Assembly: GCA_947378965.1 (NCBI GenBank)
Contig: CANCMG010000005.1
Span: forward strand, 1 to 64,000
DNA from: Alcaligenaceae bacterium
GTDB taxonomy: Bacteria > Pseudomonadota > Gammaproteobacteria > Burkholderiales > Burkholderiaceae_B
Direction: 5' to 3'
DNA: 64,000 nt
Shown: piece after piece, positions 1-64,000 of the stretch
How positions within the stretch are numbered: the stretch's first letter is position 1
How the letters are laid out: each line of letters opens with the position of its first letter
Translations under genes and position numbers: made by a program
Notes under the pieces: generated by a model
What the model was told of the DNA's origin: nothing
Database searches by the model: none
The model's input: the letters and a program-made list of their open reading frames with translations, nothing else

Positions 1-105
1 AAAAAATAAAAAATAAAAAATAAAAAAAACATTGAACGGTTGTTAAGAAATTTCTAGATCAATTCCTGTCCGCGCATTGACTCAGGGTTTGTGATTAAAG
101 GTTCT
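1..105. other. AT-rich intergenic end with A-tract repeat
   Basis: The first 30 bases are an A-rich tract made of heptamer-like AAAAAAT units, followed by AT-rich sequence up to the end of the flavoprotein gene that stops at 106. There is no clear hairpin. The A-tract could be curved DNA or a promoter-proximal element of a gene beyond the left edge; nothing more can be said. Confidence 0.4.
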
Positions 106-1572
106 TCACGCAGGTTCCAGACGAATGTTGGTGGGTGAAGTGTTGCGCAGAGCGAGCTGTCGTGCAGCATGCTCACCCGCTCTCAATCCCGTAATTCCCG
201 CTTTCATTAGTCCGCCCGTATAGCCGGCGCGGGGTCCGCCTTCCAGGCCTCCGGTACAAGAGCCCGCCGCATAGCATCCTGCGATGGGCTGCCCCGCGGT
301 ATCCAACACACGCGAGTCTTTATCAATGCGAATTCCGCCCATGGTGTAGGTGATGCCAGCGACAATGGGCATAGCATAGAAGGGGGCTTGCATGATCGGC
401 CAAGGGATGAATTTGCCAGAACTGCGCGGCGGCTGTAACGATTCGGTTTGTTTACGCTTAAGAGCTTCATTGAACTGCAAGACCTCTGCAACGAGTTCTT
501 GAGCAGGCAAGCCGCATTCACTGGCAAGTGCTTCAAGTGTGTCGGCTTGATAGATCGTCGCACCAGCTCTTTGGATAAAAGGGTTTGCGGAAAGTGTGCG
601 CAGGGTTCCTGGACCTTCCCAGATAGCGTGATCGAAGATTGCAAACGCTGAGGACGGGTTGGGTAGCTTGGCCAATTGATTGGCAATAAATACGCCACCT
701 AGCCCCTCGTCTGCAAAGCGCCTTCCTGCAGGATTAACGACGATGCCTGAACGGGCCAATTCATCGGCCCAAGGATAGGGCCATAAATTATCGTTATGTA
801 GTGCATCGCGAGACAGTACATGCCCATAGAATTGATCAAGCTCAGTAACGGCTGCGCCAACGTGCTGCGCCATCCGTAGGCCGTCACCCATCCCGGTTTT
901 TGCATTGCGTTGACATAGCTGCTCTGGTTGCGATGTGATGTGTTTCTTTAACTCAGACATGCTTGCTTGAAAACCGCCATCAGCAATGACGACTGCCGTT
1001 GCCTGAACCTGAAAGACAGTGTCAGGCGAAAGCACGCCCCTTAGACCTGTGCATCGCTGGCCATCCATGGTCAGTGATTCAGTCTGATGTCCGCGCAGGA
1101 TTTGACCACCAAGTTGCGTGAGTCGTTGCTCAAGCGTTCGAAGCATGACGTCACCAGCACGACCGCTCCAGTTACGACCAATTTGTGGCAGTGAAGGCGG
1201 TGACAGCGTGAAGGTATGCCATGGTTCTGGGCCAGACCGCATGAAGCGTATGCCTTGTTGTTCAAGCCAACGCACGAGGCGCAAGGCGTCTTGCGCAACG
1301 GCTTGCGAGAGGTCTTGCTGCGCGGTGTTGTCGGTAACGGCTTGGATGCGCGAGGCAATGACCTGCGCTGAATCCTCGATGCTACTCAATGCAAGATGAA
1401 AAATTCCGCCAGTGAGCCTTGAGTTACATAGGTACTGTTGTTCAATATTTTTTTCAAACACCAGTACGCGCAGACCCAACTCAGTGGCTCGTAACGCGCT
1501 TGCCAACCCAGCGAGCCCAGCGCCAATGATGGCAAGGTCACAGGTATAGCGACGGATGGGTTCGTCGGTCAT
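106..1572 (-). CDS. TcuA-like FAD-dependent dehydrogenase (flavoprotein 1)
   Basis: This is a 488-residue flavoprotein of the fumarate reductase/succinate dehydrogenase flavoprotein superfamily, closest in layout to tricarballylate dehydrogenase TcuA and 3-ketosteroid dehydrogenase-like proteins. The N-terminal dinucleotide-binding motif GAGLAG is at residues 17-22. The substrate-domain segment RSGIVVNPAGRRFADEGLGG and the C-terminal FAD-contact segment GGLEGGPRAGYTGGL (about 441-455) are typical of the family. There is no signal peptide, so it should act in the cytoplasm, oxidising or reducing a carbon-carbon bond in an organic acid or cyclic ketone; the substrate is unknown. The ATG lies 2 bases after the stop of the small membrane gene at 1575-1805, so translation is probably coupled. 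It is a clear paralogue of the genes at 4783 and 7212. No Fe-S/heme partner (TcuB) is present, so the electron acceptor is unknown. Confidence 0.85.
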   Translation of the reverse strand: MTDEPIRRYTCDLAIIGAGLAGLASALRATELGLRVLVFEKNIEQQYLCNSRLTGGIFHLALSSIEDSAQVIASRIQAVTDNTAQQDLSQAVAQDALRLVRWLEQQGIRFMRSGPEPWHTFTLSPPSLPQIGRNWSGRAGDVMLRTLEQRLTQLGGQILRGHQTESLTMDGQRCTGLRGVLSPDTVFQVQATAVVIADGGFQASMSELKKHITSQPEQLCQRNAKTGMGDGLRMAQHVGAAVTELDQFYGHVLSRDALHNDNLWPYPWADELARSGIVVNPAGRRFADEGLGGVFIANQLAKLPNPSSAFAIFDHAIWEGPGTLRTLSANPFIQRAGATIYQADTLEALASECGLPAQELVAEVLQFNEALKRKQTESLQPPRSSGKFIPWPIMQAPFYAMPIVAGITYTMGGIRIDKDSRVLDTAGQPIAGCYAAGSCTGGLEGGPRAGYTGGLMKAGITGLRAGEHAARQLALRNTSPTNIRLEPA

Positions 1573-1574
1573 TG

Positions 1575-1805
1575 TTATCGCGGCAAGAGCGTTTCTGCGA
1601 CGAGGTCAACGACTTCAATCATTAGGCGCATTAGGGCGTAGGCCAATAGTGCCGCTGGGATGGCAACGTATGCCCAGGTGCTTACGTCGAGCTTGTAGGC
1701 CAACCAGAAGCCCCCCAGCAATGTAAAAAGCGCACCTAGCCACGGTATGGCGTAGCCATAGCGAGTGACGAAACGAATAGCACAAAAACGATCAGGATTT
1801 TTCAC
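1575..1805 (-). CDS. Small two-helix membrane protein coupled to flavoprotein 1
   Basis: A 76-residue protein with two predicted membrane segments (about residues 18-37 and 43-62) and a charged C-terminal tail ending ETLLPR. It aligns without gaps over its full length to the 76-residue product of 8653-8883, with about 30 identical positions by hand count; the tail EV(V/I)DL(V/I)AETLLPR is nearly invariant. Both copies sit immediately upstream of a TcuA-like flavoprotein. I do not recognise a named family. The context suggests a membrane docking or quinone-linking subunit for the flavoprotein, but this is inference. It lacks the histidine pairs expected of a diheme anchor. Confidence 0.75.
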   Translation of the reverse strand: MKNPDRFCAIRFVTRYGYAIPWLGALFTLLGGFWLAYKLDVSTWAYVAIPAALLAYALMRLMIEVVDLVAETLLPR

Positions 1806-2021
1806 GAATCAATAAAATGAAATTTAAAAACATCAAAATGAAATTTGAATTTGGTAACAACATACTTATCATTTCGTTTGATGTGATAAATAATATGCAA
1901 TAAAAACTAAAAATGAAAGAAATATTTATATTAAAAAAATTGATCTATTCTGAAATTTGTATGAACATAGTGGAATAACAATTTTAATACTGAGCCAAAC
2001 CTCAGTGTCCAGGAGCGAAAA
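1806..2021. promoter_or_regulatory. Divergent AT-rich promoter region with repeated AAAATGAAATTT boxes
   Basis: This 216-base AT-rich gap separates the leftward membrane-protein/flavoprotein pair from the rightward Bug gene, so it must hold both promoters. The 12-mer AAAATGAAATTT occurs twice, at 1814-1825 and 1835-1846, 21 bases (two helical turns) apart. It shares a core with the perfect palindrome at 14687-14700. A good Shine-Dalgarno AGGAG precedes the ATG at 2022. The boxes may be regulator sites, perhaps for one of the IclR proteins encoded at 8928-10590; this is inference. Confidence 0.4.
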
Positions 2022-3071
2022 ATGAGTACTGTTTCACAAAACACGTTTCCAGATCTGCCTCGCTCAGCCACGCGACTGTTTCGACACACGGTAAGCCTGA
2101 CGCGTTTGCATGTTGGGGCGATTTGTTTTGTCATGGCGCTGTGTGCTGCGTTTGCGGGGCAGGTCCAGGCGCAGAGCTATCCCACGCGGCCCATTCGTAT
2201 GATTGTGCCTTTCGCGGCTGGCAGTGCGACCGATACTGTCGCACGCGTCTACGGGCAGAAAATGTCCGAGAGCCTTGGGCAGCCAGTGGTGGTAGAAAAT
2301 CGCACAGGTGCCGTTGGTACGATTGCGGCAGATCTTGTGGCCAAGGCGGCCCCCGATGGCTACACGATTTTAGTGGGCACGAACACCACCAACGCTGCGG
2401 TCATGTCGTTGATGAAAAATGTACCCTACGATCCGGCGCGAGACTTTACGTCAATTTCTTTTTTGGGTAATTTGCCGCAAGTCTTAATCATTAATACCAG
2501 CCTGCCCTTTAAAACAGTCGAAGAGTTTTTGGCTGAGGCGCGTCGTAACCCCGAAAAGCTCACCTATGCCTGGACCAATTCAGTCTCGCGGGTCGCGGCC
2601 GAATTGTTGGCTGGCATGAGCGGCGTTAAATTCTTTAACGTCCCCTATAAAACGGGATCTGGCGCGATTGCTGATGTGATTAGTGGGCAGGTGAATTTTA
2701 CGATTGTCGATATGATCGTGGCCTATCCTCAAATACAGTCGGGCAAAGTCAGGGCGCTGGCAGTCACCAGCGCTCAGCGCATCGAACTCTTGCCTGATAC
2801 GCCAAGTATCTCTGAAGCCGCGAAGTTGCCTGGCTATGAGTTGATGGGGATTTTTGCCGCCTTTGGCCCAGCAAACTTGCCTGACGATATTCTTGTCAAG
2901 CTCAACACCGCAATTGTCAAAGCGGGTAAAGATCCTGAGTTAATTGCGCGGTTTAAGACGATGTCTTTAAACGTTGAAACCGGTAGCTCACAACAACTTG
3001 AGCAGCGGTTTGCAAAAGAACGCGAGGTCTGGTCAAGGGTCGCGCGCGAGGCCGGTATCAAACCTGAATAG
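2022..3071 (+). CDS. Bug/TctC-family periplasmic solute-binding protein 1
   Basis: A 349-residue tripartite-tricarboxylate-transporter receptor of the Bug family. It has an unusually long N-terminal region before the hydrophobic signal core (about 31-45) with probable cleavage after AQA near residue 50, followed by the family opening YPTRPIRMIVPFAAGS. The motif VENRTGAVG (ligand loop) and the typical PYDPARDFTSIS block follow. The start is supported by AGGAG upstream. Bug proteins bind small organic acids or amides in the periplasm; the ligand here cannot be read. Divergent from the flavoprotein 1 pair and followed by an EthD-like gene 31 bases downstream, which suggests one catabolic unit. 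Confidence 0.9.
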   Translation: MSTVSQNTFPDLPRSATRLFRHTVSLTRLHVGAICFVMALCAAFAGQVQAQSYPTRPIRMIVPFAAGSATDTVARVYGQKMSESLGQPVVVENRTGAVGTIAADLVAKAAPDGYTILVGTNTTNAAVMSLMKNVPYDPARDFTSISFLGNLPQVLIINTSLPFKTVEEFLAEARRNPEKLTYAWTNSVSRVAAELLAGMSGVKFFNVPYKTGSGAIADVISGQVNFTIVDMIVAYPQIQSGKVRALAVTSAQRIELLPDTPSISEAAKLPGYELMGIFAAFGPANLPDDILVKLNTAIVKAGKDPELIARFKTMSLNVETGSSQQLEQRFAKEREVWSRVAREAGIKPE

Positions 3072-3102
3072 TGCGACTAAATACAAAAAAAGGAGTGGCG
3101 GC

Positions 3103-3738
3103 ATGACTAAAAATGATCAACTGGGGCTGTTGCTTGTGACGATGGAACCCCCTGCGTCCTTAGAAGAAGAATTTGCAGATTGGTACGACACAGAGCATGT
3201 TCCAGAGCGAGCACGAATCCCAGGATTTATGAATGCTCTTCGGTTTGTTTGTGTCTCTGGATGGCCCAGGTTCGTGGCTGTTTATGATCTTCAGGCGCTT
3301 GAGGTGCTCGATAGTCCAGGTTATCGAGCCGTGTCGGGCGATCTGTTCTCTCCGTGGTCTAAGCGAGTATTGGGTAGAGTTCGTGGGCAATATCGTGCTG
3401 CGGCTGTGCAGATATTTCCTGGTCAAGCGGTCACGAGTCGCTTTGTCTCGATGACGCTCATGCGTTATCGAGGGATCACCGCGGAACAAGAAGAGGGGTT
3501 TGTGCGTGACGTTCAGCAAAGCGTGGCTGGGTTGAAGCAAGACCATGTGTTAGCGCTTCGAATCTTTCGCTTTGACAATGGCGGCTCGCTCGATCATTTG
3601 GTCATGATCGAATGGTCTGTGGGTGCCAATATGCTCGAGGCCGTGTCGCCGCCAAGCGCTTTTGCCAAGCATCTTGATTTGAGTAATGTGTATGTGCAGT
3701 ACTGGACGCGAGGTCACTTGCCCGGCGTGTATCACTAA
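3103..3738 (+). CDS. EthD-like dimeric alpha/beta-barrel protein 1
   Basis: A 211-residue protein; the ATG at 3103 is chosen because AAGGAG lies just upstream and because earlier starts run inside the Bug gene. The N-terminal half carries WYDTEHVPERARIPGF, the hallmark of EthD/dimeric alpha-beta-barrel (ferredoxin-like) proteins, and the C-terminal half looks like a second, more diverged barrel repeat. Proteins of this fold act as small cyclases, isomerases, monooxygenases or accessory proteins in degradation pathways; no catalytic assignment is possible here. It is related in size and motif to the convergent gene at 3958-4608. Its last codons form part of the first 40-bp tandem repeat unit. 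Confidence 0.65.
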   Translation: MTKNDQLGLLLVTMEPPASLEEEFADWYDTEHVPERARIPGFMNALRFVCVSGWPRFVAVYDLQALEVLDSPGYRAVSGDLFSPWSKRVLGRVRGQYRAAAVQIFPGQAVTSRFVSMTLMRYRGITAEQEEGFVRDVQQSVAGLKQDHVLALRIFRFDNGGSLDHLVMIEWSVGANMLEAVSPPSAFAKHLDLSNVYVQYWTRGHLPGVYH

Positions 3739-3957
3739 AGGCGGAGGGCATTTGCTATTTGCCTGCGTTGATCAGTCGAGGCGAGAGCATTGATTCTTTG
3801 CTTGGCGTTTATCAGTCGAGGCGAGAGCATTGACTCTTTGCTTGGCGTTGATCAGTCGAGGCAAGAGCATTGACTCTTTGCTTGGCGTTTATCAGCAGAG
3901 GCGAGAGCATTTGCTATTTACTTGGCGTTTAGCACTCAAAGCGAGAGGTCGCTGTCG
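3731..3957. repeat. 40-bp tandem repeat array between convergent EthD-like genes
   Basis: Units begin at 3731, 3771, 3811, 3851, 3891 and 3931 (partial), exactly 40 bases apart, with cores such as ATCAGTCGAGGCGAGAGCAT. The three middle units are almost identical; the first (containing the stop codon of the upstream gene) and the last are the most divergent. Units contain inverted repeats (AGAG-CATTGA-CTCT and AGTC...GACT) that could fold in RNA. The array fills the whole gap between two convergent genes. Confidence 0.9.
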
Positions 3958-4608
3958 CTAGTCTAAATTGGCAATTCGGTGATAAACCCGATACTCACCG
4001 CGAAACCAAGATTCTGTTGCGAGGCGATCGCGCCAGGGCGTACGGCGTGCCTCGTCGCGTTCAGGCGAGTTCAGTGCCGAGATATTTGATAGGTAGTGCA
4101 GTGCTAAGTGAGTGTATCCGCTTGGATGAGGGGTGAGCAGCTTAAACCTGCGACAGGCTAGCCAATAGGGCGAGCGCAAAAGAATCTCTAAATGCTCTTG
4201 GTCGTACCAGCGATTAAATTCTTGAGTTCGATGATCAGGAACGCCAAAGAAAACCGGGTAACTAAGTGCGCACTGTGAAGCGAGTTCAGTGGGGTCACTA
4301 ATTTCGGGACGATATTGGGCACCGATTGGCTCGGCGATAAAGCGTTCGAGCTGTTTGGCTGGCGCTTCACCCAGAGTGCGCACCTTGAGCGCTTTGGCTA
4401 AATCGACAGAGTCGTTGAGTTCGATAATGCTGCTCAGACTATTGCACGACGCACTTGCATAGCAGGTCATCGGCGAAGCTCCAATCACTTCGCGCAGGAC
4501 CGCAAGATGCTGTTTTGAATACCACACCTCAAAAGCCACACCTTTCTGATCTGCAGAGGTCGCCGAATCAAAAAGAATCAGATTGTTTTGAGTTGTATTT
4601 GAAGTCAT
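3958..4608 (-). CDS. EthD-like dimeric alpha/beta-barrel protein 2
   Basis: A 216-residue protein with two related halves: WYSKQHLAVLREVIGASP near residue 29 and WYDQEHLEILLRSPYWLACR near residue 133, each matching the EthD-type W-Y-x-x-x-H signature. The tandem-barrel layout matches the convergent gene at 3103-3738, which makes them likely diverged paralogues. It lies directly upstream of and divergent from flavoprotein 2, suggesting a shared substrate. Function unknown; a role as an isomerase, lyase or carrier in breakdown of the flavoprotein's product is possible but unproven. Confidence 0.65.
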   Translation of the reverse strand: MTSNTTQNNLILFDSATSADQKGVAFEVWYSKQHLAVLREVIGASPMTCYASASCNSLSSIIELNDSVDLAKALKVRTLGEAPAKQLERFIAEPIGAQYRPEISDPTELASQCALSYPVFFGVPDHRTQEFNRWYDQEHLEILLRSPYWLACRRFKLLTPHPSGYTHLALHYLSNISALNSPERDEARRTPWRDRLATESWFRGEYRVYHRIANLD

Positions 4609-4782
4609 GGCTTGGTCTTGTTAATGTTGTGATATTTTGAACGATCTTTAAACGAGGCCTACACACTCGATGCTCTAGCTGAGCATGCAAGAACAAGAAA
4701 AAAGTGAAACAGGTATATTGATGATCAAGCTCAAACCGACATGGGTTGTCGGCATTCACCCGACGCTAACATAGCAGAAATC

Positions 4783-6198
4783 ATGACGAATGACACTCAA
4801 AAAAAAATAGATTTAATAGTTGTCGGTGCTGGAATTGCTGGCTTAGTCTGTGCGATCCGCGCGTTAGAGCTCGGGCAAGCAGTGACATTACTCGAGGCCC
4901 AACACGAACAAAAATATGCCTGCGCAACTCGTATGTCGGGTGGTGCATTTCACGTCATATTCAATAACGTTACCTTGCCACCTGAAGAGTTGTTTCAGGC
5001 GCTTAAGTTGGGTACAAAGGGTCACGCCGACTTATCATTGTGTCGCGCTATCGCGGATCATGCCTCACGCTCGGTTTGCTGGCTGCGTGATTTAGGAGTT
5101 AAGTTTGATAGGCTCGAGCCAGATCGGGGCTGGACCGACACGGTGTTAGCGCCGCTCGGTTATCAGGACAATACTGAACTCGTATGGGAGGGGTTGGGCT
5201 CAGATGTGATGATGCAAACACTTGAGTCTCAATTTGTGGCAAAGGGTGGTCGTTTTCTGCGCGGACACCGCGCTCGCCGTCTACTGAGTGAGGCTGCCCA
5301 TTGCACTGGGGTAGTGGTTGAAGTTGATGGAGCCGAAATCTCGTTTCATTCGCGCGCAGTTGTACTGGCCGACGGAAGTTTTCATGGCAATCGGCGTTTG
5401 GTGCAAGAGCACATTACAAGCGACCCAGACCAGTTGCTCAAACGAGGGCCCACCACTGGGCTGGGTGATGGCATTGAAATGGCTCAAGCAATGGGGGCCC
5501 ACTTATTGGGGATGGAGTATTTTTATGGCCATCTGCTAAGTTTGGATGCCTTGCATAATCAATCGTTGGTTCTGTTTCCTTTCATTGACTTTCTGGCAAG
5601 TGCGGGGATGCTCGTGTCGCCGCGTGGCCTGCGGTTTGCTGATGAGGGTCTTGGTGGGCGCTATTTGACGAATAGACTTGCTCACACGGAGACCGGAGTG
5701 GCTTTCGCCATTTTTGATCACACCATTTGGGAATGTGAAGGACGCAGTTTTCATTCTGCGCCGAATCCTAATCTTGTTGAGAACGGCGGGACACTTTACG
5801 TCGCGGATAGCCTCGAAGAGCTGGCGGACGTGGCGAATATCGATCGGAACGCCCTGTGTGACAGCGTGGCTCAATACAATGCTGCACTAGACGCGGGTTC
5901 GCTGCCGCGGCTTGACCCTCCTCGAACCTCTGCAGGTACTAAAGCCCAGCCAATTCAGAAATCTCCTTTCTATGCTGTGCCGACCTGTGCTGCGATTTCA
6001 CACGCTTTTGGGGGCGTGATGATTGATGATCGGGCACGCGTTCTGCGTCAGGACGGCTCACCAATCGAGGGACTATACGCTGCCGGCGCCTCATGCGGCG
6101 GCATAGATGGCGGCCCCGAGGCTGCGTACGTGGGTGGCTTGATTATTGGAGCAGTTTTTGGCCTGCTTGCGGCAGAAACCTTTGCCCAACAGCACTAA
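4783..6198 (+). CDS. TcuA-like FAD-dependent dehydrogenase (flavoprotein 2)
   Basis: A 471-residue paralogue of the proteins at 106 and 7212. The start MTNDTQKK is chosen by alignment to flavoprotein 1 (MTDEPIRR); an in-frame ATG at 4741 would add 14 residues, and neither has a convincing Shine-Dalgarno. GAGIAG is near residues 14-19, and the segment GLRFADEGLGG and the C-terminal GGIDGGPEAAYVGGL are conserved. The active-site-side segment differs from the other two (TRMSGGAFHV here, SRLTGGxFHL there), which suggests a different substrate. Unlike the other two copies it has no small membrane protein next to it. It converges on Bug protein 2 with a 19-base gap. Confidence 0.85.
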   Translation: MTNDTQKKIDLIVVGAGIAGLVCAIRALELGQAVTLLEAQHEQKYACATRMSGGAFHVIFNNVTLPPEELFQALKLGTKGHADLSLCRAIADHASRSVCWLRDLGVKFDRLEPDRGWTDTVLAPLGYQDNTELVWEGLGSDVMMQTLESQFVAKGGRFLRGHRARRLLSEAAHCTGVVVEVDGAEISFHSRAVVLADGSFHGNRRLVQEHITSDPDQLLKRGPTTGLGDGIEMAQAMGAHLLGMEYFYGHLLSLDALHNQSLVLFPFIDFLASAGMLVSPRGLRFADEGLGGRYLTNRLAHTETGVAFAIFDHTIWECEGRSFHSAPNPNLVENGGTLYVADSLEELADVANIDRNALCDSVAQYNAALDAGSLPRLDPPRTSAGTKAQPIQKSPFYAVPTCAAISHAFGGVMIDDRARVLRQDGSPIEGLYAAGASCGGIDGGPEAAYVGGLIIGAVFGLLAAETFAQQH

Positions 6199-6217
6199 CG
6201 TTATCGCACGTGATTGA

Positions 6218-7177
6218 CTATTCACCGCGAATGCCAGCTTCACGAATAACAGCATTCCACATTTCGGATTCGGTTCGAACGATGGCTGCAAGTTCTTGTG
6301 GTGACGTTGCAGTCGGTTCATAGCCAATTTTATGCAGTAATTTTATGATTTCAGGCTCTTTTAGTATCTGACTGGTTGCGTGATTGATTTGCAAAATGAT
6401 CTCTGAGGGGGTGCCAGTGGGTGCAAACAGTGCATGCCACGCAGTCACTTGAAAGTCTGGAAATCCGGCCTCGCGCATCGTCGGTAGATCAGGGAAAAAA
6501 GTGGATCGAGCAGGGCCGGTAATCGCAAGTGCCTTTAATCTACCTGACTTAATGAGCTCGACCGACGAAGCCACGCTTGTGAATCCCAGTTGTACCTCAT
6601 TGGTCATCAGCGCAACGGATCCAGCGCCTCCACCTTTATAGGGGATATGAACGATGTCAATAGAAGCACGGCTTTTCAGAAGTTCACCCGCTAAGTGTAG
6701 GGGGCTAGCGATACCCGCTGATGCGTAGTTGAGTTTTCCGGGACGCGTTTTTGCTAATGAAACAAGGTCGGCGACAGACTGTATGGATAGTGTTGGGTTG
6801 ACCACCAAAAAATATTCGGCCGTCGCCATCTGAATAATCGGCTCAAAATCTCGAACCGGATCAAAGGACAAATTGACGAAGAGGCTGCGATTCGTCGTCA
6901 TGACCGTTGAAAAACCCATCAGTAACGTATGGCCGTTGGGTTGCGCTCGAGCAACAATTTCGGCCGCCACATTGCCCGACGCACCAGGCCGATTATCGAC
7001 GATGACGGGCGCTCCGAGTACTTCACTTAATCGAGGACCTAAGATACGGGCGAAGGCGTCCGTACCGCCTCCGGGTGGAAACGGGAGTACCAGACGGATC
7101 GGACTATTTGGATAAGCCGCCTCGGTACTCGAGATATTCAAACAAAATATTGCGGCGACTACCACCGCCAGTCGCAA
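6218..7177 (-). CDS. Bug/TctC-family periplasmic solute-binding protein 2
   Basis: A 319-residue Bug protein with a short signal peptide (cleavage near TEA-AYP, residue 21) followed by SPIRLVLPFPPGGGTD. The ligand-loop motif VDNRPGASG and SFDPVRDFEPI are present. The reading frame has no ATG at its 5' end; a TTG at 7177 is the best start, without an obvious Shine-Dalgarno, so it may depend on coupling to flavoprotein 3, which ends 34 bases upstream. As the last gene of the leftward run from 14.6 kb it is the best candidate receptor for that pathway's substrate. Confidence 0.88.
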   Translation of the reverse strand: MRLAVVVAAIFCLNISSTEAAYPNSPIRLVLPFPPGGGTDAFARILGPRLSEVLGAPVIVDNRPGASGNVAAEIVARAQPNGHTLLMGFSTVMTTNRSLFVNLSFDPVRDFEPIIQMATAEYFLVVNPTLSIQSVADLVSLAKTRPGKLNYASAGIASPLHLAGELLKSRASIDIVHIPYKGGGAGSVALMTNEVQLGFTSVASSVELIKSGRLKALAITGPARSTFFPDLPTMREAGFPDFQVTAWHALFAPTGTPSEIILQINHATSQILKEPEIIKLLHKIGYEPTATSPQELAAIVRTESEMWNAVIREAGIRGE

Positions 7178-7211
7178 AACGTATTGGAGTGATATGTTCA
7201 GAATCTGACTC

Positions 7212-8645
7212 CTAAAGGGTAGTCGCTTTCAGTATGTGCTCTGCTGCGCGTAATCCAGTCACACCGCTGATGGATAAGCCTCCGACATAGGTCGAAGCAG
7301 GGCCGCCTTCAATGCCTCCAGTCGCTCCACCCACAGCATACACCCCAGAAATCGGTGAACCTGAAGTGTGCAACGCACAAGAATCCTGATTGATGCGAAC
7401 ACCACCCATCGTATAAGTGATGCCCGGAACCACTGGAATCGCAAAGTATGGTGCACGGACGATGGGCAGGGCATCATACTTGTGGATACTGCGGCGAGGA
7501 ACCATCTGGGCGAGCGTCTGATTTTTGAGTGCGGTGTTGTAAGCCTCTATCTGACCAGAAAAAGCCGCTGCAGGCACGTGACAGAGTTGCGCTAATTCGG
7601 GCAAACTCGCTGCCTGGTAGATGGTTGCACCTGCGGAAGCAAGCGTTGGATTGGGCGGCAGAGCACGTTGTCTGCCTGGTCCTTCCCAAGTCGATTGATC
7701 AAACACGACAAAGGCCTCGGCTGGATCCGTCTTTTTTGCGAGAGTATTTGCGATCGCAACGCCACCAAGACCTTCATCAACAAAACGTAGCCCGTCGGCT
7801 CCAATCATCAGCGAAACTCGTGCAATTTCGTCAAGGTAGGGGTATGGCCACAGTCGATCATTGGTCAGTGCGTCGCGTGATAAAAGGTGTCCATAAAAAG
7901 CAGACAAGTCTGTAATCTCTGCTGAAATCTCACGCGCCATATTCAGGCCATCACCGATGCTAGTCTGTGAGTTTCTTTGAACAAGACGGGTGGGCTCTTT
8001 TGTAATATGGCATCCGATCATTTCTTTGTTTGCTTGAAAGCCACCGTCGGCAATAACGACGGCACGGGATGCAAAGCTAAAATGAGAACCATCGGCACGG
8101 ACTCCGCGAATTCCGGTCACACGTCCAGACTCTAGCGAAATATGTTGGGCTCGATAGCCACGATGCAAGGTTCCGCCGCTTTCCTCCAGTTTTTGTAGCA
8201 GCGTACGCAGAGCAACATCACCGCCTCGGCCTTCCCATTTTCTACCTAATTGCGGTAGCGGTGGCGGGGCCAAAATAGAGCTGCGCCAGTCAGCACCAGC
8301 ACCTCTTAAAAATCTTATGCCAAGCGATTCTAGCCAACGCACAACTCGCTTAGCATCTTGTACGACGGTACGCACTAAGATTGGATCGGCACTGTTGGCA
8401 GACGAAGCTTCAATGGCTTGAACAATAGAGTCTTCGTTGCCAAATACATCGTGATATGCAAGATGAAAAACTCCGCCCGTCAAACGTGAGTTACAGACAT
8501 AGCGGTCTTCGATAGATTTCTCTAAAACCGTCACGCGTAAGCCACCCATCGCGCAACGTGTTGCAGCGATTAATCCAGCGATGCCTGCTCCGACAACTAC
8601 AACATCCGCTTCATTCGAAGGGTCTAAGTCCATTGATGCTTTCAC
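7212..8645 (-). CDS. TcuA-like FAD-dependent dehydrogenase (flavoprotein 3)
   Basis: A 477-residue paralogue of flavoprotein 1. The GTG at 8645 is chosen because a GAGGTAA Shine-Dalgarno lies 7 bases upstream and itself contains the TAA stop of the small membrane gene, a classic coupling arrangement; an ATG at 8633 is the alternative. It keeps GAGIAG near the N-terminus, SRLTGGVFHLA, GLRFVDEGLGG and the C-terminal GGIEGGPASTYVGGL. No export signal. Together with the upstream small membrane protein it repeats the arrangement seen at 106-1805. Confidence 0.85.
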   Translation of the reverse strand: MKASMDLDPSNEADVVVVGAGIAGLIAATRCAMGGLRVTVLEKSIEDRYVCNSRLTGGVFHLAYHDVFGNEDSIVQAIEASSANSADPILVRTVVQDAKRVVRWLESLGIRFLRGAGADWRSSILAPPPLPQLGRKWEGRGGDVALRTLLQKLEESGGTLHRGYRAQHISLESGRVTGIRGVRADGSHFSFASRAVVIADGGFQANKEMIGCHITKEPTRLVQRNSQTSIGDGLNMAREISAEITDLSAFYGHLLSRDALTNDRLWPYPYLDEIARVSLMIGADGLRFVDEGLGGVAIANTLAKKTDPAEAFVVFDQSTWEGPGRQRALPPNPTLASAGATIYQAASLPELAQLCHVPAAAFSGQIEAYNTALKNQTLAQMVPRRSIHKYDALPIVRAPYFAIPVVPGITYTMGGVRINQDSCALHTSGSPISGVYAVGGATGGIEGGPASTYVGGLSISGVTGLRAAEHILKATTL

Positions 8646-8652
8646 GCTTAAA

Positions 8653-8883
8653 TTACCTCGGTAGTAATGTTTCAGCAATGAGATCGATGACTTCCACTGC
8701 AATACGTAGTATCGCAAACGTCAATGTGGCGAGAATGAGCCCGACGATTAACCAGACGAGATTTGAATAAAAAATAAACAAGCCGACTGAGGCAAATAAG
8801 ACTAAAAAAACACCGCACCAGGGTACTAAGTAACCCCAGCGGATCATCAGATGAATCGCGAAAAATCGTTTAGCGTAATCCAT
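8653..8883 (-). CDS. Small two-helix membrane protein coupled to flavoprotein 3
   Basis: A 76-residue two-helix membrane protein, same length as and gaplessly alignable with the product of 1575-1805. Shared positions include RF-AI near the N-terminus, GY--PW-G at the start of helix 1, and the C-terminal AETLLPR. Helices are about residues 18-39 and 42-62. Its stop codon forms part of the Shine-Dalgarno of flavoprotein 3. No family name recognised; an anchor or electron-transfer role is inferred only from the conserved coupling. Confidence 0.75.
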   Translation of the reverse strand: MDYAKRFFAIHLMIRWGYLVPWCGVFLVLFASVGLFIFYSNLVWLIVGLILATLTFAILRIAVEVIDLIAETLLPR

Positions 8884-8927
8884 GGTTTCTCAAAAATGTG
8901 TGACTTATCGTCGGGTTTTTCATTAGA

Positions 8928-9740
8928 TTAACTTGCGCTTTGCCGTGCAATTGCATGTTTAATTCGCGAAGCGGCCTCAACGAGTGCCGGGCCAATTTCT
9001 TCTTTGCGTAGCGTTTTTTTCGGTGTATTAAATCCTGCCATCTCGCAGGATAGAGCCAAGGAAGGTTGATGTTGTAGCGTAACGACGGTGCCAATTGCAC
9101 TGATATCCTGAATCCATTCGCCGGAGGACACGCAATATCCGTGCTCTTCCATTTCTTGAAAGGCGCGATATACACCAGGGATGGTTCGTGCACCACTCTC
9201 GCCTTCTTCAGTCTTGGTTCGCTGAATGATTTCGCCTTGCACGGCTCCGGATTCTCCCCAAAGCCAAGCGCGCCCAAGCGCGGTTGCCGTAATCGGTACA
9301 GACGAGCCAACGCTGACCGGAAAGTCTTTCTTTGGATGGTCATGGCAGACTTCAAGGCAAATCATCGAGAGCCTGTCGCGCGAGCCAAGCGCTACGCTAA
9401 TCTGATATTCGGACGCGAGCGCTTGCATAATGGGTTGAGCCACGTGGCCAATGTGGGCGCTGCTCAGGAAGGCATGGCCCAGCACCAGGCAAGCGACAGC
9501 GGGGCCATAGCGCTCGGTATCAGCGTGATATTCAAGAAAGTCATAGGTCACGAGAGTGTCGACTAATCGTTGAGCGGTGGCTCGTTTTAGACCCGTACGT
9601 AAGGCAAGCTCGGCGATATTTAAAGAGCTTTCACCTGGTCTGAAGCTACGCACAAGCTCTAGCCCTCGGTGCAGGGAGTCGACTTCGTGGGCGACTTGTG
9701 TTCGCTCAGAAGGCAGAATCGCCGAACTGCGCTTACGCAT
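8928..9740 (-). CDS. IclR-family transcriptional regulator (downstream of pair)
   Basis: A 270-residue protein with the IclR layout: N-terminal winged helix-turn-helix (about residues 25-85, with NIAELALRTGLKRATAQRLV as the DNA-reading helices) and a C-terminal effector-binding GAF-like domain. Its start overlaps the end of the upstream IclR gene by 8 bases, so the two are probably co-translated. It lies 44 bases before the small membrane gene, within a leftward operon-like run, and probably senses the substrate or an intermediate of this pathway. Confidence 0.88.
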   Translation of the reverse strand: MRKRSSAILPSERTQVAHEVDSLHRGLELVRSFRPGESSLNIAELALRTGLKRATAQRLVDTLVTYDFLEYHADTERYGPAVACLVLGHAFLSSAHIGHVAQPIMQALASEYQISVALGSRDRLSMICLEVCHDHPKKDFPVSVGSSVPITATALGRAWLWGESGAVQGEIIQRTKTEEGESGARTIPGVYRAFQEMEEHGYCVSSGEWIQDISAIGTVVTLQHQPSLALSCEMAGFNTPKKTLRKEEIGPALVEAASRIKHAIARQSAS

Positions 9741-10590
9741 AAGAGCCTCTCTGCAAATTGATATTTTTGACGATTTTCTCGATGTTCTGCTTGAGCAGCA
9801 TCAATTGCGGGCCAAGGCGTTCGACCATGTAGCGAGGCTCAAGCCGAAACGCGGGGGCGGCAAGACCTAACACATAGGTATAAGGTGCACCCGAAATATC
9901 CAGAACAACTCCTAAGCCGTTGACGCCTTGTTCGAGTGTGCCAACGCTGATGTAGAAGTTCTGCTTCGCGATCTGAGCGCTGGCGTCATGAAAGGCTGTT
10001 TGCAGGGCTGGCCATTCATTGAGAAACTGCGGTTTGATTTCGTCGAGAAGTTGCTCGCGACGGTCATTGGGTAAGGTGCCAATTAAGGCGCGCCCCACAG
10101 CTGATTTTGGCAGCGATAGCCGTGAACCCACACCGACTCTAAGGGTCAGCATATTGCTGCCATAACAGACTTCATAACAGACCATACTTGCGCCATCACG
10201 GCAGGAGAGCGCCACAAGAATATCTTCGCTGTCTGCGAACTGCTGCATCAAGGGCTTGGTCACTTCAACCAGATCAGCGCGTGTAACGGCTGCATAGCCT
10301 AGGGTTAAGACTGGCGCTGCGAGCTTGTATTGACCTCGTTCAAGTGAATACTCTAGATAGCCCTGCTCAGTGAGACTCGCTAACAGCCTTGATACAGTCG
10401 GGCGTGGCAAGTCACTCAGTGTGGCGATTTGATGGTTAGAGAGCCAACTGTTTTTGGGCGTAAAGGCGCGCAGGATGCTCAGGCCACGCGCCAATACTCG
10501 TACCGAGCTAGCAGCGACTTTTCCATCTGCGGACTCGGCGGTGATTTTTCTCGGCACCCGTTTGAGGTCTGGACTAGTCTGAGTTGGCAT
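9733..10590 (-). CDS. IclR-family transcriptional regulator (upstream of pair)
   Basis: A 285-residue IclR-type regulator with a roughly 30-residue N-terminal extension, winged helix-turn-helix at about 30-90 (SNHQIATLSDLPRPTVSRLL) and a C-terminal effector domain. It resembles the PcaR/PobR-type group that controls aromatic acid degradation only in general architecture; the effector is not predictable. It starts 16 bases after the OYE-type reductase ends and overlaps the next IclR gene. Two overlapping IclR genes inside an enzyme operon is unusual and could mean two effectors are read by one operon. Confidence 0.88.
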   Translation of the reverse strand: MPTQTSPDLKRVPRKITAESADGKVAASSVRVLARGLSILRAFTPKNSWLSNHQIATLSDLPRPTVSRLLASLTEQGYLEYSLERGQYKLAAPVLTLGYAAVTRADLVEVTKPLMQQFADSEDILVALSCRDGASMVCYEVCYGSNMLTLRVGVGSRLSLPKSAVGRALIGTLPNDRREQLLDEIKPQFLNEWPALQTAFHDASAQIAKQNFYISVGTLEQGVNGLGVVLDISGAPYTYVLGLAAPAFRLEPRYMVERLGPQLMLLKQNIEKIVKNINLQRGSYA

Positions 10591-10606
10591 GCGCGCAGTG
10601 GGATTC

Positions 10607-12484
10607 TTATATCGAAAGGGACAATTTAACTGCGTCGTAAATCCCGGCGGTGAGCATGTTGGGTTCGTACGCGTCAGACAACCAGGCGTCTACACGCTGC
10701 GCGGGGTCTGGCGCAGACCACTGCGCATCGTCAGCAGACAGATCAGGAGTCTTTTCAAGTGCGCCGACAATCCACGTTTGCGACGCATGGATCTCATCAG
10801 GCAGCTGGCCAATTATGAGTGTCACGCCTAACTGGTCAAAAAGCTTTCGCGTGGCTTCGCGGTAACCAGGGTGACCATCAATCGCGATCCCGCGGCCCGG
10901 ACTATACAGAGTCACCGTACAGCCTTGCTGAGCAAGGGTGGCAGCCATTTCTGCGGTAACGAGATCCAGCCCGGCCAGATTGATTGTTTGGTTGTGTCGC
11001 GTATGAACGCTAGGCAGTGCGTCATAAGTACTTTGGGCTGCGCCAAATTTTTCGGAGGCTTCAGTATGCGGAACGTACCGGCGAACAACCCAGGTCAAAT
11101 CGCTAGCAAGAATTTTCGCGGTGTCGTGTTCAAACGTGACGCCGGCCTGCCGAGCTCTGTGCACGAGTGCTGCGGTGGCTTCAGAAAACTCGCTTAGACC
11201 TGGTACCTGAGCTCTCGAGTCTTGCATTCCACCTAGCGCATTGTTCGGCGCGTACAGGACAACGTGATGTCCTTTGCTGGAGGCGATCCATGCCGCCGTC
11301 AGTGCTGACCAACTCGAGCCGACAATACTCACTGTCTTTGGCTTGGCGGTACGAGAAAAGTTAAACGTTGCCTCGCGTCCAATTGCCGGGTTGACTGGGC
11401 AAATACTTTCGGGGCGACCCGAGCGACCTAAACAAATATTACAGCTCGTGCAGGCAACAATTTGTTCAACTTGTTGCTTTGCAATCTTATTGGGTAGTTC
11501 AGCATCAGCGATCGAGGCCCTGCCAAAAAGTGGAATATCGACAAGCCCTTTGGCGATAGCCATTTCAGCAATCTCTGCGCGCTTGATACGCCCCACACCC
11601 AGCACTGGGATCGAACAATGTTGTTTGACTTGCCCGGCAAGTTCAAGCCATTGTCCCTCTTGGTCACCGGTGATCATCGACAGGCGGTTGAAAGACTCAT
11701 AGACCCCGACTGAGATTGAGATGGCGTCTATGCCGGCCTGTTCGAGCATTCTGACAACGTCAAGCGTTTCTGGTAGATCGAGCCCATCTTTCACGAACTC
11801 TTTCGCGCTGATACGCACAATCAACGCAAAGGTTGGTGAGGTAACTTGGCGTATGCGGCGAATGATATTCAACAAAAAACGCATACGATTTTGGAGCGAG
11901 CCGCCGTACTGATCCGTACGTTTGTTTGTATAGTTTGAAATAAACTCAGCGATGAGATAACCATGAGCGCCGTGAAGCTCTGCACCATCAAAGCCAGCTT
12001 GTTCTAAGCGCTTAGCCGCATCGGCAAAATCTTGTTCAAGCGCGTCGATCGCGCCAAGGTCAAGCTCAACGGGTATTTCGCGGTTCAACGGGCAAGGAAC
12101 GGGCGAAGGGGCAACAAGCGGCATCCCAGTTGTCGCTGTTTTGGTTTGTCGACCAGCATGGCTAAGTTGACCAATGATCTTGGCACCGGCTGTTTTGACG
12201 GCAGCGGCCAGAGAGGTCAGACCCGGCAGCATCTGGTCATTGTGTGCCATGACCATACGGGGCATGACCCGACCTGACGGATGAATGCCAAGATTTTCTG
12301 TGATGATGAGTGAGAAGCCACCTCGCGCGCGTGCGGCCAGATAGTCTTCAAGTGCCTTTGAAACCGAGCCATCAACATTTGCAAAGTTGGTGGTCATGGG
12401 TGCCATCGCAAAGCGCGTTGGGATGGTAAGCGACCCAATGGTTAAGGGCGAAAATAAGTGCGGAAAAGTATCTTTTCCAGGCAT
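10607..12484 (-). CDS. Old Yellow Enzyme/2,4-dienoyl-CoA reductase-type flavoprotein
   Basis: A 625-residue NADH:flavin oxidoreductase of the FadH/trimethylamine dehydrogenase type. Residues 1-335 form the FMN TIM barrel, with HGAHGY at 171-176 carrying the expected tyrosine. Four cysteines at 345, 348, 351 and 362 should bind a 4Fe-4S cluster, but the first three are spaced C-x2-C-x2-C rather than the usual C-x2-C-x3-C. The C-terminal dinucleotide-binding domain is degenerate: the usual GGGPAG-like motif is replaced by VGSSWSA at 388-394. It may therefore not bind FAD in the usual way. The family reduces alpha,beta-unsaturated ketones or dienoyl-CoAs. Precedes the IclR pair in the same leftward run. 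Confidence 0.85.
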   Translation of the reverse strand: MPGKDTFPHLFSPLTIGSLTIPTRFAMAPMTTNFANVDGSVSKALEDYLAARARGGFSLIITENLGIHPSGRVMPRMVMAHNDQMLPGLTSLAAAVKTAGAKIIGQLSHAGRQTKTATTGMPLVAPSPVPCPLNREIPVELDLGAIDALEQDFADAAKRLEQAGFDGAELHGAHGYLIAEFISNYTNKRTDQYGGSLQNRMRFLLNIIRRIRQVTSPTFALIVRISAKEFVKDGLDLPETLDVVRMLEQAGIDAISISVGVYESFNRLSMITGDQEGQWLELAGQVKQHCSIPVLGVGRIKRAEIAEMAIAKGLVDIPLFGRASIADAELPNKIAKQQVEQIVACTSCNICLGRSGRPESICPVNPAIGREATFNFSRTAKPKTVSIVGSSWSALTAAWIASSKGHHVVLYAPNNALGGMQDSRAQVPGLSEFSEATAALVHRARQAGVTFEHDTAKILASDLTWVVRRYVPHTEASEKFGAAQSTYDALPSVHTRHNQTINLAGLDLVTAEMAATLAQQGCTVTLYSPGRGIAIDGHPGYREATRKLFDQLGVTLIIGQLPDEIHASQTWIVGALEKTPDLSADDAQWSAPDPAQRVDAWLSDAYEPNMLTAGIYDAVKLSLSI

Positions 12485-12579
12485 GAATATACTTCCTGTG
12501 GGGGCTGTTTAACAGCCCGCTGTCCCTGACAGAGCATGACAGCAGGCCGGCTAAACAGAACGTTTGAGCGAAAGACTAT
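12485..12579 (-). promoter_or_regulatory. Intercistronic hairpin upstream of the OYE-type gene
   Basis: This gap contains the inverted repeat GGGCTGTT (12502-12509) / AACAGCCC (12511-12518), flanked by a second GCTGTC...GACAGC pair. On the minus strand it lies between the LivK-type gene and the Shine-Dalgarno (CAGGAAG) of the OYE-type gene. There is no U-run, so it is more likely an mRNA stability or processing structure than a terminator. Confidence 0.35.
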
Positions 12580-13785
12580 TTATTTTTTGACTAAAGAGCA
12601 CTTGCTTTCAGACAGAGGCAGGAAGGCCTCCTTGGCGGGGATCGTTGAGACCACGTTGTAGTAGTCCCAAGGTCCTTTACTTTCTGCTGGTGTCTTGACC
12701 TTGAAGAGGTACATGTCATGCATCAGTTGGCCATCTTCGCGGATTGAGGCATTTTTAGCGAAGAAGTCATTCACTGGCATCGACCTCATTTTTGCCATGA
12801 CGGGGTCTGTGGCACTAGTGCCTGCGGCCTGAACGGCTTTTAAGTAGTGATTCACAGCAGAGTACGTGCCGGCCTGAACCATCGTGGGCATGCGTTTGTG
12901 TTTTTCGTAAAAGCGCTTTGACCACGCGCGCGTTTCATCATTCATATCCCAGTAAAACGCTTCGGTCAGTTGCATCCCTTGTGCGTATTCAAGTCCTAAG
13001 CTGTGTACATCCGAGATGAACGAAAGCAAACCAACGATATTTTGATTTTTTGTCGCCCCAAAATCTCGTGCAGCCTTCAGGGCGTTAATCGCATCACTAC
13101 CGGCGTTTGCCAAGCCAATCACTTTTGCCTTTGAACCTTGCGCTTGCAGGATAAAAGAGCTGAAGTCTGGGCTGTTAAACGGATGCTTCACAGAGCCAAG
13201 CACTTTTCCGCCACCAGCGAGAACAACATTCGTTGTGTCTTTTTCGAGCGCTTGACCAAAAGCATAGTCGACTGTAATGAAGAACCAAGTGTCCCCCCCT
13301 TGTTTGAGCACGGCATTGCCCGTACCTGTTGCCAACGCGTAGGTGTTGTAGACCCAATGAACGGTGCGATCATTGCAGTCTTCACCGGTGATCTGACTTG
13401 AGGCTGAGCCAGTGTTGATCACAACTTTATTTTTTTCTTTTCCAAGCTTCATGACAGCCAGACCGACGTTGCTTGCGGCGAGGTCGGTAATCATGTCAAC
13501 CTTATTCACATCAAACCATTCGCGTGCTTTGGCTGCGCTGATATCGGTTTTGTTCTGGGCGTCAGCAAAAAGTATCTCAATCGGCACACCTAGTACTTTT
13601 CCACCAAAGTCTTCTGCCGCCATTCTGGCTGCGATGACCGACCCCATACCGCCGATGTCAGAATACGTACCTGACTGATCGTTCAGTACGCCGATCCGAA
13701 CAGCACCGCTTGGAACTTGTGCCATGGCGGTACCATACGAACCTGCGAGTACCGCTAGAGCTGAGAGAATAGTTTTGGTTTTCAT
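12580..13785 (-). CDS. ABC-type branched-chain amino acid (LivK-like) binding protein
   Basis: A 401-residue periplasmic type-1 binding protein with a clean signal peptide (cleavage after AMA near residue 22) and the opening VRIGVLNDQSGTYSDIGG, typical of the LivK/Peripla_BP_6 group that in Burkholderiales often binds aromatic or short-chain acids rather than amino acids. It has no LivHMGF permease or ATPase genes beside it in the window, so it is an orphan receptor that must use a transporter encoded elsewhere. It lies 40 bases after the crotonase gene in the leftward run. Confidence 0.88.
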   Translation of the reverse strand: MKTKTILSALAVLAGSYGTAMAQVPSGAVRIGVLNDQSGTYSDIGGMGSVIAARMAAEDFGGKVLGVPIEILFADAQNKTDISAAKAREWFDVNKVDMITDLAASNVGLAVMKLGKEKNKVVINTGSASSQITGEDCNDRTVHWVYNTYALATGTGNAVLKQGGDTWFFITVDYAFGQALEKDTTNVVLAGGGKVLGSVKHPFNSPDFSSFILQAQGSKAKVIGLANAGSDAINALKAARDFGATKNQNIVGLLSFISDVHSLGLEYAQGMQLTEAFYWDMNDETRAWSKRFYEKHKRMPTMVQAGTYSAVNHYLKAVQAAGTSATDPVMAKMRSMPVNDFFAKNASIREDGQLMHDMYLFKVKTPAESKGPWDYYNVVSTIPAKEAFLPLSESKCSLVKK

Positions 13786-13825
13786 GTTTCCTCTTGATTA
13801 GTTTTATGTACTGATTGACGTGAAC

Positions 13826-14611
13826 TTACTTACCCTGCCATTGAGGAGCTCTTTTTTCAGAAAAAGCGCGCGGCCCCTCTATTGCATCTGCGCTTGCATA
13901 CACTTTTTTATACAACTCTTTGGCATACTCAAAGCCAGCGTCGCAACCTAGCGTCATGGCTTTTAAGATACTGTCTTTGCCAGCCATCACAGAAAGCGGT
14001 GCGTTATCACGGATTCTTGTGGCAAGCGCCAGTGCACGGTCGCGTACCGCCTGTGCATCGGGTTCGACGTAATTGACGAAGCCGAGTTGGTACAGTCGTT
14101 CAATCGAAACCATCTCGCCTGTCAATGTCATTTCCATCAGAATGGGTTGTGGAAGCATCCAGGCAAGAGGAACACCCCAAGGCGATCCTCGGCCAATCTT
14201 TGCTTCTGTGATGCCGCCGCGTGTGCCGGCCATGCCAATTCTGAGGTCTGAGTTCAGACTTAACACCATGCCGCCTGCGGCAAAATGCCCCGTCATTGCG
14301 GCAATGATCGGCTTTTTCACTGAGCGCATGCGTTCGTAAAAGGGGTCTTTCAGTACGTCAAGGATGTCACAGCCTCGGGTGCGCTTGATCTCGGCGGCCT
14401 CTTTCAGATCCATGCCAGCGCAAAAGGTGCCGCATTCGGTGGCCGTCAGAATCACGACGCGCACGCTTGGGTCAGCATCCACCTCGGCCCAAAGATCATA
14501 AAGTTGCTCACCAGCAGCGATTGATAGTGCATTGCGCTGAGCGGGACGATTTAAGGTGATCGTGGCAATTTGTTGATCAACGCTATAGAGAACTTCTGGG
14601 GCTGTGGTCAT
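13826..14611 (-). CDS. Enoyl-CoA hydratase/isomerase (crotonase) family protein
   Basis: A 261-residue crotonase; the ATG at 14611 is preferred over an in-frame TTG at 14623, neither having a strong Shine-Dalgarno. The oxyanion-hole motifs FCAGMDL and GHFAAGGMV are present. The position of the first catalytic glutamate (GGGCEL in classical hydratases) is GGMVL here, while the second region reads ITEAKIGRGSPWG and keeps a glutamate, the pattern of a common but less characterised crotonase subgroup. Hydration or isomerisation of an unsaturated acyl-CoA is likely; substrate unknown. First gene of the leftward run to 6218, divergent from the acyl-CoA operon starting at 14872. Confidence 0.82.
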   Translation of the reverse strand: MTTAPEVLYSVDQQIATITLNRPAQRNALSIAAGEQLYDLWAEVDADPSVRVVILTATECGTFCAGMDLKEAAEIKRTRGCDILDVLKDPFYERMRSVKKPIIAAMTGHFAAGGMVLSLNSDLRIGMAGTRGGITEAKIGRGSPWGVPLAWMLPQPILMEMTLTGEMVSIERLYQLGFVNYVEPDAQAVRDRALALATRIRDNAPLSVMAGKDSILKAMTLGCDAGFEYAKELYKKVYASADAIEGPRAFSEKRAPQWQGK

Positions 14612-14871
14612 TGGCGTAGTCAAAGGGTTTTGGGACTAAAGTGACGCGTTATCAAATAAATGATATCAGTTTATTTCAGTTTGAGGAATGAAATTTCATT
14701 AAATGGTTGCTATGTAATGTTTAGCCATTGTTTGGGGGCGTGTTCAGACTCACATGCATTATTGTCGAAAGTAATGATTAATTATCCTGAAAGTTGACTG
14801 TTGACTAATAAAAAAAAGCTGACTATATTTCATTCTATAAATACTAATTTCATTAAACGAAAGAGACACTT
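14612..14871. promoter_or_regulatory. Divergent promoter region with 14-bp palindrome
   Basis: This 260-base AT-rich gap separates two divergent catabolic operons. It contains the perfect palindrome AATGAAATTTCATT at 14687-14700, whose half AATGAAATTT recurs in the 1806-2021 promoter region. The palindrome resembles the A/T-rich symmetric sites used by IclR- or TetR-type regulators; which protein binds is inference. Confidence 0.45.
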
Positions 14872-15684
14872 ATGCTTAGCAGTAAGACATTCGCTGGACA
14901 AACTGTTTTCATCACCGGTGCCGGCACGGGGCTTGGAAAACGCTTTGCCACGCGAGCCGCCGAGCTTGGCGCAACGGTGGTGGTGGCGGGACGGCGCGAA
15001 AATCTCTTGCAAGAGACTGCTGAACAAATCAGGCAGGCCGGGGGTAAGGCGCTTGTTTGCGCTCTGGACATCCGCAAAGCCGATGATGTGCAAGCGGCGG
15101 TCGATCGCGTTGTCAGTGAGACTGGCCGTTTAGATGTCATGATCAACAACGCTGCCGGTAATTTTGTGGCTCGGGCTGAAGAAATCTCACCCAACGGCTG
15201 GAATACCGTCATCAATATTGTGTTGAATGGCACGGCAAATTGCACGTTGATTGCTGGGCGACACATGCTTAAGCAGGGGCGCGGCAAAGTATTGAGTATT
15301 TCTGCCGCGTACGCCTGGTACGGTGGGCCCGGTACTGCGCATTCAGCGGCGGCAAAAGCTGGGGTGATTGCGATGTCGCAGACGCTCGCAGTCGAATGGG
15401 GGCCGCGCAACGTACAAGTCAATTGCCTGTGTCCGGGTTTTGTCGACACCGAGCAATCTCGCACGGCACTTTGGCCAACAGCTGACGGTCAAAAACGAAT
15501 TCTGGACTCGATTCCGGCTGGGCGTTTCGGGACGATCGACGAAACTGTTGAGGCGGGTTTATTTATGTGCTCGCCAGCGGCAAACTATATTAACGGCGAG
15601 GTATTGGTCATTGATGGCGGGCAATGGCTGAATAAAGGTGTGTTTGTGTTGCCCGAACCGGGCCAGCGCTATCAGAAGGTTTAA
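14872..15684 (+). CDS. SDR-family 2,4-dienoyl-CoA reductase-like enzyme
   Basis: A 270-residue short-chain dehydrogenase. The cofactor motif TGAGTGLG (about residues 16-23) and NNAAGNF are typical of the peroxisomal/mitochondrial 2,4-dienoyl-CoA reductase (DECR/PECR) branch. The usual YxxxK catalytic pair reads HSAAAK, another hallmark of that branch. It would use NADPH to reduce a 2,4-dienoyl-CoA or trans-2-enoyl-CoA. First gene of a rightward operon (SDR, ligase, acyl-CoA dehydrogenase, crotonase, AtuA pair, thioesterase, MaoC), consistent with breakdown of an unsaturated or branched acid. Confidence 0.85.
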   Translation: MLSSKTFAGQTVFITGAGTGLGKRFATRAAELGATVVVAGRRENLLQETAEQIRQAGGKALVCALDIRKADDVQAAVDRVVSETGRLDVMINNAAGNFVARAEEISPNGWNTVINIVLNGTANCTLIAGRHMLKQGRGKVLSISAAYAWYGGPGTAHSAAAKAGVIAMSQTLAVEWGPRNVQVNCLCPGFVDTEQSRTALWPTADGQKRILDSIPAGRFGTIDETVEAGLFMCSPAANYINGEVLVIDGGQWLNKGVFVLPEPGQRYQKV

Positions 15685-15720
15685 TCAAGAATCGAGTCAT
15701 CAAAAAAATTAGAGACCGCT

Positions 15721-17259
15721 ATGACCGCTGCACTTGATCGCATCGACGCATTATTCGAGCACAACGCTCGTACTCTGCCTGATAAAACGCATTTAATCGA
15801 TTTTTCAGGAAACCATCAAACCTACCTTCAAACATACCAGCGGGCTCAACTTGTTGCACTGGCGTTGCACCAAAGCGGGGTCGCGCGTGGTGACCGAGTG
15901 CTGCTTTTGCTCGGAAACTCCAACGAGCTCGTCGAACTGTATGTGGCGTGCAGTATCGCGGGTGTGATTTGTGTGCCTGTGAACTTGTTGAGTACCACTC
16001 ATGAGCTTACGCGCATCATCGCTGACTGCACGCCTAGCGCGCTCGTGATCCATCACGATTTATTAGACCGTGTTCCTGCTGATCTTCCGCCAGGGCAACT
16101 GAAGCTTCGTATTGTGGTTCAGGGAGTCGTCGCGAACTGGCAGAGCTATGCGCAGTTGGTTGAACAGTTGCCTTGCTCGATGCAGCCCCAATCTAGCGAT
16201 AAGAGTGACGCGGCAGTCATGATCTACAGTTCAGGTACAACTGGAAAACCTAAAGGCATCTTGCTAAGCCAGTATGCCTTGATGGAAAACGCCCGGATGA
16301 CGCTTGCGGTCATGCGTTATCAGCAAGCCGATATCATGTTGGCGCTCTTGCCCTTGTTCAGTTCCTTTGGTTTTAGCTACGATTTTTTGCAAGTCGGCTT
16401 AGCGGGCGCAACGCTTGTGACGGTGCCTAAGTTTGATCCTTTGCAGGTTGCGCGCTTAGTGCCGTTGCATAAGGTGACTTGTTTGGCCGGTGTCCCAACC
16501 ATGTACGCAAGGTTGTTTGATCAGGCCAATTTGGGTAGCACTGATATTTCAAGTTTGCGTTTAATTGATGTCGGTGGTGGGCCCGTCTCGGATAGATTGA
16601 AGCAAGAACTAATAGAGGTACACGGTATCGATGTGGTCGAGAGTTATGGCCTGTCTGAAATCTCGCCTGTAGCAAGCGTGCAAATCCCAAATGTTGCGCA
16701 CCACGCGGGGTCGTGCGGCCCAGCGCTGCCTGGCATCGAAGTTAAGGTGGTTGATGAGCAAGGTCATCAGGTTGCGACCGGCGAAGTGGGTGAATTATTG
16801 TTTCGCTGTGACACCATGATGGTGGGGTATTGGAACCAACCTGAATTGACGGCACAGACCTTGCGAGAGGGTTGGCTGTACTCGGGCGACGTCGGTATCG
16901 TTGATGAGCGAGGCGAAATTCATATCAGAGATCGAATCAAAGATATCATCGTCTCAAGCGGCAATAATGTTTACCCCAAAGAGGTCGAGAACGCCATCCT
17001 TGAACTGCCAGCGGTTCAAAGCGTAGCAGTCATCGGCGTTAAAGATGAAATTCGAGGTGAAAATATTCATGCCTTTGTGGTGTTGCATGGCGGAAAAACT
17101 GCCACTGAGGTTGAGGTCATTGAGCATTGCAAAGTGCTGATTGCGCGCTACAAGGTGCCGCGCGCCGTCACGTTTTTAACTGAATTGCCGTTGACCGCCT
17201 CCGGAAAAATCAAGCGCTTTGAATTACGCGAACTTGCCAAAGCGGCAAGAGCATCTTGA
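15721..17259 (+). CDS. Acyl-CoA synthetase (AMP-forming)
   Basis: A 512-residue member of the ANL superfamily. The phosphate-binding loop SSGTTGKPKG is at 170-179, the adenylate motif ESYGLSE follows, YSGD and RIKDIIVSSGNNVYPKEVE mark the hinge and C-terminal domain, and the catalytic lysine is in LTASGKIKR (Lys496). It activates a carboxylic acid to its CoA thioester in the cytoplasm and so probably performs the entry step of this operon. The chain-length or aromatic preference cannot be read. It lies 36 bases after the SDR gene. Confidence 0.9.
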   Translation: MTAALDRIDALFEHNARTLPDKTHLIDFSGNHQTYLQTYQRAQLVALALHQSGVARGDRVLLLLGNSNELVELYVACSIAGVICVPVNLLSTTHELTRIIADCTPSALVIHHDLLDRVPADLPPGQLKLRIVVQGVVANWQSYAQLVEQLPCSMQPQSSDKSDAAVMIYSSGTTGKPKGILLSQYALMENARMTLAVMRYQQADIMLALLPLFSSFGFSYDFLQVGLAGATLVTVPKFDPLQVARLVPLHKVTCLAGVPTMYARLFDQANLGSTDISSLRLIDVGGGPVSDRLKQELIEVHGIDVVESYGLSEISPVASVQIPNVAHHAGSCGPALPGIEVKVVDEQGHQVATGEVGELLFRCDTMMVGYWNQPELTAQTLREGWLYSGDVGIVDERGEIHIRDRIKDIIVSSGNNVYPKEVENAILELPAVQSVAVIGVKDEIRGENIHAFVVLHGGKTATEVEVIEHCKVLIARYKVPRAVTFLTELPLTASGKIKRFELRELAKAARAS

Positions 17260-17305
17260 CCGCTGCCAGTTCTTGCTGTGCATTAGCTTTTATTTTTACT
17301 GATTC

Positions 17306-17320
17306 TGCCAAACTTTGGCA
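17306..17320. promoter_or_regulatory. 15-bp palindrome upstream of acyl-CoA dehydrogenase
   Basis: TGCCAAACTTTGGCA is a perfect inverted repeat (7-base arms around a central C), 19 bases before the ATG at 17340, in an 80-base gap within an otherwise tightly packed operon. It looks like an operator for a dimeric repressor of the TetR or LacI type, or a hairpin in the mRNA leader. Only one copy was noticed. Confidence 0.4.
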
Positions 17321-17339
17321 TACTCTTTGAGACGCAAAT

Positions 17340-18488
17340 ATGGACACTTATTTTTTAACTGACGATCAAAAAGCGATTCATGACAGTATTCAAAAATTTT
17401 GTTTAGAAAAAATTGCACCATTTTCTAAAAACATTGATGAGACGGATGAGTTTCCGCACGAAATCTTCAAGCAACTTGGTGAACTCGGGTACATGGGGGC
17501 GTCAAGTAGCGCCGACTATGGTGGTGGTGGACTCGATCTGGTCTCGACCTGTTTGATCCTTGAAGAAATCTCTAAAGCCTCAGGAGCCGTTGGCAGTTCA
17601 TACAACGCACATATTGGCTTGGCTTCAACTGTGATGAGCGAGCATGGCTCACTTGCACAAAAAGAAAAGTACCTGCGTGACCTCACTTCAGGCAAAAAGA
17701 TCGGTGCCTTTGGCTTAACCGAGCCCTCGGGTGGCTCGAATGCGCGCGAACCCAAGACTCAGGCCCAATTGCAAGGTGATCACTATCTCATCAACGGCTC
17801 TAAGGCCTTTAATACTAACGGCTGGGTTGCCGATACCTTCGTGATTACAGCGAAAACGCCTAACGGTGTGACGGCTTTTATTCTTGAGCGTGGCATGCCA
17901 GGTTTTGAAATTGGCAAGCCCGACAAAAAAATGGGTGTGCATGGTTCGCCAACCTCGACGCTATATTTTGATAACGTCAAAGTCCCTCTAGAGAACATGA
18001 TTGGCGAAGAGGGGACGGGTTTTAGAAAATTTGCGCGTACTCTGGATAAGGGCCGCGTGAACGTTGCCGCGCTGTCTGTGGGTTTGGCGCAAGCCAGTTA
18101 TGAGGTGGCTGTACAGTACAGTAAAGAGCGAACGCAGTTTGGCAAGCCAATCGGAGCCTTTCAAGGTATCCATTTTCAGATCGCTGAAATGGCCACTGAT
18201 ATTGAGGCGGCCCGTTTGTTGATGCTCAACGCTGCTCGTTTATACGATGCAGGGTTGCCAATCAAAAAGCAAGCAGCGATGGCAAAGTATTTTGCTGCTG
18301 AAGCAAGTTTGCGAGTGTGCGATAAGGCGATTGAAATTCTTGGTGGTTATGGGTATTTACGAGATTTTCCGGTTGAGCGGTTTTATCGAGACGCCAAAAT
18401 GTATCAAATTGGCGAAGGCACCAGTCAAATCCAACGCATCATCATTGCGCGCGAAATCCTTGGTAGCGCCATTGCCAACTTCTCTTGA
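17340..18488 (+). CDS. Acyl-CoA dehydrogenase
   Basis: A 382-residue, normal-length acyl-CoA dehydrogenase. [14 protein letters not shown] matches the first family signature, and the probable catalytic glutamate is Glu359 in [12 protein letters not shown] near the C-terminus, as in short/medium-chain and isovaleryl-type enzymes. FAD-dependent alpha,beta-oxidation of the acyl-CoA made by the upstream ligase is likely, with electrons passed to ETF. The 3' end lies 7 bases before the crotonase ATG. Confidence 0.92.
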
Positions 18489-18495
18489 GAACAAA

Positions 18496-19281
18496 ATGAG
18501 TCAAGACGATTTTCTGTTAGATATCTCTGAACAGATTGCCACCATTACGCTGAATCGCCCTGAAAAAGGGAACCCGATGGGGATTCATTTTTCACAAGGA
18601 TTTAACGCCGTCTTAGATCGTATCGAGGCTGACCCCACGGTGCGTTGTGTCATCGTGACCGGCCAAGGCCGCACCTTCTGCGGCGGTGGTGATTTAAATG
18701 AAATTATGAGCCCAGAGCCGTCAGATTTCGAAGCCGAATACAAGCTTGTGCGTGGCTATAACTTGCTTGCGAAAAGGCTGTATTACTTTGATATGCCGGT
18801 GATTGCGGCTGTCAATGGCCCAGCGGTGGGCGGTGGTGTTGGCATTGCGATGGCATGTGATTTTGCCCTGGCCTCGAGTACCGCACGGTATGACTTGTTT
18901 TTTCAACGGGTCGGCCTGTCGGCTGCAGATGTCGGTGTGCCGTGGCTCTTGACTCGGATTGTGGGGGCCTCAGTCGCGAATTACTACTTATTAACGGCTG
19001 GTTCAATCGATTCTGCGACCGGACTGCGGTTGGGGTTGTTTCCAGAGGTGGTTGAGCCTGAGAAACTGCTCGAGACTGCCCGCGCGGCGGCAAAAAAAAT
19101 CATCGACGCCTCTGAACCCTCAGTGCGTATCTCTAAACTAGCGCTGCGCCATGGCGTTGAAATGGAATTTTCGGCCAACCTTGAGGTTGAGGCGTACATG
19201 CAGAGCTATGCGTTTAGAACAGCCGAGCACAAACAACGCATTGCCGCGTATCGCGATCGTGTGAAAAAAAAGGGTACATGA
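18496..19281 (+). CDS. Crotonase-family protein with atypical active site
   Basis: A 261-residue protein; the ATG at 18496, just after the dehydrogenase stop, is used instead of an extension that overlaps that gene by 240 bases. Crotonase motifs FCGGGDL and NGPAVGGGVG are present. By hand alignment to rat enoyl-CoA hydratase, both catalytic glutamates are missing: the first position is Gly in GGGVGI, and the second region reads YDLFFQRVGLSAADVG, with an aspartate placed roughly as in PaaG-type isomerases. It is therefore more likely an isomerase or another crotonase activity than a classical hydratase. Confidence 0.82.
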   Translation: MSQDDFLLDISEQIATITLNRPEKGNPMGIHFSQGFNAVLDRIEADPTVRCVIVTGQGRTFCGGGDLNEIMSPEPSDFEAEYKLVRGYNLLAKRLYYFDMPVIAAVNGPAVGGGVGIAMACDFALASSTARYDLFFQRVGLSAADVGVPWLLTRIVGASVANYYLLTAGSIDSATGLRLGLFPEVVEPEKLLETARAAAKKIIDASEPSVRISKLALRHGVEMEFSANLEVEAYMQSYAFRTAEHKQRIAAYRDRVKKKGT

Positions 19282-19282
19282 T

Positions 19283-20659
19283 ATGAAAAATAAGATTCGC
19301 TTGGGCGCTGGCTCCGGGTTCTGGGGCGATGCGCTAGATCCGGCCAAAGAGTTATTGCAAAAAGGTGAGCTTGACTATCTTGGCTTTGATTTCTTGGCTG
19401 AATTGACGATGGCTTTGCTGCAACGTCAGAAGCTTAAAAACCCGCAATTAGGTTACGTGCCGGATGCTGTTCAGTACATGAAAGAGCTGATGCCTTTAGC
19501 CCGGCAGTGTGGCACCCGCTTGATCTCGAACGGTGGCGGTGTGAATCCACGCGCGGCCGCTCAAAAAATTACTGAAGATGCGCGTGCGTTGAACTTGCAG
19601 GGGACCCGCGTCGCGTTGGTCGAAGGCGACGATTTGCTAGATAAGCTTGATGCACTGATTGCACAGGGTGTTGAGTTAAAAAATATGGATACCGGCGATA
19701 CCGATATCGCTGCCATTCGGCAAAGAATTGTTGCCGCTAACGTCTACACAGACGGCTCGGGCATCATGCAAGCACTTGAAGGCAACGCAGACGTCGTGAT
19801 CGCAGGGCGAGTTTCAGATAATGCAGTGTACGTTGGCCCCATCATGCATGAGTTTGGCTGGAAACACGACGCTGCTCACGCGAATCAAATCGCTGCTGCG
19901 ATTGCCATGGGTCATATCGTTGAATGTGCCTCAGCCTGCACGGGAGGCATGTCGTCGCGCTTTGCCGAGATGCCAAATATGGGGTACGTTGGCTTTCCGA
20001 TGTTTGACTTTTATGCGGATGCTAGTGCAGAACTGACTAAGGTAGCGGGAACGGGTGGTCGGGTCGACTTGTTTACGGTGAAAGAACACATCGTGTACGA
20101 AATCGGCGATCCAAATAACTACACGATGCCTGACGGTATCGCCGACTTTACTTCGCTCAAGCTCGAACAAACGGGCCCTGATCGAGTCAAAATTAGTGGC
20201 GTGCAAGGCAAGCCCGCGCCCGATATGTTGAAACTGGTGATTGGTTACACCGATGGCTGGATTGGCGAAAGTCTGGCGTTCTTCCCTTGGCCGCACGCCT
20301 ACGAGCGAGCAGTCAAGGCCAAGCAAACGATGCTAGAAAGATTTCAACGCTTAGGCCTCAAGGCAGAGCAGATTCATTTTGATTTTGTGGGGCTCAATAC
20401 CTTGCATGGTCCCTCAGCGCCGCTGCCTTCTAAAGAGGTGCTCAACGAACTGAATGAAGTCGGGTTACGGTGCGCTGTCAAAACCAAGACCGCTGATGAG
20501 GCCGAGAAAGTTCGACGTGCGGGTGCGCAGTTGTGGATTATGGGCCCTGGCGGAACATCCTTCGGAGCTCCGATTAAGCCTCGGCCTGTCATCGCGCTAT
20601 GGCCGACCTTAGTGCCGCGTGAATTCGTTAAACAAACAGTTGAAATTTTGGAGGCGTGA
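19283..20659 (+). CDS. AtuA-family protein (acyclic terpene utilisation, DUF1446)
   Basis: A 458-residue protein whose opening IRLGAGSGFWGDALDPAKEL and glycine-rich CTGGMSSRF segment are characteristic of the AtuA family, first named from citronellol/geraniol breakdown in Pseudomonas. Its biochemical role is not firmly established in the literature I know. Here the long AtuA form is split: this gene holds the main domain and the next gene holds the C-terminal domain. No geranyl-CoA carboxylase subunits (AtuC/AtuF) are nearby, so a terpene substrate should not be assumed. The ATG follows the crotonase stop by 1 base. Confidence 0.85.
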   Translation: MKNKIRLGAGSGFWGDALDPAKELLQKGELDYLGFDFLAELTMALLQRQKLKNPQLGYVPDAVQYMKELMPLARQCGTRLISNGGGVNPRAAAQKITEDARALNLQGTRVALVEGDDLLDKLDALIAQGVELKNMDTGDTDIAAIRQRIVAANVYTDGSGIMQALEGNADVVIAGRVSDNAVYVGPIMHEFGWKHDAAHANQIAAAIAMGHIVECASACTGGMSSRFAEMPNMGYVGFPMFDFYADASAELTKVAGTGGRVDLFTVKEHIVYEIGDPNNYTMPDGIADFTSLKLEQTGPDRVKISGVQGKPAPDMLKLVIGYTDGWIGESLAFFPWPHAYERAVKAKQTMLERFQRLGLKAEQIHFDFVGLNTLHGPSAPLPSKEVLNELNEVGLRCAVKTKTADEAEKVRRAGAQLWIMGPGGTSFGAPIKPRPVIALWPTLVPREFVKQTVEILEA

Positions 20660-20661
20660 TC

Positions 20662-20976
20662 GTGAACAAACGACTCAGCGAGATCTGTTATGTCCGTTCA
20701 GGCGACAAGGGCGATGTCTGTTCGGCGGGGTTGATCGCCAAGACTCCTGAAGACTATCCAACGCTCTTGCGCAGTGTGACACCCGAAAAAGTTAAGGCCT
20801 TGTTTGGTGATTGGATTCAGGGCGAGGTGTCTTGTTATCCCATGGATAATATTCAAGCCGTCATGGTGGTGATGCGTGACGCCTTGGGCGGAGGGGCAAC
20901 CAAGACTCTCAGATTAGATCAAACGGGTAAAGCTTTTGGTAATGGCTTGTTGCGTTTGCCCGCTTTAGAAGGTTAA
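20662..20976 (+). CDS. AtuA-associated C-terminal (ferredoxin-fold-like) domain protein
   Basis: A 104-residue protein with RLSEICYVRSGDKGD at the start, the signature of the domain normally found at the C-terminus of AtuA-type proteins. The GTG at 20662 is preferred because GGAGG lies 7 bases upstream; a GTG at 20656 is too close to it. The Shine-Dalgarno lies inside the end of the AtuA gene, indicating coupled translation and probably a two-subunit complex. Confidence 0.8.
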   Translation: MNKRLSEICYVRSGDKGDVCSAGLIAKTPEDYPTLLRSVTPEKVKALFGDWIQGEVSCYPMDNIQAVMVVMRDALGGGATKTLRLDQTGKAFGNGLLRLPALEG

Positions 20977-20983
20977 ACGGGTA

Positions 20984-21094
20984 GTGACGGCAGTAGATTC
21001 TGCTTTTGGCGAACGCCTGTCTGTAGATGAAGTGCTTGTGCGTATTGAATGTGCGACCATACGTTCAATAAAGTTTTTGAAAGGGTTAGGATGA
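20984..21094 (+). pseudogene. Possible remnant of an MDR (quinone oxidoreductase-like) gene
   Basis: A GTG-started 36-codon open frame whose product contains SVDEVLVRIECATIRS, which resembles the N-terminal 'EVLVRI-A--IN--D' region of medium-chain dehydrogenases/quinone oxidoreductases. It ends in a TGA overlapping the ATG at 21091. It is far too short to be an enzyme and may be a deletion remnant, or alternatively a leader peptide coupling to the thioesterase. Evidence is weak. Confidence 0.3.
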
Positions 21095-21552
21095 GTCAGC
21101 CTCAGCAAGTGAGCACTAGATTGCCAGAACTTTTACGGCATGAATTTGATTTTTTTGAAGAGATTACCCTGCGTTATTCAGACAATGACGCCAATGGGCA
21201 CGTTAATAACGCCCACTATTATTCGTTTTTTGATACTGCGGTAGATGCGTTTTTAAAAAAGTACGATTACCGCAAGTTTATTGCCGGGCCGTTACAGACC
21301 TTTGTTGTTGGTTCAGATTGTCGCTATTTTAGAGAAGTGTCTTCTCCCGGAAACATTCAGGTCGGAGTCAAAATCGGCCGAATTGGCAACAGTACTGTGA
21401 CGTATTTTCTAGGAGTATTTAATGAAGATGATGCGGACAAGCCTGCCGCACAGGGCACTTTCACTCATTGCTGTGTGACACGCGCCACGAAACGTCCAGC
21501 GCCCGTTCCTGATGAATTGCGCGCCCTGGTGATGTTAACGATACTTAAATAA
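21091..21552 (+). CDS. Acyl-CoA thioesterase (hotdog fold, 4HBT type)
   Basis: A 153-residue hotdog-fold protein. YSDNDANGHVNNAHYYSFFD carries the aspartate and histidine pattern of 4-hydroxybenzoyl-CoA-type thioesterases. The ATG at 21091 follows AGGGTTAGG; a GTG at 21049 would add 14 residues without a ribosome site. It probably releases CoA from an end product or from stalled intermediates of the acyl-CoA operon. Confidence 0.83.
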   Translation: MSQPQQVSTRLPELLRHEFDFFEEITLRYSDNDANGHVNNAHYYSFFDTAVDAFLKKYDYRKFIAGPLQTFVVGSDCRYFREVSSPGNIQVGVKIGRIGNSTVTYFLGVFNEDDADKPAAQGTFTHCCVTRATKRPAPVPDELRALVMLTILK

Positions 21553-21566
21553 ATTGGTGAATCAAC

Positions 21567-22055
21567 ATGAGTGGTAGCTACAACAAAGCAAGTCCAGAGA
21601 TGCCCGTCATGGGTGTAGGTCTGTATTGGGATGATGTGAAAGCTGGACAGCGCTTTCAAACGCTTGGACGCACGATTACCGAAACGGACATCATTAATTT
21701 TGTCTCTGCGACAGGTATGGTTGAAGAAATGTTCACGAACATTGAATATATTCAATCCGAGTCTCGTATGGGAGCACGCCCAGTGCCAGGGTCGTTGGTA
21801 TTTTGTACCGCCGAAGGATTGTTGATGCAGTCCACCATGCAGCGTACTGGGATGGCCTTTCTTGAGTGTGACCTGAGGATTTTAAAGCCTACTCTTGCGG
21901 GCGACACGGTACATGTCGAGTGCGAAGTCGTTGAGGCGCGAGCAACCAGTCGCCCAGGTCGCGGGCTCATGCGTACGTTTAATAAGGTTGTGAATCAACG
22001 AGGTGAAGTTGTCGCCACCTACAACCCGTTACGCATGGTTAAAAGCCGACCTTGA
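21567..22055 (+). CDS. MaoC-like hydratase domain protein
   Basis: A 162-residue single-hotdog protein with the MaoC layout: WDDVKAGQRFQTLGRTITETDI near the N-terminus, RPVPGSLVFCTAEGLLMQS in the middle and HVECEVVEARATSRPGRG in the C-terminal strands. Family members hydrate 2-enoyl-CoAs (R-specific) or mesaconyl-type thioesters. The classical D-x-N-x-x-H dyad is not clearly visible, so catalytic function is only likely. It probably supplies a hydration step alongside the atypical crotonase of the operon. Confidence 0.78.
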   Translation: MSGSYNKASPEMPVMGVGLYWDDVKAGQRFQTLGRTITETDIINFVSATGMVEEMFTNIEYIQSESRMGARPVPGSLVFCTAEGLLMQSTMQRTGMAFLECDLRILKPTLAGDTVHVECEVVEARATSRPGRGLMRTFNKVVNQRGEVVATYNPLRMVKSRP

Positions 22056-22059
22056 TTGT

Positions 22060-22149
22060 TTGCTGTTTTATCTGAAGAGATAACTGATGAAACGCTCATT
22101 AAGTTTGCTGTTTTATCTTAGGAGAGAACTGATGAAACGCTCATTAACA
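22060..22149 (+). repeat. 45-bp direct duplication of a translation-initiation region
   Basis: Two adjacent near-identical 45-base copies (22060-22104 and 22105-22149), each containing TTTGCTGTTTTATCT, a purine-rich ribosome site (GAAGAGA or AGGAGAG) and ATGAAACGCTCATTAA. The period is 15 codons, so both ATGs (22087 and 22132) are in the same frame. The second copy has the better Shine-Dalgarno. Confidence 0.9.
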
Positions 22150-23115
22150 TTGTTCAGTGGCGTATTACTCGCAGTGTCGTTTGGATTATTGCCATCGGCA
22201 GCTATGGCGCAGCGTGACGATTCATATCCGAACCGACCCGTACGTATCATTGTGCCCTTCGGCGCCGGAACCACCACCGATCAAGTGGCGCGGTTTTTGG
22301 CTCAGCACTTAAGTGATGAGACCAAGCAGCCTTTTATTATTGATAACAAACCTGGCGCGAATGGTTCGATTGCACTGCGTTATGCCCTCACACAGCCAGC
22401 AGATGGCTATACGTTTGTGGTGGGTACCGGCACAACGTTTGCAGCAAATCTTAGTCTGTATAAAACGCTTGGCTATGACCCGGTCAAAGACTATGCGCCC
22501 ATCAGTAATTTGATCGTGGGCGGGGTGGTGCTAGCGGTTTCAGCCTCGAGCCCTGTTCAAAGTGTTCCAGCACTGATCGAGGTCATGAAAAAAAATCCTG
22601 GCAAATTGACCTTTGGCACGGCAAACTCTTCATCGCTCGCCGGCGGTGAGGTACTGCGCGAGCTGACGCAAGTGAACATTGTCAACGTGCCTTATAAAAC
22701 GCTGCCCGCAGCGATTACGGATCTGATCGGTGGACAGATTGACATGGTCTTTGGTGATACGCCGGCAATGATGCCTTCAGTGCGTTCAGGAAAACTTCGC
22801 GCACTTGGGGTATCCACACAACAACGCATCGCCGTTTTAAGTGAAGTTCCTACGTTTATCGAGCAAGGGATTAAGGGGTATGAAGTGATTGGGTGGGTGG
22901 CCGCTTTTGCCGTGAGCGCAACCCCAGCCGCTGTGATTACTAAATTAAACAAAATGATGGTGAAAGCGATGCAGACTGCAGAGGCCGAAAAAATGTTTGG
23001 CGCAACAGGGTGGTTATCTGTGCCAGGCACGCCTGCTCAGTTAGGGGATTTTCAACGAGACGAAATCGAGAAATGGAGCCGTCTGGTGAAATCTGCCGGC
23101 ATTGTGCCAGAGTGA
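22132..23115 (+). CDS. Bug/TctC-family periplasmic solute-binding protein 3
   Basis: A 327-residue Bug protein when started at 22132 (AGGAGAG upstream); starting at 22087 gives 342 residues with a duplicated MKRSL segment. Signal core LTLFSGVLLAVSFGLLPSAA with cleavage near AMA, then YPNRPVRIIVPFGAGTTTDQ. IDNKPGANG marks the ligand loop. Last gene of the acyl-CoA operon by position (31 bases after the MaoC gene to the first ATG), so its ligand may be the acid activated by the ligase at 15721. A 28-bp tandem array starts just after its stop. Confidence 0.88.
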   Translation: MKRSLTLFSGVLLAVSFGLLPSAAMAQRDDSYPNRPVRIIVPFGAGTTTDQVARFLAQHLSDETKQPFIIDNKPGANGSIALRYALTQPADGYTFVVGTGTTFAANLSLYKTLGYDPVKDYAPISNLIVGGVVLAVSASSPVQSVPALIEVMKKNPGKLTFGTANSSSLAGGEVLRELTQVNIVNVPYKTLPAAITDLIGGQIDMVFGDTPAMMPSVRSGKLRALGVSTQQRIAVLSEVPTFIEQGIKGYEVIGWVAAFAVSATPAAVITKLNKMMVKAMQTAEAEKMFGATGWLSVPGTPAQLGDFQRDEIEKWSRLVKSAGIVPE

Positions 23116-23131
23116 AACCTTGTGGATATTC

Positions 23132-23299
23132 AGCCAGAATGATTGTCAGCAAGGCGCTCGATCAAAATGATGGTCAGCAACGCTTTCGATCAGACTGATG
23201 GTCAGTTAGGCTTTCGATCAGAATGATTGTCAGCAAGGCTTTCGATCAGACTGATTGTCAGCAAGGCTTTCGATCAGACTGATTGTCAGCAAGGCAATC
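23132..23299. repeat. 28-bp tandem repeat array downstream of a Bug gene
   Basis: Six contiguous units begin at 23132, 23160, 23188, 23216, 23244 and 23272, all with variants of GATCAGACTGATTGTCAGCA followed by AGGCTTTC. The first unit starts 16 bases after the stop codon of the Bug gene, and a weak seventh match may overlap the stop itself. Each unit holds the inverted repeat CTGA-TTG-TCAG and also TCAG-A-CTGA. There are no spacers. Confidence 0.92.
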
Positions 23300-23371
23300 A
23301 ACCAGGTCGATCAGTCAGTGTGTTGGTGTTGATTGATCTATTTTTGTCATAACCTTTGTTGGGATCGCGTG

Positions 23372-24340
23372 ATGTTTCGTGTTGGTTTGCTGGCAGGTTT
23401 ATTATTTTTTGGCAGCAGCCCAGCGTTTGCTGCCGAGCCAGAACATTTTCCAAACAGAGCAATTCGTATCGTTGTGCCTTTCGCTGCTGGTGGTGGAGGT
23501 GATTTCATTGCCAGGGCGTGGTCTGACAAACTGTCAGAGACAATCAAGCAACCCGTGATTATCGAGAATCGCGGGGGTGGCAATACTGTCGTTGGAACCG
23601 ACGTGGTTGCCAAGGCTGCGCCGGATGGTTATACCTTACTGCTTGTCGGCGCAAGCATTGCGACCAATCCAGCCTTGATTGAAAAACTGCCCTATAAAAC
23701 GCCCGAAGACTTTACGCCGATTGGCACGGTGATCACCTATGCGATGGGTTTTGCTGCGCGGGCAAACTTACCTGCGGCTAACGTGCAAGAACTGCTGGCC
23801 TTAGTCAAAGCCAAAGGTCCGTTGAGTATCGCGACGTCTGGTGATGGTTCGGCAACTGCTCTGGCCAATGAGTTATTTAAAGCTGCAACCGGTGCCCAGC
23901 TGATGGCGGTGCCGTACAAAGGTGCTGGGCCAGCAGCCATTGACGTAGCCAGCGGTCATGTTGATCTGCTGTTTACCGGGATGTCGCAACTCAAGCCGCA
24001 CCTCGACAGTGGACGCGTCAAGCTTCTTGCAACGTCAGGGTCAAATCGTTTAGCGTCGGCACCAGACGTTCAAACGATTGCAGAGCAAGGGGTGAAAGAT
24101 TTTGAAGCAGTGGTGTGGTGGGGGATTCTGGCGCCCGCTAAAACGCCGCCGGATATCGTTAACAAGCTGAATCAGGCCCTTGCCGTGAGCTTGGCTCATC
24201 CAGATGTGATGAAGCGGTTGGCCGTCATTGACGGCGAGGTTAGATTGTCGTCTCCGCAGGCTTTTGACACCTTATTAAAAGAGGAGATTGCTCGTTGGGC
24301 AAAACTATACAAGCCTGAGGGAGTGGCTAAAGTAAAATGA
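23372..24340 (+). CDS. Bug/TctC-family periplasmic solute-binding protein 4
   Basis: A 322-residue Bug protein. The ATG at 23372 places the signal peptide (VGLLAGLLFFGSSPAFA) at the very N-terminus; a TTG at 23333 would add 13 unneeded residues. Mature opening HFPNRAIRIVVPFAAGGGGD and ligand loop IENRGGGNTV, the latter lacking the usual P/A-G-A-x-G pattern. It follows the 28-bp repeat array and precedes the PhyH-like dioxygenase gene. Confidence 0.87.
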   Translation: MFRVGLLAGLLFFGSSPAFAAEPEHFPNRAIRIVVPFAAGGGGDFIARAWSDKLSETIKQPVIIENRGGGNTVVGTDVVAKAAPDGYTLLLVGASIATNPALIEKLPYKTPEDFTPIGTVITYAMGFAARANLPAANVQELLALVKAKGPLSIATSGDGSATALANELFKAATGAQLMAVPYKGAGPAAIDVASGHVDLLFTGMSQLKPHLDSGRVKLLATSGSNRLASAPDVQTIAEQGVKDFEAVVWWGILAPAKTPPDIVNKLNQALAVSLAHPDVMKRLAVIDGEVRLSSPQAFDTLLKEEIARWAKLYKPEGVAKVK

Positions 24341-24468
24341 ACTGATCAGATGACAAGATCAATTAATCAGATTAAAAGATAAACCTGCCAGATACCAAGT
24401 GTTGTTGCGAGCTTGGCTACAAAGTGTTTGGACCTCGGATTTCAATTACACGCCCCGGAGATCAAGTC

Positions 24469-25302
24469 ATGCCGAAACTGTTGTCAATACCTCAGGTAGC
24501 ACAATATCAAAGTGAAGGTGCGACTTGGCCGATTCGGGTGATGTCACGGCAGGCTGCATCAAATTTTCGGGCAGACTTAGAGGCGCACGAAGCACAAACG
24601 GGCAAACCCTTGCAGGGTAATTGGCGACATAAAACGCATTTGCTTTTCACTTGGGCTGATGCGATTGCGCATCATCCGGCGATCTTGGACGCCGTGCAAG
24701 ACTGCATCGGGCCGAACATCATCTGCTGGAGTAGTACGTTTTTTATCAAAGAGGCCAATAGCCCTGGCTTTGTCTCGTGGCATCAAGATTCAACCTATTG
24801 GGGCTTAGACCCTGATGATGTCATTACGGCTTGGGTGGCCTTAACGGACGTCAACGAAGAAAACGGTTTTATGCAGGTCATACCTGGTAGTCACAAAATT
24901 GATCAGTTGCCGCACTTGGATACCTTTCATAAAGACAATTTGCTGTCTCGTGGTCAAGAGATTTCGGTTGAGGTGGATAGGTCTAAAGCCTGCGGCATGC
25001 CTTTGTCGATGGGTGAGATCTCTTTACATCACATTAAGCTCGTGCATGGCTCTGATGCAAATCGTAGTGATGACAGACGTATTGGTTTTGCGATTCGCTA
25101 CATCCCAACGCACGTTCGACAAACTAAGTTGCGCGATTCTGCACAACTGGCCAGAGGAATCGATGAGTATGGACATTTTGACTGGGAGCCTAGGCCTCAC
25201 ACCGACCTAGACACTCAGGCGCTTGCCGCACATGCGAATGCAGTCGATCGCCAACTTAAAGCCTTGCACCAAGGAACAGACAAGACGAGCTTTCGTCCAT
25301 AA
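24469..25302 (+). CDS. Phytanoyl-CoA dioxygenase (PhyH) family oxygenase
   Basis: A 277-residue Fe(II)/2-oxoglutarate-dependent oxygenase. The metal motif HQD is at His105-Asp107 in FVSWHQDSTYWGLDP, and a distal histidine near 193 (LVHGSDANRS) plus a later arginine (RIGFAIRY) complete the usual iron and 2-oxoglutarate ligands. The ATG at 24469 follows GGAGATC at good spacing. Related bacterial enzymes hydroxylate natural-product scaffolds, quaternary amines or acyl chains; the substrate here is unknown. It converges on the MFS gene at 25326. Confidence 0.87.
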   Translation: MPKLLSIPQVAQYQSEGATWPIRVMSRQAASNFRADLEAHEAQTGKPLQGNWRHKTHLLFTWADAIAHHPAILDAVQDCIGPNIICWSSTFFIKEANSPGFVSWHQDSTYWGLDPDDVITAWVALTDVNEENGFMQVIPGSHKIDQLPHLDTFHKDNLLSRGQEISVEVDRSKACGMPLSMGEISLHHIKLVHGSDANRSDDRRIGFAIRYIPTHVRQTKLRDSAQLARGIDEYGHFDWEPRPHTDLDTQALAAHANAVDRQLKALHQGTDKTSFRP

Positions 25303-25325
25303 GCGCTTCGTGCGTTGCTTTGCAG

Positions 25326-26549
25326 TTACTCTAACTTTCGTAGTTTGGGCGTCAGAATAAAGATTAGTGTCATGAGCACTAAGGCGGCAGCCGTGTAAGC
25401 CCCCATCGCGATTGAAGGGCCCCAGCTCTGTGCTGCGGCGCCCGCCAACAAATTTCCAAAGGGCAGGCTGATCACAACGCCTGTTCGCAGACCCATGACG
25501 CGACCACGCATCGACTGAGCCGTGTTGCTTAAAATTAGAGTTGCAATCATCGTCCAGCAGATTGCTTGCGCAAGCCCCGCCAAGAAGACGAGTAACAACG
25601 ATACGTAGTAAGACGTCGAAAGCGAAAATAGGAATAAAGTCGCTGGCCATAGCAGACCGCCCATTAGAAGCAGCTGTCCTCGCCGCCCGAGTCTTTTTTG
25701 TGACACCATCCAAAGTCCGGTCACCAGAGCGCCGCAGCCTGCCATTGAGGTCAGAAAGCCATAGCCCTCAGGGCCCGCGTCAAGGATGTAACGTGCAAAA
25801 AGAGGTAAAAATGAATAGCGGTAGGGCGCAACTAGAAGATTTAGCATTAAAGCAATCAGCAGTGGGAAAAGCACGACATGGTTTCCCCAAGCGTAGCGAA
25901 AGCCGCTTAGTAGACTTTGTATCGGCGATTCGTCTAATTGCGGTGCAGCTTGTTTGACACCTTTGAGCTGAAAAAGCACAAATAAATCTAAACAATAAAT
26001 AATTGTGATGAAGCAATACGCACCAGTCATACCAAAAATTGGAATCAATAAGCCACCTAGAGCGGGGCCGGCAATCACTGTGATTTCAGTTGCAACCGAG
26101 TTAGTCGCGATGGCATTGTTTAAGTCTTCAGGCTCAACCAGATCTGGGACAAAGGCCTGGCGTGTGGGATTATCAAGCGCCCAGACTAGGCTGCTAACCA
26201 ACGAGAGTGTCACAAGATAGGTAACCGTCAGCTGTCCCGCTAACAACAGCGCTAGCATGAGCGCCGAGTTCAAGCCACTGACCATCGAGGCGAGTATTAA
26301 TAGTTTGCGGCGATCCATGCGATCGACTGCAACGCCCATCAGTGGGGATAGTACGATTCCGCCCATTTTGCAGGCGGTCACAATCCCCACCATCAAAGCA
26401 GAATCGGTTAACTCAAGCGTCAACCAACCCACCACAACTAAATCCGCCCAGCGGCCCGTAGAAGAAAGCAAGGTCGCGATCCAAAGCCTACGAAAACTGC
26501 GATGACGCAGGGCGCTTCGCTGAAAGACCTGTACCAGGGAACCGACCAT
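25326..26549 (-). CDS. MFS transporter of the MFS_3 (EntS-like) type
   Basis: A 407-residue 12-helix major facilitator protein. The segment ALDNPTRQAFVPDLV around residue 145 and the motif-A-like GVAVDRMDRRKLL are typical of the MFS_3 branch, which includes enterobactin exporter EntS and many uncharacterised exporters. The substrate cannot be inferred. It is divergent from the FAD monooxygenase at 26700, so efflux of an aromatic intermediate is one possibility. Confidence 0.87.
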   Translation of the reverse strand: MVGSLVQVFQRSALRHRSFRRLWIATLLSSTGRWADLVVVGWLTLELTDSALMVGIVTACKMGGIVLSPLMGVAVDRMDRRKLLILASMVSGLNSALMLALLLAGQLTVTYLVTLSLVSSLVWALDNPTRQAFVPDLVEPEDLNNAIATNSVATEITVIAGPALGGLLIPIFGMTGAYCFITIIYCLDLFVLFQLKGVKQAAPQLDESPIQSLLSGFRYAWGNHVVLFPLLIALMLNLLVAPYRYSFLPLFARYILDAGPEGYGFLTSMAGCGALVTGLWMVSQKRLGRRGQLLLMGGLLWPATLFLFSLSTSYYVSLLLVFLAGLAQAICWTMIATLILSNTAQSMRGRVMGLRTGVVISLPFGNLLAGAAAQSWGPSIAMGAYTAAALVLMTLIFILTPKLRKLE

Positions 26550-26699
26550 TTTTGTTGTGATTGAATTAAACAGGTGGGAAAACAGGTGAAATTCATTTAA
26601 ATCTTCTAACGATCAGTTTAGCGCGGATACACACTGCGTTAATATTTGCGTTGTACTGCCGCGGTCGAGGCAGTGGTAAAGCAACTAAAGAGTTCGCAG

Positions 26700-27917
26700 A
26701 TGACTTTTCAATCTAAACGCCCTCATATCCTGATCGCGGGTGGTGGTATTGGCGGCCTGACCGCCGCCTTGGCTTTATTGAAGCGTGGCTTTGATGTCGA
26801 TGTATACGAGCAAGCCTCTGAATTACGCGAAGTGGGCGCTGGCGTCCAACTGAGCGCCAACGGCGTACGCGTGCTGCATGAGCTTGGTGTGTTACCCGCA
26901 TTTCGTGCTTTAGCCTGTGAAGCCGAGGGCAAAGAAATACGCCTCTGGAATACCGGGCAGGCCTGGAAGCTGTTTGAGGTTGGGCTTGAGTCGGTAGCGC
27001 GTTATGGTTTTGGTCACTATTTAACGTATCGGCCAGACTTATTAGCCGTTTTGGCAGAAGGGGTACGTCGCGAAAAACCAGATGCCATTCATTTAAATGC
27101 CAAATGCCATCGTTTTGAGCAAACGGCTCAGGGCGTTACGCTTCATTACGAAAGCGGTGGTCAGCAATACTCGGTGCGAGGTGACGGTTTAATTGGTGCC
27201 GATGGCGTGCATTCGCGCATTCGGCATGGTTTATTTGGTGATGACAACCCCGTCTATACCGGCATGTTGTCGTGGCGCGGTGTCGTGCCGATGGATAAAT
27301 TGCCTGTGCACATGCGCCGTATGGTTGGAACAAACTGGGTGGGCCCTGGTGGTCATGTCGTGCATTACCCGGTGCATCGTGGCGAATATATGAATTTCAA
27401 CGGCATCATGGAAGTCGAAGGATGGCAGGTCGAATCATGGAGTGCACAAGGCACACACGAAGAGTGTCACGCCACCTTTGCGGGTTGGAATGAAGACATT
27501 CATAGCATGATCAAACTTTTCTCCACACCCTACAAATGGGCATTAATGGGGCGTGAGCCGCTGCCGCAGTGGAGTGTGGGCCGTGTCAGCCTTTTAGGCG
27601 ATGCTTGTCATTCAATGTTGCCGATGCTTGCACAGGGCGCTGGCATGTCGCTAGAAGATGGCTTTGTCCTCGCCCGCGCGCTTGAGGCTGCCGGCGATGA
27701 TATTGAGCAAGGTCTGAAACGTTATCAAGCGGCGCGAATCGAACGTACGACTAAGGTCGTGTTGGGCTCGGCCGAAAACGGTAAGCGGTTTCAAAGCCGT
27801 ACCTTGGCGGATGCTGCATCGGCTGAAGAGTATGTCAACCGCGAATGGACGCCAGAAAAGGTGCGAGCGCGCTACCAATGGTTGTATGAATATGATGTCA
27901 CTGATGTGCCCGTATAA
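26700..27917 (+). CDS. FAD-dependent aromatic-ring monooxygenase (salicylate/3-hydroxybenzoate hydroxylase type)
   Basis: A 405-residue class A flavin monooxygenase. GGGIGGLTAAL at the N-terminus is the FAD Rossmann motif, DGLIGADGVHSRIR is the DG motif and GDACHSMLPMLAQGAGMSLE is the GD motif, whose wording is typical of salicylate 1-hydroxylase and 3-hydroxybenzoate 6-hydroxylase. It should hydroxylate a phenolic or heteroaromatic acid with NAD(P)H. The start at 26700 follows AAGAG; upstream codons lack a ribosome site. Followed at 31 bases by a glutathione transferase gene, suggesting a gentisate-like or ring-opening route. Confidence 0.88.
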   Translation: MTFQSKRPHILIAGGGIGGLTAALALLKRGFDVDVYEQASELREVGAGVQLSANGVRVLHELGVLPAFRALACEAEGKEIRLWNTGQAWKLFEVGLESVARYGFGHYLTYRPDLLAVLAEGVRREKPDAIHLNAKCHRFEQTAQGVTLHYESGGQQYSVRGDGLIGADGVHSRIRHGLFGDDNPVYTGMLSWRGVVPMDKLPVHMRRMVGTNWVGPGGHVVHYPVHRGEYMNFNGIMEVEGWQVESWSAQGTHEECHATFAGWNEDIHSMIKLFSTPYKWALMGREPLPQWSVGRVSLLGDACHSMLPMLAQGAGMSLEDGFVLARALEAAGDDIEQGLKRYQAARIERTTKVVLGSAENGKRFQSRTLADAASAEEYVNREWTPEKVRARYQWLYEYDVTDVPV

Positions 27918-27948
27918 AAACTAAAAATTTCTGAAAAGGATGATTGCT

Positions 27949-28572
27949 ATGACGCCTCGTTTTTATTACTCGCCACGCTCTTGCGCCTTGGCAAGCCACA
28001 TCGTTCTTGCACATATCGGAGCCGACTTTGAGGCGATCAAGCTTGATTTTCAGGCGAATCAACAACGATCGCCTGAGTATCTCGCGATCAATGCAAAAGG
28101 CCGTGTGCCAGCCTTGGTGACTGAGCGTGGTGTGATCACCGAGACACCTGCAATACTGTTGTATCTGGCTCAGACCTATCCCCAAAGCGGCTTGGCTCCG
28201 CTAGATGATCCGTTCGAACTCGCTCATCTACAGTCGGTGAATAGTTGGTTCTGTTCAACAGTGCATGTGGCGCATGCCCACGGCACACGCGCGCCACGGT
28301 GGGCCGATGACTTAGCCGCACAGCAATCGATGAAAGCCAAGGCCGCACAAAATATGATCGACTGTTTTAATTTGATCGAGAGCGAGGTGCTGCGTGGCCC
28401 GTGGGTAATGGGGCAAAACTTCAGTGTGGCAGATCCCTATTTATTTATCCTCAGCATCTGGCTCGCACCAAACGGAGTCGATCTGGCAAAGTTTCCGCGC
28501 GTAGCGGATCACTACAAACGCATGTTGGCGTTGCCTGCAGTGCAGAAGATTGCGCCTTTGCACAACCTTTAA
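27949..28572 (+). CDS. Glutathione S-transferase family protein
   Basis: A 207-residue GST: N-terminal thioredoxin-like domain (FYYSPRSCALASHIVLAH, with the conserved ETPAILLYLA cis-proline/Ser-binding region) and a C-terminal helical domain with SVADPYLF. The ATG at 27949 is placed 8 bases after AAGGA; an ATG at 27940 lies too close to it. Beta-type GSTs in such contexts often act as maleylpyruvate isomerases or dehalogenases. Co-transcription with the ring hydroxylase upstream is likely. Confidence 0.85.
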   Translation: MTPRFYYSPRSCALASHIVLAHIGADFEAIKLDFQANQQRSPEYLAINAKGRVPALVTERGVITETPAILLYLAQTYPQSGLAPLDDPFELAHLQSVNSWFCSTVHVAHAHGTRAPRWADDLAAQQSMKAKAAQNMIDCFNLIESEVLRGPWVMGQNFSVADPYLFILSIWLAPNGVDLAKFPRVADHYKRMLALPAVQKIAPLHNL

Positions 28573-28602
28573 TATTTTTCGTTTAACCCAAAGGCCCTTT
28601 GT

Positions 28603-28866
28603 ATGAAAAAGACTGATCTCTATAAAAACTTAGGCCTAAAGATAGATGGCAAGCTCAAGCAAGCTGGTACGCCTGATCGTTTCGCGCAAGGTGGCGTGCT
28701 CGATCGCAAAGAGCAAAGAAAGCTCGATCAAGAAAAGGGTTTGATCCCGTTTGCAGTAAAACTCAATGCTCAACTCGCTGCTGAATTACAAACGCTTGCT
28801 AAGACGCGTGTGCTTGGTATGAACGAGTTGGTAGACGATTTAATTCGCAAAGGGATGGCTGCGTAA
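28603..28866 (+). CDS. Small ribbon-helix-helix-like protein
   Basis: An 87-residue basic protein of unknown function. The C-terminal half reads as a strand followed by two helices (PFAVKLNAQLAAELQTLAK then MNELVDDLIRKGM), the pattern of an RHH DNA-binding fold, after a basic, disordered-looking N-terminus. It may be an autoregulatory or nucleoid-type regulator. It lies 31 bases after the GST gene. Confidence 0.6.
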   Translation: MKKTDLYKNLGLKIDGKLKQAGTPDRFAQGGVLDRKEQRKLDQEKGLIPFAVKLNAQLAAELQTLAKTRVLGMNELVDDLIRKGMAA

Positions 28867-29006
28867 AACAGTATGTATGGCTCACCTTGGTAGAGATTTT
28901 TTGTGTTCAGCGCAATGGCTATTTAAAGAAATATGTGATGCAACCTTGCCTCGAAGAATTTTGATGACCCGATAATTTAATTTGTAAAAATGACAGGAGA
29001 CAAAAC

Positions 29007-29774
29007 ATGAATTTATTTAATCTCGAGGGGCAAGTTGCCGTGATTACTGGCTCGTCGCGCGGCATCGGAAAAGCGATTGCCGAGCGCATGGCCGAGCACG
29101 GTGCCAAAGTGGTGATCTCGTCACGTAAGGCACCGGCATGCCAAGAGGTGGTTGATGCGATCAATGCTCGCCATGGCGCAAACACTGCGATTTCTGTGCC
29201 GGCCAATATTTCGTCAAAGGCAGAGCTTGAAAATTTGGTAGCCGTCGCCAAGCGTGAATTTGGTAAGGTCGATATCTTGGTCTGTAACGCAGCGAGTAAT
29301 CCCTATTACGGCCCGCAAGCCAACATTGCGGACGATCAGTTTCGTAAGATCCTTGATAACAATATCGTCGCGAACCACTGGTTGATTAGTTATGTTGTCC
29401 CCGAGATGATCACTCGGCGTGCAGGTTCAATCATTATCGTGTCTTCGATCGGGGGGCTGAAAGGTTCACCAGTGATTGGCGCCTATGGCATTAGTAAGGC
29501 AGCCGATATGCAGCTCGCCCGCAATCTGGCAGTTGAATACGGCCCTCACAATATTCGCGTCAATTGCATTGCCCCCGGTTTAGTCAAAACTGACTTTGCG
29601 CGCGCGTTGTGGGAGGATGAAGCGAATCTAGTTAAACGCGTTTCGACCACACCGCTGCGCCGGATTGGCGAGCCCGATGAAATCGCCGGAGCGGCAGTCT
29701 TTTTAGCGTCGCAGGCAGGTTCGTTTATGACGGGTCAAAGTTTGGTGATTGACGGCGGTGTGACGATTAGTTGA
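29007..29774 (+). CDS. SDR-family oxidoreductase
   Basis: A 255-residue classical short-chain dehydrogenase/reductase. Cofactor motif TGSSRGIGKAI at about residues 15-25, VCNAAS structural motif, catalytic serine in VSSIGG and YGISKAA as the YxxxK pair, and C-terminal FMTGQSLVIDGG. The wording is close to the dehydrogenase/reductase (DHRS4-like) subgroup acting on ketones. Ribosome site AGGAGA precedes the ATG. It converges on Bug 5 with a 10-base gap. Confidence 0.9.
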   Translation: MNLFNLEGQVAVITGSSRGIGKAIAERMAEHGAKVVISSRKAPACQEVVDAINARHGANTAISVPANISSKAELENLVAVAKREFGKVDILVCNAASNPYYGPQANIADDQFRKILDNNIVANHWLISYVVPEMITRRAGSIIIVSSIGGLKGSPVIGAYGISKAADMQLARNLAVEYGPHNIRVNCIAPGLVKTDFARALWEDEANLVKRVSTTPLRRIGEPDEIAGAAVFLASQAGSFMTGQSLVIDGGVTIS

Positions 29775-29784
29775 AGTGTTCAAA

Positions 29785-30813
29785 CTAGTCAGCGCGAATG
29801 TTGTTGCTTTGAACCAGTGCGCGCCATTGTTTGATTTCGCCTTGCAAGAAGGTTGTGAACTGCTCGGAGGTATTGCCGACAGGCTCAATGCCCATTGACC
29901 CCATGCGGGCTTTGACGGCTGGGTCTTTGGTGGCCTCGCTCACGGTTTTTGCAAGTCGCTCGATCGCATCTGGTGGCGTGCCTTTGGCAACAAAGAAGCC
30001 ATTCCATTCGACAACTCTAAATCCTGGGTAGCCGAGCTCTTCCATCGTGGGTACCTCGGGCAGCGCCTCCATTCTGGTCGCACCTGTTGTGCTCAACGCG
30101 CGGAGCTTGCCAGATTTTAAATGTGGGATTGCGGTGATTGGGTTTGAAAAATATCCACCTAAGCGACCGGCCAAGACATCGGCAATCGCTTGTGCGCCTC
30201 CTTTATAAGGGACGTGAGTCCATTTGATGCCGGCATCGCGCTGTAGCAACTCAGCTGCTAAATGAGCCGCTCCGCCAGCGCCATACGAGCCGTAGTCGAG
30301 CTTATCGGGATTTGCTTTGGCGAAATCCACCAGGTCTTTTACGGTTTTAAAAGGGCTTGCGGCCGGGACAACGAAGATCAGCGGCATATTGATCGCCTGT
30401 GAAACTGGGATCATGTCTTTGACTGGATCAAAGGGCAGGTCACGCATCACTGCATTCACTGCGTACGGAAATGCGTCAAAAAATACGGTATAGCCATCGG
30501 CCGGCGCTTGCAACACAGCCATCGCCCCCACCACGCCGCTGGCGCCAGGCCTATTTTCGATCACGATTGGTTGACCCAAAATGGCAGACATAGGCTGCGC
30601 GAGCATTCTTGAGTTTGTGTCAGCACCACCACCTGGCGTGTAGGGTACGACCAAGCGGATGGGCTTGTCTGGATAGCTAGCTTGGGCTTTAGCTGCGCCG
30701 TGCATGCTTGAGAGTGCTAAGGCGATGCTGCAAGCGATGAAGGCCAGAGGTCGCGCGGGCTGGTTGAATTGGGTGAGCTCGCTGACTTGACTGAAGAACG
30801 TAAACATTGACAT
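29785..30813 (-). CDS. Bug/TctC-family periplasmic solute-binding protein 5
   Basis: A 342-residue Bug protein with a long N-region before the signal core (LAFIACSIALALSSMHGAAKA, cleavage near residue 44), then SYPDKPIRLVVPYTPGGGAD. Ligand loop IENRPGASG and PFDPVKDMIPVS are conserved. It is the last gene of the leftward pair with the HIBADH-like dehydrogenase (29-base gap), suggesting uptake of a short hydroxy or keto acid, which is inference. Confidence 0.9.
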   Translation of the reverse strand: MSMFTFFSQVSELTQFNQPARPLAFIACSIALALSSMHGAAKAQASYPDKPIRLVVPYTPGGGADTNSRMLAQPMSAILGQPIVIENRPGASGVVGAMAVLQAPADGYTVFFDAFPYAVNAVMRDLPFDPVKDMIPVSQAINMPLIFVVPAASPFKTVKDLVDFAKANPDKLDYGSYGAGGAAHLAAELLQRDAGIKWTHVPYKGGAQAIADVLAGRLGGYFSNPITAIPHLKSGKLRALSTTGATRMEALPEVPTMEELGYPGFRVVEWNGFFVAKGTPPDAIERLAKTVSEATKDPAVKARMGSMGIEPVGNTSEQFTTFLQGEIKQWRALVQSNNIRAD

Positions 30814-30842
30814 GATTGTCTCGGGTGTAGTGAATGATTGTC

Positions 30843-31724
30843 TTAATGTCTTTTAGCGATGATCGACACGATCTCGGGTAACAGTGACTGCGGATCGGCG
30901 TCGTGACATGCTTGCGTCAAGGAGGCTTTTACCGCTTGGGCGACGGTGTGGTCGACTTTCATATCCTCGGCCATTTCGTTGTAGTAGCTTAAATCTTTTA
31001 GCGAATTGGCCAAGCTAAAACGTAAGTTAGAGGTATCTTTGTTTGTGAGATAAGGTTTAAGTCGTTCGAGTGGAGCACCCCAGCCACCGCCCATGGCTAG
31101 TACGTCGATAAAGGTTTGAGGTGGTATTCCGGCTAACTGAGCACAAGCGGCGGCCTCTGCCATGAGCGTGACCGAGCCCAGTGATACGAAGTTGTGTAGC
31201 AGCTTCATGCGATGCCCGGCACCAACGGGCCCGACGTGCACGATATTTTCTGCAAAACACGCTAAGACCGGTTTGCATTGCTCGAACAAATTGGGCTCTG
31301 CACCTACCAGCAAGTTCAGTCGCCCCTCGGCAGCCTCTTTAGGAGTGCGTGTCATGGCGGCATCCATAAAATGGCAGCCATAGTCAGAAACAAATTTTGC
31401 AATGCGTTCAGTTGAAGCTGGGACGGCAGTTGAGCAGTCGATGACGATGCTGTCAGGCTTGAGCCCTTGCAGCACGCCTTGCTCACCGAAAAGCACCGCC
31501 TCGACTTGCGGAGTGCCGGTCACACACAAGATGACAATATTTGATTGCGCGGCGAGTGCTCTTGGGGTGTTAAAGGTGGTGACGCCACCCGCAATTAAGG
31601 CATCAAGCGGTTGATTGCCTGCATGTTCAAGAACCGACAGTACGTGGCCATGCTTGAGCAAGTTGGTTGCAATGCCATGGCCCATCATGCCAATGCCGAT
31701 CATACCGATTTTGTTCGTAATCAT
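30843..31724 (-). CDS. 3-hydroxyisobutyrate dehydrogenase-family oxidoreductase
   Basis: A 293-residue NAD(P)-dependent beta-hydroxyacid dehydrogenase. GMIGIGMMGHGIATNL is the Rossmann motif with the family's GxGxMG, TRTPKEAAEGRLNLLVG is the substrate region and GAGHRMKLLHNF carries the catalytic lysine region (usually GxGxxxKxxxN). Family members act on 3-hydroxyisobutyrate, tartronate semialdehyde, glyoxylate or related compounds. Leftward pair with Bug 5. Confidence 0.88.
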   Translation of the reverse strand: MITNKIGMIGIGMMGHGIATNLLKHGHVLSVLEHAGNQPLDALIAGGVTTFNTPRALAAQSNIVILCVTGTPQVEAVLFGEQGVLQGLKPDSIVIDCSTAVPASTERIAKFVSDYGCHFMDAAMTRTPKEAAEGRLNLLVGAEPNLFEQCKPVLACFAENIVHVGPVGAGHRMKLLHNFVSLGSVTLMAEAAACAQLAGIPPQTFIDVLAMGGGWGAPLERLKPYLTNKDTSNLRFSLANSLKDLSYYNEMAEDMKVDHTVAQAVKASLTQACHDADPQSLLPEIVSIIAKRH

Positions 31725-31811
31725 TCTTATGCCCAGTTTTGATGAGGGATTGAATCCTCGCGTCGCAGTTAAAGACTAGTGCGTGGAAAGCCCACGTGGT
31801 ATGGACTATTT

Positions 31812-33059
31812 TTAATGCGCAGGTGCCGTTGAATTTAATAATTCATTCGTGAGTGCTGCACCTTGTTCTTGCATCACTTTTTTAATATCGCGCGACTGTT
31901 GTATTGGGGTTCTGTTTTCGAAGGGCTTGTGTTGCCCTTCAAGATAGGCGCCTAAGCCACGAGAACGATCGACCACACCTCTTCCAAAGTGTAGCGACTG
32001 GGCTTCGAAGACGCCGAGCGCTTGATCAATGTTGTCAGGTTGCGCCGCTAAAGCTTGGGCCAACGTTTGCGCGTCAATGGCTGCTTTCGTGATGCCGCCA
32101 CCCACATGTGGCCTGGCGATAAAAGCGGCATCACCGATTAATGCCACCCTGCCGAAAACTAGACGCTCTGACTCAAGATCGTTGATGGCTTGAAAAAATG
32201 GCTGAGGCACCTGACAAACAATGCGAGCAAGTTGAGGCGCTAAAAGCTTCTGTGCTGCAGCCTTGATCCCAAGAGTCAGTTCTTTGCGAATCAGTGGCGG
32301 TGCGATCGCGCTGCCGTGACAAACTCCCTGCTCATCGGTGCATAGATCTTTTAAGTCGCTCTCAGAGGCAGGGCGGTACCAGACAAAGTTGTAAGAGCGT
32401 TTGCCTCGAATATTTTCGTTGGTACGCCCCAATACCGGATAGGCTAAAAATTGTTCACCATCAGGAAAACCGAAGGCGTAGTTTTCAAAAATTTGTGCGT
32501 GGTCTTCAGCAGAAAAATCATTCTCATCCACCATGCCGCGCCAGGCGACGTAGCCCGCATAGCTCGGTTCGATCTCTGGGGCATAGTGTTGACGAACCGT
32601 CGAGCGCAGGCCATCCGCACCGACTAACAGGTCGCCGGTTTCGCGGCTGCCGTCACTAAAAATAGCAGTCACGTGATTGCTATCTTGTTCAATATCAACA
32701 AGCTGCTTACTTGAGTGATACTCGTGAGCCGGCACAAGGTCTTTTAACGCGTTGTAGATCGTGGCCCACGCACTCATCGTATGCAGTTGGTTGACCTCGT
32801 GCACCACCTCGCCAGAAGGCCCGAAGCACAGACGTCTTTTCAGAGGAATACATTTTGACTCGAGGTCTTTGATTCCTAGGCTTGCCATGATGTCAAAGAG
32901 TTGGCGATAGGTGCCAATGCCGGCTCCGCGGCTCGCCAGATCTCCTTGGGTGCGTTCGTAGATCGAAATTTTCCACCCTTGCGCACGCAACAAATTTGCA
33001 GCGAATAAACCTGCCAAAGAGCCGCCAATGATAAGTGCGCGCTTGCTGCTTGCTGTCAC
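31812..33059 (-). CDS. FAD-dependent monooxygenase (2,6-dihydroxypyridine hydroxylase-like)
   Basis: A 415-residue class A flavin monooxygenase. IIGGSLAGLFAANLLRAQG is the FAD motif, LLVGADGLRSTVRQ the DG motif and VALIGDAAFIARPHVGGGIT the GD motif. The GGS-x-AGL start and ARPHVGGG wording resemble 2,6-dihydroxypyridine 3-hydroxylase (nicotine/nicotinate degradation) more than salicylate hydroxylases; substrate remains inference. Its start lies 2 bases from the stop of Bug 6 upstream, so the two are surely co-transcribed. Confidence 0.86.
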   Translation of the reverse strand: MTASSKRALIIGGSLAGLFAANLLRAQGWKISIYERTQGDLASRGAGIGTYRQLFDIMASLGIKDLESKCIPLKRRLCFGPSGEVVHEVNQLHTMSAWATIYNALKDLVPAHEYHSSKQLVDIEQDSNHVTAIFSDGSRETGDLLVGADGLRSTVRQHYAPEIEPSYAGYVAWRGMVDENDFSAEDHAQIFENYAFGFPDGEQFLAYPVLGRTNENIRGKRSYNFVWYRPASESDLKDLCTDEQGVCHGSAIAPPLIRKELTLGIKAAAQKLLAPQLARIVCQVPQPFFQAINDLESERLVFGRVALIGDAAFIARPHVGGGITKAAIDAQTLAQALAAQPDNIDQALGVFEAQSLHFGRGVVDRSRGLGAYLEGQHKPFENRTPIQQSRDIKKVMQEQGAALTNELLNSTAPAH

Positions 33060-33061
33060 GA

Positions 33062-34069
33062 TCAGCCTCCTAGATTTTCAAGGCCAAGTTTTTTGACGAG
33101 TGCGCGCCACTTTTCAACGTCAGCTTTGAGTAGGGCTGCGAACTCTTGAGGGGTATTGCCTACTGTACGCGTCCCGGTCGAGTTTGCTTGATCTTGCAAG
33201 GTTTTTGAAGCCAAGGCTTTGACCACTTCATCGCGTAGTTTTTGAACAATCGCAGGGGGTGTGCCGGCTGGTGCTAGCAAGGCGTACCAAGACCCTGCCA
33301 ACACTTTAGGTAGACCAAGCTCAGCAAAGGTCGGCACATCGGGTGCCGCGGGCGACCGCTGTGCGTCTGCAAGTGCGATGGGGATGAGACGGCCAGCCCG
33401 GATGTGCGGTAGATCTAAAGACAGTGAATCGAACATGACCATGACGTTACCGGCCATCACATCCTGAATCGCCTGGGCACTGCCTTGGTAGGGAACGTGC
33501 GTCATTTTAATACCGGCCTCTGAGCTAAAGAGCTCGGCAGCGAGATGGGCAGAGCTGCCGATGCCAAACGATGCGTAGGTCACACTACCAGGGTCTTTTT
33601 TTGAACGCTCAATGACGTCTTTCAAACTCTTGATGTTGGAGCTGGGTGCGGCTGTCATTAAAAAAGCAGCTTCAGCAACGATGGTGACGGGCGCAAAGTC
33701 TTTAATGGGGTCATAGGGCAGGTTCGTCTTCAGCGCCGCGTTCATTGCTAGCGAGCCCGTTGTGCCCGACATGATGGTGTAGCCGTCTGGAAGCGATCGC
33801 GCACCGAAGGTTGTGCCGATGGCTCCATTGGCGCCAGCCTTGTTTTCAACTACAAAGCTTTGGCCTAGCTGTTGCGTCAGTAAGTTTGCGATCGGTCTGA
33901 TCCAGATATCGAGCCCTCCACCTGCGAGGTAGGGGCTGATGATTTTTACTGGGCGTTCAGGCCACTCGGCGGCAGTACTCGTGGTGACGGCCGTGCTAAG
34001 GCATAGCGTCGCAAACAGACAACTGAGCGCTGTGTTGAGTCGATTCTGCAGTGCTGATATTTTTTTCAA
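33062..34069 (-). CDS. Bug/TctC-family periplasmic solute-binding protein 6
   Basis: A 335-residue Bug protein with signal core NTALSCLFATLCLSTAVTTS (cleavage near TAA-EWP) and mature start WPERPVKIISPYLAGGGLDI. The loop VENKAGANG is conserved. Note LDIWIRP in place of the common TDxxAR after the GGG turn, a change next to the ligand site. Transcribed with the 2,6-dihydroxypyridine-hydroxylase-like gene downstream and the VOC gene upstream (60-base gap). Confidence 0.89.
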   Translation of the reverse strand: MKKISALQNRLNTALSCLFATLCLSTAVTTSTAAEWPERPVKIISPYLAGGGLDIWIRPIANLLTQQLGQSFVVENKAGANGAIGTTFGARSLPDGYTIMSGTTGSLAMNAALKTNLPYDPIKDFAPVTIVAEAAFLMTAAPSSNIKSLKDVIERSKKDPGSVTYASFGIGSSAHLAAELFSSEAGIKMTHVPYQGSAQAIQDVMAGNVMVMFDSLSLDLPHIRAGRLIPIALADAQRSPAAPDVPTFAELGLPKVLAGSWYALLAPAGTPPAIVQKLRDEVVKALASKTLQDQANSTGTRTVGNTPQEFAALLKADVEKWRALVKKLGLENLGG

Positions 34070-34129
34070 GATTGTCTCTCACTGAAGATTATTATTCTGA
34101 TGTCTTGCTTTATTGTCATGCAGAACGGG

Positions 34130-35008
34130 TTAAGGCAAGGTCCAAACGTAAGCCTCTTGCCCTGGTACAAAGTTTCGAATATTTTGTTCTGCGTTGCGAT
34201 TGATGAGAGGGCGTGCATATAACGGATGCATCAGGCTACGAATTTCATGTTCGATGTGATGCAAGACTTTGCCGCTACCAAGATCGATCACATCTGTAAA
34301 GCGATATTGGTGCACGCTATCCTCGCGTGAGATTAAATTGCGAGCCTTTAGGCGGTTGTAGGGGCCTGAAAAATCTGCAATATAAATCTGCAAATGATGA
34401 TTGTCATACGGGCGCTTGTCGGTGCTGTCAGCCTCGCGGTAGATCAAGGCTTGGCTTGGCCCAACCGAGACGCGAGCGAAGACGCCGGCTTGATCTTTGC
34501 CTGTGATAGCTTTGGCGTGCATGATTTCGCGATAAAAGTGTGCAATCGGTTCGGCGCTACCGTGATCGACAAGCATTTCAATACATGGCATACCCAAGCT
34601 GACTGGACCAAACTCAGGCGCAGGTTCATAGCACTTTAAGCGATTGCCCCAAGGGCAAGTGACCAACACGTGGTCGGCGTGCTCACTAAAATTGAACTCG
34701 GTCCCTTTTAACAATTCTTTCACCGAGGCAAGGCTTGCCAGCAGCGAGGTGCGACTTGGCGTCACAATCATAATATTGCCGCGCAGCACCATTGGCTTGC
34801 CGGTAGGCAGATGAAACTGATTGCGACCTAAATTTATCCACATGTTTGTGATGCCAGTCATCAAATAAGGGTCTCGGGTAAAGCCCATCCCCATCACATA
34901 AAAAATGGTGGCAAGTGATTGATCTGGAATTTCTAGATTCACGTGTTCTAACGCAACAATGTTGCCGAGGTCGCCCTCTGAACGGTTAAACGTGGTGGCG
35001 TTATGCAT
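34130..35008 (-). CDS. VOC-superfamily (glyoxalase/extradiol dioxygenase fold) protein
   Basis: A 292-residue protein with vicinal-oxygen-chelate character: EHVNLEIPDQSLATIFYVMGMGF at the start of the first module, and a second module with IEMLVDHGSAEPIAHFYREIM. Histidines and glutamates that could bind a metal occur (EHVNLEI, HHLQIYI), but a full extradiol dioxygenase triad is not certain. Upstream of Bug 6 and the flavin monooxygenase, so ring cleavage or lactone handling after hydroxylation is plausible. Confidence 0.65.
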   Translation of the reverse strand: MHNATTFNRSEGDLGNIVALEHVNLEIPDQSLATIFYVMGMGFTRDPYLMTGITNMWINLGRNQFHLPTGKPMVLRGNIMIVTPSRTSLLASLASVKELLKGTEFNFSEHADHVLVTCPWGNRLKCYEPAPEFGPVSLGMPCIEMLVDHGSAEPIAHFYREIMHAKAITGKDQAGVFARVSVGPSQALIYREADSTDKRPYDNHHLQIYIADFSGPYNRLKARNLISREDSVHQYRFTDVIDLGSGKVLHHIEHEIRSLMHPLYARPLINRNAEQNIRNFVPGQEAYVWTLP

Positions 35009-35217
35009 GTTGTCTCCTGTGGCCGTTTAGTGGCGCGAATTGTATAGAGGGCTTGGCTTGCTGATAATCACTGTTTAACACATGTACCCGCGACATTAAA
35101 GTGGTTCATGCTGCACTGCACAGGCGAACCCGTGTCAAACGCTTCCGCTAATATAGGACGAACGCCATGATCGGCTCGACTTAGCAAAAATAACGATAAG
35201 CAGTTGGGGACAATATC
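35009..35217. promoter_or_regulatory. Divergent promoter region between VOC and Bug 7 genes
   Basis: A 209-base gap that must contain the leftward promoter of the VOC-Bug-monooxygenase unit and the rightward promoter of Bug 7. The leftward Shine-Dalgarno (AGGAGA) is clear; no convincing palindrome or terminator was seen. Confidence 0.4.
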
Positions 35218-36192
35218 TTGAACATTCGTTACAGAAAAGGGTTTTTAGGTGTGTGTCTTTGGCTGGCAAATGCTGGGCTTGTCTGTGCCTTAGCGACTGA
35301 GTTTCCGGTTGCACCGATTACCATTGTTGTACCGTTTGCGGCGGGCAGTGGCACGGATCAAACCGCGCGAGCGATGGCTCAGTCGATGACAGAAGAGTTT
35401 GGTGCGACCGTTGTGATCGACAACCGTGGTGGTGCAAATGGCATCTTGGCTGCTCAGTACGTGGCGCAGGCCAAGCCAAACGGCTACACGCTTTTGTTGA
35501 CGACCAACACGACTCAAGTCGCGAACCAGCATCTGTATAAAAAGTTGCCCTACGATCCTGTGAAAGATTTTCAGCCGATAGGGTTGATTGGTCGTGGCAG
35601 TATGTTTTTAGTGGTCAATGTTGCGACACCAATAAAAACGGTTGATGATCTGATCAAGGCGGCTCACGCTAAGCCAGGAAAGCTGAATTTTGGCAGCGGT
35701 AGTTCGTCGAGTCTGGTTGGCTCAGAGCTACTCAAGCAGATGGCAAATATTCAGGTCACTTCGGTGCCCTATAAAAGCAATCCGCAGGCGGTCAATGATT
35801 TGATGGGTGGCCAAATTGATTATATGTTTTTAGATAGTTCGACCGCCTTGCCACTGATCCGTGCAGGGCGCTTGCATCCTCTGGCAGTCAGTGCCGCGAC
35901 GCGCTCTAAGGCTGCGCAGGCAGTGCCGACCGTGGCCGAAGCAGGGTTGCCGGGGTTTGAGGTGACCTACTGGAACGCTGTGTATGCACCGACTGGTGTC
36001 GCGCCAGACATTATTGAGAAACTAGCCAAGCTGATTGCTGGTGCTGCTTTGTCAAAGCGTATGGTGGTACGCCAAGAGTCTTTAGGCAGCGAGGCGATCA
36101 CGAGTACACCAAGCGAACTCGCTGCGTATCAAGCAAGTGAGGTGCGCACCTGGGGTCGCATTATCCGAGCGGCCGGTATTGAGCCCGAGTAG
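35218..36192 (+). CDS. Bug/TctC-family periplasmic solute-binding protein 7
   Basis: A 324-residue Bug protein that begins at a TTG codon; no ATG fits the signal peptide (FLGVCLWLANAGLVCALA). Mature opening EFPVAPITIVVPFAAGSGTDQ, loop IDNRGGANG, and PYDPVKDFQPIGL. The C-terminus ends RAAGIEPE as in several Bug proteins here. It is followed 39 bases later by the CaiB-type CoA transferase gene, suggesting that the imported acid is activated by CoA transfer. Confidence 0.88.
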   Translation: MNIRYRKGFLGVCLWLANAGLVCALATEFPVAPITIVVPFAAGSGTDQTARAMAQSMTEEFGATVVIDNRGGANGILAAQYVAQAKPNGYTLLLTTNTTQVANQHLYKKLPYDPVKDFQPIGLIGRGSMFLVVNVATPIKTVDDLIKAAHAKPGKLNFGSGSSSSLVGSELLKQMANIQVTSVPYKSNPQAVNDLMGGQIDYMFLDSSTALPLIRAGRLHPLAVSAATRSKAAQAVPTVAEAGLPGFEVTYWNAVYAPTGVAPDIIEKLAKLIAGAALSKRMVVRQESLGSEAITSTPSELAAYQASEVRTWGRIIRAAGIEPE

Positions 36193-36231
36193 GTTCCGCA
36201 GCCTTTATCAATCTTTCATCGACTGTCAGAC

Positions 36232-37368
36232 ATGCAAAATATTCTGCAAGGCGTTACGGTTTTAGAACTCGGTCAAGTGCTTGCGGGCCCCTTTGCAGGG
36301 GCAATTTTTGCCGATTTGGGTGCCGAGGTGATTAAGCTCGAACGGGTTGAGGGTGGGGATGACGCACGCAACATGGGCGTCGCCTTTCGCTATGGCGATG
36401 CACTGAATTTTCATGTGTTCAATCGTGGCAAAAAATCCGTTGCAATTGATTTAAAGAGCGCCGAGGGTTTAGCTGCCTTTGAGCGTCTCGCATCAACAGC
36501 TGATGTTTTTATTCACAACATGCGTCCTGGCGTGACAAAGGCGCTGGGCGTTGACGGTCAGGCGTTATGCGCCCGTCACACTCAATTGATCTATTGCGAG
36601 ATCTCTGCTTTTGGTCACACTGGGCCGATGCATATGCAGCCAGGGTACGAACCATTGATCCAGGCGTTTAGCGGTTTGTCGAGTACGAATGGTGGGCCAG
36701 CTGACCCGCCCATGCGTTCTGGTGCCTCTGTGTGCGATCAGGGCACGGGCATGTGGGCGGTGATCGGTGCGCTAGCCCTGTTGCAGCGACGTGGGCATAC
36801 TGGTCGTGGCGGAGTGGTGAGCACTTCGTTACTTGAGACGGCGCTAGGCTGGGTCGGGCAAAAGGCTGATGCCTATGTCAATCTCGCGCGATTGCCAGAG
36901 CGGCACCGCTCTGGGCATCCCGGTTTTGTGCCCTACGAATCGTTTGAAACAAAAGATGCACCAATCTTGGTCTGTTGCGGCAACGATCGGTTATTTGCGA
37001 AGTTTGCGCAAGAGTTAGGGCATCCAGAGTGGCTGAGTGATCCGCGATTTTCTAGCAATCGAAATCGCCTGGCTAATAAAATTGTGTTGTTAGAAATCTT
37101 GATCCCGTTGTTGCATGAACATCCGCGTGCCGTGTGGCTTGCGCGTTTCAATGCAGCAGGCGTGCCTTGCGCACCCGTCAATACGGTGCCCGAAGCGCTC
37201 GAAGACCCTCAAGTGCAGGCATTGCAGATGCAGAGCTCTGTACCCGGAGAAGATTTTGTATTGACCGCGTTACCGGTATCGTTTGATGGAGAGCGCCCCG
37301 CACACCGCTCTGTTGCACCTAGGCTTGGACAGCACAACAAAGAATTCGCTGTGCCAGTCAAAAAATAA
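36232..37368 (+). CDS. CaiB/BaiF (class III) CoA transferase
   Basis: A 378-residue family III CoA transferase. ELGQVLAGPFAGAIFADLGA is the conserved N-terminal signature, FNRGKKSVAIDLKS the CoA-binding region, and SVCDQGTGMWA holds the probable catalytic aspartate (the Asp169 equivalent of formyl-CoA transferase). Near-normal length. It would move CoA between dicarboxylate, carnitine or bile-acid-type substrates; here the donor and acceptor are unknown. Likely co-transcribed with Bug 7. Confidence 0.9.
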   Translation: MQNILQGVTVLELGQVLAGPFAGAIFADLGAEVIKLERVEGGDDARNMGVAFRYGDALNFHVFNRGKKSVAIDLKSAEGLAAFERLASTADVFIHNMRPGVTKALGVDGQALCARHTQLIYCEISAFGHTGPMHMQPGYEPLIQAFSGLSSTNGGPADPPMRSGASVCDQGTGMWAVIGALALLQRRGHTGRGGVVSTSLLETALGWVGQKADAYVNLARLPERHRSGHPGFVPYESFETKDAPILVCCGNDRLFAKFAQELGHPEWLSDPRFSSNRNRLANKIVLLEILIPLLHEHPRAVWLARFNAAGVPCAPVNTVPEALEDPQVQALQMQSSVPGEDFVLTALPVSFDGERPAHRSVAPRLGQHNKEFAVPVKK

Positions 37369-37454
37369 AAAACTGCGAATGTTAAGACAAGTGACAGACG
37401 CTGTTTACCCAGCAAACGTGTGACCAAGCGCAGGGCGCAGTACAGCTACAAAAT

Positions 37455-37844
37455 CTAGGCGTTCAGCCGCAGCGTGCACTTGTCGCCACTTGCGCGTCTA
37501 GAAATGGTGACTGCGCTTAAGTGCGCAACCGTATGAATCAGTTGATCTTTGATAAACAGGCAGAGGTTCTCAAGCGTAGCGGGCCCTAAGCCCGTAATAT
37601 CATCTAAAAAATGATGGTCTAGCAGCGCACGAACGCGTTCAATCTCTAGGCGAACATAGGCTAAGTCGAGCACCATGCCCGAGACAGGATCACGCTGCCC
37701 CGTCAAGGTGATTTCGGCCTCATAGGTATGGCCGTGGATTTGACGGCTGCCCTGAGCATCGACGGTTCGACTAAGTGTATGCGCGGCCTCAAAATAAAAT
37801 CTTTGTGAGAGCTCGAACTCGTGGGTGGTGTTTTGTAGCTTCAA
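37455..37844 (-). CDS. queD: 6-carboxy-5,6,7,8-tetrahydropterin synthase QueD
   Basis: A 129-residue member of the PTPS/QueD family, second step of queuosine (7-deazaguanine) synthesis, converting dihydroneopterin triphosphate to 6-carboxytetrahydropterin. Zinc ligands His22 (EAAHTL), His37 and His39 (IHGHTY) are present, as are DHHFLDD and TLENLC. The residue four before His37, a cysteine in E. coli QueD, is Ser33 here. The start overlaps the stop of queE by 4 bases (ATGA), so the two are coupled. Confidence 0.9.
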   Translation of the reverse strand: MKLQNTTHEFELSQRFYFEAAHTLSRTVDAQGSRQIHGHTYEAEITLTGQRDPVSGMVLDLAYVRLEIERVRALLDHHFLDDITGLGPATLENLCLFIKDQLIHTVAHLSAVTISRRASGDKCTLRLNA

Positions 37845-38473
37845 CGGATGTCCAAAAACTTATGGGTTTGCACTGAGAGCCGCCAGTCTGGATGTTGCTG
37901 GCAGTACTCAATGGCGTTGAGAGTGTTTTTCTTTTGAAACAAACCATCCATCGGCTGAAGCAAATAGTGTTCAAAGCCTGTGGTGTCAACCATGTCTGGC
38001 ATCAGACGAGGCTGTGGGTATACCAACTTGAGTTCATTACCCGATTTTTGTACCCAGTCTGCACCGGCCTTGGGGCTCACGCAGATCCAATCAATCCCAG
38101 CGGGTACGTTCAGCGTGCCATTGGTTTCAAGAGCGATTTCAAAATCTTGTTGGTGCAACGCGTCAATTAGCGCGGTGTCAACTTGCAAGAGCGGTTCGCC
38201 ACCCGTCAGCACAACATAGCGATTGTGTTGTTGAACGGGCCAAAGCGAGGCAATCAGCTCGGCGAGCTCGGCCGCAGAGTTGAATTTTCCGCCCAATGTC
38301 CCGTCAGTGCCAACGAACTCGGTGTCGCAAAACTGACAAATGGCGTTGGCGCGATCGACTTCGCGGCCAGACCAGAGATTGCAGCCAGAAAATCTGCAGA
38401 ATACTGCCGGTCGACCGGCTCTGAGCCCTTCGCCTTGCAGGGTGTAAAAAATTTCTTTAACGCTGTATGTCAT
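37841..38473 (-). CDS. queE: 7-carboxy-7-deazaguanine synthase QueE
   Basis: A 210-residue radical-SAM enzyme that converts 6-carboxytetrahydropterin to 7-carboxy-7-deazaguanine. The cluster cysteines are Cys31, Cys46 and Cys49, giving the expanded CX14CX2C spacing known from the Burkholderia multivorans QueE, and TGGEPLLQ is the SAM-binding GGE motif. EIFYTLQGEG at the N-terminus is the QueE hallmark. Together with queD it forms the only obvious housekeeping unit of the window; queC and queF are not nearby. Confidence 0.95.
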   Translation of the reverse strand: MTYSVKEIFYTLQGEGLRAGRPAVFCRFSGCNLWSGREVDRANAICQFCDTEFVGTDGTLGGKFNSAAELAELIASLWPVQQHNRYVVLTGGEPLLQVDTALIDALHQQDFEIALETNGTLNVPAGIDWICVSPKAGADWVQKSGNELKLVYPQPRLMPDMVDTTGFEHYLLQPMDGLFQKKNTLNAIEYCQQHPDWRLSVQTHKFLDIR

Positions 38474-38518
38474 GATTGGTGTTTGTCAAAAGACTCATCA
38501 CCAATTGTAACGGCGTTG

Positions 38519-40069
38519 TCACTGACCTGTGGGCTTGTTCCACCAACCGCCGCCGAGAGCTTGAAACAGCGCCGCGGTGTTACCTAAGCGGCTAGCCTGT
38601 ATTTGAGCCTCATTGAGTAAGGCTTGGCGGTATGTTTGTTGGGCGTTAATCAGTGCGAGTCGATCCAGATAGCCCCCAGCGTGCTGTCTGCCACTGAGTT
38701 CGTACGTTTTTTTTGCCGCTGCGGTTAAGTCATTGACGATCGTCATGGCTTGGGCATCCGATTTTATGGCGTGCAACGTATCGGCGACGTTTTGAAAGGC
38801 AGTGATGACCGTCAAACGGTACTGCGCGGCCGCTTGCTTTTGTGCCTCGGTGGCTGCGTATTCTCGGTACATCAGTGTGCCACCCGCAAAGATTGGCTGT
38901 GCAATGTTGAGCGCAAGCTCAAAAAATCCACCGCTACCAGCCCAAAACATTTGGTTGAAGTTGCTGGCGGTGCCGCCTAAAGTGCCGCTCAGCGACAGCT
39001 GCGGAAATCTTGCCGCACGGGCCACGCCGATCTGTGCATTCGCAGCGCGAAGCAGTTGTTCGGCCGCTTGAATATCTGGCCGTTGTTCAACAAGTTGCGA
39101 GGGCAGGGTCAGTGGCAGATCTTCGGGTAACTTGAACGAGACCAGATCAAACGCAGGCACCTCTTGATCTTGAGTACGGCCCGCCAAGACTCTTAACAAA
39201 TCGCGATTTTGCTCAAATTGCTTTTGCAGAGGTGGCAGCAGTTGTTTGACTTGCCCTAAGGCGCTCTCTTGAATTGAAAAATCGAGTTGGGATGCATAGC
39301 CCGACTTTTGTTGTCGCTTGACCAGCGCGACAGCAGTTTCATTGGCCTCAATCATGTCTTTTGTAATGGCAATCTGCTTGCGCAACATGCCATCTTGAAC
39401 GGCTGCAGCCACTACGTTCGACGCTAAGGTGATGTAGGCAGCTTGTAATTGAAATTTTTGCGCATCTGTCTGCGCTTGTAATGACTCAACGGCGCGACGA
39501 TTCAACCCGAAAATGTCCGGCATATAGCCCACGGTCAACTGCGCGGTATGAAAATTGAAGACTGTTGAACCGTTGTAGGGGGCTGTTCCGCCTTGGCTAG
39601 CAGGTGTGCCTTGATAAGCGCCGATGTAGTTTCCGTCACCCTGCACGCCTGGTGAGTTTCCGCCAAGGTTGCCGGGCAGCTTTGTGCGCGTCGGCATGTA
39701 GTTCGCTTGCACTGTCGGATAAAAATACCCTTGCTGGGCGTAAACATTTTGTTGGGCAACGTTCAGAGCTCTCTGTGCGATTTCGATAGTCGGGCTAGCT
39801 GCAAAAGCCTGTTCGATCAGCGTGTTCAGGTCAGACGAGCGAAAGAGCGTCCACCAGTCGTTGCGGATATCCGCGCCCACCGCCAGGCGCTGATCAGCAC
39901 CTGCTTGGCTGGCGGCGCGAGTGCCGGTGGCGGACGCCTCCGTCGAGGTGCCGTAGCCTGTGGATTCCGGGAGCTCTGGGCGTTGATAGTCTGGGCCGAC
40001 CGCGCAGCCTGCCATCGTGCTACAGGCAAGTGCAACGGCGAAGTGCTTAGCGAGTCTGAGCTTAACCAT
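38519..40069 (-). CDS. RND efflux outer-membrane lipoprotein (OprM/NodT type)
   Basis: A 516-residue outer-membrane factor. The ATG at 40069 overlaps the last codons of the RND pump gene and places a lipoprotein signal (AKHFAVALACSTMAGC, lipid-bearing Cys21) at the N-terminus, followed by AVGPDYQRPELP, the usual OprM/NodT opening. Two TolC-type repeats follow, with AQIGVARAARFPQLSLSG in the second. It completes the tripartite efflux system with the two upstream genes. Confidence 0.92.
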   Translation of the reverse strand: MVKLRLAKHFAVALACSTMAGCAVGPDYQRPELPESTGYGTSTEASATGTRAASQAGADQRLAVGADIRNDWWTLFRSSDLNTLIEQAFAASPTIEIAQRALNVAQQNVYAQQGYFYPTVQANYMPTRTKLPGNLGGNSPGVQGDGNYIGAYQGTPASQGGTAPYNGSTVFNFHTAQLTVGYMPDIFGLNRRAVESLQAQTDAQKFQLQAAYITLASNVVAAAVQDGMLRKQIAITKDMIEANETAVALVKRQQKSGYASQLDFSIQESALGQVKQLLPPLQKQFEQNRDLLRVLAGRTQDQEVPAFDLVSFKLPEDLPLTLPSQLVEQRPDIQAAEQLLRAANAQIGVARAARFPQLSLSGTLGGTASNFNQMFWAGSGGFFELALNIAQPIFAGGTLMYREYAATEAQKQAAAQYRLTVITAFQNVADTLHAIKSDAQAMTIVNDLTAAAKKTYELSGRQHAGGYLDRLALINAQQTYRQALLNEAQIQASRLGNTAALFQALGGGWWNKPTGQ

Positions 40070-43000
40070 GGGTCGACGCACCAGTTGGCTCATCCAATAG
40101 CCCAGCGGCTTCGTCTGAGGCATTTGTAAAGTGACCAAAGAGTTTGAGTGCGGCTGGCAAAATCAACAGCATAAAAATTGTTCCGGTCGTAATGCCACCC
40201 ACAATGACGCAGGCGAATGGGCGATTCGTTTCGCTGCCAATATCTTGCGACAGCGCTGCCGGCAACAGACCAAGACCCGCCATCAGTGCGGTCATCAGAA
40301 TCGGGCGCAAACGCGATACTGCACCTTCCAAGATTGCCTCTGTCGTTGACTGCCCGTCACGCAGACGCATAATGACTTCTTCGGCCATGATGACGCTGTT
40401 TTGGACTGAGATACCTGCCACGGCGATGAAGCCAACGGCGGCTGAGACGGATAAATTTAAACCCGCTAAGCCTAGGGCAGCTAAGCCGCCAATCAGTGTG
40501 AATGGCAGCATGCCAATGACTAAGCTTGCCATGCGTAATGAGCGAAAGGCCCAAAAGAGCAGAGAAAAAATTAAGAGGATCGTAAAGGGAATGATCACTG
40601 TCAGCCGCTTTGTTGCGCGCTGCGAGTTTTCAAACTGGCCGCCCCAGCTCAGTTCATAACCTGGTGGTAACTTGACCTTGTCTTGCACCTTTTGTTGCGC
40701 CTCGGCGACAAAGCTTCCTTGATCGCGACCCAGTAAATTCATTTTCACAATGACGATGCGAGTACCGGCTTCACGCAAGACCCGTGAGGCACCTTCTCTC
40801 ACTTCGACCGAGGCCACATCGCCTAGTGCGATAGTGCCTGCACCATTACCAACCTGAGTACCAGGAATCTCAAGTTGCAGCGCGGCGATTGAATCAATAC
40901 TGTTACGGTGTTCACGATCAATTTTCACGACCACATCAAACCGTTTGTCACCATCATAAAAACTGGTCACTGAGGCACCAGACATTGCCTGAGTCACCAA
41001 AGTGCTGACATCGCTAATGCCAATGCCATAGCGCGCCAACTTAACCCGATCTGGCACCACCACGACTTCTGATTGACCGCTCAGTTTGGTGGCTTCAACA
41101 TCCGTCGCACCTCGGATGCGTTCGATGACTTCAACAATCTCAGCAGCTTTTTCTTCCAGTATTTCCAGACTCGTCCCGCTGATTTTGGCAACGATTTCGC
41201 CTCGAAATCCCGACAAGGATTCTTCAACGTTATCCTGAATCACTTGAGAAAAATTTGTCATGATGCCTGGGATTGAAGAGAGATCCTTTGACATACTGCT
41301 GATTAATGCCTCTTTGTTGGAGAAGCGCCACTGATCACGCGGCTTAAGGTCGACCAGACTCTCAAGATTGTTGGGTCCCTTAGGATCTGAGCCATCATCG
41401 GGGCGCCCGACATGCGAAATCAGACGTGAAACCTCAGGGTAGGCAAGTAGTTTTGCCCTGACGAGTCTTTCGATGTCTTTGGTGTGCTCGAGCGAGGAAG
41501 AGGTCGGTAAGGTGATGCTCAACCAGATATTGCCTTCGTCTAGCTTAGGCATGAATTCGCTACCCATTCGCGTCGCAAGCGCAAAAGCGACGACAACTGG
41601 GATGATTGAAAGTAACAGTGCTTTTTGTGCATGACCCATGACCCAGACCACAAGTATGCGATAGCGCTCTTGAAGGCCGTCTAGCCAAGGCTTGTGCTTT
41701 TCAACTAAGGGGCGATTGCGTACTACGTAGGCGAGTAGGGTCGGTAACAGCGTAAAGGTTAAGAGCACCGCTCCGATGAGAGCAAAGGTTAACGTTAAGG
41801 CAACGGGCGTAAAGATTTTTCCTTCAACGCGCTGAAAGGTAAAGATTGGTACAAAGGCCAAGATGATGATGGCTTTAGAAAACAACACTGGTCTCGACAT
41901 GTCGGTGAGTGTGCGATGTACCGCATGCATCCGCTCAGAAATCGCGGTTTTTGAGTGTGCCTCGTTTTGAGCTGAGCTCATGGCTAAGCGAACCATCAAC
42001 GCTTCGACGATTACCACTGCGCTGTCAATGATGATGCCAAAGTCGACCGCGCCTAGAGAAATCAGGTTGGCCGATACACCTAAAGCGTTCATCAAAATAA
42101 AAGCAAAAAGCAACGAGAGGGGGATCACGGTAGCGACCACAAAGGCCGCTAGCCAACTCGATAAAAAGACAACTAATACGGCGAAGACAAGCAAGGCGCC
42201 CACAATCAGATTGTGCACAACGGTATTAACGGTGAGTGTGACCAGTTCTGTGCGGTCATAGATCGGCACAATCTTCACACCAACAGGCAGCTTAGTTTGT
42301 AACTCCGCAATCCTTTCTTTGAGCGCGGCGTTAATTTTTGAAGGGTTTCCGCCTTTGGTCATTGAAACGATGCCCTCGACGATACTATCTTTTTTGTCAA
42401 ACGCCACGATTCCAAAACGAGGCCGCTCGGCCTCCTTCACGGTGGCCACATCCCCGACGGTGATGGATTGCCCCTGACGGGCGATGATGACAACCTTGCG
42501 TATGTCGTCTAAGGTTGCAAAGAGCCCCGCAGAGCGCACGACAAAGGATTCGTCTCCGTGCTTGATGAGGCCGCCCCCGGCGCTACTGTTTCCATTACTA
42601 ATCGCTTGGCTCAGTTGGTTTAGGGTGATCTGATATTTTCGTAAGGTGAGTGGATCGATCTCGATATGAAATTCTTTGATCGCCCCGCCAAAACTCACGA
42701 CGTCTGCGACCCCTGGCGTCATACGCAGCGCTGGCCGGATAGTCCAGTCTTGCAAGGTACGAATTTCAGTGTCAGACAAGCCAGGCGCGTCAATCGTATA
42801 GCGATACACTTCGCCGACCGCGGTCGACAATGGCGCTAGTTGAGGTTGAACCCCAGCAGGAAGATTGACCGTAGACAGTTTCTCGGTCACCTGCTGACGC
42901 GCGAAGTAGTTATTAGTCCCCTCGCTAAAGGTGAGCGTGACAATCGATAGGCCCGTCATTGTGACCGAGCGAACATTGACTAGATTCGGCACGCCAGCCA

Positions 43001-43217
43001 TTTCTCGTTCGATGGGTAAAGAGATGGTTCGCTCGATATCTTCTGGCGCCTGGCCAGACATTTGCGAAATCACTCTGACCTGAACGTCTTGTACGTCTGG
43101 AAACGCCTCGATGGGCAGGTTGTTGATGGCATAGCCGCCGAAACCAATCAAGGCTGTGACTAACAGCAAGATAAACATGCGCTGCGTCATTGCAAAGACA
43201 ATCAAGCGATCGATCAT
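40062..43217 (-). CDS. RND efflux inner-membrane pump (CzcA/CusA heavy-metal type)
   Basis: A 1051-residue proton-driven pump of the RND superfamily, normal length. The N-terminal helix and GGYAINNLPIEAFPDVQDVQV are typical of the HAE/HME families. The helix-4 segment LISLGAVDFGIIIDSAVVIV carries the DFG-x-I-x-D pattern that marks the heavy-metal (HME) branch and supplies the proton-relay aspartates. It would export divalent or monovalent metal ions, but metal-lacking variants exist and no metal regulator is adjacent. Overlaps the adaptor gene upstream by 4 bases and the OMF gene downstream by 8. Confidence 0.93.
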   Translation of the reverse strand: MIDRLIVFAMTQRMFILLLVTALIGFGGYAINNLPIEAFPDVQDVQVRVISQMSGQAPEDIERTISLPIEREMAGVPNLVNVRSVTMTGLSIVTLTFSEGTNNYFARQQVTEKLSTVNLPAGVQPQLAPLSTAVGEVYRYTIDAPGLSDTEIRTLQDWTIRPALRMTPGVADVVSFGGAIKEFHIEIDPLTLRKYQITLNQLSQAISNGNSSAGGGLIKHGDESFVVRSAGLFATLDDIRKVVIIARQGQSITVGDVATVKEAERPRFGIVAFDKKDSIVEGIVSMTKGGNPSKINAALKERIAELQTKLPVGVKIVPIYDRTELVTLTVNTVVHNLIVGALLVFAVLVVFLSSWLAAFVVATVIPLSLLFAFILMNALGVSANLISLGAVDFGIIIDSAVVIVEALMVRLAMSSAQNEAHSKTAISERMHAVHRTLTDMSRPVLFSKAIIILAFVPIFTFQRVEGKIFTPVALTLTFALIGAVLLTFTLLPTLLAYVVRNRPLVEKHKPWLDGLQERYRILVVWVMGHAQKALLLSIIPVVVAFALATRMGSEFMPKLDEGNIWLSITLPTSSSLEHTKDIERLVRAKLLAYPEVSRLISHVGRPDDGSDPKGPNNLESLVDLKPRDQWRFSNKEALISSMSKDLSSIPGIMTNFSQVIQDNVEESLSGFRGEIVAKISGTSLEILEEKAAEIVEVIERIRGATDVEATKLSGQSEVVVVPDRVKLARYGIGISDVSTLVTQAMSGASVTSFYDGDKRFDVVVKIDREHRNSIDSIAALQLEIPGTQVGNGAGTIALGDVASVEVREGASRVLREAGTRIVIVKMNLLGRDQGSFVAEAQQKVQDKVKLPPGYELSWGGQFENSQRATKRLTVIIPFTILLIFSLLFWAFRSLRMASLVIGMLPFTLIGGLAALGLAGLNLSVSAAVGFIAVAGISVQNSVIMAEEVIMRLRDGQSTTEAILEGAVSRLRPILMTALMAGLGLLPAALSQDIGSETNRPFACVIVGGITTGTIFMLLILPAALKLFGHFTNASDEAAGLLDEPTGASTHG

Positions 43218-44407
43218 TGCTTTTCGCCAAGACTGGCTAAAAATTCTGCTTCAAGAAGTAAGGCGCCTTTGGTTACCACCCGTTCGCCACCATTCAGACC
43301 CTCGCCAATATAACTAAAGTCGACGCCTCGTTTAATCGGCTTCACTCTCCTAAGCGTAAAGTCGCCCACCGCTTGTTCGACAAAGACGTAGGTGTAAAGG
43401 CCGCGTGTAATTAACGCCTGGTTCGGCACACGCACCCCTTGGCCATCGGCTTGTAGTACCAAAGCGCGAACGAACATCTCAGGCAGTAGTTTTCTGTCTG
43501 GGTTATCGACCCGCGCGAGAATGTTGGCACGCCGAGTATTTGGATTGATGGTTTGGCCAAGCTGGATGATTGTTGCGGTAAACGTGTGGTCAGGGTAGGC
43601 ATCGCTTTGGATAGAGACCAAGCTACCGAGTTTGACCTTACTCAATAAGGATTCTGGCAGATCAATGCTCACCCAGAGGCGCGTTGGGTCAGTCACGACA
43701 AACAGAGGCGCTGTAAGATTGGGGCTAATTTCAAGGGCAGGGCTTGCAGTGCGTTCTGTGATCACTCCTTGCAGTGGGCTTGCTAGGCTCACTTGCTGAC
43801 CGACGATCTTCAACCCATGCGGGTTCAAATTTTTGATACGTTGCTCTGCACGTGCAGTTTCTGCTTGGGCTTGGGCATATTCAGCCTGCACGGCCTCCCA
43901 ATCGCGGGTTGAAATCGCCTCACCTGGGACCAAGTCTTTTGCGCGTTTGGCCGCGAGTTGCTTGCGCTTTTCATCTGCGCGCGCTTTATTTAAATCGGCA
44001 TAGGCCGTACCAAAGTCGGGTGAGTCAATGACTGCCAAGACTTGGCCTGGAGTGACGGCGTCGCCTGGCGCCGCTTTTAGTGCAAGAATACGCCCTGAAA
44101 AGCTCACACCAATTCTGGCTGTCACGTCTTCATCGTAAGCCACGCGTGCGCTGAGTTGTTCAGACAGGGGAATCGGCGCTAGAGGTAGACTTTGAGTTTG
44201 AAGCATGGCCAGTTGCGCAGCCCCAGCGACAAAGCGAATACTGCCCGATAGCTCTGCGTGAGCTTGCTGCGCTGACGCAGCAGGGGTTGGTATGTGTGCG
44301 ATTTTGCTTGGGGAAAGGCTTAGCCAGCCCGCATAGGCTAAAGCCAAAAGCACAAGCAAACCCAATCCGATGCGTTTGCTTCTCTTGCTATCTGTAAAAC
44401 GTGTCAA
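43214..44407 (-). CDS. RND efflux periplasmic adaptor (membrane-fusion protein)
   Basis: A 397-residue adaptor if started at the TTG at 44407, which has AGGGG 8 bases upstream and puts the membrane anchor (RIGLGLLVLLALAYAGWLSL) near the N-terminus; the frame stays open further upstream but that part overlaps the divergent promoter region and looks non-coding. The barrel-sandwich (lipoyl-like) hybrid domain around VSFSGRILALKAAPGDAVTPGQVLAVIDS, a short coiled-coil hairpin with AEYAQAQAETARAEQRIKNL and beta-barrel segments are recognisable. First gene of the efflux operon. Confidence 0.85.
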   Translation of the reverse strand: MTRFTDSKRSKRIGLGLLVLLALAYAGWLSLSPSKIAHIPTPAASAQQAHAELSGSIRFVAGAAQLAMLQTQSLPLAPIPLSEQLSARVAYDEDVTARIGVSFSGRILALKAAPGDAVTPGQVLAVIDSPDFGTAYADLNKARADEKRKQLAAKRAKDLVPGEAISTRDWEAVQAEYAQAQAETARAEQRIKNLNPHGLKIVGQQVSLASPLQGVITERTASPALEISPNLTAPLFVVTDPTRLWVSIDLPESLLSKVKLGSLVSIQSDAYPDHTFTATIIQLGQTINPNTRRANILARVDNPDRKLLPEMFVRALVLQADGQGVRVPNQALITRGLYTYVFVEQAVGDFTLRRVKPIKRGVDFSYIGEGLNGGERVVTKGALLLEAEFLASLGEKQ

Positions 44408-44698
44408 AACAGTTACCCCTGTGATTGCCGCGCATTTTACAGAGAGCAACGGTGCATCATGGTTACGGTTTTGTAATGTTTCCACACTCAGATAGATCGC
44501 AAAAATTGCTGCGACGCACCATTGGTGATTTGCCTGTCCGTTGTTCACCTTTGGATCGGCTGTGTGTCTGTGAGAAGGCTCAGTCAAAACGCTCTGGAGT
44601 TGGGGCGACTCCGGCCTTACCCCTGTGCGATTGTTGTCAGACCTAAATGCAACGATAATCGGGGACAGTGAATCAAATAATAAAGACTGGAGAACACC
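44408..44698. promoter_or_regulatory. Divergent intergenic region between efflux operon and Bug 8
   Basis: A 291-base gap holding the leftward promoter of the RND operon and the rightward promoter of Bug 8. The minus-strand frame of the adaptor is open through it, but without a ribosome site or family similarity. No palindrome resembling a MerR, CzcR or ArsR operator was recognised. Confidence 0.4.
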
Positions 44699-45676
44699 AT
44701 GCACTCTCAAGCTTTGCTGGCAAAACTATTGCTATCTGGCACCGTATTACTGTCTTTGAGCACGCCCGCGGCAGCGCAAGCCCCCAGCCCTAAAAACATC
44801 ACCATCATCGTGCCCTACGCGACCGGTGGCGCCACTGATATTGTTGCGCGTATGGTGGCACAGCAATTGGGTGCCCGGCTAGGGACTCCCGTGATCGTTG
44901 AAAATCGCCAAGGCGGTGGCGGTGTAGTGGGCTGGAATAGCGCTGCACGCGCAAATCCAGACGGTAATACTTTGCTGGCGATGGAGATGTCTTATTCCAT
45001 CTCGGCCGGTTTGACGCCCAATTTGCCGTATGACCCCAAAACAGCGTTTGTGCCGATTAACACGGCCGTGTCGGTCGGGCACGTGCTGGTGATTAATCCA
45101 GGTGTACCTGCAAAAAATATCAAAGAGTTGATTGCACTGGCCAAGGCTGAGCCCGGTAAATTAAATTTTGGCTCGGGTGGTACGGGCACTAACACGCACT
45201 TGGGGAGTGAGTTGTTAAAGGCCAAACTTGGGATTTCAATGACGCACGTCCCCTATCGCGGTGCCGGCGCTGTGCTGGCAGATTTGATGGCCGGTCAGGT
45301 ACAGGTGTTGGTGAGTGCGGTCTCAACGGCCTTACCGTTGGTGCAAGGTGGGAAATTACGAGCTTTGATGATGATGTCCGATAAACGTTCAGACGTGTTG
45401 CCGGATGTTCCCACGGCAGCCGAAGAAGGTTTTCCGGGGCTCGAGATGAATTACTGGGTCGGATTTGCTGCCCCAAAAGGAACGCCTCAGGACGTGGTCA
45501 ATAAGCTGAACCATGAAATCAACGCTGGTCTGCTGACACCCGAGTCGCTCAAGCGCTTAAAAGAGATGGCCTTTGTACCAGTGGCCAACACGCCCGCTCA
45601 AGCTGCTCAGCTACTCGACTCTGAAATCGCGCGTTGGTCAGAGCTGATCAAACAGCAAAATATCAAAGCCGAATAA
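44699..45676 (+). CDS. Bug/TctC-family periplasmic solute-binding protein 8
   Basis: A 325-residue Bug protein with GGAGA before the ATG and signal core LLLSGTVLLSLSTPAAA (cleavage near AQA, residue 27). Mature part opens PKNITIIVPYATGGATDIVA, so the usual YPxRPI start is changed to SPKNI. Loop VENRQGGGGV is glycine-rich. It converges on the amidohydrolase gene 14 bases downstream. Confidence 0.9.
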   Translation: MHSQALLAKLLLSGTVLLSLSTPAAAQAPSPKNITIIVPYATGGATDIVARMVAQQLGARLGTPVIVENRQGGGGVVGWNSAARANPDGNTLLAMEMSYSISAGLTPNLPYDPKTAFVPINTAVSVGHVLVINPGVPAKNIKELIALAKAEPGKLNFGSGGTGTNTHLGSELLKAKLGISMTHVPYRGAGAVLADLMAGQVQVLVSAVSTALPLVQGGKLRALMMMSDKRSDVLPDVPTAAEEGFPGLEMNYWVGFAAPKGTPQDVVNKLNHEINAGLLTPESLKRLKEMAFVPVANTPAQAAQLLDSEIARWSELIKQQNIKAE

Positions 45677-45690
45677 CCGGTTCGAACTAG

Positions 45691-46530
45691 TCAGACCGCA
45701 AAATTCCAGTTATAAATTTTTTGTAGCGAGCCACCCATCAGTTGGGTGCGCTCAGCATCGTTGAGTCTGTCGGTCAGGGTAAACGCCTCAACTCCTTGCT
45801 TGTAAGTCAACAATTCGACGGCACGCGTCCAGTCGGTTCCCCACATGCAGCGCTCTAAGCCATAGGCGTCAAAAATACGGGCAAGGGGATCCCAAATGTC
45901 GTCATATGGAAACGCTTGATGAGACAGCGTGCAGGCACCGCTAATCTTGATCACAACATTTTCATGTTGCGCAAGGGCCAATACGGTTGGGAGTTCGCCA
46001 AACGGGTTCGGCGGCGTAGGGGGCTCAAACGGTTGTTGTAAGCCCAAATGATCGATCACCAAGCGAGTGTTAGGGTTGCGAGCAGCAAGCGCTTTGGCTT
46101 GCTCAAGGCGGCCCCAGCAGAGCAGGTTCACCGGCAGTGAGTGACGTGCCGCAGCGGCCAGTACGCGATTAATGCCGGGATCTGCCGCATCTTCTGAGAC
46201 ACCTCGATTTAGCATAATACGAATTGCAACGGTGCCCTTGGTGGCGGCCCAGGCATCGATCGTGTCAACCACTGCTGGGTCAGAGGGATCAACGGGTTTG
46301 ATCACCCGAAAACGCTTGGGGTACTTAGCGTAGACCTCTAACGCGTAGCTTGGATCGAATTGATACATGGTAAAAACCGACACCAAAATCGCGGCATCCA
46401 CGCCGACGGCATCCATGGCTGCGATCATGTCGTCGCCTGTGGCGGCAGCGGGGCCATGCAGCGTCGCTGCCCAAGGGCGGCCCGGATGGTTACGTTCGTA
46501 AGCGTGTACTTGAGAGTCGATCTTAATCAT
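45691..46530 (-). CDS. Amidohydrolase-2 family (TIM-barrel) hydrolase
   Basis: A 279-residue metal-dependent hydrolase of the amidohydrolase_2 type, resembling 2-pyrone-4,6-dicarboxylate lactonase and related decarboxylases/lactonases. The first metal motif reads DSQVH (Q in place of the first His of D-x-H-x-H), which is frequent in this subgroup. LVIDHLGLQ near residue 170 and the late MWGTDWTR, with its aspartate, are further conserved blocks. Substrate unknown; a lactone or carboxylate from aromatic ring cleavage would fit the surroundings. Confidence 0.82.
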   Translation of the reverse strand: MIKIDSQVHAYERNHPGRPWAATLHGPAAATGDDMIAAMDAVGVDAAILVSVFTMYQFDPSYALEVYAKYPKRFRVIKPVDPSDPAVVDTIDAWAATKGTVAIRIMLNRGVSEDAADPGINRVLAAAARHSLPVNLLCWGRLEQAKALAARNPNTRLVIDHLGLQQPFEPPTPPNPFGELPTVLALAQHENVVIKISGACTLSHQAFPYDDIWDPLARIFDAYGLERCMWGTDWTRAVELLTYKQGVEAFTLTDRLNDAERTQLMGGSLQKIYNWNFAV

Positions 46531-46691
46531 TGTTTATTCCGTGAAAATCTGGCCGCGATGGTTAAAAAACAAAGTTCGGTTGTGAGGTAGCCGATATTCT
46601 CTAAGTGCAAAGAATCGTAGTAGAGAACGTCTTGAACGAGGCGAGCAAAAAACTCGACTCGTTTTTATGAACGGGCAGTTCTAAAACGTCA

Positions 46692-48464
46692 TCAAATCAG
46701 GCCCAGTTCTATCCCTTTAATTTGCAATGCGACATATTTTGAATAGATTCGAGCCTGCGCTAAGGCCCCACCCATAAACCATAGGCCTTCTTGTGGTGTA
46801 CGCACCCACATATTTGCGAGTTCGCCATTGGCCCCGATTCCCCAAACTTGTCCGACACGATCGGCAACTTCGTCACCCATCAGACGGCGTACCACCTCTT
46901 GTTGTGAGTAGTAGCCCGTCGCCAATACCAGTAGATCTGCCTTTTGAATGGTGCCGTCTTTCATGAGTGCGCCTTCTGGCACAAACTTCTCGATATCGTC
47001 ATATTGAAGCAAACCAATCTTGTGCTCGATGATGAGGTCAGAGCAACCAGCATTGAGATAATAGCCACCACCGCGGCGGCGATATTTCATCTGATGACCA
47101 CTTTCATCTTCGCCCAAGTCGTACTTGAAGCCACGCGCCTTGAGTGCGGCGATTAAGTCTTTATCTAGTTCAACCATGCGTTTGGCCGAGGCTTGATATG
47201 CACGAATCAGCAAAGGGTAAGTCGTGGCGGTGGCAATCAGATCGCAATCTGCTACAGATGGCCCCTCTTCATAGAGCGCGTAATTCAGTTTGGCACTTGG
47301 GTCGATACTCACAACTGTGGTCGAGCCTCGTTGAATGATGCTGGTGTCAGCCCCATTGCTGTATAAGTCTTGCGCAATATCGTGGCCGCTGTTGCCAGTG
47401 CCCAGTACCAAGGCTTTTTTACCGCGCCAGGCGACACCACTTTTAAAGCCATGTGAATGAAACTTTTCGCCCGCAAAATCCTTCAGACCAGGTAAGTCTG
47501 GGACGCGTGCAATGCCACTTGTGCCATTTGAAAAAATGACATGACGCGGATGCATCACCCTTTCACTGCCGTCAGCGCGTTTGAGCGTCACCGTCCACCG
47601 TTTGGTGTTTGAATCAAAGCTGCCCTTGGTCATTTCAGTCCCGGCCCAGCAATTTAACTCCATGGCCTCAGCGTACATTTCAAGCCAGTTGCCCAGCATG
47701 TCTTTAGGCACATATTTGGGATAATTTGGCGGGAAAGGCATGTATGGCAAGTCATTGACGTGGACTTGATTATGCAAGGCCAAAGAGTGATAACGGACTC
47801 TCCAGTTGTCGCCAATCCTTGGATATTTGTCGACCACGAGTGTGTCGATCTTGAGTTGTTTGAGGCGCGCAGCAACCGACAGGCCATTTTGACCCCCGCC
47901 CACCACAAGCACGACAGGGTCGCGATCTTCAAAGGCACGTTCTATTGTGCGCTGATCTAGCCAGTTGGTGCCACCAAAGTTTCGCGAATAGGCATCACCG
48001 CTTGGGCGGTTGGCGCCAATCTGTTCTTCGTGACCTTTCAATTCATCAAGCGTGGTGAGCAGCACCCACGCTTGCTCAGGATTGCTTGTTAATAGACGTA
48101 AGACTCCGTGACCACGCCCGAGTGCGGTTTCAAACTTGAAGATCGCTTCGATGACCTCGATGCCTAAACGACGCACTTTGCGGGGTGCGGTGCGTTCTTT
48201 TGCCAGAACAAAGTTGCTCGCTTGCACCTTGGTTTGAGCGCTTGTTAGAAAATTGGCGATCTCCTGCGCGCCCGCCGCTGGGCGCAGTGTCCACGAAAAA
48301 GCCAAGATATCGCGGTAATGACATTCGGGGGCGAACAAGGCCGCCAATCCACTGACTTCGCCTAGCTGGAGCCGAGACTCAAAGCTTTTAAGCCATTGTG
48401 CTGCTGCAGTGTGCAAGTCTTCAGGAGTATTCAGGGCTAGCGCTGATAGGGTCGTGTCATTCAT
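46692..48464 (-). CDS. SnoaL-like domain fused to flavin-containing monooxygenase
   Basis: A 590-residue two-part protein. Residues 1-150 resemble a SnoaL/NTF2-like domain (WLKSFESRLQLGEVSGLAAL and CHYRDILAFSWTL), and residues 180-590 form an FMO/Baeyer-Villiger-type monooxygenase with FAD motif GGGQNG at 189-194, the NADPH motif LGTGNSGHDIAQDL and the linking DKYPRIGDNWRVRYHSLALH. Such fusions occur in many Proteobacteria and fungi but are poorly characterised. It probably oxygenates a ketone, sulfur or amine substrate. The separate SnoaL-like gene at 58157 is not adjacent. Confidence 0.87.
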   Translation of the reverse strand: MNDTTLSALALNTPEDLHTAAAQWLKSFESRLQLGEVSGLAALFAPECHYRDILAFSWTLRPAAGAQEIANFLTSAQTKVQASNFVLAKERTAPRKVRRLGIEVIEAIFKFETALGRGHGVLRLLTSNPEQAWVLLTTLDELKGHEEQIGANRPSGDAYSRNFGGTNWLDQRTIERAFEDRDPVVLVVGGGQNGLSVAARLKQLKIDTLVVDKYPRIGDNWRVRYHSLALHNQVHVNDLPYMPFPPNYPKYVPKDMLGNWLEMYAEAMELNCWAGTEMTKGSFDSNTKRWTVTLKRADGSERVMHPRHVIFSNGTSGIARVPDLPGLKDFAGEKFHSHGFKSGVAWRGKKALVLGTGNSGHDIAQDLYSNGADTSIIQRGSTTVVSIDPSAKLNYALYEEGPSVADCDLIATATTYPLLIRAYQASAKRMVELDKDLIAALKARGFKYDLGEDESGHQMKYRRRGGGYYLNAGCSDLIIEHKIGLLQYDDIEKFVPEGALMKDGTIQKADLLVLATGYYSQQEVVRRLMGDEVADRVGQVWGIGANGELANMWVRTPQEGLWFMGGALAQARIYSKYVALQIKGIELGLI

Positions 48465-48564
48465 GTGTGTTGTCTCGTGTGATGAGCGATTTTGGGTTCG
48501 CTTCGGTGTAGTTTTAGTTTAATCTTACCTTAACAAATTTTATTCCTCTAGCCACCGTAAAAAA

Positions 48565-49713
48565 ATGATGACTCCCCTTAGCCCTTCTGTGTTGCCGGCC
48601 GGCGTTCGCTCCAGATTCATCCACGATGTGAACGGCATCACTTTTCATGCGCTCGAAGCGGGTTTTGAGACCCCAGGACGTCAATTGGTGCTGCTGTTGC
48701 ATGGTTTTCCTGAGTTGGCATACAGCTGGCGCAAGGTGATGGCTCCGCTCGCCGCTGCCGGATATCACGTGATTGCACCCGATGTGAGGGGGTATGGGCG
48801 AAGTGGTGGCACTGAGGTTAAGCACTCTGACGACATGCGCCCCTTTGGCTCACTGAACAAGATTAACGACATGCTGGCACTGGTGTCGGCCTTAGGTTAC
48901 CGCTCGGTTGCTGGGGTGTTTGGTCACGACCAAGGCTCGCCTTTAGCGGGTTGGTGCGCCTTGACCCGCCCCGATGTGTTTAAGTCGGTCATTTTGATGA
49001 GCTCGCCATTTAGGGGGGCGCCCGAATCCTTGCCTTTTAATACTGTAAACGTACCGGCCCCCGCAACGCCTGTCGTGCGTATCCACGAAGACCTCGCGCG
49101 CCTGACACCGCCACGCAAATACTACATGAAGTATTACACCCAGCCAGAGGCGAACGACAATATCTGGCACCCTAAACAAGGCCTGCATGCCTTTTTGCGT
49201 GCGTACTATCACATGAAAAGTGCTGACTGGGTGGCTAATCAGCCGTTTCCTTTAACCGCGCTGATCGCAAGCGAGTGGGAGAAACTTCCTCGCTATTACG
49301 TAATGGACTTGGATAAAGATATGGCCGAGTCGGTGGCCCCAGAGATGCCGACCGCGCAAGAGATTGCGGCCTGCCATTGGCTCACTGACGCTGAACTTAG
49401 CGTTTACAGCGAAGAGTATGGTCGCACTGGTTTTCAGGGTGGTTTGCAGGGCTATCGAATAGGTGGTCTCGATCAAGAACTAAAAATCTTTGCTGGCCGC
49501 ACAATCGATGTGCCGTCATTATTTATTGGTGGAAAAAGTGACTGGGGCGTGTATCAAACACCCGGTGGGCTTGAGTCTGTCGAGCAGACCCTGACCACGC
49601 AATATAAAGGCACAGTGCTGGTTGAGGGCGCAGGCCACTGGGTGCAACAAGAACAACCTGAGAAAGTCAGTCAGATTTTTATTGATTTTTTAAGGGCTTC
49701 GCTGTCGCACTAA
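48565..49713 (+). CDS. Epoxide hydrolase-like alpha/beta hydrolase
   Basis: A 382-residue alpha/beta hydrolase. HGFPE (46-50) is the oxyanion motif of epoxide hydrolases, GHDQG places the nucleophile at Asp122 (epoxide hydrolases and haloalkane dehalogenases use Asp), and His358 in GAGHWVQQE closes the triad. A large cap with RAYYHMKSADW is present. It could open an epoxide made by one of the monooxygenases nearby. No Shine-Dalgarno is obvious before the ATGATG start. Its last 24 bases overlap the convergent MFS gene. Confidence 0.85.
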   Translation: MMTPLSPSVLPAGVRSRFIHDVNGITFHALEAGFETPGRQLVLLLHGFPELAYSWRKVMAPLAAAGYHVIAPDVRGYGRSGGTEVKHSDDMRPFGSLNKINDMLALVSALGYRSVAGVFGHDQGSPLAGWCALTRPDVFKSVILMSSPFRGAPESLPFNTVNVPAPATPVVRIHEDLARLTPPRKYYMKYYTQPEANDNIWHPKQGLHAFLRAYYHMKSADWVANQPFPLTALIASEWEKLPRYYVMDLDKDMAESVAPEMPTAQEIAACHWLTDAELSVYSEEYGRTGFQGGLQGYRIGGLDQELKIFAGRTIDVPSLFIGGKSDWGVYQTPGGLESVEQTLTTQYKGTVLVEGAGHWVQQEQPEKVSQIFIDFLRASLSH

Positions 49714-50865
49714 GGCAATACCCACCAGCAGCGCCGGTATCGAGCAAACGACAAAGCCTAAGCTATAACTATTGCTTAGGCCCAATAAGATTGAAAAGAC
49801 TGTTGGGGCGGTGAGCGCGCCAAGTTGACCAAAGGATAAGACGCCGCCGGTCACGGCCCCTCGCATCCCCTCAGGCGCAGCATTTGCGGTTTCGGCTAGT
49901 AAGATGCCATGCCAAGATAGTGCGGTAGCGCTTATGATGGCCGCAATGGTTCCAACTAAAATCGTTGACCAACCGCTGTTGCATAGACTGAGCAAGACCA
50001 TGCTGACCGCCATGCCAAACGCTAACGTGGCCATGACTAAGCGCGGTTGAATGTAGCCGCTGCCCAGCAACCCCCAAACAATACGACCAGGCACCGCAAT
50101 AGCGACTGCGGTCGAGAAAACAAATCCGGCTGCCACCAGGGTATAGCCTAGCGACGTGAGGTACACCACAAAATAGACCGTAAAAATAGTTTGAGCGGCA
50201 TTAAACGCGAAGCAGGTAAAGGCCATGTTACGAAGTGCTTTAGTGCCCACCACCGATTTCAGCGTGGTAGAAAAATCCGACAAGTGAAAAGTGCGTGTGG
50301 CGATGCGATCATCGTCGAAGAGTTTTCGTAGTGGTTGCAGCATGACCGTAAACACAAGGCAAGCAAGCGTTGCAAACAGCATGGTGTAGTGCCAGTTAAA
50401 GGCTTCGGTGAGTTGAGGTCCTAGCAATCCAGCCAGAAGCAGGCCAGCCGGGACTGCAGTTTGTTTGAGCGAAAAAACCAAGGGCATATAGCGCGGGGGC
50501 GACACTCGGCCAAGTAGGTGCGAGCTTGAGGGGGTAGACACGGCAGCACCGCCACCACCGATAAGAGCCGAAAGCACGAGCATCAGCGGCGTGCCAAGGG
50601 TTGCTAAAGCCATGCCGAGCGCCAGCATGATCAACGCGACTTGGCTCATTCTTAATGCGCCATAGCGAATAATGAAGCTGCCACATCCCAACTGGGTGGC
50701 CAACGATGCGACCGCGCTGATCGAGAAATACACGCCGATCCAGGCTGAATCGAGCATCAGGTCCGCAATCATGGCGGGGGCAAGCACGGCGGGTAAGGCT
50801 CGCCCGAGTGCAATAAAGGTCTGTTGAAAAAACATTGCCCCAAGGGCAAGTAAGAGATGTTTCAC
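49690..50865 (-). CDS. MFS transporter
   Basis: A 391-residue 12-helix major facilitator protein. The helix 2-3 loop (GSFIIRYGALRMSQ) is a weak motif A and FSLKQTAVPAGLLLAGLLGP is a motif-C/D-like segment. It resembles uptake or efflux members of the OFA/aromatic-acid groups only loosely, so the substrate is open. The 3' end overlaps the epoxide-hydrolase-like gene tail to tail, leaving no room for a classical terminator between them. Confidence 0.85.
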   Translation of the reverse strand: MKHLLLALGAMFFQQTFIALGRALPAVLAPAMIADLMLDSAWIGVYFSISAVASLATQLGCGSFIIRYGALRMSQVALIMLALGMALATLGTPLMLVLSALIGGGGAAVSTPSSSHLLGRVSPPRYMPLVFSLKQTAVPAGLLLAGLLGPQLTEAFNWHYTMLFATLACLVFTVMLQPLRKLFDDDRIATRTFHLSDFSTTLKSVVGTKALRNMAFTCFAFNAAQTIFTVYFVVYLTSLGYTLVAAGFVFSTAVAIAVPGRIVWGLLGSGYIQPRLVMATLAFGMAVSMVLLSLCNSGWSTILVGTIAAIISATALSWHGILLAETANAAPEGMRGAVTGGVLSFGQLGALTAPTVFSILLGLSNSYSLGFVVCSIPALLVGIALVRQRSP

Positions 50866-51028
50866 AAGGCTGCAGCGTTAAGGTTAATGAACAGAGTGTA
50901 CGACTTTAAAAAGTGGGCTTGCGTAATCTTCTGTTGCAACGCACAAAATTGAGAACAAAGGGGCGCTCGCAACGGCGAATTGAATGCACGACTAAAGAGT
51001 AACTGCCAAGCGATCCGCGAAACGACGT
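50866..51028. other. Intergenic region before the MFS gene
   Basis: Together with the repeat array at 51029-51194 this makes a gap of about 305 bases without a gene. It must contain the promoter of the leftward MFS gene unless that gene is read through from Bug 9. No gene-like frame or terminator was seen. Confidence 0.4.
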
Positions 51029-51194
51029 TTAAGGTAACGTCCTTACCGATGCTTAAGGTAACGTCCTTACGACGCTTCAGGGTACGTCCTTACGACGCTT
51101 AAGGTAACGTCCTTACCGATGCTTAAGGCAACGTCCTTATCGGCGCTTAAGGCAACGTCCTTATCGACGTTTAAGGCGCTGTCCTGATATTTGC
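51029..51194. repeat. 23/24-bp tandem repeat array at the 3' end of a Bug gene
   Basis: Seven units start (TTAAGG or TTCAGG) at 51029, 51053, 51076, 51099, 51123, 51147 and 51171, spaced 23-24 bases, with core TTAAGGTAACGTCCTTACCG. The unit at 51171 lies inside the Bug gene: its TTA is the complement of the stop codon and the following bases encode the last residues. That copy is the most divergent. Units contain GGTAA-CGTCC-TTACC and TAAGG...CCTTA inverted repeats. Confidence 0.92.
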
Positions 51195-52154
51195 AATCTT
51201 GACCAATTGGCTCAGCCGCTCAATGTCGGCGTCGATCAAAGAAGAAAAATATTCAGGGCTCCCGCCATCGATCTCAAGACCCAGAGCAGTAAAACGCTCT
51301 TTTATATCTACTCTTTGCAGAATCTCGTTGAAATCGAGGTTGAGCTTGCTGATGATTGAGGGGGGTGTAGCGGCTGGCACAGATACGCCGAACCAAATCT
51401 TGTCGTTGAAGTCACGCACGCCTTGTTCGGCCATGGTTGGAATATTTGGAAACGCCGCCAGGCGTACCTGACTTGAGACGCCAAGCACCTTCAGCTTGTT
51501 TGCGTCAAGTAAGGCAAAGATGGATGCAGGTGTGGTGAAAATAAGTGATATTTGTCCTCCAACCACGTCTGCAACGGCCGGCGCTGCGCCCTTGTAAGGA
51601 ATGTGTCGAATCTCAACACTCGCCGCTCGATTAAAAAGTTCAAGGGCAAAGTGGCTGCTGCCACCCGAGCCAGAGGAGCCTCCGGTTAACACGCCAGGAC
51701 TCGCTGTAGCGAGCGCGATTAACTCAGTGACGGTTGACGCGGCAAAGTCTTGTCGCGTGCTCAGCATCAAAGGCGCAGACCCTAGCAAAATAACGTGAGC
51801 AAAATCACGATTCGAGTAGGCTGAGTGTTGATTTAAAACGTACTGAATCGCGTTAGACCCTGGATTGGTCATGAGCAGCGTGTAGCCATCGGCGGCGGCG
51901 TGCGCCACCAGGCTCGCGCCGATCGTACCCCCAGCCCCAGCACGATTTTCGATGACGATTGGTTGCCCCCACTTTTGCGATAATTTTTGCGCGAGCAGTC
52001 GTGCGACGACGTCGTTTGACGCACCTGCAGAGTAAGGAATGATCCAACGAACCGGTTTGACTGGAAAGTCTTGCGCGGTCGCCGTGTGCAAAATGCACCC
52101 CAGTGACAATGCTGTTAAAGAAATCAGTCGCCGATAACAATTTGAACGAATCAT
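51171..52154 (-). CDS. Bug/TctC-family periplasmic solute-binding protein 9
   Basis: A 327-residue Bug protein when begun at the ATG at 52154, which leaves a normal signal peptide (YRRLISLTALSLGCILHTATA); the open frame reaches 52244 but that part looks non-coding. Mature opening DFPVKPVRWIIPYSAGASNDV, with S-N in place of the usual G-x-T before the aspartate. Loop IENRAGAGG. The final residues are encoded by a divergent copy of the repeat that fills the downstream gap. Divergent from Bug 10. Confidence 0.86.
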   Translation of the reverse strand: MIRSNCYRRLISLTALSLGCILHTATAQDFPVKPVRWIIPYSAGASNDVVARLLAQKLSQKWGQPIVIENRAGAGGTIGASLVAHAAADGYTLLMTNPGSNAIQYVLNQHSAYSNRDFAHVILLGSAPLMLSTRQDFAASTVTELIALATASPGVLTGGSSGSGGSSHFALELFNRAASVEIRHIPYKGAAPAVADVVGGQISLIFTTPASIFALLDANKLKVLGVSSQVRLAAFPNIPTMAEQGVRDFNDKIWFGVSVPAATPPSIISKLNLDFNEILQRVDIKERFTALGLEIDGGSPEYFSSLIDADIERLSQLVKIANIRTAP

Positions 52155-52288
52155 TGCCAGAATTAGTTTTTGTTTGATTGTGCTCTTGTGGTACGCTTTT
52201 GAGAGTGTACGCGCACTCTCTGGCGAGTTGTGAAGCGCGATCATCTCTAAAACTAAAATAATACAGAACGGTAAAACGTTGAGACAAG

Positions 52289-53248
52289 ATGCAAAATAAA
52301 TTCAGCACACTTTTGTTAATGGTTGTGACCGCCTTTGTCGGTTGTGCGCAAGCAGCCTGGCCTGACCGGCCGATACAGATGATCGTTGCCTACCCACCTG
52401 GAGGGTTCACTGACGCACTGGCGCGTGCTGTGGCGAAACCCTTGGGCGAACGCTTAGGTCAACAGGTTATTGTTCAAAACGTTTCGGGTGGTGGGGGCAA
52501 TATCGGCGCTGCCAAGGCAGCTAAGGCTGCGCCGGATGGGTACACGGTTTATGTTGGCAATAACGCCACCGTGACGATTAACACGCTGGTCTATAAGTCG
52601 TTGCCCTTTGATCCTTTAAAAGATCTTGAACCGGTCGCTCTGATTGGTGGCAGTCGGGCGATTTTGGTGGTGACGCCGGGGCTAGCCGTCAGCACCATTC
52701 CTCAACTGATCGCGCTGGCAAAAGCAAAACCCGGCGTATTGAATTACGGCTCAAGCGGAACAGGTGGTGTGAGTCATTTGGCGGGTGAACTGTTCGACGT
52801 AGATCACGCGATCAAAATGACTCACGTGCCCTATAAAGGAACGGCCCCTGCGATGGCTGATTTGCTGGGTGGGCAACTTCAGGTGATGTTTAGCGATACG
52901 GCGATCCCGCACATCAACGCCGGAAAACTCATTGCCTTGGCAATTTCGGGCACCACACGCTCAAAGCAAGCGCCAAACATTCCGACGTTTTCTGAATTAG
53001 GCGTCAAGGGTTTTGATACCTACACGTGGTTTGGTGTGATGGTGCCTAAGGGCACAGAGCCTGCGATCATAGAGAGGCTGAATAAAGAGCTGACGGTTGT
53101 CACAAAAGATCCAGCATTACAGGCGTGGGCGGAGTCGCAGAATGGTGACATGATGACTAGCACGCCGGCAGAGTTCGCTGTGGCAATTAAAGACGATTTG
53201 GCTAAATGGAAAAAAGTGATCGACCAAACCGGCGTGGTTGCTGAGTAG
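52289..53248 (+). CDS. Bug/TctC-family periplasmic solute-binding protein 10
   Basis: A 319-residue Bug protein with signal core LLLMVVTAFVGCAQA and mature opening WPDRPIQMIVAYPPGGFTDA. The ligand loop reads VQNVSGGGGN, differing from the usual xENRxGAxG by losing the conserved Arg; this may change ligand choice. Followed after a two-copy 46-bp repeat by the TauD-type dioxygenase gene (147-base gap). Confidence 0.89.
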   Translation: MQNKFSTLLLMVVTAFVGCAQAAWPDRPIQMIVAYPPGGFTDALARAVAKPLGERLGQQVIVQNVSGGGGNIGAAKAAKAAPDGYTVYVGNNATVTINTLVYKSLPFDPLKDLEPVALIGGSRAILVVTPGLAVSTIPQLIALAKAKPGVLNYGSSGTGGVSHLAGELFDVDHAIKMTHVPYKGTAPAMADLLGGQLQVMFSDTAIPHINAGKLIALAISGTTRSKQAPNIPTFSELGVKGFDTYTWFGVMVPKGTEPAIIERLNKELTVVTKDPALQAWAESQNGDMMTSTPAEFAVAIKDDLAKWKKVIDQTGVVAE

Positions 53249-53275
53249 TGTGAACCCGACTTGTGTCTTAAGTGG

Positions 53276-53352
53276 ATCAGAGCGCGAGTTAAGCCTGACC
53301 AGTCAGAGAGAGCGCGGATCGCTCAGAATGCGAGTTAAGCCTTGCCAGTCAG
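53276..53352. repeat. Two-copy 46-bp direct repeat downstream of Bug 10
   Basis: Copies starting at 53276 and 53322 share a core GCGAGTTAAGCC(T)TGCCAGTCAG with few changes, and a third, degenerate match may reach back to the Bug stop codon at 53246. The first copy contains CTGAC-CA-GTCAG, a perfect short inverted repeat. Fits the pattern of the other arrays but is shorter. Confidence 0.7.
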
Positions 53353-53394
53353 GGTGATTTAGGATAATTTCGTTGTCAACTCTCGGAGCCATGC

Positions 53395-54279
53395 ATGGCC
53401 ATCACTTTGTATCCTGTTAACACAGACTTTATGGCTGAAATTGGTGATGTCGATTTGAGTCGGCCATTATCTGATGAAGACCGTGCGGCGATTAAAGCCG
53501 CATTTTTCAAATACAGCGTTCTGGTGTTTCCCGATCAAGAACTGACTTCAGCGCAACACATTGCGTTTGCCGAAGTGTTTGGTCCGATGGAAAAAAACAT
53601 CAATACCTATGCGGACGAAGTCAAAAAATATCGAATCGATACCCGCATTGCGGATGTGTCAAATTTAGGCGATGAGAACGAAATTCTTGCGGTGAACAGT
53701 CGAAAGCGAATGTCTGGTCTAGCCAATCGACTATGGCATACCGATAGTATTTTTAGACATTTACCCGCTTTAACATCGTTGTTGTATGGGCGTTCGATCG
53801 CGCCTGTGGGCGGGCGTACCGAGTTCGCAGATATGCGTGCGGCTTACGATGCTTTGCCGGCTTCGACCAAAACCAAAATCGATAAGATGATCGTTGAGCA
53901 CTCGATTTTTCATTCGCGTGCCAAACTCGGCTTTACTGACTTTACCGAAAAAGAGCGTGCCTCGTTGCCACCCGCTCAGCAGGTGATGGTGCGCACGATT
54001 CCTGAAACCGGTCGACAAAATTTGTACCTGGCCTCGCATGCGATGCGCGTAATCGGCATGTCAGACGAAGAAAGTGAAACACTATTTCAAGAGCTCACAG
54101 AACACGCCACGCAGCCGCAATTTGTGCTGTCTCACCGTTGGCGCGTCAATGATTTGGTGATGTGGGATAACCGCTGCACCATGCATCGTGGTACGGATTT
54201 TGACGATTGGCGTTGGAAGCGCGATGTGCAGCGCGCGACCGTCTCTGATATTGGTAATACGGTAGAGCTTTCTGCTTAA
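53395..54279 (+). CDS. TauD/TfdA-family 2-oxoglutarate-dependent dioxygenase 1
   Basis: A 294-residue Fe(II)/2-oxoglutarate dioxygenase. Iron ligands His115 and Asp117 (LWHTDSIF) and distal His264 (TMHRGTDF) plus the 2-oxoglutarate-binding Arg280 region (VQRATV) are all in place. RWRVNDLVMWDNRCTMHR is typical of the 2,4-D dioxygenase TfdA group, which cleaves aryl ether or sulfonate/sulfate side chains. Substrate unknown. Its stop overlaps the stop of the convergent cupin gene by 4 bases. Confidence 0.9.
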   Translation: MAITLYPVNTDFMAEIGDVDLSRPLSDEDRAAIKAAFFKYSVLVFPDQELTSAQHIAFAEVFGPMEKNINTYADEVKKYRIDTRIADVSNLGDENEILAVNSRKRMSGLANRLWHTDSIFRHLPALTSLLYGRSIAPVGGRTEFADMRAAYDALPASTKTKIDKMIVEHSIFHSRAKLGFTDFTEKERASLPPAQQVMVRTIPETGRQNLYLASHAMRVIGMSDEESETLFQELTEHATQPQFVLSHRWRVNDLVMWDNRCTMHRGTDFDDWRWKRDVQRATVSDIGNTVELSA

Positions 54280-54782
54280 GGTTGTGTAGATAACGCCGGT
54301 GAGGGCGTGCTGGCGTGAATCACGCCCTTGTTCCAGCTGTCGACGTACTCTTGTATAGAAAGCGCCCAACCGTTGGCCATGTTTTCATCAAAGTATTCGA
54401 ACAACAGTCCATCGACTGCCGTCATAGACAACAGGATTGTCCCGCCATCGGGGCCGCCATGTTCGTCATGTGGTAGCGCATCAGCTGGGGCCAAGGCATA
54501 GTCACCTTTTTTTCGGTGGATTTTTTTTGTCGTGCCGTCTGGCAACAGCTCGGTTAAAAACTGCTCGCCTTCTAAGACGAGGGTAACGGTAGACGCAAGG
54601 TGACGATGGCGTCGGCAGTGGCCACCCTTGCCATAGCGAAGCAGCATATCGAGTCGCCCACTAGGCAAGTCATAGCCCAACAGACTGTACTCAAAATCGA
54701 TATAAAAATCTGGAGCACTGGTGTCGTGCACGTGACGCCACTCGACGTTCGTTAAGTCAAAGCTAGTTGAAATCACAGGCAT
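54276..54782 (-). CDS. Cupin-domain protein
   Basis: A 168-residue single-domain cupin. GGHCRRHRHLASTVTLVLEG supplies the first cupin motif (G-x5-H-x-H-like, then E), and a second histidine region DALPHDEHGGPDGG stands in the second motif. It probably binds a metal. Similar proteins in catabolic clusters are acetylacetone-cleaving or hydroxylase-like enzymes, or merely sensors, so no reaction is assigned. Upstream of Bug 11 on the same strand order would be 54804, which ends 21 bases before this gene begins. Confidence 0.75.
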   Translation of the reverse strand: MPVISTSFDLTNVEWRHVHDTSAPDFYIDFEYSLLGYDLPSGRLDMLLRYGKGGHCRRHRHLASTVTLVLEGEQFLTELLPDGTTKKIHRKKGDYALAPADALPHDEHGGPDGGTILLSMTAVDGLLFEYFDENMANGWALSIQEYVDSWNKGVIHASTPSPALSTQP

Positions 54783-54803
54783 GAGAGGTCTCTGAGTTTA
54801 TGT

Positions 54804-55769
54804 TTATTCAGGCTGAACGCCCGCGTCGCGCAGGATTTTCACATAGGTTGCCACTTGCTCTTTGGTAAAAGCACCGAGCTCAGCCGAGGTCGACCCCTGA
54901 GTTAAAAATTGTTTTTGATCTAGTTGTTCTTTGATGTCGGGGCGATTCAAGACTGCATTGACCGCAGTATTTAAACGCACAAGCAAGTCAGCGGGTAAGT
55001 TAGCGGGGGCATACACAGCCGCCCATGACTGAACTGAAAAGCCCTGCACGCCAGCTTCGGCAAAAGTCGGCACCTCAGGCGCGAGTGACGAACGACTCGG
55101 TAACGTGATCGCGAGCATCTTGAGTTTGCCATCCGGGACATGTAAGCCCGCGGTGAAGGGGGTTGAAATCATCAGTTGCACGCGATTGGAAACCAGATCA
55201 ATCACGCCTGCTGGTTCGCCTTTGTAAGGCACGTGCAGCATATTGAGGTTGCCAGCTAGAGATAAAAATTGAGCAGTTGCCACAATCCCTGTGGTGTTGC
55301 CCGAGGCATAGGCAAGCTTGCCTGGATTGGCCTTTGCATAGGCGATGAGCTCAGGAATGGTGTTAAAGGGCATCTGCGCATTGGCATACAAAAAGAAGGT
55401 GTAACGCCCTAGCATTGAAATCGGCGTGAAATCGCGTACGGGGTCATAAGGCGGTTGCTTGCGTAAAGCTGGCGCACCTGCCATTGGGCTATTGGTTGCG
55501 ACTAACAGTGTGTAGCCGTCAGGTGCTGCTTTGGCGACGTCTGTGGCAGCAAGGGCGCCATCGGCGCCGGCTTTGTTTTCGACAATCACTTGTTGCCCAA
55601 GGCTGGCGCTTAAGCCATTACCAAGAATACGTGCAACCGTGTCAGTCGCTGAGCCAGCCGGAAAAGGTACGACTAAGCGGATGGTCTTAGTGGGGTACTG
55701 CGCTGCGGCTGTCTGGGCGAGCGCCACCAGTGCAAGCGAAGCGATGAGTTTGGTTACAGCATGGCGCAT
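54804..55769 (-). CDS. Bug/TctC-family periplasmic solute-binding protein 11
   Basis: A 321-residue Bug protein with signal LIASLALVALAQTAAA, mature opening YPTKTIRLVVPFPAGSATDT and loop VENKAGADG; the D after GA is the position that often contacts ligand. It ends RDAGVQPE. Read leftward into the cupin gene 21 bases downstream, forming a Bug-cupin unit tail to tail with the TauD-type dioxygenase. Confidence 0.9.
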   Translation of the reverse strand: MRHAVTKLIASLALVALAQTAAAQYPTKTIRLVVPFPAGSATDTVARILGNGLSASLGQQVIVENKAGADGALAATDVAKAAPDGYTLLVATNSPMAGAPALRKQPPYDPVRDFTPISMLGRYTFFLYANAQMPFNTIPELIAYAKANPGKLAYASGNTTGIVATAQFLSLAGNLNMLHVPYKGEPAGVIDLVSNRVQLMISTPFTAGLHVPDGKLKMLAITLPSRSSLAPEVPTFAEAGVQGFSVQSWAAVYAPANLPADLLVRLNTAVNAVLNRPDIKEQLDQKQFLTQGSTSAELGAFTKEQVATYVKILRDAGVQPE

Positions 55770-56014
55770 CTTGATCTCCGATGGGTATTTGTTGCTGGAC
55801 TCGAGGCAGAACGCAAAGGGTGCTTAGCTCGAGTCGTGCATTCAGTCGTGCATTCTTGAGGCAAAGTGTAAACCGAGAGTTCAAAAATACAAGGGATTGT
55901 TCAAGTTGGATAAGGTATTGTTCGCTTGGTGGCAGGCAGTTATGATTCGGTTGAAGTGATCAGTTTTGCAGATAAATAGAAAAAAAACAGTTTTGTACGC
56001 TCTCGGAGACACTT

Positions 56015-56989
56015 TTGATTACACGCAAGCTAGGTGCCATCGCTTTAGTTCTAGCCCTATTCGGCGCGCCGTCCTTAGGCGTTGCGGCCGACTATCCCGC
56101 CGACAAACCAATCAAGATGGTCGTTGGCTTCACTGCTGGCGGCGCAGCCGATAAGCTGGCGCGTCCGGTGGCCGATCGGATGGCAAAATTTTTAGGTCAA
56201 ACGATCGTGATGGAGTATCGCCCAGGCGTGGCGGGCGGCATCGCTCTTGAACTGGTCGCCCGCGCGCCCGCTGACGGCTATACGATTCACCTGACGTCGC
56301 AAGGCCCCATGACGTTCGGCCCCTCGTTGCGTAAGGCCAACTTTGACCCTGTAAAAGATTTCACCCCTATCGGGATGGTGTCGAGCGGTGGATCACTGAT
56401 CGCAGTCTTGCCTACCTCACCGGCTAAGGATGTAAAAAGTTTCATCGCTTTAGCAAAGGCGAACCCGACACAGTGGAGCTATGGCACGTCTGGGATTGGG
56501 GGGTCTGGTCATTTGGCGGCCGAGCAATTTAAGATTGAAACTGGTTTACAAATTTCTCATGTTCCCTATAAAGGCGGGGCCGGCGCGCTAACCGATTTGT
56601 TGGGCGGACATATCCCTGTGCTGTTCTCGTCAATTGGCTCAATCGCCACGAACGTTGAGGCCGGACAAGTCAAAGCGCTTGCCGTGAGCTCGCTTGCCCG
56701 TAGCAGCTTGTTTCCAGATGTGCCCACTATTGCCGAAAGTGGCTTTCCGGGATTTGATTCGCCGGTGTGGTTTGGTGTTGTGGGGCCTGCAGGTCTACCC
56801 GCAGCGATTACAGCCAAGCTGGTTGCTGCACTCAACGCAACGATGGACGACCCTGAGGTATTAAAGATTATCCGGCAAGATGGCTACGAGCCGCTAAAAA
56901 TGACGCCCGAGCAAATGAAAAACGCCATTCAGACTGAACTCAAACAGTGGGCCGATTTGATTAAAAAGACTGGAATGAAGGCTGACTGA
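56015..56989 (+). CDS. Bug/TctC-family periplasmic solute-binding protein 12
   Basis: A 324-residue Bug protein starting at TTG, preceded by CGGAGAC at good spacing. Signal core LGAIALVLALFGAPSLGVAA, then YPADKPIKMVVGFTAGGAAD. The ligand loop reads MEYRPGVAGG rather than IENRPGASG. It ends KKTGMKAD. Divergent from Bug 11 and convergent with the SOUL-domain gene, so it has no obvious enzyme partner. Confidence 0.88.
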   Translation: MITRKLGAIALVLALFGAPSLGVAADYPADKPIKMVVGFTAGGAADKLARPVADRMAKFLGQTIVMEYRPGVAGGIALELVARAPADGYTIHLTSQGPMTFGPSLRKANFDPVKDFTPIGMVSSGGSLIAVLPTSPAKDVKSFIALAKANPTQWSYGTSGIGGSGHLAAEQFKIETGLQISHVPYKGGAGALTDLLGGHIPVLFSSIGSIATNVEAGQVKALAVSSLARSSLFPDVPTIAESGFPGFDSPVWFGVVGPAGLPAAITAKLVAALNATMDDPEVLKIIRQDGYEPLKMTPEQMKNAIQTELKQWADLIKKTGMKAD

Positions 56990-57064
56990 CCACTTAGAGA
57001 GGCGCCCAAAGGCTGCGTGGCTGTCGTTGGTCAGACTGAGGCATGGGGGGTTGGATGGCCTTGT

Positions 57065-57691
57065 TCAATTGGTGCGGGCGACTTCAAGCATGATCTCGTT
57101 GCGTCGTAAAAACCAAAGCGTCCAAGGCGGATCATAACGGGCAAGCGAAGGCGTGCCGACAGCAACCAGTTTTTGCTGAGCGACAAAGGCGCGCAATAAC
57201 GCGGTTTGTTGTTCGACGTCGTTGTCATCGACTAACCCCGAAAAACGCACCACGGCAAGACGTTTGGGCGGTAAAGCTACCAGTCGCACTTTCGAATCAT
57301 TGGGCGTTGGTAGCGTCTCAAGTGTGTAGCTCGCCGGCATAATGAAACGAATGATCCAGCCTGCTGAGTCGGGGCTTTGTATGACGGGCGCGGTCATTGC
57401 AATTTTCTCATTTGGCGCTTCGTTTTGAATCACGGGTGCGGTCATGGCAATACTCTGCTTGCGCGTGTTGCCGCCAAAGATGTATCCCGCCAATAAACGA
57501 AACCCAGCACTGACGGCTTCGCTGCGATCGCCGGGTACAGTCACTTCGGCAGCGATGAGGGCGGGGTATTCTCTGATCTCAAAGGCCGCCTCTTGTAAGA
57601 CGCTCGTGTAGGGGGGTTCTTCAGTGGCCATGACGACACCTGTTAACAAAGACATCAGAGAGAAGAGGCACAATAAAATTTTTTGTGTCAT
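57065..57691 (-). CDS. SOUL/HBP-type heme-binding domain protein, exported
   Basis: A 208-residue protein with a signal peptide (LLCLFSLMSLLTGVVMA, cleavage near residue 22) followed by the SOUL fold: EEPPYTSVLQEAAFEIREYP at the start, RLLAGYIFGGN and two copies of IAMTAPVIQ. Family members bind heme or other tetrapyrroles; bacterial versions are mostly uncharacterised. It should be periplasmic. Divergent from the truncated CoA-transferase at 57730. Confidence 0.88.
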   Translation of the reverse strand: MTQKILLCLFSLMSLLTGVVMATEEPPYTSVLQEAAFEIREYPALIAAEVTVPGDRSEAVSAGFRLLAGYIFGGNTRKQSIAMTAPVIQNEAPNEKIAMTAPVIQSPDSAGWIIRFIMPASYTLETLPTPNDSKVRLVALPPKRLAVVRFSGLVDDNDVEQQTALLRAFVAQQKLVAVGTPSLARYDPPWTLWFLRRNEIMLEVARTN

Positions 57692-57729
57692 GTTGTGTTT
57701 TACTCAAAGTTTATTCACGAAGGAAGGCT

Positions 57730-57990
57730 ATGCAGCCACTCAAAGGTATTAAGGTGGTGGATCTTAGCAAGTTGCTGGCTGGGCCACTTTGCGCGCAATA
57801 TCTTGGAGAGTTAGGTGCTGAGATCATTAAAATCGAGCCCGTGGGTCAGGGTGATGATACACGCGGTTGGTTACCGCAGACGAATGGTCAATCGGCAATT
57901 TTTATCGGATGTGCGCGTAAAACCTCGCCGTTTATGGCGGGGATGCAAGCGCGGAAGGCACAGCCTTCCTTTCTTTGGTCTTTAATTTAG
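57730..57990 (+). pseudogene. Truncated CaiB/BaiF CoA transferase
   Basis: The first 60 or so codons encode a good class III CoA transferase start (LKGIKVVDLSKLLAGPLCAQ followed by GAEIIKIEPVGQGDDTRG and TNGQSAIFIGC) but the family's next block (NRGKRSIALDL) is missing and the frame continues with unrelated residues for about 25 codons before stopping. A normal enzyme has about 400 residues. The break near 57912 looks like a deletion joined to foreign sequence. An intrinsic terminator lies inside the abnormal part. A good Shine-Dalgarno (GAAGGA) remains. Confidence 0.8.
57953..57976 (+). terminator. Intrinsic terminator inside the CoA-transferase remnant
   Basis: GGAAGGC (57953-57959), loop ACA, GCCTTCC (57963-57969), followed by TTTCTTT. 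A compact 7-bp stem with a T-rich tail on the plus strand. It may have come in with the downstream side of the deletion, being the original terminator of the lost gene. Confidence 0.7.
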
Positions 57991-58096
57991 CTTAGCGTTT
58001 GCTGTTGCTCACCTAAGTGGCCGACATTAAATATAAGATACGTGCTCTTGTTTGATACGGATTTCGATCGTTTACACTAACCTAAACACCTGAATC

Positions 58097-58130
58097 GCTA
58101 GCGCTTAACAATTCGAAAAGCTAGCGCTTA
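58097..58130. repeat. Two-copy 23-bp repeat with GCTAGCGCTTAA core
   Basis: GCTAGCGCTTA occurs at 58097-58107 and 58120-58130, 23 bases apart, in the gap between the CoA-transferase remnant and the SnoaL-like gene. The core contains the palindrome AGCGCT. Could be paired regulator sites for the gene at 58157 or a short, two-unit version of the arrays seen elsewhere. Confidence 0.5.
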
Positions 58131-58156
58131 ATCTTTCAAATATGCAGGCTTGACTC

Positions 58157-58579
58157 ATGACTCAAAGTACGAATCAGCTAAAACAAACTCTCGATGAGAT
58201 GCAAAACTCTTGGAATGCAGCCGCCAAGGTATGGAGCCCAAAGGCCTTGGCTAGTCTGTATGCAGACAACGCCTTGTTTTATGGCGGGCGCCCTGGGCAT
58301 TCGGTTGGGGCTTCCGAAATCCAGGCTTACTTTGCGTCTTATGATGGCATCATTCAGTCTGCAGTACTAGATTTGGTTGAGCAGCAACTTGTGCAAATCA
58401 GCCCAGACAGTTTTACGGCTCAAGGTTTTGGGGCATTTTCGTTTGTGCTGAACGGAGGGCGTCAGACTCAATCGGTACTGCGTACGACGCTTATCTTGAG
58501 TAAGCTGAATGGGCAATGGAAAATTCAGTTACATCATTTTTCGGTGACGCCTGAGGTGCCACCGCTTGGCAATACTTGA
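58157..58579 (+). CDS. SnoaL/ketosteroid isomerase-like (NTF2 fold) protein
   Basis: A 140-residue NTF2-fold protein: an N-terminal helix with WSPKALASLYADNALFYGGR, the typical cone opening, and C-terminal strands LRTTLILSKLNGQWKIQLHH. This matches the DUF4440/CaMKII-association type of SnoaL-like proteins, which include small isomerases and many proteins with no known activity. Upstream of the enolase-superfamily gene (112-base gap), possibly in one unit. Confidence 0.75.
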   Translation: MTQSTNQLKQTLDEMQNSWNAAAKVWSPKALASLYADNALFYGGRPGHSVGASEIQAYFASYDGIIQSAVLDLVEQQLVQISPDSFTAQGFGAFSFVLNGGRQTQSVLRTTLILSKLNGQWKIQLHHFSVTPEVPPLGNT

Positions 58580-58691
58580 AACACAATGGTAACGATCAGG
58601 TAGGCAATAGAGATCATCGCAGCAGCACGCTAGGCGCTAGCCCTGCGCATTTTGATAAAAAAAGGCCGTGTGTAGCGGCCAAGGAGACAAC

Positions 58692-59864
58692 TTGAAGATC
58701 ACCGCAATAGAAGACCTCCATGCAGATGGTGGCTGGCGTACGCTGTCGTTTTTAAAAATCACAACCGATACAGGTTTAGTCGGCTGGTCAGAGTTTAGTG
58801 AAGGCAGTTCTTCTCCTGGCCTTGGCGGAGTCATCCTCAAACTGGGGCAAAGCCTGCTAGGTTCAGATCCGCGGCAAATCAACCTGATCCATGCCAAGTT
58901 GTTTGCCGTGACCCGAATCTTTTCTGGCGGCTTAATCGCGCAGGCAATCGCTGCACTTGAAAATGCTTGTTTAGATTTGAAAGCAAAAGAACTCAACGTT
59001 CCGGTGCATCAATTATTCGGTGGGGCCTTACGTCAAACACTGCCGATCTATTGGTCGCAATGTGGCACCTTGCGTTCGCGCTTTGCCCCAGTGTTTGATG
59101 CAGCACCCTTGCGCTCGTTAGACGATATCGTGGCGTTAGGGCAAGAGGCTAAAGCGCGTGGCTTCAAGGCGCTCAAGACCAATATTTTGTCTTTTGAAAA
59201 TGGCACCTGTAGTAATTATCGACCGGGCTTTGGCATCGGAACAGGCTTTCCAGAGCTGAATCTTGACGATAAAGTTCTTGCAACAATCGTTGAGCTGCTT
59301 GCTGCTTTTGAACAAGGCGCCGGAAAAGGTGTGAAGTTAGCGCTTGATCTGAATTTTCACTTTAAGCCTGAAGGCGCAAAAAGAATTGCACGGGCGCTTG
59401 AACGGTTCAATCTCATGTGGCTTGAGGTCGACATACAAGATCCACGGGCCTTGGCTGAGGTCAAACAAGCAACCACGACGCGGATCTCTTCGCTTGAAAC
59501 GCTGTTAGGTCGGCAAGCGCTTCGTCCTTATCTTGAGGCCAATGCTGCAGATGTCGCAATCATCGATCCGCAATGGAACGGCTTGCTAGAAGCCACCAAA
59601 ATGGCGACGATGGCCGAAAGCTACGAGATTAACGTGGCTTCGCATAACTATCACGGGCAGTTGTCTTCGCTGATGGGGGCGCATTTTTCAGCCGCAACGT
59701 CAAATTTCAGCATCATGGAATACGTCGTCGACGAGGCCGCGTTTACGCGTGAATACATGACCCATCCGATTCAAATTGTTGATGGCGAAATCGTCTTGCC
59801 CGAGGGCCCTGGTTGGGGTTCAGATATTAATGAAGAGGCTGTTCGTGCAAGGCCTGTGCTGTGA
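58692..59864 (+). CDS. Mandelate racemase/muconate lactonizing enzyme (enolase superfamily) protein
   Basis: A 390-residue enolase-superfamily enzyme started at TTG 58692, five bases after AAGGAG, giving MKITAIEDLHADGG at the N-terminus (the standard capping-domain start); a GTG at 58668 lacks a ribosome site. Barrel residues visible are FKALKTN (Lys region), the metal ligands in LALDLNF, WLEVDI and SSLETLLG, and a histidine in VASHNYHG. It should abstract a proton next to a carboxylate to racemise, dehydrate or cycloisomerise a hydroxy acid or sugar acid. Substrate unknown. Confidence 0.87.
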   Translation: MKITAIEDLHADGGWRTLSFLKITTDTGLVGWSEFSEGSSSPGLGGVILKLGQSLLGSDPRQINLIHAKLFAVTRIFSGGLIAQAIAALENACLDLKAKELNVPVHQLFGGALRQTLPIYWSQCGTLRSRFAPVFDAAPLRSLDDIVALGQEAKARGFKALKTNILSFENGTCSNYRPGFGIGTGFPELNLDDKVLATIVELLAAFEQGAGKGVKLALDLNFHFKPEGAKRIARALERFNLMWLEVDIQDPRALAEVKQATTTRISSLETLLGRQALRPYLEANAADVAIIDPQWNGLLEATKMATMAESYEINVASHNYHGQLSSLMGAHFSAATSNFSIMEYVVDEAAFTREYMTHPIQIVDGEIVLPEGPGWGSDINEEAVRARPVL

Positions 59865-60031
59865 GAGTCAACACTTTTTCATTTGTAAGGATGACGAAGG
59901 TTAACAATTTGATACAAAATAAATAGAACAGGGATGCGGTATCGCGATGTTTAGCAGGCGCTAAAATGAGTGCCTTACGTACGACTGCTTTTCAAACAGT
60001 TCGGCGTCCGGATCACCAAAAAGGAGCCGCC

Positions 60032-60238
60032 TTGAGCATAAGATTAAGTGTCATTTTGTCAGATGATTTAAATCGCGATATTGATCGAGTCGCGGGTACT
60101 GCTGCGAACAAGAGCGAAGTCTTTAGAAAAGCACTACAGCTCTATCTTGCGGCATGCGATGGTCAATCGCGCGGTTTAAAGCTTGGTTTATTTGAACCAA
60201 GTGCGCAGAGACTTCAGACTGAAATTACGGGTCTGTAA
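60032..60238 (+). CDS. Ribbon-helix-helix DNA-binding protein (CopG-like)
   Basis: A 68-residue protein starting at TTG, six bases after AAGGAG, with the RHH pattern: strand IRLSVILSDDL, helix NRDIDRVAGTAAN, then KSEVFRKALQLYLAAC. An ATG at 59966 would add 22 residues without a ribosome site. The stop overlaps the start of the next gene (TAATG), so the two are coupled. Likely autorepressor or regulator of the pair; an antitoxin role is not supported because the partner is a membrane protein without a toxin fold. Confidence 0.78.
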   Translation: MSIRLSVILSDDLNRDIDRVAGTAANKSEVFRKALQLYLAACDGQSRGLKLGLFEPSAQRLQTEITGL

Positions 60239-60507
60239 TGCGTACATTGGATTTGAGTGCACCGCCCCAAAATCACACGTATACGGTTTCTTTATCTCCT
60301 GAAGAAAAGCACAGCGATCGCTTCGTTCGCTTAGCGAAAGAAATCATCTTGGTTGCACTGGCTGCTGGCTTCGTCATCCTGATTGGTTGGGTTTGCGTTC
60401 ACACACTTTTTTCGGCGCAAGCAACGGCCGAAGAAAAGAAGTGGGCGATGTCAACGGTGACGGCCATTTCTGGCGGATTAGTTGGTTATTTAATTCACCC
60501 GCATTAA
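60238..60507 (+). CDS. Small membrane protein paired with the RHH regulator
   Basis: An 89-residue protein with one strong membrane helix (IILVALAAGFVILIGWVCVH, about 35-54) and a second weaker hydrophobic stretch near the C-terminus (VTAISGGLVGYLIHPH), after a hydrophilic N-terminus of about 33 residues. The central AEEKKWAMS loop separates the helices. I do not recognise the family. Translationally coupled to the RHH gene upstream. Confidence 0.7.
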   Translation: MRTLDLSAPPQNHTYTVSLSPEEKHSDRFVRLAKEIILVALAAGFVILIGWVCVHTLFSAQATAEEKKWAMSTVTAISGGLVGYLIHPH

Positions 60508-60662
60508 AGGCGGTAAGTCACGTGCTATAAAACAAGCAATCCCATTAAAAAACTTTAGTGCTGTCGATTCTTACGATTATAAAAAAGTCTAGATAAAAGT
60601 CGGAATAGCGGTCAGGCGGCATGCCGAAGTCATCAACCAGTCGAATCACTTAGGGGTAAAAA
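60508..60662. promoter_or_regulatory. Intergenic region upstream of Bug 13
   Basis: A 155-base A/T-rich gap likely to hold the promoter of Bug 13. No terminator after the membrane gene was evident, so read-through is possible. Nothing else recognised. Confidence 0.35.
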
Positions 60663-61637
60663 ATGAAAAAAACGATTGCTCTTTCCATGTTTGCTATGGC
60701 TGCACTCCTCGCCGTCTCATCGCCGAGTGCACAAGAATTCAAAGCACCTATCAAGTTTGTTGTTCCGTTTGCGCCGGGTGGCGCCACTGATGTTTTAGCT
60801 CGAATGCTTGCGCCTAAAATGAGTGCTGAACTCGGACAATCTATCATCATCGAAAATCGTGCAGGCGCGAGCGGTCAAATTGGTACACAATTTGTGAAAA
60901 ATTCGTCCGCTGATGGAACTGTATTTTTGGTGAATACGGATAGTTCTTTGACCATCCTTCCGTATATTGTTGCTGATGTACCTTATTCGCCTGCTCGTGA
61001 CTTTATGATGGTCGGAAAAATTGCAACGCTGCCTTGGGCGTTAAGTGTTCCTGCAGTCAACAATATTAAAAATATCGCGCAGTTTATCGACTACATCAAA
61101 AAAGATCCAAAACAAGCGAACTATGCTGTACCAACAACTGGTGGCGTGCCAGAAATGATTGGCGAGATGATCGGTAAGAAGGCCGGCGTCGAGATGACGA
61201 TTCTTCCGTACGCCGGCGGTGCCGCGATTATCACCAGTGTCTTGGGCGCTCAAATTTCTTCAGGTGTGACTGGCACGCCAGAAGCCTTCAACATGGAGAA
61301 AACTGGCAAGGCGGTCGTGATCGGTGTGTCGGGCACTAAGCGTGCAGCTTATCTGCCTCACGTCCCGACCTTTGAAGAGTCAGGGCTTGCAGGCTTGACA
61401 GCTGATAGTTGGTTTGGGATCTATGCACCCAAGGCTTTGCCTAGGCCGATGGCTGAGCGTTTTAATGTGGCCATGAATAACGCCATCAAAGACCCCGAGA
61501 CACAGAAAAAAATTGCAGACATGGCCATCGAAGTCACGACAACAAACTTCGTTGAGGCTGAAAAATTTTACGCCGAGGCCATTACCTTTTGGGCTAGTGT
61601 CTACAAAGATAAGCCTAAGCCATCGGCTTCAAAATAG
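60663..61637 (+). CDS. Bug/TctC-family periplasmic solute-binding protein 13
   Basis: A 324-residue Bug protein with signal MKKTIALSMFAMAALLAVSS and cleavage near SAQ; the mature part begins with an unusual EFKAPIKFVVPFAPGGATDV. Loop IENRAGASG. Its C-terminus is lysine-rich (KDKPKPSASK) and unlike the usual GIxPE ending. It is more diverged than its neighbours by eye. Followed by a strong terminator at 61654-61685. Confidence 0.9.
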   Translation: MKKTIALSMFAMAALLAVSSPSAQEFKAPIKFVVPFAPGGATDVLARMLAPKMSAELGQSIIIENRAGASGQIGTQFVKNSSADGTVFLVNTDSSLTILPYIVADVPYSPARDFMMVGKIATLPWALSVPAVNNIKNIAQFIDYIKKDPKQANYAVPTTGGVPEMIGEMIGKKAGVEMTILPYAGGAAIITSVLGAQISSGVTGTPEAFNMEKTGKAVVIGVSGTKRAAYLPHVPTFEESGLAGLTADSWFGIYAPKALPRPMAERFNVAMNNAIKDPETQKKIADMAIEVTTTNFVEAEKFYAEAITFWASVYKDKPKPSASK

Positions 61638-61653
61638 TAACTAATCACACGAA

Positions 61654-61685
61654 AAAGCCACCACTCCGAAAGCAGTGGTGGCTTT
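61654..61685. terminator. Bidirectional intrinsic terminator
   Basis: A perfect 12-bp stem, AAAGCCACCACT (61654-61665) and AGTGGTGGCTTT (61674-61685), with an 8-base loop. The A-run before and T-run after make it work in both directions, serving Bug 13 on the plus strand and Bug 14 (ending at 61737) on the minus strand. Confidence 0.9.
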
Positions 61686-61736
61686 GAAAAGTGATGAGTT
61701 TTAGAAAACTGAGATTGTTTTTATTTCTCTGTTAGC

Positions 61737-62726
61737 TTAATCGTCGACTTTCGGGATGGCAGCTAAGGTGGCCGCCCGCTGAATAATCGCAATCGAGTCC
61801 TCTACAAATTTTTTAAATTCTGCAGGCCTACTCGGTGCGGGAGTCATTCCTTGTTTCTCAATTAAAGCCACGATGTCAGGTGCTTTAAGAGCCTCGACAA
61901 TCGCCGCGTTGAGCTCTGTCACGATTAACGGTGGGATTCCTTTTGGCCCCACCATCCCAAACCAAGTCGGCATCTCAAGCTCAACGATGCCAGACTCGCG
62001 ACTCGTCGGTACGTTAGGCAATTCGTTAGACCGAGTCGCCGTTGTCACGAGTAGCGGGCGTAACTTTCCGGATCGAATTTGCTGTAAGGGTGAGGTGATC
62101 ATGTCGAACATTAAGGGCGAGTCACCGTTTAACTGAGCGACAGTTGCTTCACCTGTACCTTTGTAGGGCACGTGTGTTGCGCGGATTCCAGTTTGTTGAG
62201 ACAGTATCTCAAAAAATATATGGCCTGCTGAACCCACGCCAAACGAGGCATAGTTCAGTTTTTCGGGATTCGCCTTTGCATATACAACGAGTTCTGCAAT
62301 CGAATTGATCGGTAAGGCGGCATTGACGGTCAGTACAAAAGGCGCCTCAAGTACTTTTGAAATAAACGTAAAGTCGGCGACCGAGTCGTATGGTAATTTG
62401 GCCCTGACCGCGGGCTGCACAATATGCGAAATTGAATTCATTCCGATCGTGTAACCATCGGGGGCCGCCGTGGCTGTTGCGTTCAGACCGATTGTCGTTC
62501 CTGCTCCGGGGCGATTGACAACTATCACCGCTTGCTTCCAGCGTGCTGAAAGCTTTTGGGCTAACGAGCGACTCATCGCATCCGCTGAGCCACCAGCCGG
62601 GAACGGGACGATCAGGGTTACGGCTTTGTTAGGAAACGTCTCTGACTGAGCATGCAAGGTTGGCGCACAGAACCCAAGGCTACAGAATAAAAAAAGCCTC
62701 AGTGCTGAGTTAGAAAAAATGTTCAT
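61737..62726 (-). CDS. Bug/TctC-family periplasmic solute-binding protein 14
   Basis: A 329-residue Bug protein begun at the ATG at 62726 (GGAG upstream); the open frame extends to 62891 but that part overlaps the dioxygenase gene. Signal core ALRLFLFCSLGFCAPTLHA, mature opening TFPNKAVTLIVPFPAGGSAD, loop VVNRPGAGT. It lies 22 bases after the TauD-type gene and is surely co-transcribed with it. Confidence 0.89.
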   Translation of the reverse strand: MNIFSNSALRLFLFCSLGFCAPTLHAQSETFPNKAVTLIVPFPAGGSADAMSRSLAQKLSARWKQAVIVVNRPGAGTTIGLNATATAAPDGYTIGMNSISHIVQPAVRAKLPYDSVADFTFISKVLEAPFVLTVNAALPINSIAELVVYAKANPEKLNYASFGVGSAGHIFFEILSQQTGIRATHVPYKGTGEATVAQLNGDSPLMFDMITSPLQQIRSGKLRPLLVTTATRSNELPNVPTSRESGIVELEMPTWFGMVGPKGIPPLIVTELNAAIVEALKAPDIVALIEKQGMTPAPSRPAEFKKFVEDSIAIIQRAATLAAIPKVDD

Positions 62727-62748
62727 TCGTGATGACTCCGCATTCGTT

Positions 62749-63633
62749 TTAGTTGATTGTTGGTGCGCTGAGTGTGGTGCGATGCATGTGCCGTCGTTGA
62801 GGTAGTTTGAAATCACCGGTCGCGCGATGAAGGGCAGAATAGTTGTCCCATAGAACGATATCGCCAACACGCCAAACATGACGATATACAACTTCAGGCC
62901 GAATGACGTGATTGACGAGGGTTTCGATTAGTGCTTCTGAGTCTTGTGCCGATAAACCGAGCACTTGACTAATAACACCTTGAACGACATGTAAGCTTTT
63001 TTTACCAGTGATGGGATGCGTTCTGACCAAAGGGTGCGTAATCTCGTTATTCTTAATTTTTTCACGTGCGGCAACCACCTCTTTGAGGTAGATGTTATCT
63101 TTTGCTTTTTCGGGTGTGTGCCCAACATACTCGCCATATTTTTTTGAGCTAAAGACTGCGCTGAGTTGATTGACTTGCTCTTTTAACGGCTCGGATAAGG
63201 TTTCGTACGCATAGCGTGTACTCGCAAAGTACGTGTCTCCCAGTGGGCGCGTGCCATCGTGCGGGACTTCGACCGCATACAAGAATGAACCACGTGGCGG
63301 CGTCGCGACGTACCACATGTCGCTATGCCAATAGCGACCCGCATCCTCCATACCCACGGGTTTCCCTTCGTCGAGTAGGTTCGACACAATGAAAATCTCT
63401 GGATTTTCTTTCATGTTGAAACGATCAAAGACGAATCGATCTAAAGATCCAAAGCGACGGCTGAAATCGAGTTGCTGGTCTGGTGTCAGTTTTTGGTCAC
63501 GAATCACCACAACGCCATACGTTTTGTAGGCCTCGTCGATGGCATTAAATGTTTGTTCGTCGAGGTTGTTTAAATCGACACCGCGAATCTCGTGTCCGAG
63601 GGGTGTGCCATTAAAATGTATATCTAGGGTCAT
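62749..63633 (-). CDS. TauD/TfdA-family 2-oxoglutarate-dependent dioxygenase 2
   Basis: A 294-residue dioxygenase; the ATG at 63633 has GGAGAC upstream. Iron ligands His103-Asp105 (YWHSDMWY), distal His269 (ALHRATGD) and 2-oxoglutarate Arg285 region (MHRTT) are present, and AGRYWHSDMWYVATPPRGSF is typical of the taurine/alkylsulfonate/2,4-D group. It resembles dioxygenase 1 in architecture but not closely in wording. Leftward unit with Bug 14; the gene upstream on the same strand is the cut Bug 15. Confidence 0.9.
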   Translation of the reverse strand: MTLDIHFNGTPLGHEIRGVDLNNLDEQTFNAIDEAYKTYGVVVIRDQKLTPDQQLDFSRRFGSLDRFVFDRFNMKENPEIFIVSNLLDEGKPVGMEDAGRYWHSDMWYVATPPRGSFLYAVEVPHDGTRPLGDTYFASTRYAYETLSEPLKEQVNQLSAVFSSKKYGEYVGHTPEKAKDNIYLKEVVAAREKIKNNEITHPLVRTHPITGKKSLHVVQGVISQVLGLSAQDSEALIETLVNHVIRPEVVYRHVWRVGDIVLWDNYSALHRATGDFKLPQRRHMHRTTLSAPTIN

Positions 63634-63740
63634 CTTTGTCTCCGAACTTGTATTTTTACGGCTACCCAATTTAGAGCAGTGTTGAATTTTTTTTACGATT
63701 GTCTTTGATCGTTGGATTGTCCGTCAAATTGTAGTCATGA

Positions 63741-64000
63741 TTATTCGAGCTTGACGCCAGCTTTTTCAATCACGGCACCCCACTTTGCGTATTCGGTTTT
63801 TATGAAGAGTGCGAATTCTTGAGGGGTTCCGCCAAGGGTTAGCATGCCGGTTGAGTCTAATTTGGTGCGAATCGCCGGATCGGCAATCGATTGTATGAGC
63901 GCCTTGGATAGCACCTCGACGCGAGTGGGGTCCATTCCTGCGGGCCCGACGATTCCCATCCAGCCAACCGCCTCAAAGCCTTCAAAACCCTGCGAGGCAA
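63741..64000 (-). CDS. Bug/TctC-family solute-binding protein 15 (C-terminal part, cut by window edge)
   Basis: Only the last 86 codons or so are in the window. The frame runs on through 64000 without a stop and reads SQGFEGFEAVGWMGIVGPAG just before the later part, then GGTPQEFALFIKTEYAKW and the end AGVKLE, all standard for the C-terminal lobe of Bug proteins. An ATG inside this stretch (63959) is not the true start. Confidence 0.88.
   Translation of the reverse strand, partial: ASQGFEGFEAVGWMGIVGPAGMDPTRVEVLSKALIQSIADPAIRTKLDSTGMLTLGGTPQEFALFIKTEYAKWGAVIEKAGVKLE

Follow-up and report, generated by a model that had tools for sequence, protein, structure and literature searches.

Membrane-anchored flavoprotein dehydrogenases are an already known kind of enzyme. 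TcuA-TcuB consists of tricarballylate dehydrogenase and an Fe-S/heme membrane partner. SdhC/SdhD and FrdC/FrdD are small membrane subunits that anchor a flavoprotein complex, with an iron-sulfur subunit in between, and class 2 dihydroorotate dehydrogenase and GlpD are single-protein, membrane-bound flavin:quinone oxidoreductases. The locus described here combines a flavoprotein with a much smaller membrane protein, of which no description was recognised in the literature covered, a coverage that leaves out most subscription papers. As far as that search reaches, the new elements are the putative anchor family together with its apparent sharing and fusion.

Gene pairs of the window and identity of the flavoprotein

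The window, i.e. the whole 64 kb stretch of DNA that was analysed, lies at the very start of contig 5 in a genome of 4.5 Mb and 189 contigs. On its minus strand lie the genes for a small membrane protein with two hydrophobic segments (copy A, 1575..1805, 76 aa, GTG start, TAA at 1577-1575) and for a soluble FAD_binding_2 flavoprotein (copy A, 106..1572, 488 aa, ATG at 1572; included in clade alignments A4 and A6). The small gene is located 5′, and 2 bases separate its stop codon from the flavoprotein ATG. A 76-residue membrane protein placed 2 bases ahead of a flavoprotein had been proposed in a sequence-only reading of this DNA, and both frames were indeed open as claimed. A relative (L003/L046) shares with the copy A small protein its GTG start and the opening residues MKNPDRF. 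A second pair, likewise on the minus strand, comprises small membrane protein copy B (8653..8883, 76 aa) and flavoprotein copy B (7212..8645, 477 aa from GTG 8645, or alternatively starting at ATG 8633). Aligned without gaps, copies A and B of the small protein match at 39% of their 76 residues and both end with AETLLPR, and the two flavoproteins share 50% identity. A third paralogous flavoprotein gene (4741..6198, plus strand) is without an adjoining small gene.

Two other coding sequences of the window (3106-3738, plus strand; 3958-4608, minus strand) gave no Pfam or NCBIfam match above cut-off, and one weak match to the EthD family (E-value 0.011). ORFs resembling them by eye were located between the flavoprotein and small genes in several Acetobacteraceae. 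Furthermore, positions 10607-20659 contain a catabolic cluster with an old-yellow-enzyme-like reductase, enoyl-CoA hydratase, SDR, AMP-ligase, acyl-CoA dehydrogenase and AtuA-family protein, a gene content that may point to the degradation of terpenoids or branched acyl compounds.

The PF00890 FAD_binding_2 domain was identified in the flavoprotein with 181.2 bits against a gathering score of 20.4, with E-values of 5.2e-53 for copy A and 6e-43 for copy B. Its closest solved relatives by sequence were flavocytochrome c fumarate reductases and urocanate reductase (1d4c, 6t85), and 3-ketosteroid dehydrogenases. The best NCBIfam match of copy A was a TcuA model, below its cut-off: scores against TcuA models NF006130 and TIGR02485 were 202.6 bits (cut-off 369) and 101.1 bits (cut-off 372.55), respectively, and the flavoproteins at 4741 and 7212 were likewise under the TcuA cut-offs. 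A true TcuA (648.6 bits) is encoded on contig 94 of the same genome, directly followed by TcuB (420.6 bits). On the basis of the far-below-cut-off scores and this separate TcuA-TcuB pair, TcuA identity of the flavoprotein was rejected. The earlier description of it as TcuA-like was thereby given up, several fumarate-reductase catalytic residues also being missing. The accompanying claim that the TcuB partner is missing proved correct, as no TcuB match was found on the window contig and the sole above-cut-off TcuB is located elsewhere, beside the true TcuA.

Scanning of the flavoprotein alignment against named genome contigs returned 193 relatives, and the best 80 of them served as the loci analysed here. 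A TcuB-like gene was present near the clade flavoproteins in none of these best 80 of 193, as searched by tblastn (1e-6) with a single query, the TcuB-like ORF of L129 named by eye, and without a positive control. Columns of the clade were matched to flavocytochrome c3 (Fcc3) by sequence alignment only, with residue numbers and roles that we take to be Arg402 for catalysis, His504 and Arg544 for substrate binding, and His365. The column of His365 holds His in 74/74 clade members, and that of Arg402 holds Gly in 74/74. Aligned with His504 there is Tyr in 63/74 and His in 2/74 members, and Arg544 is matched by Arg in 8/74. Because the Arg402, His504 and Arg544 positions are mostly replaced in the clade, a dicarboxylate appears doubtful as the substrate of the flavoprotein.

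The small protein family and its fused form

The small-protein family was defined by a profile made from relatives, and alignment A5 comprises 34 members including copy A. In both copies A and B, two hydrophobic stretches were found by Kyte-Doolittle average, which together with the charge distribution point to two membrane helices. The N-terminal part of the A5 members has Tyr/Phe-Pro near the start, then a basic residue, the first hydrophobic stretch and a short charge-poor turn, and the C-terminal part has the second hydrophobic stretch, a basic residue, and a motif like RSYVELVRVIADMLLPK. Near the C-terminus, two acidic columns, one Leu and one Pro are fixed (34/34 each). Arg or Lys is found ahead of the hydrophobic part in 27/34 members and behind it in 29/34. 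Columns 71, 75, 78 and 82 are charged within an otherwise mostly aliphatic stretch extending the predicted second helix, and this stretch could plausibly be a docking helix.

Neither conserved Cys nor invariant His was found in the A5 alignment, with Cys in at most 3/34 members in any printed column and His in 14/34 in its best column. This rules out a conserved Fe-S centre in practice and makes heme unlikely, so that electron transfer via Fe-S or heme of the small protein is considered unlikely. Pfam and NCBIfam scans of all 34 members returned no family, with isolated matches of E-value 0.0014 or worse in one member each, and sequence search against solved structures gave no match (best E-value 0.21). 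Four annotated plasmid records label the small protein "hypothetical protein".

In the window genome, contig 93 encodes a 610-residue protein composed of the flavoprotein, a linker, and a two-helix domain ending VELIKLVTEFLIPE. In total, 9 of the 32 genomes of the genus contain the full flavoprotein/two-helix fusion frame, the window genome among them, and a tenth (G009) carries the fusion with its fused end lost at a contig end. The fusion of G017 was concluded from a 599-residue frame common to the flavoprotein and small-protein matches. Since the same fusion recurs in nine genomes, assembly error is not likely as its cause. In the six different fusions seen whole, the linker varied from about 12 to 68 residues between the profile limits, and both domains were kept. 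Genome G027 (L204, C17:6500-11000) retains just the two-helix end as a remnant of this gene; a Bug gene similar to the one beside the window-genome fusion lies nearby, and no flavoprotein was found in the 4.5 kb examined around the remnant.

Occurrence and gene linkage across genomes

Among 399 genomes of the order, the clade flavoprotein and the small protein were both found in one and the same set of 15, with limits of E-value ≤1e-100 and ≤0.01, respectively. The 1e-100 limit was set after the scores had been seen, whole clade members scoring above about 560 bits and other paralogues of the window genome about 210 or less. Profile E-values per genome were 1.7e-18 to 1.1e-30 for the separate small proteins, and 1.3e-5 for the fused domain. 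A 16th small-protein match in the order (G281, L027) was dropped as partial (E-value 0.004) and without the motif. The chance probability of the same-15 overlap is about 1e-27, with a true weight much lower, as the 15 genomes represent only 5 genera. Within the genus (32 genomes), a level at which gains and losses are recent, the flavoprotein was present in 10 and the small domain in the same 10, and an eleventh genome, G027, has the remnant only; its weak match, the sole small match in the genus without a flavoprotein match, was set aside as a fused-gene remnant. In draws of 369 genomes from the class and 299 from the phylum, the small protein was found only in the window genome. The small protein is rare and missed by such draws, as named alphaproteobacteria carry it.

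Of the 12 small-protein matches of the first search, found in 9 genomes, L005 and L008 were unrelated ORFs. Two small genes, the second one of G017 (L011/L030) and that of G230 (L022/L036), are located on contigs of 4.7 and 3.2 kb, respectively, without a clade flavoprotein. The idea that every small-protein match adjoins the flavoprotein clade fails when taken literally, many being located elsewhere, and stands in the form that within the 399 order genomes the small protein occurs only where the clade occurs.

A small gene was identified within 35 of the 80 flavoprotein loci (best 80 of 193 relatives). In 18 of these 35, it is directly upstream of the flavoprotein gene, and in 4 directly downstream. 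Nine loci have the small gene downstream with about 500-670 bases between, and in 8 of the 9 spacers there is an apparent dimeric alpha-beta-barrel protein, recognised by eye. A Bug receptor gene separates the flavoprotein from the downstream small gene in two loci, in L123 the small gene is downstream past the end of a second flavoprotein type, and in L053 it is 5.3 kb from the flavoprotein. Hosts of the small-gene loci, as labelled, were betaproteobacteria, Azospirillum, Acetobacteraceae, Novosphingobium and Hyphomicrobiales. Some of the 80 flavoprotein loci come from metagenome bins with Klebsiella pneumoniae, Bordetella parapertussis or Asaia bogorensis in their titles (L051, L070, L083, L085, L086, L108, L110 and others), which look like mislabelled environmental bins. 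In many betaproteobacterial genomes (L031, L033, L034, L035, and part of L151-L177), the small gene has maleate-isomerase-like, PrpD-like and CaiB-like neighbours in its cluster, as well as a second, distant flavoprotein type.

On plasmids, 6 of the 7 loci examined (of 9 found) had the small gene adjoining the flavoprotein gene, these pairs being from Rhizobium gallicum, Azospirillum argentinense, Variovorax paradoxus, two Cupriavidus necator, and Neorhizobium petrolearium. In the plasmid stretch around the flavoprotein of Paraburkholderia sp. PREW-6R, the small gene was not found. Pairwise distances of small proteins and flavoproteins were correlated (r = 0.77, 33 non-redundant pairs, 0/5000 permutations as high), which adds little alone, since linked genes would give such a correlation without contact.

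The remaining 45 of the 80 flavoprotein loci (best 80 of 193) had no small gene within the flank, some flanks being short. Whole-genome search for the small protein covered 35 of those 45 loci, in 32 genomes. In 26 of the 32, the small protein was encoded elsewhere in the genome, in one copy each and in two copies in one genome. Six of these 27 small genes adjoin another clade flavoprotein, many of the others are clustered with maleate-isomerase-like, PrpD-like and second-type flavoprotein genes, and some are without any of these neighbours within 1.5 kb. Because many small genes stand beside other genes, the clade may not be the sole client, and the second, distant flavoprotein type might be another client of the small protein.

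In 6 of the 32 genomes (L107, L112, L115, L116, L117, L125), for which completeness is not stated, no match to the small protein was found. With 45/80 loci lacking a small gene and none found in 6/32 genomes, some clade members seem able to function without such a partner. A scan of the 45 loci for same-strand ORFs (45-150 residues, two hydrophobic stretches, clear of larger ORFs) within 3 kb revealed no replacement; its two candidates, in L092 (a Bug fragment by sequence) and L115, were weak. The third flavoprotein of the window (4741-6198) groups with those of L116, L117 and L125 (Caballeronia, Paraburkholderia) with 95% SH-aLRT, obtained by a quick method and with a long window branch. Near the flavoproteins of L116, L117 and L125, an EtfA-like ORF, in two of them also an EtfB-like ORF, and an acyl-CoA-dehydrogenase-like ORF were recognised by eye.

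In 9 of the 15 order genomes, the clade flavoproteins outnumber the small domains: at least 4 versus 3 in the window genome, and at least 2 to 4 versus 1 in the eight others, the flavoprotein counts being lower bounds, as four candidates per genome were scored. These gene counts suggest that one small protein may be common to several flavoproteins.

Proposed membrane docking, rival readings and known systems

The small protein is probably a dedicated membrane-docking hairpin subunit, by which the flavoprotein would be recruited to the inner membrane and its reduced FAD would deliver electrons to an acceptor there, likely ubiquinone. A minimal membrane anchor, which had been put forward from the sequence alone, has become the leading reading with the adjacency in either gene order, the recurrent fusion, and the matched presence across genomes. 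Anchoring of the flavoprotein by the small protein is well supported by the gene data; physical binding and hairpin topology are our inference, and direct transfer from reduced FAD to quinone is a guess by analogy with known membrane flavoenzymes.

On inspection by eye, the fused protein of the window genome and flavoprotein copies A and B lack an N-terminal signal sequence, and they start near the nucleotide-binding fold. As the fused flavoprotein is without a signal sequence, the N-terminus of its hairpin would be cytosolic, and insertion into the membrane would take place from the cytosolic side. Basic residues on both sides of the hydrophobic part, with few in the turn, fit a hairpin with both ends inside. 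The small protein would accordingly be pictured as a two-helix hairpin with both ends cytosolic, its second helix running into a charged amphipathic C-terminal stretch. As clients we envisage one clade of FAD dehydrogenases in the cytosol, which have fumarate reductase and 3-ketosteroid dehydrogenase among their relatives. Once docked at the inner membrane, the flavoprotein could pass electrons from reduced FAD to an acceptor, most likely ubiquinone, without heme or Fe-S, and directly, because the pair encodes no other redox centre. Where a genome encodes several flavoprotein paralogues, a single small protein may serve more than one of them, and in one lineage it is fused to the flavoprotein through a linker of variable length.

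A bolder form of this proposal, tentative and less likely than not, is that of a respiratory docking hub: a single two-helix protein (about 75 residues) would open the quinone pool to several different soluble flavin dehydrogenases of the same cell, new substrate-specific ones could be added by duplication of the flavoprotein alone, and in one lineage the hub would have been fused to a client.

An unlikely alternative, yet one with some weight, is that the small protein acts as a tether only, holding the flavoprotein near a transporter or a hydrophobic substrate dissolved in the membrane, and that the electron acceptor is soluble (ETF, a second flavoprotein, or oxygen). TctC/Bug-like matches in 51/80 loci (best 80 of 193) would suit such a role, as would the ketosteroid dehydrogenases among the relatives of the flavoprotein and the AtuA and acyl-CoA genes in the window cluster; however, the Bug matches are rarer in loci with the small gene (17/35) than in loci without it (34/45), and the small gene is retained while other neighbours vary. 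A soluble acceptor is also brought to mind by the EtfA-like ORFs in 3 of the 6 small-protein-free genomes (L116, L117, L125), two of which have EtfB-like ORFs as well, but these ETF genes may have the acyl-CoA dehydrogenase as their only partner.

The Bug-type receptors could be interpreted otherwise, with the small protein as a subunit of an uptake system (like the small permease part of TRAP or TTT transporters) that is co-inherited with the flavoprotein in a common catabolic cluster, and several small genes do adjoin Bug genes and not clade flavoproteins. This reading is improbable in the light of the 9 genomes in which the small protein is covalently fused to the flavoprotein and of the matched occurrence across genomes whose other cluster genes differ, and transporter-family matches were isolated and weak, in 1/34 members each. 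Short hydrophobic ORFs arise easily, and two false matches were met in the first search for relatives, so an accidental, hitch-hiking ORF upstream of the flavoprotein was also weighed. Against E-values of 1.7e-18 to 1.1e-30 (fused domain 1.3e-5), the conserved C-terminal motif, the fusion and the matched occurrence, its probability is practically negligible.

If membrane docking is true, the flavoprotein superfamily would have a membrane partner of very small size with neither heme nor iron-sulfur centres, and a function would be given to a protein family so far annotated as hypothetical in the four plasmid records. It would also explain how betaproteobacteria and some alphaproteobacteria couple multiple flavoproteins of catabolic clusters to respiration. 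The natural fusion offers a ready-made protein for testing the anchoring.

In comparison to known systems, the pair resembles TcuA-TcuB in having a FAD_binding_2 flavoprotein gene beside a membrane-protein gene, and differs from it in the 76-residue partner without conserved Cys and in a flavoprotein far under both TcuA cut-offs. Flavocytochrome c3 and the soluble fumarate reductases, with urocanate reductase, are the nearest solved relatives, and the equivalent of His365 is kept in 74/74; in contrast to flavocytochrome c3, the equivalents of Arg402, His504 and Arg544 are mostly changed here, and the window ORF has no cytochrome domain. With SdhC/SdhD and FrdC/FrdD the proposed arrangement has in common a small membrane subunit and a flavoprotein that would be held on the membrane, whereas here there are two hydrophobic segments only, no iron-sulfur subunit, and no conserved heme-ligating His. 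Direct flavin-to-quinone chemistry would be shared with class 2 dihydroorotate dehydrogenase and GlpD, if such transfer holds here. On the basis of their descriptions, these are set apart from the present system, in which the membrane part is a separate, possibly common protein or a hairpin fused to the C-terminus.
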